In this document: positions 1 through 46,358 of the stretch, piece after piece
Layout: each line of letters begins with the position of its first letter
How positions within the stretch are numbered: the first letter of the stretch is position 1
DNA from: an uncultured Luminiphilus sp.
Lineage (GTDB): Bacteria > Pseudomonadota > Gammaproteobacteria > Pseudomonadales > Halieaceae
DNA length: 46,358 nt
Assembly: GCA_938091995.1 (NCBI GenBank)
Contig: CALKNZ010000089.1
Location: forward strand, 1 to 46,358
Direction: 5' to 3'
Notes under the pieces: model-generated
Seen by the model: only the letters and a program-made list of their open reading frames with translations
Told to the model about the DNA's origin: nothing
Database searches by the model: none
Translations under genes and position numbers: made by a program

Positions 1-341
1 AAAATGTAATCATGGTTAAGTGCCGCGACCACGTTGGCGCACATATTACGTTCAGTAAGCGCTTGGCTCACCGCCGCGGTAAGACCAACGGCTTCTAAAT
101 CTGAGTAAACTTGCAAGGTTATTTTGGCAAACCTTTGCGCAGTACCGGTTCTGACTGAAGGGGCTGAGGTCTCCTTTTTAATGAGCGTTATGCCCTCAGA
201 CTCCTGAATGAGTGCAAATAGCGTTGTGGTATCGAGGGCGGGTAGGCTGCCGTTTGGAATACTTTCGAAAATCCACGGATCTGGTGATAACGTGGGGTGT
301 AAGTGGGTCAGCAGTGCGGAGCAGGTTTGTTGGCTGGGCAT
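1..341 (-). CDS. ACT domain-containing protein (DUF2241/ACT_7-like), 3' end cut by window edge
   Basis: An open frame runs from an ATG at 341 off the left edge, giving 113 residues without a stop. It begins MPSQQTCSALLTHLHPTL, then DPWIFESIP around residues 21-29, and reaches NVVAALNHDYIF at the truncated end. The closing N-V-x-A-x-x-x-H-D-x-x-F pattern and early 'W-x-F-E-S-I-P' match what I know of the small ACT-like regulatory proteins once called DUF2241, which are about 130 residues long. These are thought to bind small ligands such as amino acids; no specific role can be assigned. Only the last few residues should be missing. It is transcribed away from the acetyltransferase gene, and the 230 bp between them should hold both promoters. 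Confidence 0.7.
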   Translation of the reverse strand, partial: MPSQQTCSALLTHLHPTLSPDPWIFESIPNGSLPALDTTTLFALIQESEGITLIKKETSAPSVRTGTAQRFAKITLQVYSDLEAVGLTAAVSQALTERNMCANVVAALNHDYI

Positions 342-571
342 GGCATAGGTCTCTCAACAAGGTACTGTAGGTGCGTCAAAAATAATGTCTCGCTGACGCT
401 TTGGTTGCAGTTTTTGTTGACCTCAGCGTTCCATACATCGGTCTTCAATGTCTATTGATAATGTTGTGAGTCCGTTTTAGTCCTGGAGGCCGTTGGCAGG
501 TTGACCAGTGTAGATTTCGGTGTCCCGATATACTGTCTTGGTAATACCGGTTGTCAGTTAATGGAGTTTAA

Positions 572-1057
572 ATGAACCAAGTCTTCGAAATTTCCCGAGC
601 AGCTCCCCAGGACATTATTCATATAATCCGCTTTATTCGTGAATTGGCCGACTATGAACGTGCATTAGAGCTGGTAGACGCTACTGAGGAAGATCTTAAA
701 AAAGCACTATTCGGTGAATCCCCAAAAGTGTGGGCCGACATTTGTCGTTGCGATGGCGAGCCGATCGGTTTTGCGCTGTATTTTTTTAATTTCTCGACCT
801 GGGTTGGACGTCACGGTTTATTTCTGGAAGACCTCTATGTCTCACCGGAGCACCGGGGTAGTGGCGCGGGAAAGGCGTTATTTAAACATCTCGCTCGGGT
901 TGCTCTGGCAAATGACTGTGGACGTTTTGAATGGAATGTTTTGAAGTGGAATGAACCCGCAATAAATTTTTACGAGGCTTTTGGAGCTAAGCCCCAATCG
1001 GAATGGGTTGGCTATCGCTTGTCGGGATCTGCCCTGGCGGCACTTGCAGGCGCCTAG
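572..1057 (+). CDS. GNAT family N-acetyltransferase (diamine acetyltransferase-like)
   Basis: A 161-residue single-domain GNAT acetyltransferase, which transfers acetyl from acetyl-CoA to an amine. The acetyl-CoA pyrophosphate loop R/Q-x-x-G-x-G/A is seen as HRGSGAGKALF (R95-G100), preceded by the beta4 strand LFLEDLYVSPEH. The C-terminal NxPAINFYEAFGA segment (about 128-139) is the usual GNAT 'N..a..FYe..GF' element. The overall pattern resembles spermidine/spermine acetyltransferase-type enzymes, including the L-E-D-L-Y-V strand, but the acceptor amine is not determined. The start is supported by GGAG at 562-565, 6 bases before the ATG. It appears monocistronic. A nested inverted repeat about 100 bp downstream may end the transcript. 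Confidence 0.85.
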   Translation: MNQVFEISRAAPQDIIHIIRFIRELADYERALELVDATEEDLKKALFGESPKVWADICRCDGEPIGFALYFFNFSTWVGRHGLFLEDLYVSPEHRGSGAGKALFKHLARVALANDCGRFEWNVLKWNEPAINFYEAFGAKPQSEWVGYRLSGSALAALAGA

Positions 1058-1152
1058 ATTTTCACAAGATCGGCATTTCCAGAAAACTACCTGCTGGCCT
1101 TCGTCGGGTTCGGCCCTTTGTGACTTTGCGCTAAATTTTGGTAGGCTAACTT

Positions 1153-1191
1153 ACACCCAGCGGGGGTGATGGAGCTCCATGAGATGGGTGT
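1153..1191. repeat. Nested inverted repeat downstream of the acetyltransferase gene
   Basis: Outer arms ACACCCA (1153-1159) and TGGGTGT (1185-1191) are perfectly complementary and enclose a perfect 12-bp palindrome, ATGGAGCTCCAT (1169-1180). The sequence GGTTTTAAC follows. This could be a transcription end for the acetyltransferase gene or an operator for the lipoprotein gene at 1297. The T-run is short, so an intrinsic terminator is only a possibility. Confidence 0.3.
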
Positions 1192-1296
1192 GGTTTTAAC
1201 ATGCAAATATACGGGTGCGTTCTACGGCCATTTGAGGGAGTGCATTAACGGGCTCTATCATCACCGAAGCATCTATTGCTGAAAGAGCGTTAGATT

Positions 1297-2841
1297 GTGA
1301 TAACGACTGATCTAATCACAGCGACGCATAGTCGCCCGATTACCGGATTAATTTTGGCGCTGATGCTAGCCAGTTGCGCCACTGCACCGGTGGTGACTGA
1401 CAAACCTAAGGCTTATTTCGATGATCGAGGCTACACGGCGTCACCCTTAGCGGCGCTGTCTCAGTCGCAGTCGAATTCTGGGGTGGCTTTACTGGCTGAC
1501 CCCGGTGAAGCTCTGCAAGCTAGGCTTTATATGGCCGAACTGGCGCAAACCACGCTTGATTTGCAGTATTACCTTTGGCAGGCCGATGACAGTGGTATGG
1601 CGTTGACGTCTGAGGTTTTGGCTGCGGCTGACCGAGGCGTACGTGTTCGTATATTGCTCGATGATATTTATCATTCAGGTCGGGATTCAGCCTATGGGAC
1701 ATTAAATGCGCACCCCAATATTGAGGTGCGCATTTTTAATCCTATGGGTAATCGCGGCGCTGCTAAAAGCTCTAATTATGTCCTGAATAAAAAGACGCTT
1801 AATTATCGTATGCACAATAAGATTTTTCTGGTGGATGGCGTTGCGGTTATTCTCGGAGGTCGCAACATTGGCGATGAGTATTTTGGCCGAAACCCCAGTT
1901 TTAATTTTCAAGATATGGATGCAATCGCGATGGGAGCCGTGGCCCGAGAGGCCGGTTCCGCTTTTGATCTATTTTGGAATGCGGAGCTCGCGATACCTGT
2001 GGAGGCATTTGGAGGTTTAGACCCTTACAAGATCGATCCTGCCCAGTTGGATAGGCTGGAGGCGGCGCGGCAGCGGGTGCGCCCAGTCACGGAGACCAGT
2101 AATGAGGTCTCATCCGCCGCTGACACTTGGTTGAGCGCACTGTCGGATAACTTGCTATGGACCGAAGCTCAGGTTGTCGTTGATCGGCCTGATCGCGGTA
2201 TGGAGTATCCCGATACGGCATTCACGAAATTTACTGAAGATCCTAGTTTTTATCCGACGGAATCTCTGGTGATTCAAACGGCTTACTTAATCCCTAATGG
2301 TCCGGTATTGGAAGACCTAGCCAATGTGAGTGGCACCGGCGTTAAGGTAAAAATACTGACAAATTCGGCACTTTCAACAAACCATAAGTCTGTTCACGCC
2401 TACTACGCGCCCTATCGAAAACCATTGCTGAGGGCAGATATAGCGCTCTATGAGCTTAAGGGTACGGGTGCTCTAGCGGCCTATTTGGATCGAGTTGGGG
2501 ATGATGCCCACGCGGGGCTGCACACCAAAGCCATGGTCATCGATGAGCGGATCAGTGTTATCGGGTCCTATAATATGGATCCGCGTTCTCGGGTATGGAA
2601 TTCGGAAATCGCTTTGGTGGTCGATGACATGACGTTTGCCTCTGAGGTCGCTCAGGAAATGGCGCGAGATTTCGATCCTGAGGCGGCTTGGCTATTGTCT
2701 CTCGATCAAAAGGGAGAGCTATTGTGGAGTGGAGAGTCGGGGGGGGATGTTGTTGAATGGGACCTCGATCCAGGTAGTAGTTGGTGGGACCGATTTCTCT
2801 GGCGCATAATAGGGCTCTTCCCATTTGAGAACGAGTTGTAG
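1297..2841 (+). CDS. Phospholipase D / cardiolipin synthase-like lipoprotein
   Basis: A 514-residue PLD-superfamily protein with two HKD (HxKxxxxD) motifs: HNKIFLVD at H173/K175/D180 with downstream GGRN, and HTKAMVID at H409/K411/D416 with downstream GSYNMDPRS. The paired motifs form one active site working through a phospho-histidine intermediate. The family includes the ClsC/YmdC-type cardiolipin synthases, which join phosphatidyl groups of phospholipids, and the length is close to ClsC (about 470). The N-terminus is a lipoprotein signal with lipobox LASC (Cys27), so the enzyme should be anchored in the periplasm. This is unlike typical ClsC and leaves phospholipid turnover as an alternative. 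The start is GTG at 1297 with only a weak ribosome site. It has no close operon partner. Confidence 0.82.
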   Translation: MITTDLITATHSRPITGLILALMLASCATAPVVTDKPKAYFDDRGYTASPLAALSQSQSNSGVALLADPGEALQARLYMAELAQTTLDLQYYLWQADDSGMALTSEVLAAADRGVRVRILLDDIYHSGRDSAYGTLNAHPNIEVRIFNPMGNRGAAKSSNYVLNKKTLNYRMHNKIFLVDGVAVILGGRNIGDEYFGRNPSFNFQDMDAIAMGAVAREAGSAFDLFWNAELAIPVEAFGGLDPYKIDPAQLDRLEAARQRVRPVTETSNEVSSAADTWLSALSDNLLWTEAQVVVDRPDRGMEYPDTAFTKFTEDPSFYPTESLVIQTAYLIPNGPVLEDLANVSGTGVKVKILTNSALSTNHKSVHAYYAPYRKPLLRADIALYELKGTGALAAYLDRVGDDAHAGLHTKAMVIDERISVIGSYNMDPRSRVWNSEIALVVDDMTFASEVAQEMARDFDPEAAWLLSLDQKGELLWSGESGGDVVEWDLDPGSSWWDRFLWRIIGLFPFENEL

Positions 2842-2951
2842 CGCTGGTCTGTGACATCAAAGATTTGATCATAGAAGCGTTCTGCGCAATGGATAAACGC
2901 CGCGGTTAGTCTCTTATATCGCACTATTTAACAAATTGAGTACAGAGTTTC

Positions 2952-5420
2952 ATGAAAGGAATACTGATACGTCATTGCTTGCTCCTAGTCGCGCTGATTT
3001 GGGCTCCCATAGGTGTAGCTGAAGAAAGCAAGGAAGAGGTGGGTAGTGGCCGGGTTGCCTTTGCTCAGCTTGGCCAAGAGCTGCCTGATGCTAATAGTTA
3101 TCGCACTGCATCGGGAGCTCCCGGTCACGCCTACTGGCAACAACGTGCAGACTACAAAATTAGTGCCGTACTTGATGCGCCTGCACGTCGGATTTCTGCG
3201 TCGGCCGATATTGGATATACCAATAACAGTCCCGACACCCTGACCTATATTTGGCTGCAGTTGGATCAGAATCGTTTTCGTAAAGACTCATTGGACCAAC
3301 GCTCTCGAACGGTGAGTAAAGATCAGGTCAGTTACGGGACGCTCCGAGAACAACAATCCTATGCCGATACCACCTACGGCTATGAAGGGCTGCTATTTAT
3401 GGATGACCAGGGTCAACCCATGGCAGCGACGTTGGTCGATACCATGGCACGCCTAGATCTCAGTCGCCCGCTGTCTCCCGGGGAGCGACTCGAGTTTTCC
3501 GTGAATTGGCACTTTAATGTTCTTGAGGAGGTGGCGGTAGGTAGCCGTGGGGGCTACGAATATTTCGAAGAAACCAACACGCAGCTGTTTTTTTTAGCGC
3601 AATGGTTTCCGCGGCTTGCGGCTTATACCGACTACGCTGGCTGGCAAAATAAAGCGTTTTTAGGTCGGGGTGAATTTACCCTGGAGTTTGGCGACTACGA
3701 GGTGGCCCTAACCGTTCCAGACAATCATGTTGTGTCGGCAACCGGTGTTCTCGCCAATCCCGAGGTCGTGCTGTCCTCCGAGCAGCGCAGCAGGCTCGAC
3801 GCTATAAATAGTCAAAAGCCGCAATTTATCGTGACCCCAGAAGAGGCCTTGGCGAATGAAAAAACTCAGTCTTCGGGGGAAAAAACCTGGATCTACAAGG
3901 CGGAGAACGTCCGAGATTTTGCCTGGGCAAGTTCCGCTAAATTTATTTGGGACGCAATGATTCACGAACAGCCCGGAGCCCAATACGCTTCCGTGCTGGC
4001 GATGTCTTTTTACCCTAATGAAGCTGAGCCGGTGTGGTCTCAGTACTCGACCCAAGCAGTGGTCCACACGCTGGATGTCTACAGTCGATTTTCATTCGAT
4101 TACCCCTATCCCACAGCCCAGTCGGTGAATACCTGGGAGGGGGGTGGAATGGAATATCCTATGATTACCTTTAATGGTTATCGACCCGACCCACCGCGGG
4201 CGAAGCCGGAGAAGCCCGAGTCGGCGGAGACTCGCGCTAACGAGGCGCGGGCGTACTCTCGCCGAGTTAAATACGGTTTGATTGGTGTGATCATTCATGA
4301 AATTGGGCACATCTATTTTCCGATGATCGTGAACTCTGATGAACGTCAGTGGACCTGGATGGACGAGGGACTGAATACATTCCTAGAATACATGGCAGAG
4401 TTGGAATGGGAGGAGGACTATCCGGCCTTTCGAGATGACACGAATATTCTGGATTATATTCCGGGCTATATGACCTCGGAAAATCAGGTGCCCGTGATGA
4501 CGCAATCTGATTCTATTCTGCAGTTTGGTCCCAACGCCTATGTGAAGCCAGCTGCGGCACTCACGGTTCTGCGTGAGACCGTCATGGGACGTGAGCTATT
4601 TGACTTTGCCTTTCGCGAATACGCCCAACGCTGGAAATTCAAACGTCCAACCCCTGCAGATTTTTTCCGCACAATGGAGGATGCATCTGGAGTTGACCTC
4701 GATTGGTTTTGGCGCGCTTGGTTTTACGGCACTGATCACGTCGACGTGGCCCTTAAAGATATCCGCGTTTACCGATTGAAAAGTGACGACCCAGACATCG
4801 ATGCACCGTTAGACCGTATGGAAGCGTCCCGGGATAAACCTGAACCCGTGACTGTGCTGCGCAATCGAGAAGAAGGGCGTATCCCTCGCGAGAGTCGCTT
4901 CGATGAGTTAGAGGATCTTTATAGCAATAACGATCGATTTACTGTGACTAACAAGGATCGTAATGAGGCGCTAAAAGCCTACAAAAAGTTGGAGCCCTGG
5001 GAGCAGGCAGTGCTCGCTAGAGCGCTCGAAGAAGACCCCATGTTTTATTTTTTAGACTTTGAGAATGTCGGGGGAGTGCCGTCGCCGATCCCTCTGGAGA
5101 TTTACTATGAAGATGGCTCAAGTCGAAGGTTAATGATCCCTGCGGAAATTTGGCGTCAAAATGCGAAGAAGGTAACTCATCGATTGGTGGAGGCCATGCC
5201 CATTGCGTATGTGCAGATTGATGGAGCCCATCAAACTGCTGACACAAATTACGCGAATAACCGTTTCCCTCCAGAAATCCGAGCATCGAGGCTGAAGACC
5301 TATAAGCGCGATAGGGAAACTCGTAATTTGATGGCAGACCTTTTGGTGGAGCTCAAGAAAAAATCGGGTGAAGGAACCGAGCAGGGCAGCCATGTCGAAC
5401 TTGAAGCGGTTCAAGACTGA
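2952..5420 (+). CDS. M1 family (gluzincin) zinc metallopeptidase, exported
   Basis: An 822-residue protein with a clear signal peptide (about residues 1-23, MKGILIRHCLLLVALIWAP, cleavage near GVA-EE). The M1 zinc site HExxH-x18-E is present as HEIGH (H449, E450, H453) and E472 in WTWMDEGLNTFLEY. The exopeptidase substrate-binding element GGMEY-P (GAMEN-like) lies about 50 residues before the zinc site. M1 enzymes are aminopeptidases that trim N-terminal residues from peptides; this one should act in the periplasm or outer envelope. The C-terminal quarter is charged, with little recognisable structure. The following gene encodes a DUF6702-like secreted protein starting within 12 bp, and I recall the two families as frequent neighbours, so they are probably cotranscribed. 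Confidence 0.9.
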   Translation: MKGILIRHCLLLVALIWAPIGVAEESKEEVGSGRVAFAQLGQELPDANSYRTASGAPGHAYWQQRADYKISAVLDAPARRISASADIGYTNNSPDTLTYIWLQLDQNRFRKDSLDQRSRTVSKDQVSYGTLREQQSYADTTYGYEGLLFMDDQGQPMAATLVDTMARLDLSRPLSPGERLEFSVNWHFNVLEEVAVGSRGGYEYFEETNTQLFFLAQWFPRLAAYTDYAGWQNKAFLGRGEFTLEFGDYEVALTVPDNHVVSATGVLANPEVVLSSEQRSRLDAINSQKPQFIVTPEEALANEKTQSSGEKTWIYKAENVRDFAWASSAKFIWDAMIHEQPGAQYASVLAMSFYPNEAEPVWSQYSTQAVVHTLDVYSRFSFDYPYPTAQSVNTWEGGGMEYPMITFNGYRPDPPRAKPEKPESAETRANEARAYSRRVKYGLIGVIIHEIGHIYFPMIVNSDERQWTWMDEGLNTFLEYMAELEWEEDYPAFRDDTNILDYIPGYMTSENQVPVMTQSDSILQFGPNAYVKPAAALTVLRETVMGRELFDFAFREYAQRWKFKRPTPADFFRTMEDASGVDLDWFWRAWFYGTDHVDVALKDIRVYRLKSDDPDIDAPLDRMEASRDKPEPVTVLRNREEGRIPRESRFDELEDLYSNNDRFTVTNKDRNEALKAYKKLEPWEQAVLARALEEDPMFYFLDFENVGGVPSPIPLEIYYEDGSSRRLMIPAEIWRQNAKKVTHRLVEAMPIAYVQIDGAHQTADTNYANNRFPPEIRASRLKTYKRDRETRNLMADLLVELKKKSGEGTEQGSHVELEAVQD

Positions 5421-5425
5421 AGTTA

Positions 5426-6124
5426 TTGAAAATGACAGCGCTTAATGGTCGTAGCCCTCAAGAAGTTATGCTCAATAGGTGGTGTGTTTTTGTCAGGCCT
5501 GATCAACGAAGGCCTGTTCAAGGTAGGGGTCGACCAGAGCATCGGCCACTTCCAGCGTTAGGGACGCTCGCAAGCATAGGGATACGTTCAAAGGCAGAAG
5601 TACCCTTAAAGGCAGCAGCATCCTCGAAGATAGAAGCGCTCTTTGACTATTGCTCTATCCAGTTTTTCGGCTGTGCGTTGGCGGCGCTGCTACTACTGTG
5701 GGCACAAGCTGGTGAGGCTCACCGTGAGCATGGTGTATGGACAGAGCTGATCTGGTCAGAGGACCGGTTTGAAATTACGCATCATATGCACCTGCAGGAT
5801 GCCCACTCAGTTTTAGCGGGGTTAGATGCCGACACAGGCCTCGATAGTCCCGAGGGCTTGGCGCGTCTGGCGCTGTACGTTGAGGATCGTTTTTCGCTGG
5901 TTTACGGTGGCGAAACTGTCCCGCTTGATTTGCTTGGGGCTGAGGCGGAGGGAGACTTTTTGTATGTATTTCAAGAGTGGCCGATTGCAGAGCCCATCGA
6001 GATGCCGCAAATTAAAAGCACCCTACTGGAAGACATACACCCCGACGCCAAGACTTGGGTTCGTATAGAAGCGCCGGGCCTAAACCGAGCCTGGGCAGTG
6101 GGTGACCCTGATTCGAGAAGGTAA
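5426..6124 (+). CDS. DUF6702-like secreted protein, start uncertain
   Basis: The frame opens 5 bp after the M1 peptidase stop (TTG 5426, ATG 5432). The C-terminal 140 residues begin AHREHGVWTELIWSEDRFEI and contain HHMHLQDAHSVL and a closing acidic beta-rich region. This matches the DUF6702 type, small secreted proteins found next to M1 peptidases; the function is unknown. A hydrophobic stretch (FFGCALAALLLLWAQAGEA, about residues 75-95) looks like the real signal peptide. The 70 residues before it are rich in Arg, Pro and Ala and look non-coding in style, yet I find no good in-frame start closer to the signal. Either the leader is translated, an unusual start codon is used, or a sequence error or frameshift lies in 5430-5640. 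Confidence 0.6.
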   Translation: MKMTALNGRSPQEVMLNRWCVFVRPDQRRPVQGRGRPEHRPLPALGTLASIGIRSKAEVPLKAAASSKIEALFDYCSIQFFGCALAALLLLWAQAGEAHREHGVWTELIWSEDRFEITHHMHLQDAHSVLAGLDADTGLDSPEGLARLALYVEDRFSLVYGGETVPLDLLGAEAEGDFLYVFQEWPIAEPIEMPQIKSTLLEDIHPDAKTWVRIEAPGLNRAWAVGDPDSRR

Positions 6125-6183
6125 GACTGATAGATCTGCTCAAAGTTGTGGCGGTTTACTTGGTTGCCGCTGTGAAGCCTTCA

Positions 6184-7395
6184 CTAAGTCACGGTGGCTC
6201 GTTGTGAAAACCGTTGCTCACGATATATGCCCGATTTTAATATATCGGCAAGAGTTGTGACGGCAATGTTGATGTCAGCACGCTGGTTATACAGCGGTGC
6301 GATGCCAAAGCGAATAATGTCAGGCTCGCGAAAGTCGACAATCACCCCGCGCTCAATTAACGCCTGACTAATCGGGAAACCGTGTTCGAGACGCAAACTG
6401 ACTTGCGAGCCCCGCCTTTGCGCTTCCCCCGGTGTTAAGCACTCAATGCCCGACGTCACCGGATTGTTGGCCAATTGGTCCATTAAGTATTGCGTTAGGG
6501 CCAGGCTCTGTTGGCGCAGCGTCTTTATAGTGACGGTCTCAAAGACCGATAAGGCAGCTTGAGCCGCCGCCATGGCAATGACACTTTGGGTCCCGGTTAG
6601 AAATCTGGTGATGCCTGGCGCGGGTCGGTAATTGGGTTCAAAGGCGAAGCGATCGGCATGCCCCATCCATCCAGGTAGGGGATTGGTCGCGCTTTGATGC
6701 CGCTTGGCAATGTACAGAAATCCCGGAGAGCCTGGGCCTGCGTTGAGAAATTTATAGGTGCAGCCCACGGCCATATCCACATGATGGCGATTTAATTCGG
6801 CTTCGATAACCCCTGCGCTGTGGGCGAGATCCCAAAGTACCAAAGCACCCTGAGCCTGAGCCCTAGCAGTAATCTCCGGCAAGTTCCGTAGCGTGCCAGT
6901 TCGAAAATTGACATGAGAAAGGGACAATACGGCGACATTGCTAAAGTCCAGCGTCTCTAGCGTATTTATCTCGACGGCCTCAACTTGGCAACGCTGTGGG
7001 CCCAATAGGTTTGCCAGTCCTCCAGCAATGTAATTGTCGGTGGGGAAGTGTCCCGCCTCGGTTATAATTCGGATACGTGGCGCATTAAGTTCTAGGGCCG
7101 CGGCCAGACCTTTAAAAAGATTGATCGAAAGATTATCGCAACATAAAACTTCCCCGGGGCCAGCACCAATCAGTTGGGCGATACGATCGCCTACGGTACT
7201 GGGCAGGTTAATCCAGTCGTGCTTGTTCCAACCCGCTATTAGGTCTTCACCCCATTGGCGGCTAACGACGGTGTCAAGGTGACGTCTGACGGTATCGTGG
7301 AGGGCGCCTAGGGAATTACCGTCGAGATAAACACGCTGTGCAGATAAATGAAATCCAGCACGAATCGTCGCCAATGCCTCGTCGGTATTAGTCAT
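6184..7395 (-). CDS. kynU: Kynureninase
   Basis: A 403-residue PLP enzyme of fold type I that cleaves kynurenine to anthranilate and alanine in tryptophan breakdown. Seen: RVYLDGNSLG (21-30), FPTDNY (117-122), WDLAHSAG (188-195) containing the PLP-pyridine aspartate, and GCTYKFLNAGPGSPGFLYI with the Schiff-base lysine at K215. These are the hallmark kynureninase segments, and the length matches the family (about 400-420). The start ATG overlaps the stop of the upstream HGGxW hydrolase gene by 8 bp, so the two are translationally coupled. That pairing supports a kynurenine-pathway assignment for both. No tryptophan 2,3-dioxygenase gene lies in the window. Confidence 0.92.
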   Translation of the reverse strand: MTNTDEALATIRAGFHLSAQRVYLDGNSLGALHDTVRRHLDTVVSRQWGEDLIAGWNKHDWINLPSTVGDRIAQLIGAGPGEVLCCDNLSINLFKGLAAALELNAPRIRIITEAGHFPTDNYIAGGLANLLGPQRCQVEAVEINTLETLDFSNVAVLSLSHVNFRTGTLRNLPEITARAQAQGALVLWDLAHSAGVIEAELNRHHVDMAVGCTYKFLNAGPGSPGFLYIAKRHQSATNPLPGWMGHADRFAFEPNYRPAPGITRFLTGTQSVIAMAAAQAALSVFETVTIKTLRQQSLALTQYLMDQLANNPVTSGIECLTPGEAQRRGSQVSLRLEHGFPISQALIERGVIVDFREPDIIRFGIAPLYNQRADINIAVTTLADILKSGIYREQRFSQRATVT

Positions 7396-8290
7396 CGCTT
7401 TGACGGCCTGTTTGGGTCAAATTTCGCAAGGTTTCCAGTACCTGACTGAAGGCTGCGGTGCCCGGGTGGATGAGATCGAAATGTCCCGATTTGGCAATGA
7501 TTTGAGTGTGGGCTTTGGTAAAGCCCGTCAGTTGATCTAAGCCCACAATGGTGTCGGCGTCGCCGACAATTAAACGTATGGGTTTGGGAAACACTTTGTC
7601 ATGGACCGTTGCCAAGGCATAGCGATCCGGGTGTGACTCTGGTGGTCCGCCCATAAATTCCGCAACCATGCTTGGACAGGAGCCGGTTTGTTGCCCATAG
7701 GTCGTTAAATCGGTAATGGCCGCCAAGGCCATAGCACCTTTGATGGGCAGGGTAGGGTCAGCGGCGACCAAAAGGGCAAGGTGGCCCCCTGCGGAGTGGC
7801 CGATTAGCCAGGGTTCTTCGCCACTAAGGGCGGCAACTTGCTGGGTAGCTCGCACAATATCGTCGACCGACCCCGGCCAGCCACCCCCCGGGTCTCCAAC
7901 CCGACGATATTCAGTGAGCCACACGTGGTATCCAGCAAGTGCCAACGCGGTGGCCATGGGTATGGCGTGCTGGCGATCATAAGCGCTGGACCAGCAACCA
8001 CCGTGAACGATGAGTAGAGTTGCACGGGGACTTACCGGTGATTGGAAGTAGAGCAGAGTTTGCTGTGCGGCTTGGCCATAGGTAAAGGATTGGGTTGCTG
8101 TGCTGCCAATGGGTAAGGCCAGTAGGTCGTCGAAAGAGACGGGCATGGAGACCCCAGCATTGTCTGGTGGCGTCGCCGTATCAGCGTTTGAAGACAGGGC
8201 GCTGCTACATGCCATGCCGCCTAAAAGTATGGCGGTGCACAGCCAGCGCACTGCGGCGCACCCCGAGTGCTGAAGGGCGTATTGATTCAT
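7388..8290 (-). CDS. Exported alpha/beta hydrolase with HGGxW motif, candidate kynurenine formamidase
   Basis: With the start at ATG 8290 the protein has 300 residues. It carries HGGCW (96-100), the oxyanion motif HGGxW known from BNA7/arylformamidase-type kynurenine formamidases, then a nucleophile elbow GHSAGGH with Ser166, VGDADT for the acid and SGHFDLIHPG with the catalytic His. Direct overlap with kynU suggests it hydrolyses N-formylkynurenine, feeding kynureninase. Odd point: a hydrophobic leader (LCTAILLGGMAC) looks like a signal or imperfect lipobox, which would place the enzyme outside the cytoplasm, unexpected for this pathway. The frame extends upstream to 8377, but that would overlap the HD gene by 68 bp, so 8290 is preferred. 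An esterase or dipeptidase role is the alternative. Confidence 0.7.
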   Translation of the reverse strand: MNQYALQHSGCAAVRWLCTAILLGGMACSSALSSNADTATPPDNAGVSMPVSFDDLLALPIGSTATQSFTYGQAAQQTLLYFQSPVSPRATLLIVHGGCWSSAYDRQHAIPMATALALAGYHVWLTEYRRVGDPGGGWPGSVDDIVRATQQVAALSGEEPWLIGHSAGGHLALLVAADPTLPIKGAMALAAITDLTTYGQQTGSCPSMVAEFMGGPPESHPDRYALATVHDKVFPKPIRLIVGDADTIVGLDQLTGFTKAHTQIIAKSGHFDLIHPGTAAFSQVLETLRNLTQTGRQSDD

Positions 8291-8309
8291 GCCTTGTAGC
8301 CGTAATGAC

Positions 8310-8921
8310 TCAGGCCTCAGCGACCTCATACATGCCGTTATTCTCACGCATGTACATCGACTGTTTTGGCTTGGCAAAAACCCGTTCCATCATGGGTTCA
8401 AAAAAGCTGAGTGGAAACGTCTCAGCCTCTGGATCGAAGGCAGGTGCGTCGTATTTTTCGATAAATTCTAGCGTGTAGTCGTATAGAGGGTGGTCCCGGT
8501 ACTGGTCGCGCATATTGCGATCCAGTCCCAAGTGGTGCAGGAAGTAATAGCCCTGAAATTCGGCATGATGCCGCACCATCCAAGCGTTATCTTCGCTGAC
8601 GAAAGGCTCAAGAATTGTCGCTGCAATATCGGCATGGTTGGCAGGACCAAGGGTATCGCCGATATCATGAAGTAGGGCGCAGACCACATACTCCTCATCT
8701 TTACCATCTTTATGCGCTAATGTTGCGGTCTGTAAACAGTGGGCTAGGCGATCAATCGGAAAGCCGCCACAATCGCCCTCGAGAAGCTTAAGGTGCGCCA
8801 AAAGGCGTCCGCATAAGCCTTTTGCATGCTGCGCGGCTTCACCACCAATGATGGTCCAATCTTCTACTGTGCCGTCTTTCATGTGGTGAAATTTGGCGCG
8901 CTGCTCGTTTGCTGCTTGCAT
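8310..8921 (-). CDS. HD-domain protein, PhnZ/TmpB-like oxygenase or phosphohydrolase
   Basis: A 203-residue HD-domain protein. Metal-binding residues visible are H61 (DRLAHCLQTATLA), the HD pair H85-D86 (ALLHDIGD), H96 (GPANHADIA) and H118-H119 (MVRHHAEFQGYYFLHHLGLD). The H...HD...H...H layout with a small all-helical domain resembles the PhnZ/TmpB and myo-inositol oxygenase group, where HD proteins bind a mixed-valent di-iron centre, more than classical nucleotide phosphohydrolases. I cannot decide the reaction. It is first in a minus-strand run with the hydrolase and kynU, 19 bp upstream of the hydrolase start. The ribosome site on the minus strand (AGGAGGACAG just before the ATG) is strong. 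Confidence 0.65.
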   Translation of the reverse strand: MQAANEQRAKFHHMKDGTVEDWTIIGGEAAQHAKGLCGRLLAHLKLLEGDCGGFPIDRLAHCLQTATLAHKDGKDEEYVVCALLHDIGDTLGPANHADIAATILEPFVSEDNAWMVRHHAEFQGYYFLHHLGLDRNMRDQYRDHPLYDYTLEFIEKYDAPAFDPEAETFPLSFFEPMMERVFAKPKQSMYMRENNGMYEVAEA

Positions 8922-9112
8922 GGCGCTGTCCTCCTATTAATAAGTAATGCCTAAGGGCCGTTTGCAGTAATGATGATCTGGGATGCAGGTCAAAGCAAGC
9001 GTATGCGGTGCTGAGGATTTTTAAGCACCTCTAATCCCACAGTTTTACTCTTTTTACTGGGTTTACGGTAGGGTACGGCGTCACCCCAACGCAATGGAAT
9101 CAGGGAATCAAC

Positions 9113-10045
9113 ATGAGCAACAGCACCCACACTTTTGCTGCCGACCCCCGCAATGCCGACATACAGATCAACATCAACGGCGATCTGTTACCTAGAGATA
9201 AAGCGGTGGTTTCGGTGTTCGACAGCGGATTTATCCTCGGTGACGGTATCTGGGAAGGCCTTCGTGTGCACGAAGGGGTGATACCTTTCATTACCCAACA
9301 TCTGAAACGACTCTGGGAGGGCGCAAAGGCGCTTGATCTGGAGCTGGGCCTCGACAAGGCTGAGTTAGAGGCGCGCCTCTATGACACCTTAGAAGCCAAC
9401 GCGATGCGGGAGCACGTGCATATTCGTCTCATGGTCAGCCGCGGCATTAAATCCACGCCCTATCAGGATCCCGCGTTCACCATCAGCCCGCCTACAATCG
9501 TCATTATTCCAGAGTATAAAAGTCCCGACCCTTCCCTTAACGACCGGGGTGTTCGGCTGTACACCGTGTATGTGCGTCGCGGCTACGCCGACGTGCAGGA
9601 TCCTCGGATTAACAGCCATTCCAAACTGAACTGTATTTTTGGCTGTATTCAGGCGGCCAAAGCGGGTTACGACGAAGCGCTGATGCTTGACCCCCACGGT
9701 CATGTCGCCACCTGTAATTCGACCCATTTCTTTATTGTCCGAGACGGTGAGGTGTGGACTTCCAGCGGGGATTACTGCCTTGACGGCATTACCCGACGCA
9801 ACGTGATTAACCTGTGCAAGGCCAACGGCATACCCGTGTTTGAGAAAAACTTTTCGGTGATGCAGGCCTACGGTGCCGACGAAGCCTTTGTTACGGGTAC
9901 CTTTGCCGGACTGACTCCGGTCTTTGACATCGATGGTCGTCAGGTTGGCGACGCTCGACGGGGGCCCATGGTGGACCGGTTGCAGGGACTGTACCGTGAT
10001 CTGCTGAACCATGAGGTTCAGTCCCATCGCCAGGCTCAGGGTTGA
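9113..10045 (+). CDS. Class IV PLP aminotransferase (BCAT/D-amino-acid transaminase-like)
   Basis: A 310-residue fold-type IV PLP enzyme. Seen: the FDSGFILGDGIWEGLRV segment (36-52) characteristic of class IV enzymes, RINSHSKLNCIFGC with the likely PLP lysine K171, GYDEALMLDPHGHVATCNSTHFFIV (185-209) with the E187 that hydrogen-bonds the cofactor, and DGITRRNVI. Class IV includes branched-chain aminotransferases, D-amino-acid transaminases and aminodeoxychorismate lyase; the motifs do not settle which. IlvE would normally sit with isoleucine/valine genes, and here the direct partner is a sulfotransferase-like gene with zero spacing. A specialised amino-acid or sulfonate substrate is therefore possible. 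Many codons end in C, more than in neighbouring genes. Confidence 0.83.
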   Translation: MSNSTHTFAADPRNADIQININGDLLPRDKAVVSVFDSGFILGDGIWEGLRVHEGVIPFITQHLKRLWEGAKALDLELGLDKAELEARLYDTLEANAMREHVHIRLMVSRGIKSTPYQDPAFTISPPTIVIIPEYKSPDPSLNDRGVRLYTVYVRRGYADVQDPRINSHSKLNCIFGCIQAAKAGYDEALMLDPHGHVATCNSTHFFIVRDGEVWTSSGDYCLDGITRRNVINLCKANGIPVFEKNFSVMQAYGADEAFVTGTFAGLTPVFDIDGRQVGDARRGPMVDRLQGLYRDLLNHEVQSHRQAQG

Positions 10046-10774
10046 ATGACAGTTCGAATCGCCATGTGGTCGGGGCCGCGAAATATTTCTACGGCCATGA
10101 TGCGTGCCTGGGAGAACCGTGCCGACTGTGCGGTGATCGACGAACCCTTCTATGCCTGCTATCTGGCGGACAGCGGGGCCCAGCATCCTGGTCGGGGAGA
10201 GATTCTCGCATCACAGCCCACGTGTAGGGAGAGGGTGATTGCCGGACTCACTGGGGATGAGCCCGCACCGGTCTATTATCAGAAGCACATGACCCACCAT
10301 ATGCCCGAAGGTTGCGACCTCTCTTGGGCGGTAGGTATGCGCCACGTGTTTCTGATCCGTGATCCGGCAGCGGTGATTGCGTCTTATCTGAACAAAATGC
10401 CTACGGTGTCTGCCGAGGACATTGGCATTGTCCGGCAGTGGGAGCTGTATAAAACCATCACCGATCTGACGGGTCGGCGGCCGCCAGTGATCGACAGTGC
10501 CGATGTCTTAGCCAAACCTTGTGTCGTGCTCGAGAAGCTCTGCGCCGCCCTCGATGTACCCTGGCGCGAACATGAAATGACCTCATGGCCTCTGGGACCT
10601 CGCGCCAGCGATGGCGTTTGGGCTTTGCACTGGTATCAGTCGGTTTGGGCATCTACCGGTTTCTCTGCGCCGTCGACTACCGCTGTAGATTTGTCTGGGG
10701 CGGCGCAGTCTCTGGCTCAGGACATGTTGCCTTTCTACGCGGCACTCTCAGCAGACCGCCTCAAGCCCGATTGA
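10046..10774 (+). CDS. Sulfotransferase-like protein coupled to class IV aminotransferase
   Basis: The ATG at 10046 directly follows the aminotransferase TGA (10043-10045). The 242-residue protein starts MTVRIAMWSGPRNISTAMM, where SGPRNIST is a P-loop-like 5'-phosphosulfate-binding motif, followed by the ENRADCAVIDEPFYACYL region. Later HVFLIRDPAAVIASYLN fits the 3'-phosphate-binding RDPxxVxxSxY element of PAPS sulfotransferases. I have met this sulfotransferase-like family beside class IV aminotransferases in other proteobacteria, but know of no proven reaction. Zero spacing implies equal expression and probably a shared substrate. A kinase-like P-loop role with loss of PAPS use remains possible. 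Confidence 0.72.
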   Translation: MTVRIAMWSGPRNISTAMMRAWENRADCAVIDEPFYACYLADSGAQHPGRGEILASQPTCRERVIAGLTGDEPAPVYYQKHMTHHMPEGCDLSWAVGMRHVFLIRDPAAVIASYLNKMPTVSAEDIGIVRQWELYKTITDLTGRRPPVIDSADVLAKPCVVLEKLCAALDVPWREHEMTSWPLGPRASDGVWALHWYQSVWASTGFSAPSTTAVDLSGAAQSLAQDMLPFYAALSADRLKPD

Positions 10775-10939
10775 GTGCTTATTTGGCGCGCAGTTTCTCG
10801 CAGCTCTGAGCTGCTATTTCCGGGTGTTATTCAGGGGTGTGAATGATGACCCGGTTCGGGATAGTGTGAACCGGCCGCCGCTCAGTGGTAACGTAACCCC
10901 TCACCCCAATGCCAGCGATACAGCTTCTCCGGAGATTTC

Positions 10940-11746
10940 ATGACCACCGTTAGCGATAGTTCCTTACTGATCAACGAGCAGGGTGCGCAAATGACCCTAA
11001 CCCTGAACCGCCCCGAAGTGGGCAATGCCTTCAGTGGGGCTATGGTCGACGCCCTCTACCAAACCTTCAGCGATCTGGCGACACGGGATGACATACGTGT
11101 CGTCGTGTTGGAAGGTGCGGGCAAGCACTTCTGTTCGGGTCTTGATCTAGTGGATGGTGGCTGGGGTTTTAATGAGCGTTCGGTGGGCATGCTGCTGGGT
11201 GTGCAACGACGCATTGGGCGTCTGTATTTGGCCATGCGGCGTTGTCCACAGGCAATAATAGCCACCGTGCAGGGCGCTGCCTATGGCGGTGGCCTGAGTC
11301 TCGCCGCAGCCGCCGACCTGCGAGTTGCTGACAGCACTGCAAAATTCTGTGCCGCTTATATTCGTATTGGTCTCACCGGCGCCGATATGGCCAGCAGCTA
11401 CCTCCTGCCGCGCCTGGTCGGTGGCTCTTTTGCGGCTGAAATGATGATGACCGGGCGTGCTTACGCTGCCGAAGCTATGGATAAACGCGGCTTTCTCTCC
11501 CACTTGACCGAGCCGGGGCAAAGGGAGGCATCGGTGTCAGCGCTGGTGAATGATTTATTGGCGACGGCCCCTCTGGGTCTTCGCCTGACCAAAGAGGCGG
11601 TGCACCTGGGTATTGATTCCCCCTCCATAGAAGCAACGATGGCTCTGGAGGATCGTCATCAGACCCTGTTGTCAATGACCGATGATGCGGCCGAAGCCAT
11701 GCATGCCTTTCAGGAGCGAAGGCCCCCAGATTACAAAGGTCGGTGA
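10940..11746 (+). CDS. Enoyl-CoA hydratase/isomerase family protein (crotonase)
   Basis: A 268-residue crotonase-fold protein acting on acyl-CoA thioesters. The CoA-binding and oxyanion-hole segments are visible as GAGKHFCSGLDL (about 55-66) and QGAAYGGGLSLAAAADLRVA (about 110-130). The second active-site segment reads RIGLTGADMASSYLLPRLVG, where hydratases usually have Glu in 'G..P..G....LPR'. Here the expected position is Gly/Ala/Asp, so the classical second glutamate may be absent and the reaction (hydration, isomerisation, decarboxylation or hydrolysis) is open. The start is backed by CCGGAG (10928-10933). It is 165 bp downstream of the sulfotransferase gene with its own leader, and convergent with meaB. 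Confidence 0.82.
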   Translation: MTTVSDSSLLINEQGAQMTLTLNRPEVGNAFSGAMVDALYQTFSDLATRDDIRVVVLEGAGKHFCSGLDLVDGGWGFNERSVGMLLGVQRRIGRLYLAMRRCPQAIIATVQGAAYGGGLSLAAAADLRVADSTAKFCAAYIRIGLTGADMASSYLLPRLVGGSFAAEMMMTGRAYAAEAMDKRGFLSHLTEPGQREASVSALVNDLLATAPLGLRLTKEAVHLGIDSPSIEATMALEDRHQTLLSMTDDAAEAMHAFQERRPPDYKGR

Positions 11747-11883
11747 TGATAGGTTGAGGGCAGGTTCAGATTTTACTTTCAGTGCTGCGGCGCTACAGCC
11801 GAGTGGGCAGCCCTGATATGGCGCGGATGGTTTGTATTGCCTCAGGAGTGTTCCCACAGGCCAGAGGTTGTAAGGACAATGGG

Positions 11884-12798
11884 TTAGTCGCGTTGTCGGT
11901 AAAACCGCTGCAAGAGCTCGGCCGCGTCTCCCAACTGTGCGTTTTCCGGGCTGCCAGCTGCAGGTGATGCCAGAAAAGCTTCAAAGTCTTGTATCAGCTG
12001 CGTTTTTGCAGCTTCTCGGGCCGCTTCAGAGCGACGCCTGCTGTGCGGGTTTTTGGCAGCATCCTGCATTAATTCGGCTAGCCCCTGCCACAGCTCCGGA
12101 ATGCCTTCGCCATCGGTGGCGATGGTGGTGAACACGCGTGGCGGCGTTGCGGCGGGTAAACACTGCAGCGATTGCTCAAGTAAAATTTTAGCGTTTTCAA
12201 GACCGGGTCGATCGGCTTTGTTTAAGACAAAGGCATCGCCCTGTTCCGTGAGGCCCGCTTTGTTCGCTTGGAAGCTGTCCCCCCAGCCGGGGTTGAGCAC
12301 CACCGCCACACGATCTGCTAGCGCCATGACGTCCAGCTCGACCTGCCCAATGCCCAAGGTCTCAATGATGACCAGTGGCCAACCCGCTGCATCCAGTACG
12401 TTGACCGAGGCTCGCGTTGCGGCGGCAATGCCTCCCTGCTGGCCCCGTGAGGCCATGGAGCGAAAGAATACTTTCTGTTCGAAGTGGCGGTAGTCCATGC
12501 GCACCCGATCGCCCAACAGTGCGCCGCCGGTTACTGAAGAACTGGGGTCAACCGCTAACACCGCAACAGCGCCATAATGGTCTAGAGCATGGGGAAGCAG
12601 GGCGCTGATTAGTGACGATTTACCAGCGCCGGGCGGCCCGGTGATCCCCAATACGTGTGCGGACGCGGGCTGCTGAAGTGCCGTCTGCTCAATCGTCAGT
12701 GCCTCGGGTCCTCCTGACTCGATGGCTGAAATTGATTTAGCGAGCGCCCTACGTACGGTAAAGTCGTCTGGTGAAGAAGCGCTTGTGCCGTCGCTCAT
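11884..12798 (-). CDS. meaB: MeaB/ArgK-type GTPase, B12 mutase chaperone
   Basis: A 304-residue G3E-family GTPase. Walker A GPPGAGKSS at 54-62; VLAVDPSSSVTGGALLGDRVRM is the family-specific switch segment; ETLGIGQVELDV replaces the Walker B region; NKAD (in FVLNKADRPG) gives guanine specificity. MeaB proteins protect and reload adenosylcobalamin in acyl-CoA mutases, gating cofactor transfer with GTP hydrolysis. The ATG overlaps the stop of the B12-subunit gene in an ATGA arrangement, placing it third in the operon mutase - B12 subunit - meaB. This close coupling is the best evidence that the divergent mutase is a working B12 enzyme. The canonical MeaB switch reads ET-V-G-x-x-Q; here it is ET-L-G-I-G-Q. 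Confidence 0.93.
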   Translation of the reverse strand: MSDGTSASSPDDFTVRRALAKSISAIESGGPEALTIEQTALQQPASAHVLGITGPPGAGKSSLISALLPHALDHYGAVAVLAVDPSSSVTGGALLGDRVRMDYRHFEQKVFFRSMASRGQQGGIAAATRASVNVLDAAGWPLVIIETLGIGQVELDVMALADRVAVVLNPGWGDSFQANKAGLTEQGDAFVLNKADRPGLENAKILLEQSLQCLPAATPPRVFTTIATDGEGIPELWQGLAELMQDAAKNPHSRRRSEAAREAAKTQLIQDFEAFLASPAAGSPENAQLGDAAELLQRFYRQRD

Positions 12799-13181
12799 TG
12801 TGCTGCGCTGAGCCCCGTCAGCCGATTGGCTGAATCGACAATATCGGTCAGCATGGATCCGGGAGGAAATACTTCCAGCCCCTTCGCTTGGAGTTGCTTG
12901 CAGGCGTGGGGTGGAATAGTCCCACCGGCAAAGATCGGCATGTCTGGCGCGGCGGATTGCACCGCGTCAACCGCCCTCAATGCCACGTCGATGTGACCAC
13001 CAACGTTAAGACCCACCAAATCAACATCCTCGTCAATAGCGGCCGCCACAATTTCAGCGGTGGTTGCCATGCCAATCATAATCACTTCAAACCCGGCATC
13101 GCGCAGGGCTCGAGCTACAATAGTAGGGCCCCGCCAGTGGCCATCCAGACCAGTTTTGGCCATAAGGATACGTTTTGGCAT
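12795..13181 (-). CDS. B12-binding small subunit of acyl-CoA mutase
   Basis: With the start at ATG 13181 the protein has 128 residues. The upstream AAAGGGGGTGA ribosome site is strong, and the longer frame from 13250 would overlap the mutase gene. It is a stand-alone cobalamin-binding domain: MPKRILMAKTGLDGHWRG holds the DxHxxG motif whose His replaces dimethylbenzimidazole below cobalt. VGLNVGGH stands where S-x-L is normal, and IFAGGTIPP is the GG motif. Separate B12 subunits are known for isobutyryl-CoA mutase (IcmB), 2-hydroxyisobutyryl-CoA mutase (HcmB) and some archaeal methylmalonyl-CoA mutases. It lies 16 bp after the large-subunit stop and overlaps meaB by 4 bp. Confidence 0.92.
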   Translation of the reverse strand: MPKRILMAKTGLDGHWRGPTIVARALRDAGFEVIMIGMATTAEIVAAAIDEDVDLVGLNVGGHIDVALRAVDAVQSAAPDMPIFAGGTIPPHACKQLQAKGLEVFPPGSMLTDIVDSANRLTGLSAAQ

Positions 13182-13197
13182 CAGGTAATCACCCCCT

Positions 13198-14829
13198 TTA
13201 ACATTGAATTGGCGTGCGCCAGTCACCGAAAACTTCTCGATACACGTCACCCACCTCGCCCAGAGTTGCCTCGGCTTCGAGACAATCCATCATGATCGGC
13301 ATAATGTTGTCGCTGCTGCGGCAAACACGCTCTAAATCTTTGAGCGCATTCTTTGCCCCTTTTTCATGTCGGGTCCGTTTAACTTCTTTGAGACGCTCCA
13401 GCGCCACATCAAAAGCATCATCGGTGCCGATAAATCCATCTATTTCAAAGGGGCTGCTATCGTCATGAGCCATAGTGACACCGACAATATTGGCCTCGCC
13501 ACTTTCGGTCTGCATGAATTCTTTGTGCTGATTTTCTTCCGCTTTTGCGTGCAGCCAACCCGAATCAAGGCAGGCCAGATAGCCTCCTCGGGTTTGTATT
13601 TCTTCAAAAAAGGCCCAGGATTTTTCAACGAGTTGCGCGGTTAAAGTTTCGACATAGTAAGATCCGCCGAGGGGGTCGGTGACGTCTGTGAGTCCGGTTT
13701 CCTCCATGAGAATTTGTTGAATTCGGACCGACATTTGATGAGCGTGTTCAGAGGGGATGGACAGGGCTTCATCGTAGCCCGACACGCCCAATGACTGCAC
13801 GCCACCCAAAACCGCACTCACCGCCATGAGTGCGCCGCGCACCAGATTATTCATGGGTTGCTGGTAAGCCATTTTTGATCCTGCGGTTACGCAGTGGATT
13901 CGCAGATTCGCGACCCGTTCATCTTTAATGTTGTAACGCTGCTTCAGCAGATCCGACCACATGAGTCGGGCGGCTCGCATCTTGCAGGCTTCCTCAAAAA
14001 TCTTGATGGAGGCCCTGAAGCTTACTCCCCCACATCCCCTAGCTGCGACTTCAAGGGGAATACGACCCCGCAACTGAATCTCGTCGAGGTACTCCACGGC
14101 ATTGGCAAACAAGCTCCCGAGCTCTTGATCTGGAGTGAGACCGGTATCGGCACCGTTGTAACCGGCGATTGACACAGGGACCCAGCGCGGAAGATGTTCA
14201 GTACAAAATTCGATGATATCGCCGTTGAATCGAAGGCCTGCATCGGTGGGAATTTGCTGTTTAGTCACGCAGCCCAGATAGGTGAGGTTAAAATCACTCT
14301 GCCCTGTGCCGGCAAGCTTACTGAGATCGTAGCCTCGCTTTTTGGCGACCGCCCAGTAAGCGGCCAAAGCAAATGGGGCGTGTTGCACCACCGCTCCCCC
14401 GGCATGGCCGAAACTGGTGTCCATGGGGAGCCCGTCGAGACAGATAGCGGTGTCCCGCACGCTTTGCATTACGGCTCCAGTCAGGCCCACATCTTCCCTA
14501 CGGGCCAGCACTTCAGGGTGGTCAACGTTATAGCAGTGGTCTGCCGTATTGCGGTCATGCTCCATGATGAACCCTGTCTCGCCATTTTTGAGCAGGAACT
14601 TAATGCGCTCGTTCTCATCCTCGGGCTTGCCAAAGCCACTCAGTTGAAAGATTCGCCAAGGCTTGGAACGGTAGCCTGAAGGGTGAAAGCCCCGATGGTA
14701 TGGCGCCTCTCCCGGAGCGATGTTCGTGCGCTGGGCATGCGAACTGGGGATATCTTCTGCCGTGTAATAGGTCTTAAGCGGAATATCTGAGCAAGCCTGC
14801 ACCGTGTCCTGCGGGTCTTTTGGGCGCAT
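13198..14829 (-). CDS. Acyl-CoA mutase large subunit, non-canonical active site
   Basis: A 543-residue catalytic (TIM-barrel) subunit of the methylmalonyl-CoA mutase family without its own B12 domain. Family landmarks: YHRGFHPSGYRSKPWRI (44-60), KLAGTGQSDF (171-180), LPRWVPVSIAGYN (213-225), KMRAARLMW, VTAGSKMAYQQPMNNLVRGA and TDPLGGSYYVETLT. Aligned by eye to Propionibacterium MCM, Tyr89 ('RQYAGF') corresponds to Leu63 ('FQLSGF'). Arg207, which binds the substrate carboxylate, falls at about Cys187. His244 ('SGYH') is Asn225 ('AGYN'). Known relatives with altered sites are isobutyryl-CoA mutase (Phe, Gln) and 2-hydroxyisobutyryl-CoA mutase (Ile, Gln). A methylmalonyl-CoA substrate is therefore unlikely; a neutral or branched acyl-CoA is inferred. 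It is first in the mutase - B12 subunit - meaB operon. Confidence 0.9.
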   Translation of the reverse strand: MRPKDPQDTVQACSDIPLKTYYTAEDIPSSHAQRTNIAPGEAPYHRGFHPSGYRSKPWRIFQLSGFGKPEDENERIKFLLKNGETGFIMEHDRNTADHCYNVDHPEVLARREDVGLTGAVMQSVRDTAICLDGLPMDTSFGHAGGAVVQHAPFALAAYWAVAKKRGYDLSKLAGTGQSDFNLTYLGCVTKQQIPTDAGLRFNGDIIEFCTEHLPRWVPVSIAGYNGADTGLTPDQELGSLFANAVEYLDEIQLRGRIPLEVAARGCGGVSFRASIKIFEEACKMRAARLMWSDLLKQRYNIKDERVANLRIHCVTAGSKMAYQQPMNNLVRGALMAVSAVLGGVQSLGVSGYDEALSIPSEHAHQMSVRIQQILMEETGLTDVTDPLGGSYYVETLTAQLVEKSWAFFEEIQTRGGYLACLDSGWLHAKAEENQHKEFMQTESGEANIVGVTMAHDDSSPFEIDGFIGTDDAFDVALERLKEVKRTRHEKGAKNALKDLERVCRSSDNIMPIMMDCLEAEATLGEVGDVYREVFGDWRTPIQC

Positions 14830-14944
14830 GTGATCAAACCTTTGTCAGTGCAAATTCTACCAAGCGTACTACATGTTTACTTTCCAGTATGCAATTGATA
14901 CGTTGAGTACCACAACTACAAGAAAACAAAGATGAGGTTCTGCC
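14830..14944. promoter_or_regulatory. Divergent promoter region between mutase operon and dehydrogenase operon
   Basis: 115 bp separate the divergent starts at 14829 (minus) and 14945 (plus). It must hold both promoters and is the natural target for the TetR regulator encoded 1.2 kb downstream. The best symmetry I see is imperfect: GCGTACT (near 14858) against AGTATGC (near 14887), one mismatch, arms 15 bp apart. GATGAGG upstream of the GTG at 14945 serves as ribosome site. No clear consensus -10/-35 pair is visible on either strand. Confidence 0.4.
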
Positions 14945-16123
14945 GTGTTTGGATACGATGCGTCGACGTTGGGTTTAACGGCTACTGAACGGGTGCACAT
15001 GGGTCGCCGTGTCGCTGAGGCGCTTGGCGAAGAGGCCGAGCTGTTAAACGCCCAACGGATCTTTCTTTTAGTCAGCACCACGTTGCGTAACAGCACCGAC
15101 GAAATTGCCCAAATTGAGTCTGTTTTGGGGGCGCGTTTGGCACATACCTATGATGGTATTGCTGCCCATGCGCCGCGAACCGATGTTCTTAAAGCCATGG
15201 CTGCTGCCCGATCTGTACAGGCAGACCTCATTATCACGGTTGGCGGTGGGTCTGTGACTGACGCGGGTAAAGTGATCGCCCTAGGCTTGAAGCACAACAT
15301 GCTCAAACACGAAGACTTTGAAGGTTTTTACGTTTATGTAGATGACAATGGCGATACGGTGGCGCCGGTCTTTGACGGACCTGATGTTCGTGTCATCTGC
15401 TGCCCTACCACATTGTCCGGCGGTGAATTCAACACCATGGGTGGTGTGACTGACGACCATGAAAACAAAAAGCAGGGCTATACCCACCGGATGATGGCCC
15501 CCGTTGCTATCGTTCTAGACCCTGCACTGACCCTGCATACGCCAGAGTGGCTCTGGCATTCGACTGGTGTACGAGCCGTTGATCACGCTCTGGAATCCCT
15601 GAGTTCTAATCACTCCAGTTATTTTTGTGACGGCGTAGCTGAGAGTGCCCTTCGCCTACTCAGCCAGGCCATGCCTGCGGTGAAAGCAGACCCTACCGAT
15701 CTCGACGCGCGCCTGCGCTGCCAGATAGGGGCCTGGCAGTCGATGATTCCCATTATTGGCGGTGTACCCATGGGAGCCAGTCACGCAATTGGTCACGTGC
15801 TAGGCGGTACCGCCGACGTTCCCCATGGTTATTGTTCCTGTGTTATGGCACCCGCGGTGTTAGCTTTCAACAAGCCTGTTACGGGTGCTAAGCAAGAGAA
15901 AATCAGCGATAGCTTTGGGCGGCCCGGAGAGGATGCCAGTGTTGTGCTCGATGACTTTATTCGCGGTTTGGATATGCCCCGCTCACTCGGCGAAGTAGGG
16001 GTCACTGATGATCAGCTCGATCTTATTGCCGAGTACACCATGCTGGACTTTTGGTCTCGGACAAATCCAAGGGAGATAACAGGTCCTGCCGATGTTCGTG
16101 GAATTTTAGAGCTGGTGCGCTAA
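14945..16123 (+). CDS. Iron-containing alcohol dehydrogenase / maleylacetate reductase-like
   Basis: A 392-residue group III (Fe-type) NAD(P)-dependent dehydrogenase. The dinucleotide motif GGGSVTDAGKVIALG (about 100-114) is the family's GGGS-x-x-D-x-x-K. Metal ligands fit AVDHALESLSSNHSS and the pair in GASHAIGHVLGGTADVPHGYCS. The GTADVPHG segment and the moderate length resemble maleylacetate reductase more than butanol dehydrogenases, but no catechol-cleavage genes are near. It probably oxidises or reduces an alcohol/ketone intermediate of the neighbouring pathway. The start is GTG 14945 behind GATGAGG. It is first in a plus-strand run, with a TetR gene starting 2 bp after its stop. Confidence 0.83.
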   Translation: MFGYDASTLGLTATERVHMGRRVAEALGEEAELLNAQRIFLLVSTTLRNSTDEIAQIESVLGARLAHTYDGIAAHAPRTDVLKAMAAARSVQADLIITVGGGSVTDAGKVIALGLKHNMLKHEDFEGFYVYVDDNGDTVAPVFDGPDVRVICCPTTLSGGEFNTMGGVTDDHENKKQGYTHRMMAPVAIVLDPALTLHTPEWLWHSTGVRAVDHALESLSSNHSSYFCDGVAESALRLLSQAMPAVKADPTDLDARLRCQIGAWQSMIPIIGGVPMGASHAIGHVLGGTADVPHGYCSCVMAPAVLAFNKPVTGAKQEKISDSFGRPGEDASVVLDDFIRGLDMPRSLGEVGVTDDQLDLIAEYTMLDFWSRTNPREITGPADVRGILELVR

Positions 16124-16125
16124 GG

Positions 16126-16785
16126 ATGACGGCAGCTGCCAACCTTGCGCAAGCAAACCTCAAGCACGAAGTGGCTGACTTCAAACGTCGGCGCATAAGA
16201 GAGGAGGCGAGCCATCTTTTTTTCGAGCAAGGCTATGAGAGCACCACACTCGATGCCATTGCGCAGCGACTCGATGTCACCAAGCCATTTCTTTACACGC
16301 ATTACGCGAATAAAACCGAATTGTTATATGACATTTGTCGAACTGGAATTTTGCAATCCTTAGCGGCGATTGAGCCGATCCTAATGGATAGGACTGACAG
16401 TGCCGTAGGGCGCTTGGGTCGTCTGGTAGAGGCTGTTTTAACAATCATTTTCGATTTTCAAGAATTCATTGTGGTTTACGAGCGGGAGGAAAAAAATCTC
16501 GACGAGGTGCAGGCTCGCGAGATACGAGAGCACCGAAGCCTGTTTGACCACAAACTGGCGACGTTATTGGAGCAGGGACAGCTGGCCAAAGAATTTGAAA
16601 TTGTAGACGCGGTGCTTACTGCCAATACCATTGGTGGAATGATGACCTGGGTAGCACTGTGGTATCGCTCAGGAGGGAAGCGCACTCGTTACCAGATCGT
16701 CAGTCACACCATGGCGATGGTATTTTCAGTCGTGGGCGCAAACCGTCAGGATCAAAGCGCACTTGTTGCTGCGGCCCGGCGATAG
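16126..16785 (+). CDS. TetR/AcrR family transcriptional regulator
   Basis: With the ATG at 16126 (two bases after the dehydrogenase TAA) the protein has 219 residues. The N-terminal TetR helix-turn-helix is plain: RRRIREEASHLFFEQGYESTTLDAIAQRLDVTKPFLYTHYANKTELLY spans about residues 23-70, of which TTLDAIAQRLDVTKPFLYTHY is the DNA-reading part. The rest is a helical ligand-binding and dimerisation domain typical of acyl-CoA- or substrate-sensing repressors. The frame extends upstream to 16051 inside the dehydrogenase gene, but no ribosome site supports it. Placed inside the catabolic operon, it most likely controls the divergent promoter at 14830-14944 and possibly itself. Confidence 0.9.
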   Translation: MTAAANLAQANLKHEVADFKRRRIREEASHLFFEQGYESTTLDAIAQRLDVTKPFLYTHYANKTELLYDICRTGILQSLAAIEPILMDRTDSAVGRLGRLVEAVLTIIFDFQEFIVVYEREEKNLDEVQAREIREHRSLFDHKLATLLEQGQLAKEFEIVDAVLTANTIGGMMTWVALWYRSGGKRTRYQIVSHTMAMVFSVVGANRQDQSALVAAARR

Positions 16786-16809
16786 TGCTTTGCAAGAGAT
16801 GAAAAAACT

Positions 16810-18435
16810 ATGACATTACAGGCTTCAACTGCAGATCCACGTATCCCCAATCGGGACCTTTGTGTCACTCGCTATTTACTCGAGCGCTGGGCTCAAGAGA
16901 AACCCCAGCAGGTGTTCGCGCTGTTTCAAGACGGTGACGAGTGGACTTATGTCCAGTTGCTTGCCCGGGTAAAAAAACTGGCCGGTGGCCTTGCAAGTAC
17001 TGGAGTTGGACGTGGCGATCATGTTGCTGTCTGGATGTTCGATGGTAAGGAAGCCATTCTCACTTTTTTTGCGCTCAACTATTTGGGTGCGGTTTTTGTG
17101 CCCCTGAATACGGCGTTTAGGGGTAAGGTTCTCGAGCACACGCTGAACTTATCGGACGCTGAAATTCTGATTGCTCACGGGCAGCTGCTGGATCGTTTAG
17201 GCGAGGTAGAGTGCCCACAAATTAATCAGCTGATCTGCGTTGGCGACGGGGTTGTACCCGCCGAACATCAGCATACGCCTTGGTCTGTGTTATCTGAGGC
17301 CGAACAGGTACCCCCTGAGCTTGATCGGCCGATAGAACCTTGGGATACCCAGTCCATTATTTTTACTTCTGGTACCACCGGCCCGTCAAAAGGTGTGCTG
17401 TCATCGTACCTACATATTTTCACGAACGCGGGCCCCGAAAGTTGGCCTTTTGTGACGGGCGAAGACCGCTTTCTTATCAATATGCCTATCTTTCATATTG
17501 GCGGTATGGGTGTCATTTTTGTCATGTTGGCACGAGGGGGCTCGATCGCTGTTTCTGACGGATTTTCTACAGATACGTTCTGGCCGTTTGTACGTTCTTC
17601 GAGAACCACAGTGGTGTTTTTGCTGGGTGTTATGAGTACTTTTTTGTTGAAGCAGCCACCGGCAGATACCGACCAAGACCATGACCTGCGGTTGGTGTTT
17701 ATGGTTCCTTTGACTGAAACCTGTGCAGACTTTAAGACCCGCTTTGGGCCAGACGTTTACACCATTTTCAACATGACTGAAGTTAGCTCGCCCATTGTGT
17801 CAGAGGCAAATCCAACGAAACGGGGAACCTGTGGCCGTAAGCGTGATGGTGTCGATGTTCGTTTGGTTGACGACCATGACTGTGAAGTGCCCCTGGGTGA
17901 AGTGGGCGAAATGATTGTTCGGACCGACCGACCATGGGGTATGAATTCGGGTTACTACAAACAGCCCGATGCCACCGCAGAGGCGTGGCGCAATGGCTGG
18001 TTTCATACGGGAGACTGCTTTCGGGTTGACGACGACGGCTACTATTATTTTGTAGATCGGATGAAAGACGCAATTCGCAGGCGAGGAGAAAATATTTCGT
18101 CTTTTGAGGTTGAAGCAGAGGTCGTGGCCTATGACGCTGTCCGGGAAGCTGCTGCTTTCGCTGTGCCCAGTGACGTGGGCGAGGACGAAGTGATGGTGGC
18201 GGTTGCACCTGTGGAAGGCCAGTCCCTTGACCCTGAGGCTCTGGTGCGCTTCCTCGGTGAGCGAATGGCGCATTTCATGGTGCCACGATATGTCCGCATT
18301 CTTGAAGAACTACCCAAAACACCGTCATCAAAAGTGATGAAACATGTATTAAGAAACGAGGGTATTACTAGCGATACCTGGGACAGAGCAGCCATTGGCT
18401 TGCATTTTAAACGCGAAACACTATCGGCCCAATAA
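16810..18435 (+). CDS. AMP-forming acyl-CoA synthetase (CaiC/FadD-like)
   Basis: A 541-residue ANL-superfamily ligase that activates a carboxylic acid to its acyl-CoA via acyl-AMP. The P-loop is TSGTTGPSKG (186-195). Further motifs are FNMTEVSSP (A5-type), GWFHTGD (A7), DRMKDAIRRRGENISSFEVE (A8) and the catalytic lysine region PKTPSSKVMK (A10) near the C-terminus. The RRRGENIS form of A8 is typical of crotonobetaine/carnitine-CoA ligase and related bile-acid or short-chain ligases. It lies 24 bp after the TetR gene, in the same run as the TonB receptor and P450. It probably prepares the substrate or a ring-opened product as CoA thioester for the mutase. Confidence 0.9.
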   Translation: MTLQASTADPRIPNRDLCVTRYLLERWAQEKPQQVFALFQDGDEWTYVQLLARVKKLAGGLASTGVGRGDHVAVWMFDGKEAILTFFALNYLGAVFVPLNTAFRGKVLEHTLNLSDAEILIAHGQLLDRLGEVECPQINQLICVGDGVVPAEHQHTPWSVLSEAEQVPPELDRPIEPWDTQSIIFTSGTTGPSKGVLSSYLHIFTNAGPESWPFVTGEDRFLINMPIFHIGGMGVIFVMLARGGSIAVSDGFSTDTFWPFVRSSRTTVVFLLGVMSTFLLKQPPADTDQDHDLRLVFMVPLTETCADFKTRFGPDVYTIFNMTEVSSPIVSEANPTKRGTCGRKRDGVDVRLVDDHDCEVPLGEVGEMIVRTDRPWGMNSGYYKQPDATAEAWRNGWFHTGDCFRVDDDGYYYFVDRMKDAIRRRGENISSFEVEAEVVAYDAVREAAAFAVPSDVGEDEVMVAVAPVEGQSLDPEALVRFLGERMAHFMVPRYVRILEELPKTPSSKVMKHVLRNEGITSDTWDRAAIGLHFKRETLSAQ

Positions 18436-18461
18436 GGGTTATAAATCTAAAGTTGTGAAGC

Positions 18462-18467
18462 GAGGAG
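18462..18467 (+). promoter_or_regulatory. Ribosome binding site deciding the TonB receptor start
   Basis: GAGGAG lies 8 bases before the ATG at 18476 but only 2 bases before the in-frame ATG at 18470. The frame is open as far back as 18395, inside the ligase gene. The spacing selects 18476, which also gives a normal signal peptide. Confidence 0.65.
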
Positions 18468-18475
18468 TAATGCTC

Positions 18476-20671
18476 ATGAAAATAACAGGACATTTCCCAA
18501 AGTTTTTGGCACTCAGCAGTGCGGCTGTAATGACTGCTCAAGCGTTAGCCCAACCTACCCTTGAAGAAGTGGTGGTGACGGCCTCTAAAAAAGATGTCTC
18601 GGTCACTGATCTTGCGGCCGCTGCAAATGTGATTGGCGCTGAGGATATCGTTCCCGGAGGGGTGCAATCTGTCCGCGACATGATCGTTGACGTTCCCAAT
18701 CTCTCCATCGGCGATCAATTTGGCTTTGCCCGCGTGTTCATGCGCGGCATAGGAATGACCAGTATCGATATTGGGGGTGAGGGTGCAGTCGCGTTCTTGC
18801 AAGATGGCGCTATTATTCCCCGCCCTGCAGCGCAGTTGATGGGCATGTTTGATTTAGCCCAACTTGAAGTACTCCGTGGGCCCCAGGGGACACTCTATGG
18901 GCGTGGTGCTACCGCCGGCGTTATCAACATGGTGACGGCGAAGCCCGGCAATGAACTTGGCGGGTATATTCGAGCGACGGCGGGTAATTATGGCCTGCTT
19001 GATATTGAAGGCGCGGTAGATTTGCCTCTGAGTGACGCGCTGTCGGTTCGACTGGCAGGCAAGTTTGAAAATCGTGACGGTTATGGCACCAACTTGTTCT
19101 CTGGGGAGGAAGTTGACGATCGTGATGCCCAAGCTTACCGCGTAACTTTCGCTTACGACGATGGCGGCTCCTTTCGGGCAACAGCGGCCTACCAACATTA
19201 TGAAGAAGATGATCAGAACTTCGCCTTTCACTACTTTGGCCCTTCAGAGGGTAATCCCCTAGGCCCACTGGCCGTGCCTATTTTTGGTGGTCAAACTGTT
19301 TTTCAAGCCGGGGGCAGTATTTACGATATCAACTCGGATCAAGAGGCGATTAATACTCGAGATGGAGAGAGCGGAATTATCACCTTGGAATTTGATGTCG
19401 CGGACAACCAAACTCTGAAATCCATCACCTCCTTTCAGGAAATGGATCGCTTTTTAAGAGACGATCTTGATTCCACTGACGCTAATCTTTTTGGTCAGAA
19501 TAACTACACAGAACAAAGTGAATCCTGGAGTCAGGAGGTGACCTATAACTTCTCTGGCGACCGCCTCGATGTTTTAGCAGGCGCTATGTACTTTGAAGAA
19601 GAACTTTACGGCCAGGTTTTGGTGCCGCTCACCAATATCTGTGCGCTATTGGCCCCTGACCTATGCGGCACGCCAGTGGGTGATTTCCTTGGCTCCGGTC
19701 GCTATGAGCAAAATGGTGACGTCGATATCGAAGCCTATGGTATTTATGCCGAGGCGAGCTATCAGCTTACCGAAGCTTTTAAGATTATTGCGGGCGTGCG
19801 TTATAACTACGAAGAGCGCAGTGGCACGGGTGCCTTTGTTTTTGATGCAGCGGGTCTCGATGTTCCTACAAACCAAAGTGAGGACTGGAGCGATGTCACG
19901 CCACGGTTAACCGTAGAGTTTGAGCCCAACGACAACATGTTGCTTTACGCCACCTACAATCAGGCATTTAAGTCCGGGGTAATCAATACCGGTAGTACCA
20001 GTCCGGCACTTGAACCCGAAACAGTCGATGCTTTTGAATTGGGAATAAAGGGTTCGACAGCCGACGGGGGCATGCGCTACGCCATTTCTGGCTTCTACTA
20101 CGATTACGCTGATCTACAGATCTCTTTTGTCGACGAAAGCAGTACGGTTAGCACTATCAATGCCGCAGAGGCGGAAAATTACGGTGTCGAGGTGGAGATT
20201 GATGCGGCGCTGTCTGATTCGTTCACCATGGATTTCTACGCAACCTACCTAAGTGCAGAGTATAAGGAGTTCTTTAATGGTGATTACTCCGATGGCTTTG
20301 CGGTTAAGGATCTCAGTGGTAACACGCTACCTAATGCACCTGAATACACCTTTAAGTTGGGCCTAAACTATCGAGCAGAAATGATGGGTGGGGACGTGAT
20401 GTTGCGCGGCGAGTACTACTATCAAGATGATGTGTATTTCACTGAATGGAACCGTGCCGATGCTTACCAAGAAGGATACGGACTACTGAATGCCCGGGCT
20501 GTCTACACCTTGCCTGGAGATCGCTGGAGCTTCGCGGTATGGGGCCGCAATTTGGCCGATGAAGAAGTGATCTCTAACAACATTATTACAGCACCGCTGT
20601 ACAACTCGTTGCGGGTGGGTTCCATGTTGCCCCCTCGTACCTATGGTGCAACGGTTAGTTTCGATTTCTAA
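18476..20671 (+). CDS. TonB-dependent outer-membrane receptor
   Basis: A 731-residue receptor from ATG 18476. The signal peptide (about residues 1-26) ends at AQALAQ and is followed at once by a TonB box, LEEVVVTA. The plug domain carries VPNLSIGDQFGFARVFMRGIG and LEVLRGPQGTLYGRGATAGVINMVT. The beta-barrel follows and ends in TVSFDF with the terminal Phe typical of outer-membrane proteins. The short TonB-box-to-plug layout is that of the many marine and sphingomonad receptors associated with small organic substrates rather than siderophores. It sits between an acyl-CoA ligase and a cytochrome P450, 40 bp after the ligase stop, so I infer it imports the pathway substrate. No iron-uptake genes are nearby. 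Confidence 0.92.
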   Translation: MKITGHFPKFLALSSAAVMTAQALAQPTLEEVVVTASKKDVSVTDLAAAANVIGAEDIVPGGVQSVRDMIVDVPNLSIGDQFGFARVFMRGIGMTSIDIGGEGAVAFLQDGAIIPRPAAQLMGMFDLAQLEVLRGPQGTLYGRGATAGVINMVTAKPGNELGGYIRATAGNYGLLDIEGAVDLPLSDALSVRLAGKFENRDGYGTNLFSGEEVDDRDAQAYRVTFAYDDGGSFRATAAYQHYEEDDQNFAFHYFGPSEGNPLGPLAVPIFGGQTVFQAGGSIYDINSDQEAINTRDGESGIITLEFDVADNQTLKSITSFQEMDRFLRDDLDSTDANLFGQNNYTEQSESWSQEVTYNFSGDRLDVLAGAMYFEEELYGQVLVPLTNICALLAPDLCGTPVGDFLGSGRYEQNGDVDIEAYGIYAEASYQLTEAFKIIAGVRYNYEERSGTGAFVFDAAGLDVPTNQSEDWSDVTPRLTVEFEPNDNMLLYATYNQAFKSGVINTGSTSPALEPETVDAFELGIKGSTADGGMRYAISGFYYDYADLQISFVDESSTVSTINAAEAENYGVEVEIDAALSDSFTMDFYATYLSAEYKEFFNGDYSDGFAVKDLSGNTLPNAPEYTFKLGLNYRAEMMGGDVMLRGEYYYQDDVYFTEWNRADAYQEGYGLLNARAVYTLPGDRWSFAVWGRNLADEEVISNNIITAPLYNSLRVGSMLPPRTYGATVSFDF

Positions 20672-20692
20672 GCGTGCCGGCGGAGTTTTGCC

Positions 20693-21919
20693 GTGAATAG
20701 TGCGTTCTCGTTCAACCCTATGGATCCGCAGCTGCTTGCGGATCCATACCCTATTTTTCGCCAGATGCGTGAGCATGACCCGGTCCATCGGTCAGATCTT
20801 GGGTTTTTGGTGATGACCCGTTACGACGATTGTCGCCATGTGCTTATAGACAAAACCTTTGGCCAAGGTGACTTTGTTCGTAATATTCAGCTGTTCTATG
20901 ACGCCGATTTTGACGTGTTATCTCACCCGGCCTATGCCTGGTTGTCACGGGTGTTCGTTATGCAGGACCCGCCGCAGCACACCCGGTTACGCGGCCTCAT
21001 TGCAGGGGCACTGTCACTCAAGCGTATTCGATCTATGGAGCCGAGAGTACGAGAACTCGCTCGCAGGTTATTGTCCGATATAGCAGGTCAGCCCGGTGTT
21101 AATTTTATAGAGACCTTTGCTTATCGATTTCCCACATTAGTCATGTGCGACATGTTGGGGCTTGAGGAGAGCGAGTTTTCGGATGAACTCCTTTTGCAAT
21201 TGAATCAGGCCATTGCCGATACGTTCCCGGTTTTTGAAACACGAGCCCTTAACGATGACGAGTTGGCCTTGGCCAATCGACAGATGGAGTTTTTGACGAC
21301 TTTTTTTGACGACTTGTTTGCTCGGCGTCGCCTCAATCCTAAGGATGATCTGAGTACCGCATTGGCCATGGCCAACGAGGGTGGCAACTCGTTGTCGCCC
21401 GAGGAACTCAGTACCTCGGTAATTGGGCTTTTTGGAGCAGGCTTTGAGACAACGGCTCACATGATTGGTAATGGGTTGTATTTGCTAGGGGCTCACCCTG
21501 AGGAGCGCGCCAAGTTGAAGGCTGATCTGAGTTTGGCGAGCGCTGCAACCGAAGAGATTACGCGGTTCGAGTCGTCATTGCAGGCAACCTACCGCACAGC
21601 GTTGTCCGATACGGTGGTCGCGGACCAGCCTATTCAGGCGGGTGAGCGTATCTTAACGATTGTTGCGGCTGCCAACCGTGATGCTGCTGTCTTTCGCCAG
21701 CCCGAGTCCTTTGTTATTGATGCTCGTGAGGAAAAGCCCCTCACTTTTGGCGGTGGTATTCATTATTGTGTGGGCGCTGAATTGGCCCGACTAGAGGGCC
21801 GAGTTTTTCTGGAGGAGCTGTTTTCGGCCTACCCAAACTTTGACGTTGACACCGAATCGGCTCGCCTTCGACAGGCTTTTCTGTTCCGGGGATTTGAGCA
21901 CCTAGGAGTGACGCTTTAG
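20693..21919 (+). CDS. Cytochrome P450 monooxygenase
   Basis: A 408-residue soluble bacterial P450. I-helix oxygen-binding motif AGFETT (249-254), ExxR as E288-I-T-R291, and heme loop FGGGIHYCVG (352-361) with the cysteine ligand C359. All key residues are intact, and the length is that of typical class I P450s. The start is GTG 20693 behind CGGAG. No ferredoxin or ferredoxin reductase gene is adjacent, so electrons must come from elsewhere in the genome. It follows the TonB receptor by 21 bp and its stop TAG shares a base with the GTG of the flavin monooxygenase gene (TAGTG). The likely role is hydroxylation of an alicyclic or branched hydrocarbon skeleton, the specific substrate being unknown. 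Confidence 0.94.
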   Translation: MNSAFSFNPMDPQLLADPYPIFRQMREHDPVHRSDLGFLVMTRYDDCRHVLIDKTFGQGDFVRNIQLFYDADFDVLSHPAYAWLSRVFVMQDPPQHTRLRGLIAGALSLKRIRSMEPRVRELARRLLSDIAGQPGVNFIETFAYRFPTLVMCDMLGLEESEFSDELLLQLNQAIADTFPVFETRALNDDELALANRQMEFLTTFFDDLFARRRLNPKDDLSTALAMANEGGNSLSPEELSTSVIGLFGAGFETTAHMIGNGLYLLGAHPEERAKLKADLSLASAATEEITRFESSLQATYRTALSDTVVADQPIQAGERILTIVAAANRDAAVFRQPESFVIDAREEKPLTFGGGIHYCVGAELARLEGRVFLEELFSAYPNFDVDTESARLRQAFLFRGFEHLGVTL

Positions 21920-23004
21920 TGGTCGAAGCACACCCAGCAGTAGATCGGTTGCTGTCACTAGGCCTGTTTATGCCCAACTGCTCGAACATGCCTTCGATAT
22001 CGACTCACGAGGTCGTTGCACAACAGTGGACCTATGCCGAAAATGAGTTGTTGGCCCAGCGCGCTGAAGCCCTAGGTTTTGACTATCTGTTTCCAGTCTC
22101 ACGATGGCGTGGATTTGGTGGCGAGACGAACTTTTTGGGAACGTCACTTGAAACTACTACCTGGGCCGCCGCACTGTTACGGGCCACCGAACGCATCAAC
22201 ATTTTTTCCACAGTACATATACCGTTATTTCACCCCTTCGTGGTTGCCAAAATGGGTGCCACATTAGCCCACATGAGTGGCGATCGCTGGGGTCTCAATG
22301 TGGTGAGTGGTTGGAGTGCTCGTGAGTTTGGCATGATGGGTGTGGAACTGGCTGAACACGGTCGACGCTACGAGCGCACCGCTGCTTTTATCGAAATTCT
22401 CAGGGGACTTTGGGATTCGTCCCAGCAGCCGCTTAATCACAAGAGTGACTGGTATTCTGTGGTTGATGGGGAGGCGTCACCTATTCCGCAGCGACAGCCA
22501 CAAATTGCCAATGCTGGTACTTCAGCCGATGCGCAAAGTATGACGGCTCGCTTGTGTGACTGGGCCTTTATTTCAACCCCGTCTATTGATGCTCTAGGGA
22601 CTTTAATTAAAGGCATTGCCTCTCAGGCTGCGGCACACCATCGTCTTGTTCGGACTGCGATTTTTCCGTTCTTGCTGTGGGCAGATAGTAGAAGCGAGGC
22701 GGAGGATAAATTAGCCGCCATCATTGCGGCCAAAGATTCTGAGGCCGCAGATAACTGGCTTCATGATTTAACCGCCGGTAGCGGTTCTTTTGATGATTTC
22801 ACCAAAGATATGCTTGCCGCTTCTGGCGGAGGGGTACATTTGGTTGGCACCGCTGCGGATATCACTGAGCAACTCATAGAAGCTCATCGATTGGGGGTTG
22901 ATGCAGTCATGCTGACATTTCCCCGATACCGTGAGGACCTCGAGCGCTTTGCCCGAGATATACAACCGACGCTGGTACGAGCGGGTATTGTCGCACCCTC
23001 ATGA
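21919..23004 (+). CDS. LLM-class flavin-dependent monooxygenase (RutA/SsuD-like)
   Basis: A 361-residue luciferase-like TIM-barrel flavoprotein, translationally coupled to the P450 by a one-base stop/start overlap. RGFGGETNFLGTSLETTTWAAALLRATERINI and GDRWGLNVVSGWSAREFGMMG are the segments conserved in the SsuD, SfnG and RutA branch, which uses FMNH2 delivered by a separate reductase. RutA opens uracil, SsuD cleaves C-S bonds, and other LLM enzymes are type II Baeyer-Villiger monooxygenases. The RGFGG motif is closest to RutA in my memory, but the neighbours are not pyrimidine genes. Its role is inferred as oxygen insertion or ring opening after P450 action. No flavin reductase lies in the window. 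Confidence 0.85.
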   Translation: MVEAHPAVDRLLSLGLFMPNCSNMPSISTHEVVAQQWTYAENELLAQRAEALGFDYLFPVSRWRGFGGETNFLGTSLETTTWAAALLRATERINIFSTVHIPLFHPFVVAKMGATLAHMSGDRWGLNVVSGWSAREFGMMGVELAEHGRRYERTAAFIEILRGLWDSSQQPLNHKSDWYSVVDGEASPIPQRQPQIANAGTSADAQSMTARLCDWAFISTPSIDALGTLIKGIASQAAAHHRLVRTAIFPFLLWADSRSEAEDKLAAIIAAKDSEAADNWLHDLTAGSGSFDDFTKDMLAASGGGVHLVGTAADITEQLIEAHRLGVDAVMLTFPRYREDLERFARDIQPTLVRAGIVAPS

Positions 23005-23090
23005 GCATGGGGTTGATCCTTGGCGCCGCCAGAGCCCCAAAAATACAACCCACTGAATTTTGTCATTAAGGCAGCCGCGGGGTAGAAACA

Positions 23091-23936
23091 TTGATACGCA
23101 ATAGCACCCTAATTTGTGATGGCTTTGCTTTCATTGAAGGGCCGCGGTGGCAGCGCGATGCCTTGTGGTTTTCTGATATGCACGACGAAGCTGTATTTCG
23201 AGTAGTGCCGGGCGCTACCCCAGAGCGTGTTGTGCCAGTTCCCCAGCGGCCATCGGGTCTGGGCTGGTTACCCAACGGTGATCTTCTAATCGCGTCTATG
23301 TTGGATCAAAAAATTTTGAGATATACCGGCTCAGGTGAGTTGACCCTGCATGCCGACGTTTCAGCGGTGGCTGAGCGTCGTATCAATGACATGCTTGTCG
23401 ACGATGCGGGTAGGGCTTGGGTCGGTAATTTTGGTTTTGATCTGCCTGATGGTGAACCTGTGACTCCGGGTACGTTGGCTCGGGTAGACCCCGATGGCTC
23501 GGTACACCCAGCGGCTTCAGATCTTTTGTTTGCCAATGGTATGGCGTTATTGAACGGGAGTGAGACTCTGGTCGTTGCTGAAACCTTTCGCGGCTGCCTG
23601 ACGGCATTCGATATTGCATCAAATGCTGAACTGATTAATCGAAGAATCTGGGCTCAACTACCTGAAGGTGCGGTTCCCGACGGTATTTGTGTCGATGCCG
23701 AGGGTGCTATTTGGGTAGCGTCACCCACTACGGGTTCGGTTCTCAGGCTGGGTGAAGGAGGCTTAGTTTTGGACAGCATAGAGACGGGGCGCCAAGCTAT
23801 TGCTTGTGCCCTCGGAGGGCCGCAGGGGGATACCCTTTTTATCAGTTCAGCAGTGGCCACTGAGCGCCAGGCCTGTCGTGAGGCTAGAACGGCCCGTATT
23901 GATGCCTATCGGGTGAGCGTTCCTGCGCCCCAATGA
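23091..23936 (+). CDS. SMP-30/gluconolactonase-type lactonase
   Basis: A 281-residue six-bladed beta-propeller hydrolase of the SMP-30/Gnl/LRE family. Metal ligands fit the Glu in FIEGPRW (about residue 15), the Asn in FANGMALL (about 148) and the Asp in VPDGICVD (about 198). INDMLVDDAGRAWVGNFGF carries the usual central N-D-x-x-V-D element. These enzymes open lactones using one divalent cation. After a P450 and a flavin monooxygenase, a lactonase fits ring opening of a lactone made by Baeyer-Villiger-type oxidation. That is inference from order. The start is a TTG at 23091 behind GGGGTAG. The stop lies only 3 bp from the stop of the convergent ligase gene. Confidence 0.86.
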   Translation: MIRNSTLICDGFAFIEGPRWQRDALWFSDMHDEAVFRVVPGATPERVVPVPQRPSGLGWLPNGDLLIASMLDQKILRYTGSGELTLHADVSAVAERRINDMLVDDAGRAWVGNFGFDLPDGEPVTPGTLARVDPDGSVHPAASDLLFANGMALLNGSETLVVAETFRGCLTAFDIASNAELINRRIWAQLPEGAVPDGICVDAEGAIWVASPTTGSVLRLGEGGLVLDSIETGRQAIACALGGPQGDTLFISSAVATERQACREARTARIDAYRVSVPAPQ

Positions 23937-23939
23937 GGG

Positions 23940-25658
23940 TTAACCTTTATTTGTGCCCAACGTTGCAACTGAACCTGCTAGGCACGCTTCACGAATACCC
24001 CGCTTATCAATTTTTTCAGTAGCACCTCTTGGAAGCGGTTGGGGATAGTGCCAGATTTTTTCCGGAATTTTAAAGCGGGCCAGAGTCTGCTCCAGTGTCG
24101 TCTGTATTTGCGACAAGCTTAGAGATTCAACGCTGTAGACGGCAGCGCCAACCGCCTCTCCCAGTCGTTCATGAGGCATTGAAAAGACACTGGCCTCCAA
24201 GACGCCATCAACCTGATGTAATGCGCCTTCCACTTCTGGACAGGCGATGTTTTCACCGCCGCGAATGATCATATCTTTCTTGCGACCAACGATATAAACC
24301 AGACCATCATTGTCCTGATAGGCCAGATCTCCTGTAAACATCCAGCCTTCACGCAGCGCATCTTGGGTTTGCTCGGGCTTATTGAGGTAGCCGCGCATAT
24401 TGGCAGCACTTTTTAGGGCCAGTTCTCCCACAGCACCGGTTTCGGCATTTGAGCCATCCTCTGCGACAATCTTGAGCGCTTGCACCGGAGGTATAAGTAG
24501 GCCCGCTGCACCGGGATGGTCTATGTAATCTTTTCCTGACAAGCGCAGGCCCAGGCCATTGGTCTCGGTCATGCCAAAGCCCGTTGCTGGAGAGGCTTGC
24601 TTAAACTGTTTTGCAATTTTTCCGACCTGGCTCGGTGGGCGCTTGGCACCGCCAGCATCGATAGAATTGAGTGAAGACAAACGGGCCCCCGTCGCGGCGG
24701 CCGCCTCAAGAATGTCAGCGGACATGGTAGGCACTCCCCAAAATCGGGTAATTTGTTCTGACTCAATTAAGTCAACCGCAAGCGCCGGATCCCATCGTGG
24801 CATGAGCACCACCTTGCCGCCCGCAGCTAAGGTCAGTAGAAAACAACTGTTGGTGCCCGAGATATGGAAGAAAGGGACCGTGACCAAGTTCGACTGGGCT
24901 AGGGGCTGCCCGGTATTGTCGCTAGGCGCAGGGATGGGGTGACCCATAGTTTCATAGGTGGGAAGGATCATAAGCCAAGACCATATCGCCGTGATCACAC
25001 TGCGGTGGGTGAGGATGACCCCTTTTGGGTGTCCAGTAGATCCTGAGGTGTACATAATCGAAAAATCATCGTCGGGATCAGAAACGTTAGGGTGAGAAGC
25101 GGCATCGGGGTATTGGGCCATTAGCGTATCGAAGTCACGAGGCACCGAGTTTTCGGGCCGCACACGAATCACTGTAATTCCCAGTTTGGACGCGGTATCT
25201 TGCAGTCGCTCAGCTCGCGCATCGTCTACTACGGCCAATCGTGCTCCCGAGTCTTCAAATCCGTAAGTCAGTTCACTCGCTGTCCACCAGGCATTCATAT
25301 GAACCGCCACCGCACCTAGTGAAGCGGCTGCTAGCAGGGTGATGACATACTCAGGATAATTCCGCATAGCGATGGCAATACGGTCGCCCTTGCTAACACC
25401 AAAGTCTTTATGGAGCACTTGGGCGAAACGCGATACCCGTGTAGCAAACTCTCCGTAGCTCAATCGCTCTGCCTCAAAGATCAATAACTCTCGGTCGGAA
25501 AATTCTTCTGTGCTTTGTTGCAATAACTCAGTGAGGCATTTTGGAGCATTGGCGAACACCGGTAGGGATAAGCCATTGACCAACGCTTCGGTCACCGCAA
25601 AAGGCGAGTTCTCTTGAGTTAAAAGGTCTACAGCTTCTTCCAAAGTGGATGATGTCAT
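23940..25658 (-). CDS. AMP-forming acyl-CoA synthetase (second ligase)
   Basis: A 572-residue ANL ligase. Motifs: MYTSGSTGHPKGVILTHRS (P-loop), FWGVPTMSADILE, TGFGMTETNGLGLRL (A5), GWMFTGDLAYQDNDGLVYIVGRKKDMIIRGGENI spanning A7 and A8 (about 440-475), and PRGATEKIDKRGIR with the catalytic lysine near the end. The 'GRKKDMIIRGGENI' form is that of medium/long-chain fatty acyl or branched-acid ligases. It differs in length and motif detail from the ligase at 16810, so the two probably act on different acids. It is convergent with the lactonase gene, with no room for a terminator between them. Upstream is a long gene-poor gap. Confidence 0.9.
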   Translation of the reverse strand: MTSSTLEEAVDLLTQENSPFAVTEALVNGLSLPVFANAPKCLTELLQQSTEEFSDRELLIFEAERLSYGEFATRVSRFAQVLHKDFGVSKGDRIAIAMRNYPEYVITLLAAASLGAVAVHMNAWWTASELTYGFEDSGARLAVVDDARAERLQDTASKLGITVIRVRPENSVPRDFDTLMAQYPDAASHPNVSDPDDDFSIMYTSGSTGHPKGVILTHRSVITAIWSWLMILPTYETMGHPIPAPSDNTGQPLAQSNLVTVPFFHISGTNSCFLLTLAAGGKVVLMPRWDPALAVDLIESEQITRFWGVPTMSADILEAAAATGARLSSLNSIDAGGAKRPPSQVGKIAKQFKQASPATGFGMTETNGLGLRLSGKDYIDHPGAAGLLIPPVQALKIVAEDGSNAETGAVGELALKSAANMRGYLNKPEQTQDALREGWMFTGDLAYQDNDGLVYIVGRKKDMIIRGGENIACPEVEGALHQVDGVLEASVFSMPHERLGEAVGAAVYSVESLSLSQIQTTLEQTLARFKIPEKIWHYPQPLPRGATEKIDKRGIREACLAGSVATLGTNKG

Positions 25659-26104
25659 GATGGTTGCTCACCTTGTTGTGTTGGCGCTATGAGGCAGGAC
25701 AGATTGCTGCCATAAACTATACGCACTTGAGTTAATCGGCACACGAGGTTCTGGGTGAGTCATAGTGTATACAGCCGCCATTAAAACTAAATCACTGGCC
25801 CTATTTTTTAAGCGTTTAAGGTTGCAGTGTTTGCTATGAGTCCACACTCAAAGGGGTTGCCGGTCATGTCCGAGTAGGATGTCTCGCAAAAATAGTGTTA
25901 GCGAGAAACGGTGCTATCGGCCGGGCGTCTAGAGCAGGGCCAGTACGCCGAGGCGCCCGCTTATAAGGCGCAAAGCCCTTAAGTTATCGCCGAGAAAAGT
26001 AAGGCCAAAATTGAGCGCAGGGAGTGAGGGTTCCTGAATGTCGTGGTGCCTTGGAGATGTCCCGGCCCAAAACCACTGCTGCTTCATCGTCTTTGTTCAA
26101 GGCG
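25659..26104. other. Gene-poor 446-bp spacer
   Basis: No recognisable gene. It contains the promoter of the minus-strand ligase gene near its left end. A 52-codon minus-strand frame (26087 down to 25929) begins 18 bp after the aldolase stop but has a poor ribosome site and no family resemblance I know. GC-rich stretches around 25915-25980 could be the remains of a decayed gene, but I could not identify one. No clear terminator hairpin was seen. Confidence 0.5.
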
Positions 26105-26866
26105 TTAAAGTCGGTAGTTAGAGCCTTCCTCATCAAGTATCAATTTGATATCTCTAAAATAGCAATCTGCCGAGTCTGGGTAAGCCGCTAGCTCCTCAGC
26201 GGTTTTTCTGGCGATATCGTCATCAAGAATTCGCAGTGGCTGCCCGGTCTGCAGGGCGCTGATATAAGTTTGTGCTGCGCGCTCAAAGTAGTAGAGCTGA
26301 AAAAAGGTATCGGCAACGGTTTGGCCCAATGCCAGAACGCCATGATTGCCCATCACCATAATGCGGGTTTTGGGGTTGGTCAGCAGACCTGCGCAGCGAA
26401 TGCCCTCTGCTTCAAACGCTAAGCCGCCATAGTCGGCGTCAACGATATGACGTTCAAAGAACATTGCGCTATTTTGATCGATAGGAGGCAGTGTGCTGTC
26501 AGTCAGTGTTGCAAGCACGGTCGCCGCTTTGGAATGTACATGCATCAGGCATCGCGCATGAGGGCATAGCCTGTGAATTGATCCATGCAAACCCCAAGCG
26601 GTGGGGTCAGGTGCCTCAGGACCCTCCATCACCGAAGGGTCATTGGCATCAAGTAGTATGAGATCTGAGGCTTTGATGCGGCCGAAATGAACTTGATTGG
26701 GATTCATCAGAAACTGAGTCCCCGTGTCATTTACCGCGAGACTAAAATGATTGGCGACGGCCTCATTCATATTAAGCCGCTCTGCCCAACGAAATGCAGC
26801 AGCCATATCAAGCCGCTGCCTCCCCAGATCGCGATCTGCGTTCAACACTTCGACGTTACTTTGCAT
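26105..26866 (-). CDS. Class II aldolase/adducin family protein
   Basis: A 253-residue class II aldolase-fold protein. The zinc ligands are H109 and H111 (MHVHSKAATVLATL) and H175 (MGNHGVLALG), with the N-terminal ANHFSL and WGLHGSIHRLCP segments typical of the fold. The group includes L-fuculose-phosphate aldolase, ribulose-phosphate epimerase and adducin-like proteins without proven aldolase activity. Proteins of this length (about 250) without other sugar genes are usually unassigned. An acidic residue at the fuculose aldolase catalytic position (Glu73) is not obvious. It could catalyse retro-aldol cleavage or a decarboxylation in the neighbouring pathway. The start is ATG 26866 with GAGGGAA just upstream. 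Confidence 0.85.
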   Translation of the reverse strand: MQSNVEVLNADRDLGRQRLDMAAAFRWAERLNMNEAVANHFSLAVNDTGTQFLMNPNQVHFGRIKASDLILLDANDPSVMEGPEAPDPTAWGLHGSIHRLCPHARCLMHVHSKAATVLATLTDSTLPPIDQNSAMFFERHIVDADYGGLAFEAEGIRCAGLLTNPKTRIMVMGNHGVLALGQTVADTFFQLYYFERAAQTYISALQTGQPLRILDDDIARKTAEELAAYPDSADCYFRDIKLILDEEGSNYRL

Positions 26867-26935
26867 TTTTCATTCCCTCGCTTTGCCGGGCCTTAGGTGT
26901 TTGCCCAGCTATCAACTCTTAGGTGATTTATAGTG

Positions 26936-27454
26936 TTAGTTGGTTGCCTTGTCTACCTTAATAAGACGGCAGTTAGCGGGGGCGTACAGTGGATGCCGAG
27001 GGTGGCCTCTTCCCGTCTTACCGAGGCAGTAAAGTTCGGGAATTGTTGTCAGGACGTACTGATTTCTAGCCTGTAAATCGCCACCGTTACCCCAAGCGGC
27101 GACTACGGGTTTGGTGCCCTGACACAGTTTTTTAATCCAGTAATTATTTCGTGGACCCACGGGATCAGTCACTGAAAGTAACGCCTTGGGGTATCGACTA
27201 CGCCATGCAAAAAGATTGATAACCGTCACCGCTGAGAATCCCCACTCGTGACTAAACCCCATGATCCTGCGTAGGGTAGGGTCATCGGTATTGGCATCTG
27301 CAGTAGACGGGTTGAGGCCAATGAAAGTCACTTCAGGGCCATCATCCCAACGGCGTTTTAGCCAGTATCGATAGCGCTTGCAGCGTGATAGTCCTGCGCT
27401 TGATTTCACAGCCTGAAAATCCTGATAATCCGGCACTTTCAAAGGGTATATCAA
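26936..27454 (-). CDS. DUF1643 domain-containing protein
   Basis: A 172-residue protein with the DUF1643 signature: FIGLNPSTADANTDDPTLRRIMGFSHEWGF, then INLFAWRS, VGPRNN and AAWGNGG, ending GRGHPRHPLYAP. The function of the family is unknown. It is a scattered accessory gene in bacteria and phages, and the N-terminal LNPSTAD block suggests a nucleotide or nucleic-acid ligand. The start codon is uncertain: the frame begins with TTG 27454, and a GTG at 27436 is also in frame; neither has a good ribosome site. It is divergent from the SnoaL-like gene. Confidence 0.85.
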   Translation of the reverse strand: MIYPLKVPDYQDFQAVKSSAGLSRCKRYRYWLKRRWDDGPEVTFIGLNPSTADANTDDPTLRRIMGFSHEWGFSAVTVINLFAWRSRYPKALLSVTDPVGPRNNYWIKKLCQGTKPVVAAWGNGGDLQARNQYVLTTIPELYCLGKTGRGHPRHPLYAPANCRLIKVDKATN

Positions 27455-27528
27455 ACGCCGTTGTGTGGATATATTTGGGCTGAATCAGTACCGTTATGCC
27501 CGACGTTTAAAATTAATAGAGGGCGCTA

Positions 27529-27996
27529 ATGAAGCAGATCATTGACAATTTTTATACCGCAATAAAGTCGGGTAACAACGAACAGTTGTGGTCGCTGGTC
27601 CACGATGACTTCACCCTTGTTTGTCCAACGCGAGACCATATTCTGTCGGGAGTCTATAAAGGGAAATCTCGTTTCTTCGAGGAGGTGCTACCCTGCGTCT
27701 TTGGCTGCGTTGATCCCGATAAAATCGTATTTTGCCATGAGCACCGAATACTGTGTGCCAACGATGATACCGTCGTAGCGTTGGCGATGAATGAGGGCCG
27801 CGCACGCTCGGGTGAGCTTTATAATCAGGCTTACCTTCACGTTTTTAAGTGTTTGGGTGGGCAGGTCTTAACCTTAATCGAGGGTTTTGACACGGCGCTC
27901 GCTAATCGGGCGCTTTGGGGGGACACCGCGGCATTACCCTCCGACCAAGAGTTCACACTAGCAACCCTCGATGCCTTGGGGTTTGATGAGCTTTAA
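27529..27996 (+). CDS. SnoaL-like/NTF2-fold protein
   Basis: A 155-residue protein starting MKQIIDNFYTAIKSGNNEQLWSLVHDDFTLVCPTRD, the opening of the NTF2-like/SnoaL fold (helices then strands), with YKGKSRFFEEVLP and a closing beta sheet. SnoaL-like proteins include polyketide cyclases, epoxide hydrolases and small binding proteins. No catalytic residues can be assigned here. The start is supported by GAGGGCG before the ATG. It lies just ahead of the oxidoreductase operon but has its own spacing of about 95 bp to that operon's first gene. Confidence 0.72.
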   Translation: MKQIIDNFYTAIKSGNNEQLWSLVHDDFTLVCPTRDHILSGVYKGKSRFFEEVLPCVFGCVDPDKIVFCHEHRILCANDDTVVALAMNEGRARSGELYNQAYLHVFKCLGGQVLTLIEGFDTALANRALWGDTAALPSDQEFTLATLDALGFDEL

Positions 27997-28090
27997 TTTG
28001 GCCATCTTATAAAACTTCATGTCCACGGCTTTATTTTCTTGAGTTCGGTGTGTAGTGTGCTACTGGGGGAATATAAAAAGAAGATGTGCA

Positions 28091-29899
28091 GTGAAAGCGA
28101 CTGATACCAAAGATCCCGAATATTTTCACAAGGTGGTGGACTGCCAATACGCGTGTCCGGCCCATACACCAGTGCCCGAGTATATTCGTCTAATTGCCGC
28201 GGGTCGTTACACCGACGCCTACATGGTGAACTGGGAATCCAATGTGTTTCCCGGAATCCTTGGGCGTACCTGCGATCGGCCCTGTGAGCCTGCCTGCCGC
28301 CGCGGCCGAATCGAAGAAGAGGCCGTGGCGATTTGTCGTCTGAAGCGCGTTGCTGCAGACAACAAAGACGATGTTAAACACCTGCTACCGACCGTGCCGG
28401 CAGAGGGCAACGGCAAGCGCGTGGCACTCATTGGAGCGGGACCAGCCTCCCTCACTGTGGCTAGAGACCTCGCACCCTTGGGTTACCAGATCGATCTTTA
28501 CGATGATCAGCCCGTTGGTGGTGGCTTTATGCGCAGCCAGATACCGGCTTTCCGATTGCCCCCTGAGGTTTTGAATGAAGAGGTTGATTTTATTCTGGAC
28601 ATGGGTATTCGCCAGCATTTTCAAAGCTATGTATCAAGCCTAAAGTCGGTTTTACAGCAAGGCTATAACGCAGTCTTTATCGGTACCGGTGCCCCGCGAG
28701 GTAGTGACCTTGATATTCCGGGCCGCGCAGAATGCGACGCGTCGATTCATGTGGGTATTGATTGGCTGGCATCAGTGGCTTTTGATCATATTGAGAAAAT
28801 TGGCAAGCGTGTGTTGGTTCTGGGAGGCGGTAATACCGCTATGGACTGCTGTCGCACCGCCAGGCGAGTTGGGGGAGAGAACGTCAAAGTCGTTGTGCGT
28901 TCAGAGTTTTCCAGAATGAAAGCGTCGGCTTGGGAAATAGAGGATGCTGCCGCTGAAGACATACCGATTATCAATAATCATGTGCCAAAAGAGTTTGTTC
29001 ATGAGGATGGTGTTCTCAAGGGTATGCGCTTTACCGTGGTCGATGTGGTTTACGACGCCGATGGCAATCGCGAATTGATACCCACGGGAGAAGAGGTATT
29101 TTTTGAGGCTGACGACGTTATTATTGCTATCGGTCAAGATAATGCCTTTCCCTGGATCGAACGTAATATCGGCATTGAATTTGGAAAATGGGACATGCCT
29201 TTGGTCGATAAGACCACGTTTCAAAGTACTTTGAAAAAAGTGTTTTTCGGGGGCGATGCGGCGTTTGGTCCAGAGAATATTATTACAGCCGTTGCCCACG
29301 GTCATCAGGCTGCAATTTCCATTGACCTGTTTTTAAAGGGGGAGCGGGTTGAGAACCGCTTGGCGCCGGGGGTAACCTTGGTGAGCCAGAAAATGGGCGT
29401 ACACGAATGGAGTTATGACAGCGAAGTCTCAAACGACGATCGCTATCCGGTGCCTCACGTCAGCAAGGAAAAGGCCCTCAGAGACCGTAAGCTTGAAGTT
29501 GAGTTGGGTTTCGATATTGAGGTTGCCTATCAGGAGGCAGAGCGCTGCTTAAACTGCGACGTGCAGACGGTATTTACAACCTCTAAGTGCATCGAGTGTG
29601 ATGCCTGTGTCGATATTTGTCCGACCGACTGTATTAACTTCATAACTAATGATGCTGAACCTGCGCTGCGCCAGTCATTGCGCCGTCCTGCGAAACGTCA
29701 GGACCAGGATTTATACGTTTCGAAAACATTGCCTCAAACAAAGCGGGTCATGGTGAAGGACGAAGATGTTTGTCTTCACTGTGGGCTATGTGCCGAACGA
29801 TGTCCCACGGGCGCGTGGGATATGCAGCGATTCTTTTATAGCGTTACCAAGGCTGGAAGCTCATGCAAGCAAAGCAGTCCGTCAATGACTTCGTCATAA
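28091..29899 (+). CDS. GltD-like NAD(P)H flavoprotein with C-terminal double [4Fe-4S] ferredoxin domain
   Basis: From GTG 28091 (behind AAAGAAG) the protein has 602 residues; an upstream GTG at 28055 is also in frame. The N-terminus (VVDCQYACPAHTP, then CDRPCEPACRRG) carries the Fe-S cysteines of glutamate-synthase small-subunit type proteins. LIGAGPASLTVARDLAPLGYQIDLYD is the FAD site and VLVLGGGNTAMDCCRTARR the NAD(P) site. The C-terminus adds two CxxCxxCxxxCP motifs (CIECDACVDICP and CLHCGLCAERCP). It should pass electrons between NAD(P)H and ferredoxin or the partner enzyme. It heads a three-gene operon with korA/korB homologues and overlaps korA by 37 bp, an unusually long overlap. Confidence 0.88.
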   Translation: MKATDTKDPEYFHKVVDCQYACPAHTPVPEYIRLIAAGRYTDAYMVNWESNVFPGILGRTCDRPCEPACRRGRIEEEAVAICRLKRVAADNKDDVKHLLPTVPAEGNGKRVALIGAGPASLTVARDLAPLGYQIDLYDDQPVGGGFMRSQIPAFRLPPEVLNEEVDFILDMGIRQHFQSYVSSLKSVLQQGYNAVFIGTGAPRGSDLDIPGRAECDASIHVGIDWLASVAFDHIEKIGKRVLVLGGGNTAMDCCRTARRVGGENVKVVVRSEFSRMKASAWEIEDAAAEDIPIINNHVPKEFVHEDGVLKGMRFTVVDVVYDADGNRELIPTGEEVFFEADDVIIAIGQDNAFPWIERNIGIEFGKWDMPLVDKTTFQSTLKKVFFGGDAAFGPENIITAVAHGHQAAISIDLFLKGERVENRLAPGVTLVSQKMGVHEWSYDSEVSNDDRYPVPHVSKEKALRDRKLEVELGFDIEVAYQEAERCLNCDVQTVFTTSKCIECDACVDICPTDCINFITNDAEPALRQSLRRPAKRQDQDLYVSKTLPQTKRVMVKDEDVCLHCGLCAERCPTGAWDMQRFFYSVTKAGSSCKQSSPSMTSS

Positions 29900-31743
29900 A
29901 ATTTGCCAACGTCAATGGCACGGGTTCCGCCAGTGCCAACAGCATGTTTGCCAAAGCGATTTTCCGGATGGGTATTCCGGTCAGTCCCCGAAATATTTTC
30001 CCTTCGAATATTCAGGGAATGCCCACTTGGTATGAAGTGCGTGTCAGTCAGGATGGCTATCTAGGCCGACGCGGCGGCATCGACATTATGGTTTGTGTGA
30101 ACCCGCAAAGCATTAAGCGTGATGTGGCTGAGGTAGAGTCGGGAGGTTATTTTATTTATGACTCGACCAAACCTCTCGATTTACGCCTCATAAGGGAAGA
30201 CGTTAACTACTTCGGTATTCCCTTTACCGACATTTGCCTGCGCGAATACACCGATGCGCGACAGCGCCTGTTATTTAAAAACGTGATTTACGTAGGTGCA
30301 CTGTCTGCGTTACTCAACATCGATTTTAACGTGCTAAAAGATCTCGTTGCCGATCAATTTAAAGGCAAGGAAAAGTTAATAACGCCTAATATCTATGCCT
30401 TGGAGCTAGGCTATCAATATGCCGTCACACACTTTGAATGCCCCATTGGTATTCATTTGGAGCGGGGGCATAAGCTTGCCAAGCACATTGAAGACTTTGA
30501 CAACATACTAATGGACGGTAACACCGCGGCCGCTTTAGGCGCGGTCTATGCTGGTGCCACGGTGGCAGCCTGGTATCCCATAACACCATCAACTTCAGTG
30601 GTAGATGCTTTTGATAAATACTGTCGTCGCCTACGAATAGACCCCGGTACAGGCAAGAAAAATTACGCCATTATTCAGGCCGAAGACGAGTTGTCTGCTT
30701 TGGGTATGGTCATTGGCGCCAATTGGAACGGTGCCAGAGCTTTCACCGCGACCAGTGGCCCGGGGGTCTCGCTGATGAGTGAATTTCTCGGGCTAGCGTA
30801 TTTTGCCGAAGTCCCTACGGTGCTGATCGATGTTCAGCGCGCCGGTCCATCGACCGGGATGCCAACACGCACCCAGCAATCGGATGTGTTGATGGCAGCT
30901 TACGCTTCCCATGGCGACACCAAACATGTGCTCTTATTTCCGGCAACCCCGGCGGAATGCTTTAGCATGACGGTTGAGGCCTTTGATTTGGCAGAGCGGT
31001 TACAGACTCCCATTATTATTATGAGTGATCTGGATCTGGGTATGAATGAGTGGATGTCGCCGCCGTTAGAGTTTGATGGCGACTTTAAATACGACCGGGG
31101 TAAAGTTCTCAGTGCTGCGGATCTCGATGGTATGGAAGAGCGGTTCGGTCGTTACAAAGATGTCGACGGAGACGGTATTACCTATAGAACATATCCCGGG
31201 GTGCATCCCGATAAGGGCGCCTACTTCACCCGGGGAACTTCGCGTGACGAATACGCGGCTTACACCGAAGACGGCGATGAGTATGTGCGCAATATGGACC
31301 GGCTGTTAAGAAAGTTTGAGACAGCCAAAAGTTTGGTGCCTGAGCCTAAAATTAAACAGTCAGAAATGGAAACGCGTTACGGCGCCGTGTTTTTCGGTAC
31401 CACGGCATCACCGGCTTATGAAGCTATAGAGATTCTTGAGAAAGAGGGCATTGATCTCGACACGCTGCGTATACGATCTTTTCCTTTTAACCATGAAGTC
31501 GAGCAGTTTATCCGTGAGCATGATCGTATTTTTGTTATCGAGCAAAATCGTGATGGTCAGATGCGACGTTTACTGCTTAATGAAACCAGCGTGCCCGCCA
31601 AAGAAAAACTCATTCCCATTCTTGAATACAATGGGTTGCCCGTAACGGCGCGAAAGATCGCCGGCATGATTCGAAACTATGTGACCCACGGCAATGTCAC
31701 ACCGCTGACTCGACGCAGTGCTACTGAGGAGATAAGTGCATGA
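29863..31743 (+). CDS. korA: 2-oxoacid:ferredoxin oxidoreductase alpha subunit with fused gamma domain
   Basis: A 626-residue protein. Residues about 10-195 are a gamma domain (VNGTGSASANSMFAKAIFRMGIPVSPRNIFPSNIQ). The rest is the alpha pyrimidine-binding domain with WYPITPSTSVVDAF, AEDELSALGMVIGANWNGARAFTATSGPGVSLM and QRAGPSTGMPTRTQQSD, all hallmark OFOR segments. The gamma-alpha fusion and about 68-kDa size fit KorA of 2-oxoglutarate:ferredoxin oxidoreductases, such as Mycobacterium and Thauera enzymes, which convert 2-oxoglutarate and CoA to succinyl-CoA and CO2. Other 2-oxoacids remain possible. The start ATG 29863 lies inside the preceding gene; the stop overlaps the korB-like start (ATGA). 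Confidence 0.88.
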   Translation: MQAKQSVNDFVIKFANVNGTGSASANSMFAKAIFRMGIPVSPRNIFPSNIQGMPTWYEVRVSQDGYLGRRGGIDIMVCVNPQSIKRDVAEVESGGYFIYDSTKPLDLRLIREDVNYFGIPFTDICLREYTDARQRLLFKNVIYVGALSALLNIDFNVLKDLVADQFKGKEKLITPNIYALELGYQYAVTHFECPIGIHLERGHKLAKHIEDFDNILMDGNTAAALGAVYAGATVAAWYPITPSTSVVDAFDKYCRRLRIDPGTGKKNYAIIQAEDELSALGMVIGANWNGARAFTATSGPGVSLMSEFLGLAYFAEVPTVLIDVQRAGPSTGMPTRTQQSDVLMAAYASHGDTKHVLLFPATPAECFSMTVEAFDLAERLQTPIIIMSDLDLGMNEWMSPPLEFDGDFKYDRGKVLSAADLDGMEERFGRYKDVDGDGITYRTYPGVHPDKGAYFTRGTSRDEYAAYTEDGDEYVRNMDRLLRKFETAKSLVPEPKIKQSEMETRYGAVFFGTTASPAYEAIEILEKEGIDLDTLRIRSFPFNHEVEQFIREHDRIFVIEQNRDGQMRRLLLNETSVPAKEKLIPILEYNGLPVTARKIAGMIRNYVTHGNVTPLTRRSATEEISA

Positions 31744-32789
31744 CATTTGTAAAACCCGCCTTTAGACATCCCGATGCGCCGCTTAATGAGTTGGGTCGCT
31801 CTAGACAAGATTATGAGGGCGGTTTATCCACCCTTTGCGCAGGATGTGGTCACGATTCGGTAAGTGCTGCAATCATTGACGCGTGTTTTGAGCTCAACAT
31901 AGAGCCCCATAAGGTGGCTAAGTTATCGGGCATTGGTTGCTCATCGAAGACCCCTGCTTACTTTTTGTCGGGCTCGCATAGCTTTAACAGTGTCCATGGG
32001 CGTATGCCATCCGTGGCGACCGGGGCCAACCTTGCTAATCGCGACCTCATCTATATTGGTATATCGGGAGACGGGGATACCGCTTCAATTGGTCTGGGAC
32101 AGTTTGCGCATGTCGTGCGGCGAAATCTTAATATGACCTATATCGTGGAAAATAATGGTTGCTACGGTCTGACAAAAGGCCAGGATTCAGCGACCATGGA
32201 TACGGGATCACCCAACAAGAAAGGCGATATCAACATGTATTCGCCTATTGACCTGGCCCGCCTTGCTATAGAGATCGGTGCGACTTTCGTCGGTCGTAGT
32301 TTTTCCGGAGATAAACAGCAGCTCATCCCATTGATTAAGGCAGCTATTAGTCACCGCGGCTTCGCACTACTTGATGTCGTTTCGCCCTGTGTCACCTTTA
32401 ATAATCATAGTGAGTCGACCAAAAGCTATGAGTATATGCGCGGTGCCAATACCGATATGCCGGTCGATTTTGTGCCTATGCGGCAGGAAATTACCGCAAC
32501 CTATGACTCTGGCGCGACCTGCGAGGTGTGTATGCATGACGGATCGGTAGTGCGCCTGTATAAGCAGGACAATGACTACGATATTGAAGACCGACAGTCG
32601 GCTTTAGAGGCCACTAACCACTATGCCAAAGAGGGTAAAATTCTTACGGGATTACTGTATATCCAAAGGGATAGTGAGGAATTGCATGACGTTCTCGGCA
32701 CCGCTAGGCGCCCTCTTAACTCGATGACCGAGCAGCAGCTGTGCCCGGGCCCAAGGTTCTTGGACTCAATTAACGCGGGCTTACGCTGA
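31740..32789 (+). CDS. korB: 2-oxoacid:ferredoxin oxidoreductase beta subunit (TPP-binding)
   Basis: A 349-residue beta subunit overlapping the alpha-subunit stop by 4 bp. CAGCGH (C33, C36) and GIGCSSKTPAYF supply the first ligands of the [4Fe-4S] cluster. GDGDTASIGLGQFAHVVRRNLNMTYIVENNGCYGLTKGQ holds the thiamine-diphosphate motif GDG...NN, and SPCVTFN follows. These fit KorB/PorB-type enzymes. Together with the fused alpha-gamma subunit it should form the oxygen-tolerant or oxygen-sensitive CoA-dependent 2-oxoacid decarboxylating enzyme. The aerobic appearance of the organism points to an oxygen-tolerant type, by analogy with Mycobacterium KorAB. Confidence 0.9.
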   Translation: MTFVKPAFRHPDAPLNELGRSRQDYEGGLSTLCAGCGHDSVSAAIIDACFELNIEPHKVAKLSGIGCSSKTPAYFLSGSHSFNSVHGRMPSVATGANLANRDLIYIGISGDGDTASIGLGQFAHVVRRNLNMTYIVENNGCYGLTKGQDSATMDTGSPNKKGDINMYSPIDLARLAIEIGATFVGRSFSGDKQQLIPLIKAAISHRGFALLDVVSPCVTFNNHSESTKSYEYMRGANTDMPVDFVPMRQEITATYDSGATCEVCMHDGSVVRLYKQDNDYDIEDRQSALEATNHYAKEGKILTGLLYIQRDSEELHDVLGTARRPLNSMTEQQLCPGPRFLDSINAGLR

Positions 32790-32807
32790 GCTGTAAGGTT
32801 TAAAACG

Positions 32808-33194
32808 ATGTTCCCCACACCAGTAAAAAAGCGCATCAGCGACGTGCTCGCGTGGTCGGGCTTTTGCGCAATTGTTGGCTGTCTTCTATCTTTTGTCATG
32901 CCTCTGCTCGATGTCTCGGGTGTTATTACCCAACTGCTCAATACTTATGACGAGGTGAGTAACTGCGGCTCACAGCGTTGTGAAGCTAACTTGAGTATCG
33001 AAGGGCTGCCTGAGCGCCAGGGGTTGTTGGGCGAGTTGCAGGGTCTTCTGGCTGCATGGCGCTATGAAGCGTTTCTTATCTGGTTGGGAATTGGTTTTTT
33101 CCAGAGTTTCTTTATACGGTCATTTCGACTGTTGCCCTGGCGGCCCGTTATTGTCCGAGTTGTGACTCGAGTTCCACTGGAAGATCTTGACTGA
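32808..33194 (+). CDS. Small two-helix membrane protein, unknown function
   Basis: A 128-residue protein 18 bp after the korB stop. Two hydrophobic segments are seen, about residues 15-42 (AWSGFCAIVGCLLSFVMPLL) and 88-108 (FLIWLGIGFFQSFFIRSF). A soluble loop between them contains CGSQRC, which could form a disulfide if periplasmic. No family is recognised. Its position suggests cotranscription with the oxidoreductase operon. The downstream 190 bp hold no gene. Confidence 0.6.
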   Translation: MFPTPVKKRISDVLAWSGFCAIVGCLLSFVMPLLDVSGVITQLLNTYDEVSNCGSQRCEANLSIEGLPERQGLLGELQGLLAAWRYEAFLIWLGIGFFQSFFIRSFRLLPWRPVIVRVVTRVPLEDLD

Positions 33195-33386
33195 AGCCTG
33201 TGTAGGCTCATGCTGATTTGTACAAGGCCCCCCTGGGTAGTCTAGGTTGTTAGTAGACTCATTGGGCTTCCGAGAAAGTTCTCGTCTCTCAAACCAAATT
33301 TCAAGGCCGTCATAATGGTCATTAAGCCGGCGGGCTCGATGTTGCCAAAACTCTGGCGGGGTTGATAGACCGCTCACAGGTTACGG

Positions 33387-33842
33387 CTATGACGTTCCTT
33401 GAATAGGCTTGGACCGATGCTTCATCCGCATGAGATCGGAGTGGGGCACGTACAGGAGGTCTGCCACTTTCCGAATCAAATGTTCTTCGTATTTATCGAG
33501 GTGGTCATCGCTAAAAGCCACTTGCCACATCAGGCCAATTAATTCGCTCCTTTCTTCAGGGTCACAAGTGTTAACGATGACTCGGGTAAATTCGTGAAGT
33601 GATACGGCATCACTCGAGCGCTCAGCAGCCAGATTTTCTAGGGCCGCTAAAGGTTCATCCTCGAGATCAAAGGTATTGCGCAGAAGTTCTAGGAGCGCCG
33701 CCCGTTCATCGGTACTGAAGTCGGCATCGGCCTTTGCCACCTCAATGAGTAGGGCGGCCGAAGCGAGCCGCCGTGCGTCATTGTTTGTGTCTTCGGGCTC
33801 CGCTTGGCTCGCCGAAAATAGTTCTATAATCCTACCGATCAT
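33387..33842 (-). CDS. TerB-like (tellurite resistance/COG4103) protein
   Basis: A 151-residue all-helical acidic protein: RLASAALLIEVAKADADFSTDERAALLELL, then a second copy-like half with EERSELIGLMWQVAFSDDHLDKYEEHLIRKVADLL. The repeated D-x-x-x-x-x-E pattern (DADFSTDE and DDHLDKYEE) is the metal-binding pattern of the TerB domain. These stand-alone TerB-like proteins are widespread in gammaproteobacteria without other ter genes, and their role is not tellurite-specific. It begins 15 bp after the cysteine synthase stop and is probably cotranscribed with it. Confidence 0.85.
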   Translation of the reverse strand: MIGRIIELFSASQAEPEDTNNDARRLASAALLIEVAKADADFSTDERAALLELLRNTFDLEDEPLAALENLAAERSSDAVSLHEFTRVIVNTCDPEERSELIGLMWQVAFSDDHLDKYEEHLIRKVADLLYVPHSDLMRMKHRSKPIQGTS

Positions 33843-33857
33843 GAGTGTGCCCTACGA

Positions 33858-34910
33858 CTAGCTATCGGCCAGTGCCTGTTCCTCAGGCGTCATTTCTGCC
33901 GGTATAGCCTCAAAAAGTGGCGTCGAGAGGTAGCGTTCACCGGTATCGGGTAGCATAACCAGCATCACTGATCCGGCTTCGGCTTCTGCGGCAACTTCCA
34001 TCGCCGTCGCCAGGGTGGAGCCACCAGAGACACCGGTGAGTATGCCCTCTTTAGTCGCCAGCTTTTTAGCCCAAATCATGCCATCTTCAGCATCAACCGG
34101 GCGAATTTCATCGAAGCCATTGTGGTCGATACTCTCTTGGAGTACCAAAGGAATGAAGTCAGGTGTCCACCCTTGAATGAGGTGAGGAGACCATGCGGGG
34201 TGACTGCCGTCGGGAGATCCGTCGTCATTGCGAGCCTGAGCCTCTCCTGATCCTATGAGGGCCGCAGTATGGGGTTCGGAAAGGATAATTTTGCACTCAG
34301 GGCGAGCTTTACGAAGCACCCGTGCGACACCCGAGACGGTACCCCCAGTCCCATAGCCGGAGACCCAGTAGTCAAGTCGTGAGTCGGCAAAATCCGCCAC
34401 GATTTCAGGGCCGGTTGTCGCTTCATGAACATCGGCATTGGCGTTCGATTCAAACTGGGCCGCAAAGAACCAGCCATTGTCGGCTGCAAGCTGGCGCGCT
34501 TTGCGGTACATACCAATGCCTTTTTCCGCTTTGGGTGTGAGAACAACTTTGGCACCCAGAAACCGCATAAGCCGACGGCGCTCAATGGAAAAGCTGTCTG
34601 CCATAGTGATGACCAGAGGGTAACCTCGCGCGGCACAAACCATCGCCAGTCCGATGCCGGTATTCCCCGAGGTGGCCTCGACAACGGTTTGCCCCGGCTT
34701 GAGTTGTCCGCTGCGCTCGGCCGATTCAATAATGTTTAGCGCTAGTCGATCTTTTACCGAGCCGAGTGGATTAAAAGACTCCACTTTCACATAAATTTCG
34801 ACGTGATCTGGCGCGATGCGATTGAGTTTTACGCAGGGTGTATCGCCGACTGTTCGGGTGATGTCACCGTAACGTTGTCCTCGACCGTGAGTTTGATAAA
34901 TGTCAGACAC
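33858..34910 (-). CDS. cysK: Cysteine synthase A (O-acetylserine sulfhydrylase)
   Basis: A 350-residue PLP enzyme making cysteine from O-acetylserine and sulfide. Seen: NPLGSVKDRLA with the Schiff-base lysine K53, the substrate loop EATSGNTGIGLA, the phosphate-binding loop GYGTGGTVSG, and EGILTGVSGGSTLATA near the C-terminus. The length is somewhat above the usual 310-325 because of an acidic C-terminal tail (PEEQALADS) and an insert around QARNDDGSPDGSHPAWSPH. The start is GTG 34910 with GGAGAC 7 bases upstream. The TerB-like gene follows. Confidence 0.92.
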   Translation of the reverse strand: MSDIYQTHGRGQRYGDITRTVGDTPCVKLNRIAPDHVEIYVKVESFNPLGSVKDRLALNIIESAERSGQLKPGQTVVEATSGNTGIGLAMVCAARGYPLVITMADSFSIERRRLMRFLGAKVVLTPKAEKGIGMYRKARQLAADNGWFFAAQFESNANADVHEATTGPEIVADFADSRLDYWVSGYGTGGTVSGVARVLRKARPECKIILSEPHTAALIGSGEAQARNDDGSPDGSHPAWSPHLIQGWTPDFIPLVLQESIDHNGFDEIRPVDAEDGMIWAKKLATKEGILTGVSGGSTLATAMEVAAEAEAGSVMLVMLPDTGERYLSTPLFEAIPAEMTPEEQALADS

Positions 34911-35098
34911 GATATGTCTCCATAGACTGTAGGCTTACAGTGTCGCTTGAGGAGCTCTGTTCGTCCAGTGGCTTGCGTGCACTTTTAGGTCAACCTGTTC
35001 AGCATTCCTGTATAGCGCTGAGAACAAGATGAGCTAGGTGGAGTCGACGCTCAGTCTCTCAATTATGACCGAGCGCAGCGTGCCAAAGAATGTTGGTG

Positions 35099-35467
35099 TT
35101 AGAGCAGTGCAAGAGCCATTTGCAGCAACATCACAACTGAGCCAATCCAGACTGCAGAGCGGATTATAGGCGTTCCCAGCACATAAAGAACGAGGTAAAT
35201 GCCCCGCAGAGAAAGCCAATAGAGGGCAAGGCTGCCGGTATCGATGCCTTCGATTTTAAGTAGCAAGGCAATAGCTAAGAAAGCAGGCAATGATTCCATG
35301 TAGTTGGCGGCTGCGCGCTTGGCGCGCAGCGTTAAAACCGAGAGTTCTACCACGTCGTCACGGGCACCTAGCAGCCATTTTGCGTGAGCTAGGCTGAACA
35401 CCATGGGAACCAGCCAGACATGAACGAGCAGCAGTGCTAACGCAAAGATAATCTCGATATTAAGCAT
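35099..35467 (-). CDS. MAPEG family membrane protein
   Basis: A 122-residue integral membrane protein with about four hydrophobic helices: IIFALALLLVHVWLVPM, then a loop (ARDDVVELSVLTLRAKRAAANYMES), LPAFLAIALLLKIEG, YWLSLRGIYLVLYVLG and VWIGSVVMLLQMALALL. The loop 'RAxRAxxNxxEsLP' is the MAPEG signature (membrane-associated proteins in eicosanoid and glutathione metabolism). Bacterial members are mostly uncharacterised; some have glutathione transferase or peroxidase activity. It is divergent from the Baeyer-Villiger monooxygenase gene, with a perfect palindrome 29 bp upstream of its start. Confidence 0.88.
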   Translation of the reverse strand: MLNIEIIFALALLLVHVWLVPMVFSLAHAKWLLGARDDVVELSVLTLRAKRAAANYMESLPAFLAIALLLKIEGIDTGSLALYWLSLRGIYLVLYVLGTPIIRSAVWIGSVVMLLQMALALL

Positions 35468-35495
35468 AATAAAAATCCCTGTTATTGTTTTGTTC

Positions 35496-35512
35496 GTTAG
35501 GTTAAACCTAAC
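35496..35512. promoter_or_regulatory. Perfect 17-bp palindrome, probable operator
   Basis: GTTAGGTTAAACCTAAC reads as two perfect 8-bp arms around one central base. It lies between the MAPEG start (35467, minus) and the monooxygenase start (35667, plus). On the minus strand a TTGACG (-35-like) lies just upstream of it, so a bound dimeric repressor could block MAPEG transcription. The length and symmetry fit a TetR or MarR type site. No regulator gene is adjacent; the only TetR gene in the window is 19 kb away. Confidence 0.55.
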
Positions 35513-35580
35513 AGTTAACCGTCAATTCTTACAGCACGGTGTTTTGACGGTAACCCAGTTCTCAGTGATGGTCGGGTATT

Positions 35581-35599
35581 GCGCTGTCAGCGCTTGACA
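35581..35599 (+). promoter_or_regulatory. Short inverted repeat adjoining a TTGACA -35-like element
   Basis: GCGCTGTCAGCGC (5-bp arms around 3 bases) is followed directly by TTGACA at 35594-35599, a perfect -35 hexamer. No good -10 hexamer lies at 16-18 bp (GGATCT/GATCTT), so if this is the monooxygenase promoter it may need an activator. Confidence 0.35.
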
Positions 35600-35666
35600 A
35601 ATTACGTCGGTCACAAGGATCTTTGAGGGGGTGTAAGTTAGTGAACTGTTTGTGGTGGAGGGGTAT

Positions 35667-37271
35667 GTGAGTCGTTTTCAGATGGATGCGCTAGTAGTGG
35701 GTGCAGGTGTCTCGGGTCTTTATCAACTTTACAGGCTTCGTGAAGCCGGGCTAAGCGTTGTTGCGCTTGAGTCGGCCCCGGATGTCGGTGGGACCTGGTA
35801 TTGGAATGCTTATCCGGGGTGTCGTGTTGATTCTCCTGCCAATATTTATCAGTACTGGTTTTCTCAGGAATTACTCGATGATTGGGCGTGGTCAGAACGA
35901 TTTCCCGCTCAGCCTGAGATCAAGCGCTACCTACAGCATGTTGCTAATCGCTTTGATCTTTACGCCAATATTGAACTCGGTACGAAGGTCGTTTCAGCAC
36001 ATTGGCAAGCACAGGAGGGCCGTTGGCACGTGACCACCTGTGTGGGAGATGTTTATGCGGTCAAATATCTCGTGAGTTGCGTAGGGTTATTGTCGACACC
36101 GAAGGTACTGTCGTTCCCTAATCAGGATGTGTTTAAAGGGCAGGTTTATCACACGGCGCAGTGGCCACAGGAACCGATCGACCTTACGGGTTTGCGCGTT
36201 GGCGTGATTGGCAACGGTGCAACCGGTATTCAAGTGATTCAAACTTTGGCGCCCGAAGTGGGTGAGTTAACCTGTTTTCAACGCACACCGCAGTACGCAG
36301 TTCGAATGAAAAACTATGCTGTCGATGAAAAAATTATGGCTGAGTGGCGCGCGGAATATCCGCACTTAAGCAAACTGGTGCACAACACTTTTGGAGGATT
36401 TCCCTGGGATCCTGCTGAGGAAGGCCACGCCGCTACATTAACCCTAGAACAGCGTCGCGAAGTGTTGGAGGAGTGCTGGGCTGATGGTTCACTGCGTATG
36501 TTTGTAGGTACCTTTCCCGAGGTTTTGGTGGACCCAGTGATGAACGAGGAGGTCACTGAATTCGTTCGAGAAAAAATCCGTGTTCAAATTCACGACCCTG
36601 ATTTGGCTCAAAAACTGATTCCTCATGACCACGGTTATGGCTTAAGGCGGGTGCCTTTAGAGAATGGCTATTACGAGGCTTTTAATCGATCAAATGTGCA
36701 TCTGGTCGATATCAAGGCCGAGCCTATTGAGGGATTCACTGAGCGGGGCCTAGTGGTGGGAGGTAAGGAGCACCTCCTCGACGCGCTGATTATGGCAACG
36801 GGTTTTGATGCGGGCACGGGCACGCTATCGCGTATGGGCGTAGAGGGCCGAGATGGTCAATCATTGACCGAGCTGTGGCATCGGGATATCCGCACGACCT
36901 TGGGATTGCAGGTGCATGGCTTTCCAAATCTCTTCCTCGTCGGTGGTCCACTGTCGCCCATTGCGGCCTTTTGCAATGTCCAAACCTGTGCCCAACAGCA
37001 GGTCGAGTGGGTAACTGATGCGATCGTAAACTTGGTCGAGTCGGGTAAGTCGACCATGGAGCCGACTGCGGAGCGTGAGGAAGAATGGGTTCAACACCAT
37101 GATGAGGTGGCAAATGAGACTCTCATGATGACCATTGACTCGTGGTACACCGGTGCCAACATTGAGGGCAAACAAAGGCGTTTACTTTCTTACATCGGCG
37201 GCGCACATGTCTATCGCGAACTCTGCGATGAAATTCAAGCACAGGGTTATCCCGGCTTTAATCTCTTGTAA
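35667..37271 (+). CDS. Type I Baeyer-Villiger monooxygenase
   Basis: With GTG 35667 (behind GGAGGGG) the protein has 534 residues; GTG 35652 and ATG 35682 are also in frame. FAD site GAGVSG (12-17) with VVALESAPDVGGTWYWNAYPGCRVD; type I BVMO fingerprint FxGxxxHTxxWP as FKGQVYHTAQWP (156-167); NADPH site VGVIGNGATG (about 179-187). These enzymes insert oxygen next to a ketone to give an ester or lactone. The GTWYWNAYPGCRVD-x-P form is that of cyclohexanone and cyclic-ketone or steroid monooxygenases. An HSL-type esterase follows 48 bp downstream, a logical partner that would cleave the ester product. Confidence 0.92.
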   Translation: MSRFQMDALVVGAGVSGLYQLYRLREAGLSVVALESAPDVGGTWYWNAYPGCRVDSPANIYQYWFSQELLDDWAWSERFPAQPEIKRYLQHVANRFDLYANIELGTKVVSAHWQAQEGRWHVTTCVGDVYAVKYLVSCVGLLSTPKVLSFPNQDVFKGQVYHTAQWPQEPIDLTGLRVGVIGNGATGIQVIQTLAPEVGELTCFQRTPQYAVRMKNYAVDEKIMAEWRAEYPHLSKLVHNTFGGFPWDPAEEGHAATLTLEQRREVLEECWADGSLRMFVGTFPEVLVDPVMNEEVTEFVREKIRVQIHDPDLAQKLIPHDHGYGLRRVPLENGYYEAFNRSNVHLVDIKAEPIEGFTERGLVVGGKEHLLDALIMATGFDAGTGTLSRMGVEGRDGQSLTELWHRDIRTTLGLQVHGFPNLFLVGGPLSPIAAFCNVQTCAQQQVEWVTDAIVNLVESGKSTMEPTAEREEEWVQHHDEVANETLMMTIDSWYTGANIEGKQRRLLSYIGGAHVYRELCDEIQAQGYPGFNLL

Positions 37272-37319
37272 TTTTTTTTCGGCGGGCTACCCAATGGCCC
37301 GCTCTGGAGATGCATAAGT

Positions 37320-38375
37320 ATGACTTACGATCCCATGCAAGACGACCGTTTGGATATTCGCAATCGGGGGCTGTTAGCCGGTTTCGAATCACCGCTACTG
37401 TCCCAAACTGGCGATGTGACAACACGGGAGGAGGCTTTGGCGGTTGCCAACTCGCCCGAAGCACTAGCGGTTGAGGAAGCGATGTCGGAGCTGTTGAGCG
37501 TATTGGACAATGAGGATGTTACCCCGTCACAGGGGTTAAGAATTACTTCTGAATCCGTGCGGTCTCATCCAGATGGCAATACGATTAATTTGCAAATTAT
37601 TCGCCCAGATACCGACGAGATACTGCCTTGCGTTTATTACATCCATGGCGGAGGCATGGCCATTCTCTCGGCTTTTGATGCTAATTACCGGGCTTGGGGT
37701 AAAACAATTGCTCACCAAAATCTCTGCGTTGTTATGGTCGATTTCCGCAATTCCCTGCGCCCTTCATCGGTACCTGAAGTAGCCCCGTACCCCGCGGGTT
37801 TGAACGATTGCGTGTCGGGCTATCAGTGGGTTACTCAACAGGTGGGGGCCTTGGGTATTCATGGCGATCAGATCATGATTGCGGGAGAAAGTGGTGGAGG
37901 CAACCTGGCGATTGCTACCACGATGCGCCTGATCGCCGAGGGTGAGTCAATAATGCCTGTGGGGCTTTATGCACTGTGCCCTTTTATTCTTGGGGCCTGG
38001 CCTTCTGAGGCGGCACCATCGTCTAGCGAGAACGAAGGTATCTTAATTAGTGTGGCACATAACCATACCTCTATGGCTTATGGTATTGAGGCCTTGGAAG
38101 CTAAGGACCCTATGGCGTGGCCGGGCTTTGCGACCGAGTCCGATGTGGCGGGTTTTCCCCCAACAATGATCAGTGTCAACGAGTGCGATCCATTGAGAGA
38201 CGAGGGCATTGCATTCTATCGGCTGCTTCAGCGGGCCGGCGTATTAGCGCAGTGCAGACAAGCGATGGGAACCATCCATGCCAATGAAATCTTTGGCGCC
38301 TTTATGCCCGATATTTCACGTGCTACCGCTCGAGATATGGCAGGTTGGCTAATGGAATGCAGCTTGTCCAAATAG
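37320..38375 (+). CDS. HSL-family alpha/beta hydrolase (esterase)
   Basis: A 351-residue hormone-sensitive-lipase-type esterase: oxyanion motif HGGGM (109-113), nucleophile elbow GESGGG with Ser191, acid Asp in NECDPLRDEG and His in TIHANEI near the end. The N-terminal cap (about 1-90) is long, as usual for the family. The start is ATG 37320 with CTGGAG upstream. It is downstream of the Baeyer-Villiger monooxygenase on the same strand. The spacer has a hairpin (GCGGGC/GCCCGC) preceded by a T-run, which does not fit a plus-strand terminator, so cotranscription is likely. Inferred job: hydrolysis of the ester or lactone made by the monooxygenase. Confidence 0.88.
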   Translation: MTYDPMQDDRLDIRNRGLLAGFESPLLSQTGDVTTREEALAVANSPEALAVEEAMSELLSVLDNEDVTPSQGLRITSESVRSHPDGNTINLQIIRPDTDEILPCVYYIHGGGMAILSAFDANYRAWGKTIAHQNLCVVMVDFRNSLRPSSVPEVAPYPAGLNDCVSGYQWVTQQVGALGIHGDQIMIAGESGGGNLAIATTMRLIAEGESIMPVGLYALCPFILGAWPSEAAPSSSENEGILISVAHNHTSMAYGIEALEAKDPMAWPGFATESDVAGFPPTMISVNECDPLRDEGIAFYRLLQRAGVLAQCRQAMGTIHANEIFGAFMPDISRATARDMAGWLMECSLSK

Positions 38376-38518
38376 TGATTTGAGACTTGAGTCCCCGGCC
38401 CAATTTTGCGAGTGCTGCCTACTGTTAAATCGGGTCAGCCGGTTGATTGCATTGAGCCATAGTGGTGAGCGAGAGTGCATCTGCCATAGACCGAAAATAA
38501 AAAGTCCACGACCTGTCT

Positions 38519-39286
38519 TTAATGGGCGGTATAGCCTCCGTCGACAACCAATTCGCTGCCAGTCATGTAACGGGACTCATTTGAGGCTAAAAAGAGGACG
38601 GCATTGGCGATATCGGTGGCTTGTCCGAGATGGCCCATAGGTATCGCCGCTAAAATCCGCTCGTAAAACGCTTCAGCGGCATCGCCCATCGCGGCGAGAC
38701 CCGCCTCGACCATAGGGGTTTCGATAAAACCGGGGTGAATTGAGTTCACACGAATGCCGTAGCCCGATTGGGCGCAATGCAGTGCGGCAGATTTTGTCAT
38801 CAGTCGAACGGCACCTTTGCTCGCGTTATAAGCAATAAGCCCTGGGTCGCCAACGATACCTTCAATGGATGATATGTTGATAATCGACCCCCCCGGTTTT
38901 GTCATGAGGGGCAGGCAGCTTTTCATTCCCAAAAAGACACCGTCACTGTTCACGCTATTAACCGAGCGCCAGTCGTCTAGGGTTGTTTCCTCTATATTTC
39001 CAGAGAACGCCACGCCGGCGTTGTTGACGAGAATATCCAAAGTCGGACATGCCTTAGCAATGGCATCATGCACGCGCAGCCAGTCTGCTTCCTGAGTGAC
39101 ATCATGGAGAAGGGCTGAAGCATTTCCTCCGGCCTCTCGAATTGTCTTAGCGACCTGTTCTGCCGATGCTTCTGAAATGTCAGTCACAAAAACCTGTGCG
39201 CCTTCCTCGGCAAGCCGCAGACTACTTGCTGCACCTAAACCTGAGCCTCCTCCGGTAACTAGAGCTGTCTTATTATTCATGCGCAT
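38519..39286 (-). CDS. SDR family oxidoreductase
   Basis: A 255-residue classical short-chain dehydrogenase. TGGGSGLG near the N-terminus is the cofactor motif; NNAGVAF, NISSIEG with the catalytic Ser, and YNASKGA with Tyr-x-x-x-Lys complete the active site. The acidic residue after beta2 (TDIS) suggests NAD preference. The start is placed at ATG 39286 (GAGGA upstream); a second ATG at 39280 is equally near, and the frame runs open back to 39355. It is convergent with the esterase gene. It could oxidise the alcohol that the esterase releases, or make the ketone used by the monooxygenase. Confidence 0.88.
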   Translation of the reverse strand: MRMNNKTALVTGGGSGLGAASSLRLAEEGAQVFVTDISEASAEQVAKTIREAGGNASALLHDVTQEADWLRVHDAIAKACPTLDILVNNAGVAFSGNIEETTLDDWRSVNSVNSDGVFLGMKSCLPLMTKPGGSIINISSIEGIVGDPGLIAYNASKGAVRLMTKSAALHCAQSGYGIRVNSIHPGFIETPMVEAGLAAMGDAAEAFYERILAAIPMGHLGQATDIANAVLFLASNESRYMTGSELVVDGGYTAH

Positions 39287-39549
39287 CGATGAAGGTCCTC
39301 GTTGAATCAATTTTGAACGCAGGTCCATGCTGAGCCATTGAGCTCTTTTTGTCATTACTGCTGCCCGCTCAAATTGCGATGTGATCTTCAGTAGTGGACG
39401 TATAGCGGTGCACCGGTGTCTGAGATAGGCGCGCTCTCAAATAACTTTTAGTCTATAAAGTGAACGCTTTGGCATGTGGGGGTAGTATGAACATGGTCTC
39501 TTATCTACCCCAGCGATAAAGCAGTTGTTATTGCGAATTCACCGCCAGG

Positions 39550-39990
39550 ATGAGTCTGAGTATGTCGCAGCCTTATAGACAACCGTCCCCATGGGTCAAT
39601 CCTTACTGGATCCTGTTTGTCAGTGGGTTGTTTCTGGTTTTGCTGGCGGCAGCAGCGCATCAAAATTCGAGGTCAGAGGTTTGTTTTCGCGCCAGTCATG
39701 AGCTTTGCCCAGATCTTCTGAAAGCTAAAATACAGATAAACAGGCATGCCTCCCGGTCGATGGTGGCTAGCCTTTGTGGTGATCAGCGCAGCAATGCCTG
39801 CGCGATTCGAAGGGCTCGTTGGCAACGAGTGACCTGTGACGTGCATGTGTTGTCCCCTGAGGATCCTAGCGTGCTGCAGCATGAGCTTAATCACTGTCGG
39901 GGCTGGGAGCATCAAGGCGACACCCAGGAGGCGTATGAGCAGCCCTGGGTACCCAATTGGCGGTTGATGCAGGCTCGTGGCAACCACTGA
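39550..39990 (+). CDS. Small membrane-anchored protein with metzincin-type zinc motif
   Basis: A 146-residue protein with one N-terminal transmembrane segment (about 18-37, PYWILFVSGLFLVLLAAAAH) and a short, cysteine-containing extracytoplasmic domain. Near the C-terminus HELNHCRGWEH (H111-E112-x-x-H115-x-x-G118-x-x-H121) is an exact HEXXHXXGXXH motif, the zinc signature of metzincins. The domain is far smaller than known metzincins and lacks a clear Met-turn, though ME-like residues follow (WRLMQARG). Cysteines at 45, 53, 76, 84, 96 and 116 may pair as disulfides. Either ATG (39550 or 39562) could be the start. Function unknown; a small zinc peptidase or binding protein. Confidence 0.65.
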   Translation: MSLSMSQPYRQPSPWVNPYWILFVSGLFLVLLAAAAHQNSRSEVCFRASHELCPDLLKAKIQINRHASRSMVASLCGDQRSNACAIRRARWQRVTCDVHVLSPEDPSVLQHELNHCRGWEHQGDTQEAYEQPWVPNWRLMQARGNH

Positions 39991-40028
39991 CTCAGGTCAT
40001 AGTGTTGGCGCCGTGTTGTTGTGCCGGC

Positions 40029-40601
40029 TTAGCGAGGACCCTGAGCAATGAGTTGACTGACCTCACGCGTTAGTGGGATTTCGAAGGATACGGCTGACAG
40101 CACTAGCGCATCTTTAGAACGTATAAGCCGCGCGTTAGCGTAAACCGTAGTTGTGCCTACGGTGTAAGTGCCGACCACTACGGCGGTGGCTTCGTGGTCT
40201 TGAGCGAGAACTTCGAGGTTACGCGACAGCATGAGTTCGCCCTGGGATGGATCGATGTAGAGAGAGTCGGCAAAAAGAGGTTCGGTCACTTTATAGCCAT
40301 CGCTAACAAACTCGGTGCTGCAGTCTTGTCCCATAAGGCGCCCCAGCCTAGAGGATTGGTTGAGTTCGCTGAGATCAGCAAAACTGACAATCAGTAAGGT
40401 GTCGCTGCGTTTGTTGGTGTGTTTTGCATGACGAATGAGCTTTGAGCATGCCATTTCGACTTCTGCGCGAAGATCAATTGTTTGTTGCTGCGTCGAGTAA
40501 ATTGCTTGGCTCGAAGCGTTGCCACCGTAGTAGTTGCTGCAAGCTGTTAAGGCCCCCAAGAGGCACAGTGTAAGGAATCTACTTGAACGCCGAATACTCA
40601 T
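40029..40601 (-). CDS. FlgO family outer-membrane lipoprotein
   Basis: A 190-residue lipoprotein with signal FLTLCLLGALTAC (lipobox LTAC). The body, from LLIVSFADLSELNQSSRLGRLMGQDCSTEFVSDGYKV to VVVGTYTVGTTTVYANARLI, matches the FlgO domain. Vibrio FlgO is an outer-membrane protein needed for flagellar stability; many FlgO-domain proteins lie outside flagellar loci and have no defined role. No flagellar genes are seen here. The ATG overlaps the stop of the upstream lipoprotein gene (ATGA), so the two form a coupled pair and may form one envelope complex. Confidence 0.8.
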   Translation of the reverse strand: MSIRRSSRFLTLCLLGALTACSNYYGGNASSQAIYSTQQQTIDLRAEVEMACSKLIRHAKHTNKRSDTLLIVSFADLSELNQSSRLGRLMGQDCSTEFVSDGYKVTEPLFADSLYIDPSQGELMLSRNLEVLAQDHEATAVVVGTYTVGTTTVYANARLIRSKDALVLSAVSFEIPLTREVSQLIAQGPR

Positions 40602-41296
40602 AGTGTGACAGGTCCTCTAACCTTAATGACTCCGGACTCTTGATAGAGTCCAGTATCGGCGGTGCGTAAATAATAAATTGATGAATGGCTGTAGACTAAG
40701 CGTGCGTCCTGCAGGACCCGGGTCGTAAGAATAATCTCCGTATCGGGTGTGGGTGAATCTGCGTTCAAATACTGATAAAAATCTGCTCCGATAGCCGCGG
40801 GTATGAGCAGCGCGGCGGGGTTTGACCAAGCTTCAGCTGCATGGCCAATAATGTAAACCGACAACGCCGTAGCTGAGAAAAATCCGGGCGGCAGGTTTAG
40901 CTGGCTGCGCGTTGCAAAATCAACGATCTCAATGTCGTATTCTACTTTTGCATCTTCTCCTGTTTGGTACAGCAGCGCGCCCTCATTCAATAGGCCCTCA
41001 GCCAGAAAACTGTGATAAGCGCGATGAAAGGTTGATGTGCTCGCATTAGCCACAGGGCTTAGCTGCAGAGAGGGGGTTTCCTCAAAACGCGTCACCAACA
41101 GTTGGGCCTCGTTGTGGGCAATAAGTTGCCAGTGAGCGCTCGCTTGCAGCTGTTGCTGATAGATTTGTGGGAACTGCTCGCTAATAGGGTAGTCGGCAGT
41201 GCGATTTCCCTGTGCGAAGTGCTGGCAGCCTGCGATAGCAAAAAAGCCAGCGAAGGCGAGCGCCGTGCCGGAAATTCTATTAAAGATGCAAGGCAT
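40598..41296 (-). CDS. Lipoprotein of unknown function coupled to FlgO-like protein
   Basis: From ATG 41296 (GGAG 7 bases upstream; a GTG at 41308 is also in frame) the protein has 232 residues. A lipoprotein signal ends at the lipobox AIAGC. The mature part has YRAYHSFLAE-like helices, a hydrophobic segment (GFFSATALSVYIIGHAAEAW and AALLIPAAIGADFY) and a beta-rich end (TEIILTTRVLQDARLVYSHSSIYYL). No family recognised. Translational coupling to the FlgO-like gene suggests a joint envelope role, as FlgO works with FlgP and FlgT in vibrios, but I see no direct FlgP resemblance. Confidence 0.7.
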   Translation of the reverse strand: MPCIFNRISGTALAFAGFFAIAGCQHFAQGNRTADYPISEQFPQIYQQQLQASAHWQLIAHNEAQLLVTRFEETPSLQLSPVANASTSTFHRAYHSFLAEGLLNEGALLYQTGEDAKVEYDIEIVDFATRSQLNLPPGFFSATALSVYIIGHAAEAWSNPAALLIPAAIGADFYQYLNADSPTPDTEIILTTRVLQDARLVYSHSSIYYLRTADTGLYQESGVIKVRGPVTL

Positions 41297-41506
41297 GTCT
41301 TGCTCCACATTACATTTTGGCGAAAACCTGAATCTAATGTGAGTAGCGGCCCTTCAGCAGAAAACTTGAGGTTAAGAGAAAATAAAATGGGTCGGCGTTT
41401 TCATGGGCAATGGTTTGCAATTCGTCGAGGATTTTTCGGGGTATCCGAGCTCTTACCTGAAACCTACCGGCGCTCGTCTACCCCGCTTAAATATGTACTA
41501 AAATTA

Positions 41507-41590
41507 TTAAATAACAGAAAGTAATAATGGAAGGGCTATAAAGCTTGCGCCAATGGCGATGGTTAGTAAGTCGGAAGCTGAGTTGCTCAC
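41507..41590 (-). CDS. Possible 27-residue single-helix membrane peptide
   Basis: GTG at 41590 with AGGAG 8 bases upstream opens a frame of 27 codons. It starts MSNSASDLLTIAI, continues with the hydrophobic GASFIALPLLLSVI, and ends at TAA. Composition (polar N-terminus, one hydrophobic helix of about 18 residues) is that of small bacterial membrane proteins. I recognise no family. It is too short to judge by coding statistics; the ribosome site and the clean hydrophobic profile are the only support. Confidence 0.4.
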   Translation of the reverse strand: MSNSASDLLTIAIGASFIALPLLLSVI

Positions 41591-41687
41591 AATTTTTCTC
41601 CTGAAAGCGAATTTTGAGGTTTAATTGTGACGTTTTACGAGGAGATATGCAGGCTGGATTGCTCGTTTGAATTGTTAATATTCTATA

Positions 41688-41715
41688 TTATGTATGTAAA
41701 TATATTTATACATAA
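41688..41715. repeat. AT-rich inverted repeat
   Basis: Arms TTATGTAT (41688-41695) and ATACATAA (41708-41715) are perfect complements around a 12-base AT-rich centre that itself contains the palindrome AAATATATTT. It lies about 200 bp upstream of the HiPIP gene. It may be an operator, an UP-element-like region or a bend site. Confidence 0.4.
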
Positions 41716-41790
41716 ATATTAGTTATATTTATGAGTGCTAAATGTACCTACAGTGACAGCATCGGTGTGTCTTGTGGGGTGAGGCGTGGG

Positions 41791-41816
41791 CGGGTAAGGT
41801 CGATGACCTGTACCCG
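41791..41816 (+). other. Stable hairpin upstream of the HiPIP gene
   Basis: CGGGTA (41791-41796) pairs with TACCCG (41811-41816), and inside it GGTC pairs with GACC around a GAT loop, leaving a small internal bulge. No T-run follows, so it is not an intrinsic terminator. It could be a 5'-leader structure affecting HiPIP mRNA. Confidence 0.35.
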
Positions 41817-41910
41817 TGAAGCGCAATAGGACAGAATCTAGACGGGTAGAGACCATACACAATGTCCCTGCGTAAAGTGGGGGTAAGTTAAAAATTCTTT
41901 GGAGCTCTGT

Positions 41911-42234
41911 ATGACCCACAATACTTCCCGCAGGACATTTATTAAAGGTGCCGCTGCAGCATCATCGGCACTGCTTATCGCGAGATTTTCCCATGCCCAA
42001 GGGCCAGTGGTGGCCGCAGATGACCCCACGGCTACGGCTTTGGGATATGTTGCCGACCATACTACCGTCGACACCGCTAAGTGGGCGAAAAAAGCAGGGC
42101 CAGGGGGCGCCGCACAGCAATGCACCAGTTGCGCGATCTACCAAAGTATTGACGCTGAGTATGGCGCTTGCCCAATTTTTGCTGGGAAGCGTGTACATGC
42201 CGCTGGCTGGTGCAACAGCTGGCTGCAGAAATAA
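41911..42234 (+). CDS. High-potential iron-sulfur protein (HiPIP), Tat-exported
   Basis: From ATG 41911 (GGAG 6-7 bases upstream) the protein has 107 residues. The N-terminus TSRRTFIKGAAAASSALLIA is a classical twin-arginine (Tat) signal (R7-R8), cleaved near SHA-Q. The mature part has the HiPIP cysteine pattern C71-x2-C74, C87, C101 (QQCTSCAIYQ, YGACPIF, GWCNSW), ligating one [4Fe-4S] cluster that cycles 3+/2+ at high potential. HiPIPs carry electrons in the periplasm in photosynthetic and some respiratory proteobacteria. No photosynthesis genes are in the window, so a respiratory role is likely. It is transcribed alone and convergent with the homocysteine methyltransferase gene. Confidence 0.93.
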   Translation: MTHNTSRRTFIKGAAAASSALLIARFSHAQGPVVAADDPTATALGYVADHTTVDTAKWAKKAGPGGAAQQCTSCAIYQSIDAEYGACPIFAGKRVHAAGWCNSWLQK

Positions 42235-42247
42235 AGACCTGACCCTC

Positions 42248-43168
42248 CTAGGCGGGTGCCGGTAGTCCACAGAGCTGCCGGCCTCTGCCTGTTATGCCCG
42301 CTGCAAGGGCCTCAATATGTGCTGGCCCAACCTCGCAGCAGCCTCCCAGTATGGACGCTCCAAGGTCCAACCAGTTCAGTGCCATTTCTGCGTATACCGC
42401 GGGTGTAAGCTCTTCCCGAGCGCTGAGTACGTCGACAGTTCCTCCGGGCTTCAAAGCTGTGATCGAGTGAAAGCCATTAGCATAAGCACCAAATTTGCTG
42501 CTGACTTCAGCCAACAACGGCAGACCCTGGTCAATGGCTTCGGGGACAGAGCAGTTGAGGATGATGGATAATGGTTTTAGTGGCATGCAAACGCGCAGCG
42601 CATCCCTCAGAGACTCACCTGAACGCAGCAAGGTGCCATCCTCATCTTGAACGGTGAATGCGAGGTGTACGCCGGTTTCTGCTGCTTGTGCCGCGAGTAG
42701 TACAGCTTGTCCTTCGGCAACAGAGCTGAGAGTCTCAGCTAAGAAACCGTCCACGTGATGCCGCTGCAACTCCATGAGCTCTTTGTACTCATCCTTCATT
42801 TGTTCCGCGCTCAGAGGACTCTGTTTGAGGTAAGAGGCTGTCAACGGTGGCAGTGAGGCCACGACATCAATGCCTTTGCGTCCCGAGGCCTGAATGCCCG
42901 CCCGGGCGAGGTCGCCAGCATGTTTGAGTAGCTCGGGCAGGTCAGGGAGTGCCGTGCCCATTTGTAGTCGATGGCGGGTAACAGAGTAAGTGTTAAGGCA
43001 AATAACCCGGGCACCGGCGAGGCAAAAGTCTCGGTGCACGTTGGCGACCAGTTCGGGCTCATCCATCATGACCTGAAGTGACCATAAGGGGTGGGGCTTT
43101 GCCGCGCTACTGCGGCGAATCAGTTCTTGGCCCATGCCCCCGTCTAGGAGTGTGATGGCAGCTGTCAT
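42248..43168 (-). CDS. Homocysteine S-methyltransferase family protein
   Basis: From ATG 43168 (GAGA upstream) the protein has 306 residues; a TTG at 43207 overlapping the hydrolase stop is an alternative start. Zinc-binding thiols are the Cys in IILNCSVPEA and the Cys pair in ILGGCCEVGP, as in betaine-, S-methylmethionine- or homocysteine methyltransferases. ITLLDGGMGQELIRR near the N-terminus is the family opening. The methyl donor is not evident; MmuM-type (S-methylmethionine) and betaine-type are both possible. It is downstream of the dehalogenase-like gene on the same strand, 35 bp after its stop. Confidence 0.87.
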   Translation of the reverse strand: MTAAITLLDGGMGQELIRRSSAAKPHPLWSLQVMMDEPELVANVHRDFCLAGARVICLNTYSVTRHRLQMGTALPDLPELLKHAGDLARAGIQASGRKGIDVVASLPPLTASYLKQSPLSAEQMKDEYKELMELQRHHVDGFLAETLSSVAEGQAVLLAAQAAETGVHLAFTVQDEDGTLLRSGESLRDALRVCMPLKPLSIILNCSVPEAIDQGLPLLAEVSSKFGAYANGFHSITALKPGGTVDVLSAREELTPAVYAEMALNWLDLGASILGGCCEVGPAHIEALAAGITGRGRQLCGLPAPA

Positions 43169-43203
43169 TTTATAAGTCTCTTGTGTTGGGTTAAACGGTG
43201 CAT

Positions 43204-44118
43204 TCAAGGGTTAGATTGTACAAACCCATCGATCAACGCTACCAGTGTATCGGGGATGTCTTCCTGACAAAAATGTCCAACACCGTGCACGTCAACAATA
43301 GGCCCTTCGGGAAATAAACCTCTGAAATCGCTGATAGCGTGGTCCTTGGCAATGCCGAAGTCCCTGTCGCCCGATACCAGCATTGCGGGTTTTCTCCGCA
43401 AAGCGGCTATATCACCATGCTCTAAGGTTTCTCTTACGAAGGGGAGAAACCGACCTTCATGGATGTCCAAGGGAAAATTAATGGCACCAATGCAGCTAGC
43501 TCGGTCGGGAAAGGGCTCGGAATAGGCGCGGATCCAGGTGTCCGAAACGACCGAAGAGTTCTGGAAACCAATAATCTTCATAACAGACAGCACGGTGCTT
43601 CCCATCTCGCCTAGAATACCTTCGAGAGTCCCGCTGTTGGCGTGCTTTTCTATCCATTGGAACCAGGGGGTCTTGCCGCCACTCGCCTGACCTCCACCGT
43701 ATCCGAGCACGGTGTTCATGAGAAACAGCCTTCGCACCTTATCTGGATTTCGCGCTGTAAACGCACCCGCGATGGGGCCGCCCCAGTCCTGCACGACGAA
43801 AGTGATGTTCGTAAGTTTAAGGTCGTTGACGAGGCTTTCTAAGTTCTCGACGTGAGATTTTAAGGTGTATTCCCTGTCTTGGGGTGTTGCTGATTTTCCA
43901 AATCCCATGTGATCGGGAACGATGACTCGGTATTTGGTTGCCAACTCAGGGATCATATTTCGGTACAAATATCCCCAGGTCGGCTCGCCATGGAGTAAGA
44001 CTAAAACTTGTCCATCCTTTGGCCCTTCATCAATGTAGTGCTGTTTGAAGCCCGCAGCTGTTGAAAAGCGAGGGGCGAAGGGCCAGGTTCCGTCAAAATT
44101 TTCATCAGCAGAAATCAC
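43204..44118 (-). CDS. Haloalkane dehalogenase-like alpha/beta hydrolase
   Basis: A 304-residue alpha/beta hydrolase: HGEPTWGYLYR (43-53) as in haloalkane dehalogenases; nucleophile elbow VVQDWGG with Asp111 and the halide-binding Trp112 next to it; acid in SGDRDFG (Asp251); His282 in GVGHFCQED. An Asp nucleophile, HGEP and D-W are shared by HLD-I type dehalogenases, epoxide hydrolases and related enzymes, so C-halogen hydrolysis is plausible but not proven. The second halide-binding Trp/Asn was not placed with certainty. The start is GTG 44118 with AAAGGAG 11 bases upstream. It is divergent from the SDR gene. Confidence 0.8.
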   Translation of the reverse strand: MISADENFDGTWPFAPRFSTAAGFKQHYIDEGPKDGQVLVLLHGEPTWGYLYRNMIPELATKYRVIVPDHMGFGKSATPQDREYTLKSHVENLESLVNDLKLTNITFVVQDWGGPIAGAFTARNPDKVRRLFLMNTVLGYGGGQASGGKTPWFQWIEKHANSGTLEGILGEMGSTVLSVMKIIGFQNSSVVSDTWIRAYSEPFPDRASCIGAINFPLDIHEGRFLPFVRETLEHGDIAALRRKPAMLVSGDRDFGIAKDHAISDFRGLFPEGPIVDVHGVGHFCQEDIPDTLVALIDGFVQSNP

Positions 44119-44269
44119 GTTGGCTTCAACTCCTTTACGAGGGCGTCAGACTAGAAATTATTGGTATCAAAGTCTCTATCTTCTGTGTAGACCATGAAGT
44201 TTGATGCGGTAGCGCGACGCTTGTACCTGCATGTTTATTCCCCTAGTGTAACGCCAAAATTAGCGTTGG

Positions 44270-45109
44270 ATGGGCAGCATGTTGGCGAGTTACTTTGCGG
44301 GAAAAAAAGCGGTCATTACAGGGGCGGGAGATGGCATCGGTAGAGCCCTTGCCCAACAGCTAAATGCCGTTGGGTGTGAGTTGTGGCTATGCGATATAAA
44401 TCCAGATCGACTGGACGCCACGCGAGCGAGTCTAGATCTATCAAAGGCGGCTGCGCACACCCATATCGTTGATTGCGGCAACCAGGAAGCTATTGTGAAC
44501 TGGGGGCGAGTTGTGGCGGCTGACACCCACAGTGTTGATGCTGTCTTTAATAATGCCGGCGTTGCCTACGCCGCACCTTTTACCGACGCTAGTGAAGAAA
44601 GCTTTCAGTGGTTAATGGCTATTAATTTTTGGGGCGTCGTCTGGTCAACCCGCGCTTTCTTGCCACTATTGCAAGCTGCACCTGTGGGTCATTTGGTTAA
44701 CATATCGTCAATCTTCGGCATGATCGGTGTGGCAGGTCAAAGTGCTTATAATTCGGCAAAGTTCGCTGTCAGGGGTTTTACTGAGGCGCTGCAAGCAGAG
44801 TATCGCAACAGTTCAATTAAGGTGAGTTGTGTACACCCGGGCGGAGTCGCAACCAATATTGCTAGGCGTGCCCGTGCCGACGGTGACTGGGCGCTTAACA
44901 CTGCAGACGAGCGTGACGCCCAGTTTCGGCAGGTCGCCAAAACAACCCCCGAAAAAGCGGCAACGATCATCTTGCGGCAATCTGCTGCAAGTACCCCTAG
45001 AATATTCGTGGGATGGGATGCCCGGATTATGCATTGGCTGACCAAGGTTTTTCCTACGAGCTATCATTATTTTATCGAACGTCTCGGGCAAAATAGTGAG
45101 TCAAAGTAA
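44270..45109 (+). CDS. SDR family oxidoreductase
   Basis: A 279-residue short-chain dehydrogenase: TGAGDGIG near the N-terminus, NNAGVAYA, NISSIFG with catalytic Ser, and YNSAKFA (Tyr-x3-Lys). The acidic residue after beta2 (LCDINPDRL) suggests NAD preference. The C-terminal extension (about 240-279, DARIMHWLTKVFPTSYHYF) is typical of membrane-associated or lipid-acting SDRs. ATG 44270 or 44279 could be the start. Its last 14 bp overlap the start of the EamA transporter gene, so they are coupled. Confidence 0.87.
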   Translation: MGSMLASYFAGKKAVITGAGDGIGRALAQQLNAVGCELWLCDINPDRLDATRASLDLSKAAAHTHIVDCGNQEAIVNWGRVVAADTHSVDAVFNNAGVAYAAPFTDASEESFQWLMAINFWGVVWSTRAFLPLLQAAPVGHLVNISSIFGMIGVAGQSAYNSAKFAVRGFTEALQAEYRNSSIKVSCVHPGGVATNIARRARADGDWALNTADERDAQFRQVAKTTPEKAATIILRQSAASTPRIFVGWDARIMHWLTKVFPTSYHYFIERLGQNSESK

Positions 45110-45989
45110 ACTGATTCCCCAGCGTTATTACGGGTTGCTGCTGGCGTCAACCTTATTAATGGCTTCAGGCTTTGTTGTATCCAAATTATTTATCCTCAAC
45201 GGCGTGCATCCTCTTGTTCTTGTGGCCAGCCGTTTCACCTTGGCGGGGGTACTGGCCATTTGCTGGTTGCTTCTGCGGGGGCAGCTTGAGACACCGACAA
45301 CGATGCGGGATGTCAAAGGTGTGTTGGTGGTGGGGACACTGCAGACAGCGATACTTTTTGGTACCGGGTTCATCGCTATGGCGCATCTGAGTGCAGCGAC
45401 AATCTCACTCTTGACGCTGACGATGCCCATTTGGGTGACGGGCATCCTAGCGGTAATTACGCGAAAACTGCCCCCGCTTAAGCAATTAATCGCGCTGGCA
45501 GTGGGCATGTTAGGGGTTGGTTTGATTATTGGATCGGGTGTGACTCAGGCGGGCGTGGGGGAGCTACGGTGGTTTGCACTGGCGCTAGTGGGTGCAGCCT
45601 GTTGGGCTTCAGCGACAGTATTTACTAAAGCAGCGGGATTGTCGGTAGCGGGTTGGAGTCTCAATGCCTGGCAAATGTTGGTGGGTGGTGTTGAGGTGCT
45701 GATCATCGCATTGGCTATGGATTTGCCGGGCATTAAATGGGTCTTGATAAGTGACCTATTGTTGTTTGCCTGGCTGGTAGTTCCCGCGTCTATTTTGTCT
45801 TTTGGATATTGGTTTACGGCCCTTAAACTGGGTGGCGCTGCGGTTACAAGTGGGTATCTCTTTCTGATTCCTTTGTTTACCGCATTGATTTCTGCTGTCG
45901 TTTTGGACACCACAGTTACCTCCATGCAGTTGGTAGGTGGTGTTGCTGTGGGCGCTGCGGTTTGGCTGATGTCGCGTTCGTCAACATAA
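45096..45989 (+). CDS. EamA/DMT family transporter
   Basis: A 297-residue membrane protein with about ten hydrophobic helices in two similar halves, the EamA duplication. The first half starts LLLASTLLMASGFVVSKLFI and has the conserved SRFTLAGVLAI; the second has ALVGAACWASATVFTKAAG. DMT proteins export metabolites such as amino acids; the substrate is unknown. The start is GTG 45096 inside the SDR gene (14-bp overlap), indicating an operon. It is followed by 79 bp up to the yebC-like gene. Confidence 0.9.
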   Translation: MSQSKLIPQRYYGLLLASTLLMASGFVVSKLFILNGVHPLVLVASRFTLAGVLAICWLLLRGQLETPTTMRDVKGVLVVGTLQTAILFGTGFIAMAHLSAATISLLTLTMPIWVTGILAVITRKLPPLKQLIALAVGMLGVGLIIGSGVTQAGVGELRWFALALVGAACWASATVFTKAAGLSVAGWSLNAWQMLVGGVEVLIIALAMDLPGIKWVLISDLLLFAWLVVPASILSFGYWFTALKLGGAAVTSGYLFLIPLFTALISAVVLDTTVTSMQLVGGVAVGAAVWLMSRSST

Positions 45990-46019
45990 TATTAACGGCA
46001 CACGAACTGCTCTGCCCTC

Positions 46020-46025
46020 TATAAT
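46020..46025 (+). promoter_or_regulatory. Candidate -10 box of the yebC-like gene
   Basis: TATAAT, a perfect -10 hexamer, lies 43 bp before the ATG of the yebC-like gene. The -35 candidate 17 bp upstream (GGCACA) is poor. Confidence 0.4.
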
Positions 46026-46068
46026 TCGCGGTAAACTAAAGCCTCAGCGTACTGTCTTGGAGTCTTAA

Positions 46069-46358
46069 ATGGGTCGCGCCTATCAAAACCGCAAACTGTC
46101 TATGGCAAAAACAGCCGCCGTAAAGACCGCGGTTTATTCTCGCTACAGCCGTGAAATTTACGTCAGTGCTAAGGCTGGCGGTACCGATCCCTCTGCCAAC
46201 CTGTCGTTGCGTTCACTGATAGATCGAGCCAAAAAAGATCAGGTTCCCTCTCATGTGATTGATAAGGCGATTGCGAAGGCCGAGTCAGGTGTAGGCGAGG
46301 ACTATCATGTTGCACGATATGAAGGGTTTGGTCCCGGTGGGACCATGCTGCTGGTCGA
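46069..46358 (+). CDS. YebC/PmpR family protein (YeeN type), 3' part outside window
   Basis: The first 96 residues are present: [20 protein letters not shown], then [46 protein letters not shown] and [11 protein letters not shown]. The [15 protein letters not shown] and YEGFGP-G segments are those of the YebC family; the M-G-R start and DPSANLSL rather than DP..N..L match E. coli YeeN more than YebC. YebC-type proteins have been reported to bind DNA and to help ribosomes through polyproline stretches. The start is ATG 46069 with GGAG (46059-46062) 6 bases upstream. About 140 residues are missing. Confidence 0.9.

Follow-up and report, generated by a model that had tools for sequence, protein, structure and literature searches.

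A deep, strictly conserved subfamily of predicted B12-dependent acyl-CoA mutases with a rewritten substrate pocket

An uncultured Luminiphilus of the family Halieaceae codes for the large subunit of a B12-dependent mutase that belongs, as far as alignments and trees allow us to judge, to a deep and strictly conserved subfamily with a rewritten substrate pocket and a changed B12 subunit. We think it on balance probable that this is an active, ligase-fed adenosylcobamide mutase of a distinct type, rearranging within a catabolic island an acyl-CoA that beta-oxidation cannot process, owing to a quaternary or hydroxylated alpha carbon. The initial annotation, a mutase with three replaced active-site residues, is confirmed, and the case proves stronger than first stated. 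To our knowledge, few substrates are known for the B12-dependent CoA mutases.

The mutase operon

The mutase gene occupies positions 13198..14829 (reverse strand) of the window, the whole stretch of 46,358 nucleotides analysed here, and codes for 543 amino acids and a stop. It is a divergent branch of the MM_CoA_mutase family, scoring 454 bits against PF01642 (curated cut-off 22.1) and 380.5 bits against TIGR00641 (cut-off 303.8), while staying below the cut-offs of the NCBIfam equivalog for methylmalonyl-CoA mutase (MCM; 341.7 of 876 bits) and of the IcmF profile (134.6 of 1500 bits). The AF2 model (pLDDT 84) has the mutase fold, matching both 4r3u and 1req_A. Downstream lies the B12-binding small subunit (12795..13181, reverse strand), with the motif GLDGHWRG; its frame opens at 13250, inside the mutase, and the likely start is the ATG at 13181, past the mutase stop. 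It overlaps by 4 bp a MeaB-type G-protein chaperone (11884..12798, reverse strand). All three genes run in the same direction, forming the single operon that had been proposed.

The source genome is a draft of 130 contigs with an estimated completeness of 80.75%. On a separate contig it holds a second PF01642 gene, a 729-aa frame that keeps the Tyr, Arg and His of MCM (row L001), which rules out that the window gene replaces MCM. A pseudogene is ruled out as well, by the single open frame and by purifying selection: in six comparisons pS reached 0.76-0.88, near saturation, against a pN of 0.045-0.156, so that the mutase is under strong purifying selection. Together with the intact partner and chaperone, this makes a live enzyme, predicted at the outset to be one of unknown specificity, the likeliest reading.

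The clade and its B12 subunit

Relatives of the window mutase form a clade that spans down to about 50% identity and is found, by record title, in Halieaceae, other Gamma- and Alphaproteobacteria, Acidimicrobiia, other Actinomycetota and one Chloroflexota MAG. Four members come from cultured strains, again by record title (L054, which is Pseudohaliea rubra DSM 19751, L058, L059 and L095). Two MAG records with clade members are titled Klebsiella pneumoniae (L057) and Janthinobacterium lividum (L072); these names look unreliable, and the gene order of L057 is that of Halieaceae loci. Homologues at 73-98% identity occur in 27 of 196 related genomes, after which the next matches drop to 34%. The carriers are 13 of 56 congeners, 12 of 64 other members of the family and 2 of 76 of the order. 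The homologue of a genome from another family (G166) is 82% identical, above many Halieaceae, and this, added to the patchy spread, suggests transfer. No intermediate appeared in 299 genomes drawn from the phylum, where the best identity among the matches listed, own genome aside, was 36%. A further mutase match at E 1e-30 is present in 25 of the 28 carrier genomes (the source genome included), and in those the clade mutase is therefore no stand-in for MCM.

The clade was expected to branch separately from known mutases, and it falls within neither MCM nor 2-hydroxyisobutyryl-CoA mutase (HCM) in either of two trees, whose references include one Phe/Gln row (L142) in both and no named ICM, ECM or RcmA. 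The first tree, a quick one of 55 rows with a long-branch warning, puts a Sphingobium mutase (L146) beside the clade (SH-aLRT 88). The second, of 50 rows (28 of the 81 clade rows and 22 other mutases), sets the clade apart from MCM, HCM and the pivalyl-CoA mutase (PCM) with support of 100/100; here the program warned about the long Xaut_5043 branch. It was built without L146, L147, L150, L122 and L141 and the clade rows L105 and L111, with L154 and L155 added.

A homologue of the B12 small subunit adjoins the mutase, downstream, in 78 of 80 loci. In the two others the sequence ends 65 bases (L098) and 2 bases (L106) past the mutase match. Every one of the 78 has the cobalt-ligating DxHxxG motif, as fits base-off/His-on binding, and in every one it reads DGHWRG, against DGHDRG in HCM, PCM, Natrinema, Streptomyces canus and the three MCM domains compared. 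The SxL loop typical of the MCM and HCM small domains is absent: where HcmB has SLLSG, the clade consensus shows n-i and a two-residue deletion. Both changes taken together, we infer that the pocket of the lower ligand may differ. MeaB homologues are found in 47 of the 80 loci, each with its P-loop; in L054 the B12 subunit has no MeaB beside it.

The substrate pocket

Residue counts below refer to 81 rows, the window and 80 loci retained out of 98 relatives; rows L002-L030, 29 clade members, were left out of them. MCM positions follow what we take to be the accepted numbering, counted by hand. Leu63 (codon 14641..14643, reverse strand as are those that follow) had been placed opposite Tyr89 of Propionibacterium MCM, Asn225 (14155..14157) opposite His244 and, roughly, Cys187 (14269..14271) opposite Arg207. 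The first two pairs are gapless in MAFFT and in phmmer against P. shermanii MCM and HCM, and the phmmer alignments with the human and M. tuberculosis enzymes agree. For the third, phmmer and MAFFT L-INS-i give Cys187, MAFFT --auto gives Val188 and none gives Arg; the shift of one column (gap placement ±1) arises because the clade has one extra residue there. The alignments are concordant apart from this gap, which disposes of a misaligned Leu, Cys and Asn, and no profile or sequence alignment restores a canonical Tyr, Arg or His.

Leu63, Cys187 and Asn225 are present in 81 of 81 rows, and so are Arg59, Gln177, Tyr224, His312, Gln345, Ser346 and Glu354, with Val217 in 80, Ser350 in 78 and Val314 in 77. 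The same alignment has 44 non-clade rows, in 42 of which His stands at 244 and in 42 Arg or Gln at 207; the exceptions at both positions are L146 and L147. The three replacements are thus real, but they are only part of the change, since other barrel positions differ too, as does the B12 subunit: Thr85 has become Arg59, Arg87 Phe61, Gln330 Val314, Asn236 Val217 and Asn366 Ser350. As a result the clade, at 27-29% identity between the window mutase and the human and P. shermanii MCMs, has none of Tyr89, Arg207, His244, Gln330, Asn236 and Asn366. It also has Leu and Cys in place of the Phe/Gln signature of isobutyryl-CoA mutase, and no IcmF-type fusion.

Two points weigh against an active mutase: the H244A mutation strongly slows known MCM, and in the excerpt of PMC11599936 the HCM scaffold lost its activity when first-shell residues were altered by rational design. 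The loss of three residues that contact the substrate in MCM might point to a dead or regulatory pseudo-mutase, comparable to the inactive small chain of heterodimeric MCM. We find this scarcely credible: the equivalents of five other active-site positions (MCM Gln197, Tyr243, His328, Gln361 and Glu370) are each kept in 81 of 81 rows, the B12 subunit retains its cobalt ligand, the chaperone accompanies more than half of the loci, and the replacement residues are themselves invariant.

At position 90 (codon 14560..14562), which aligns with an Ala of MCM and with Asp117 of HCM, the clade has Glu in 71 rows and Lys in 10. Glu90 pairs with His142 in 71 of 71 rows and Lys90 with Lys142 in 9 of 10. 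Of the ten Lys90 rows, four are included in the second tree, where they group together (99/94), so that the switch between the two pairs may correspond to one or two events.

It had been argued that the loss of Arg207, which binds the carboxylate, excludes methylmalonyl-CoA. This substrate is indeed unlikely, but formal exclusion goes too far, because two arginines have become invariant in the clade: Arg59, and Arg272, at about the Gly289 position of MCM (by a gapless count from the conserved Lys283) and invariant in an alignment of 49 rows. Both are in barrel strands of the predicted structure. A carboxylate substrate, of the alkyl- or dialkyl-malonyl- or succinyl-CoA type, could be held by these arginines, or by Lys90/Lys142, which brings two positive charges together in its subgroup, in lieu of Arg207. 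We regard this as unlikely. Arg59 occupies the place of Thr85, two residues ahead of the lost Arg87, and may only replace a contact with CoA; in 71 of 81 rows the acidic Glu90 would work against a carboxylate; and no carboxylase is found among the annotated neighbours, a subset of all neighbours.

Several other unusual mutases were met. A plasmid of Sphingobium sp. TomTYG72 (AP027337.1; L146:1-11551) has at 4860-6581 a non-canonical mutase, 29% identical to that of the window, with Val at both 89 and 207, Glu at 117 and Gln at 244; it neighbours a B12 subunit (DTHTVG), MeaB, a P450, an epoxide hydrolase and a TonB receptor. On a plasmid of Paraburkholderia sp. PGU19 (L147:1629-8925), a mutase with Ile at 89, Asp at 244 and neither Arg nor Gln at 207 accompanies a small subunit with DVHTKG, two acyl-CoA dehydrogenases, an enoyl-CoA hydratase and MeaB. 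L031, L137 and L145 form a separate mutase branch that keeps Tyr, Arg and His but has Ala, Gly, Val and Cys at positions 243, 328, 330 and 366, respectively. Types L031 and L113 are annotated on plasmids as 'methylmalonyl-CoA mutase family protein' only. Finally, MT838864.1:3797-5284 (H137), deposited as 'Bacteriophage sp.', codes for a mutase that is 26% identical to the window mutase along 90% of its length; the record may be bacterial DNA filed under the wrong name.

The catabolic island and the proposed reaction

The neighbours of the mutase were collected in 80 loci with a heuristic gene caller, clustered by BLAST and counted within 8 kb. By title, 57 loci are of Proteobacteria type (30 with full flanks) and 23 are others (14 with full flanks). 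In the window, divergently from the mutase, comes an iron-type alcohol dehydrogenase (Fe-ADH; 14945..16123, forward strand as are all that follow), present in 45 of the 57 Proteobacteria-type loci. It is followed by a TetR regulator (16051..16785; 38 of 57), whose true start is probably downstream of its first TTG, by an AMP-dependent acyl-CoA ligase (16810..18435; 47 of 57), the proposed maker of the mutase substrate, and by a TonB-dependent receptor (18395..20671; 37 of 57). Then come a cytochrome P450 (20693..21919; 19 of 57), a luciferase-like FMN monooxygenase similar to SfnG/RutA (21919..23004; 18 of 57) and an SMP-30/gluconolactonase-like protein, possibly a lactonase (23091..23936; same cluster in L034, L036 and L038). 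On the other side of the operon is a protein of the enoyl-CoA hydratase family (10940..11746; 29 of 57). The same 57 loci include 39 with MeaB, 15 with an SDR, 14 with an MBL-fold hydrolase, nine with an acyl-CoA dehydrogenase and eight with a thiolase. The MBL-fold protein examined resembles AHL lactonases, at a score below the cut-off. Some loci, L076 and L079 for example, have beta-oxidation sets with enoyl-CoA hydratase, SDR, thiolase, FadB-like protein and acyl-CoA dehydrogenase.

The link with a ligase extends across the clade. A ligase of a different cluster is found in 18 of the 23 other loci, and, both clusters counted, an AMP ligase lies within 8 kb of the mutase in 66 of 80 loci, or, where both 8-kb flanks are complete, in 37 of 44; of the 14 loci without one, seven have full flanks. 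At three canonical MCM loci of the source genome and its relatives (G000, G049 and G108; 19.0, 9.3 and 19.0 kb), mutase, B12 subunit and MeaB homologues are present, whereas a search at E 1e-8 for counterparts of the ligase, Fe-ADH, TetR, TonB, P450, monooxygenase and enoyl-CoA hydratase gave none.

Further along the window, at 28055-32789, three adjacent ORFs form a set unexpected for an aerobic marine bacterium: by eye, one resembles a FAD/Fe-S protein of the glutamate-synthase-like kind and the other two the subunits of a 2-oxoacid:ferredoxin oxidoreductase. At 35652-38375, an FMO-like monooxygenase precedes an Abhydrolase_3 protein (Pfam), possibly another oxygenase-esterase pair.

Two known systems invite comparison. 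The accessible portion of PMC7176365 describes an operon, hcl-hcmAB-meaH, in which the ligase gene hcl stands with hcmAB and meaH. The combination of ligase and MeaB homologue in the clade (and likewise in L141) resembles such HCM operons, HCM is the closest PDB sequence match of the window mutase (phmmer, 1.4e-92), and 71 of 81 rows have an acid at the Asp117 position. A mutase acting on 2-hydroxyisobutyryl-CoA or on a larger 2-hydroxy-2-methylacyl-CoA, with Glu90 in the role of HCM Asp117, presumably the residue that binds the substrate hydroxyl, could be seen in these traits. We nevertheless hold it quite unlikely. Identity with HcmAB (PDB 4r3u; Methylibium/Aquincola) is 29-33%, depending on the method; Ile/Val90, Gln208 and His245 of HCM are Leu, Cys and Asn in the clade, and Asp117 is Lys in ten rows. 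The tree sets the two far apart, and while the HCM cluster has a GntR regulator, the clade has an island with TetR, TonB, Fe-ADH and P450.

Xaut_5043/5044, which we take to be PCM, resembles the window in other respects: Leu at 89, so that this residue, found where it had been reported, is not unique to the clade, and a cluster with a TetR regulator, a B12 subunit, a MeaB-type protein and ligases. A mutase of this type, acting on simple 2,2-dimethyl acids, is in our view very improbable for the clade. Xaut_5043 is 30% identical to the window mutase and stands apart in the tree, subject to the warning about its long branch; it has kept His244, has Asn at 207 and goes with DGHDRG, so that of the pocket residues only the Leu is shared. 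Moreover, the polar lining of Glu, His and Arg would ill suit a tert-butyl group alone.

Both clusters, hcl-hcmAB-meaH (as far as the excerpt of PMC7176365 and locus L141 describe it) and Xaut_5039-5045, follow the same logic as the clade island, and this yields our working model, the ligase-fed mutase favoured above. A dedicated CoA ligase would activate a carboxylic acid with a quaternary or hydroxyl-bearing alpha carbon. The mutase would remove a hydrogen by way of the 5'-deoxyadenosyl radical and shift CO-SCoA onto the adjacent carbon; the product, a beta-branched or 3-hydroxyacyl-CoA, would be consumed by the dehydrogenase, hydratase, SDR and thiolase of the island. The radical 1,2-shift, the CoA thioester as substrate and the direction are those that knowledge of the family leads us to expect. 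Opened by Leu63 and Cys187, the acyl pocket would probably be larger than that of MCM and of a different polarity. Leu at 89, as in Xaut_5043, and Cys in place of Arg or Gln suggest a bulky alpha carbon. In the main group, the acidic residue opposite Asp117 suggests a polar substituent; the ten Lys90 rows imply that a hydroxyl-binding acid would not be general. A polar group may be bound by Glu90/His142 (or Lys90/Lys142) and by Arg272, and contact with the thioester carbonyl would fall to a residue that is not the His244 equivalent.

Upstream of the ligase the picture becomes fainter. The P450, the FMN monooxygenase, the lactonase-like protein and the Fe-ADH might supply the acid, starting from a compound of cyclic or terpenoid-like type that the TonB receptor imports, a route that the gene content suggests weakly. 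The SMP-30/gluconolactonase-like gene of the window and three other loci makes a lactone step possible. As for the order, P450, Fe-ADH, FMN monooxygenase (as a Baeyer-Villiger-type step), lactonase and ligase would be a guess of low confidence. Fewer than half of the loci have the P450, and the same holds for the monooxygenase and for the lactonase-like gene; these genes may thus be part of an outer pathway that varies between loci, or of something unrelated.

We found no description of this mutase branch in the open-licence literature, and an account may exist elsewhere. We give even chances to the broader proposal of a new acyl-CoA mutase class: it would rearrange the skeleton of a substrate type outside those of characterised mutases, polarise the thioester without His244, accommodate the cobamide tail in a modified pocket, comprise Glu/His and Lys/Lys substrate subclasses, and serve a catabolic route, as yet undescribed, that transfer has spread among aquatic Proteobacteria and Actinomycetota. 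Designed changes of the first shell failed in the cases reported in the excerpts of PMC11599936 and PMC2847961. Here a pocket rewritten in nature, cultured hosts and the link with a ligase open specificity and the function of His244 to direct testing. With a pocket unlike those of the characterised relatives compared, the mutase probably helps to degrade a branched compound, and the clade points to an unrecognised route of carbon degradation in aquatic bacteria.
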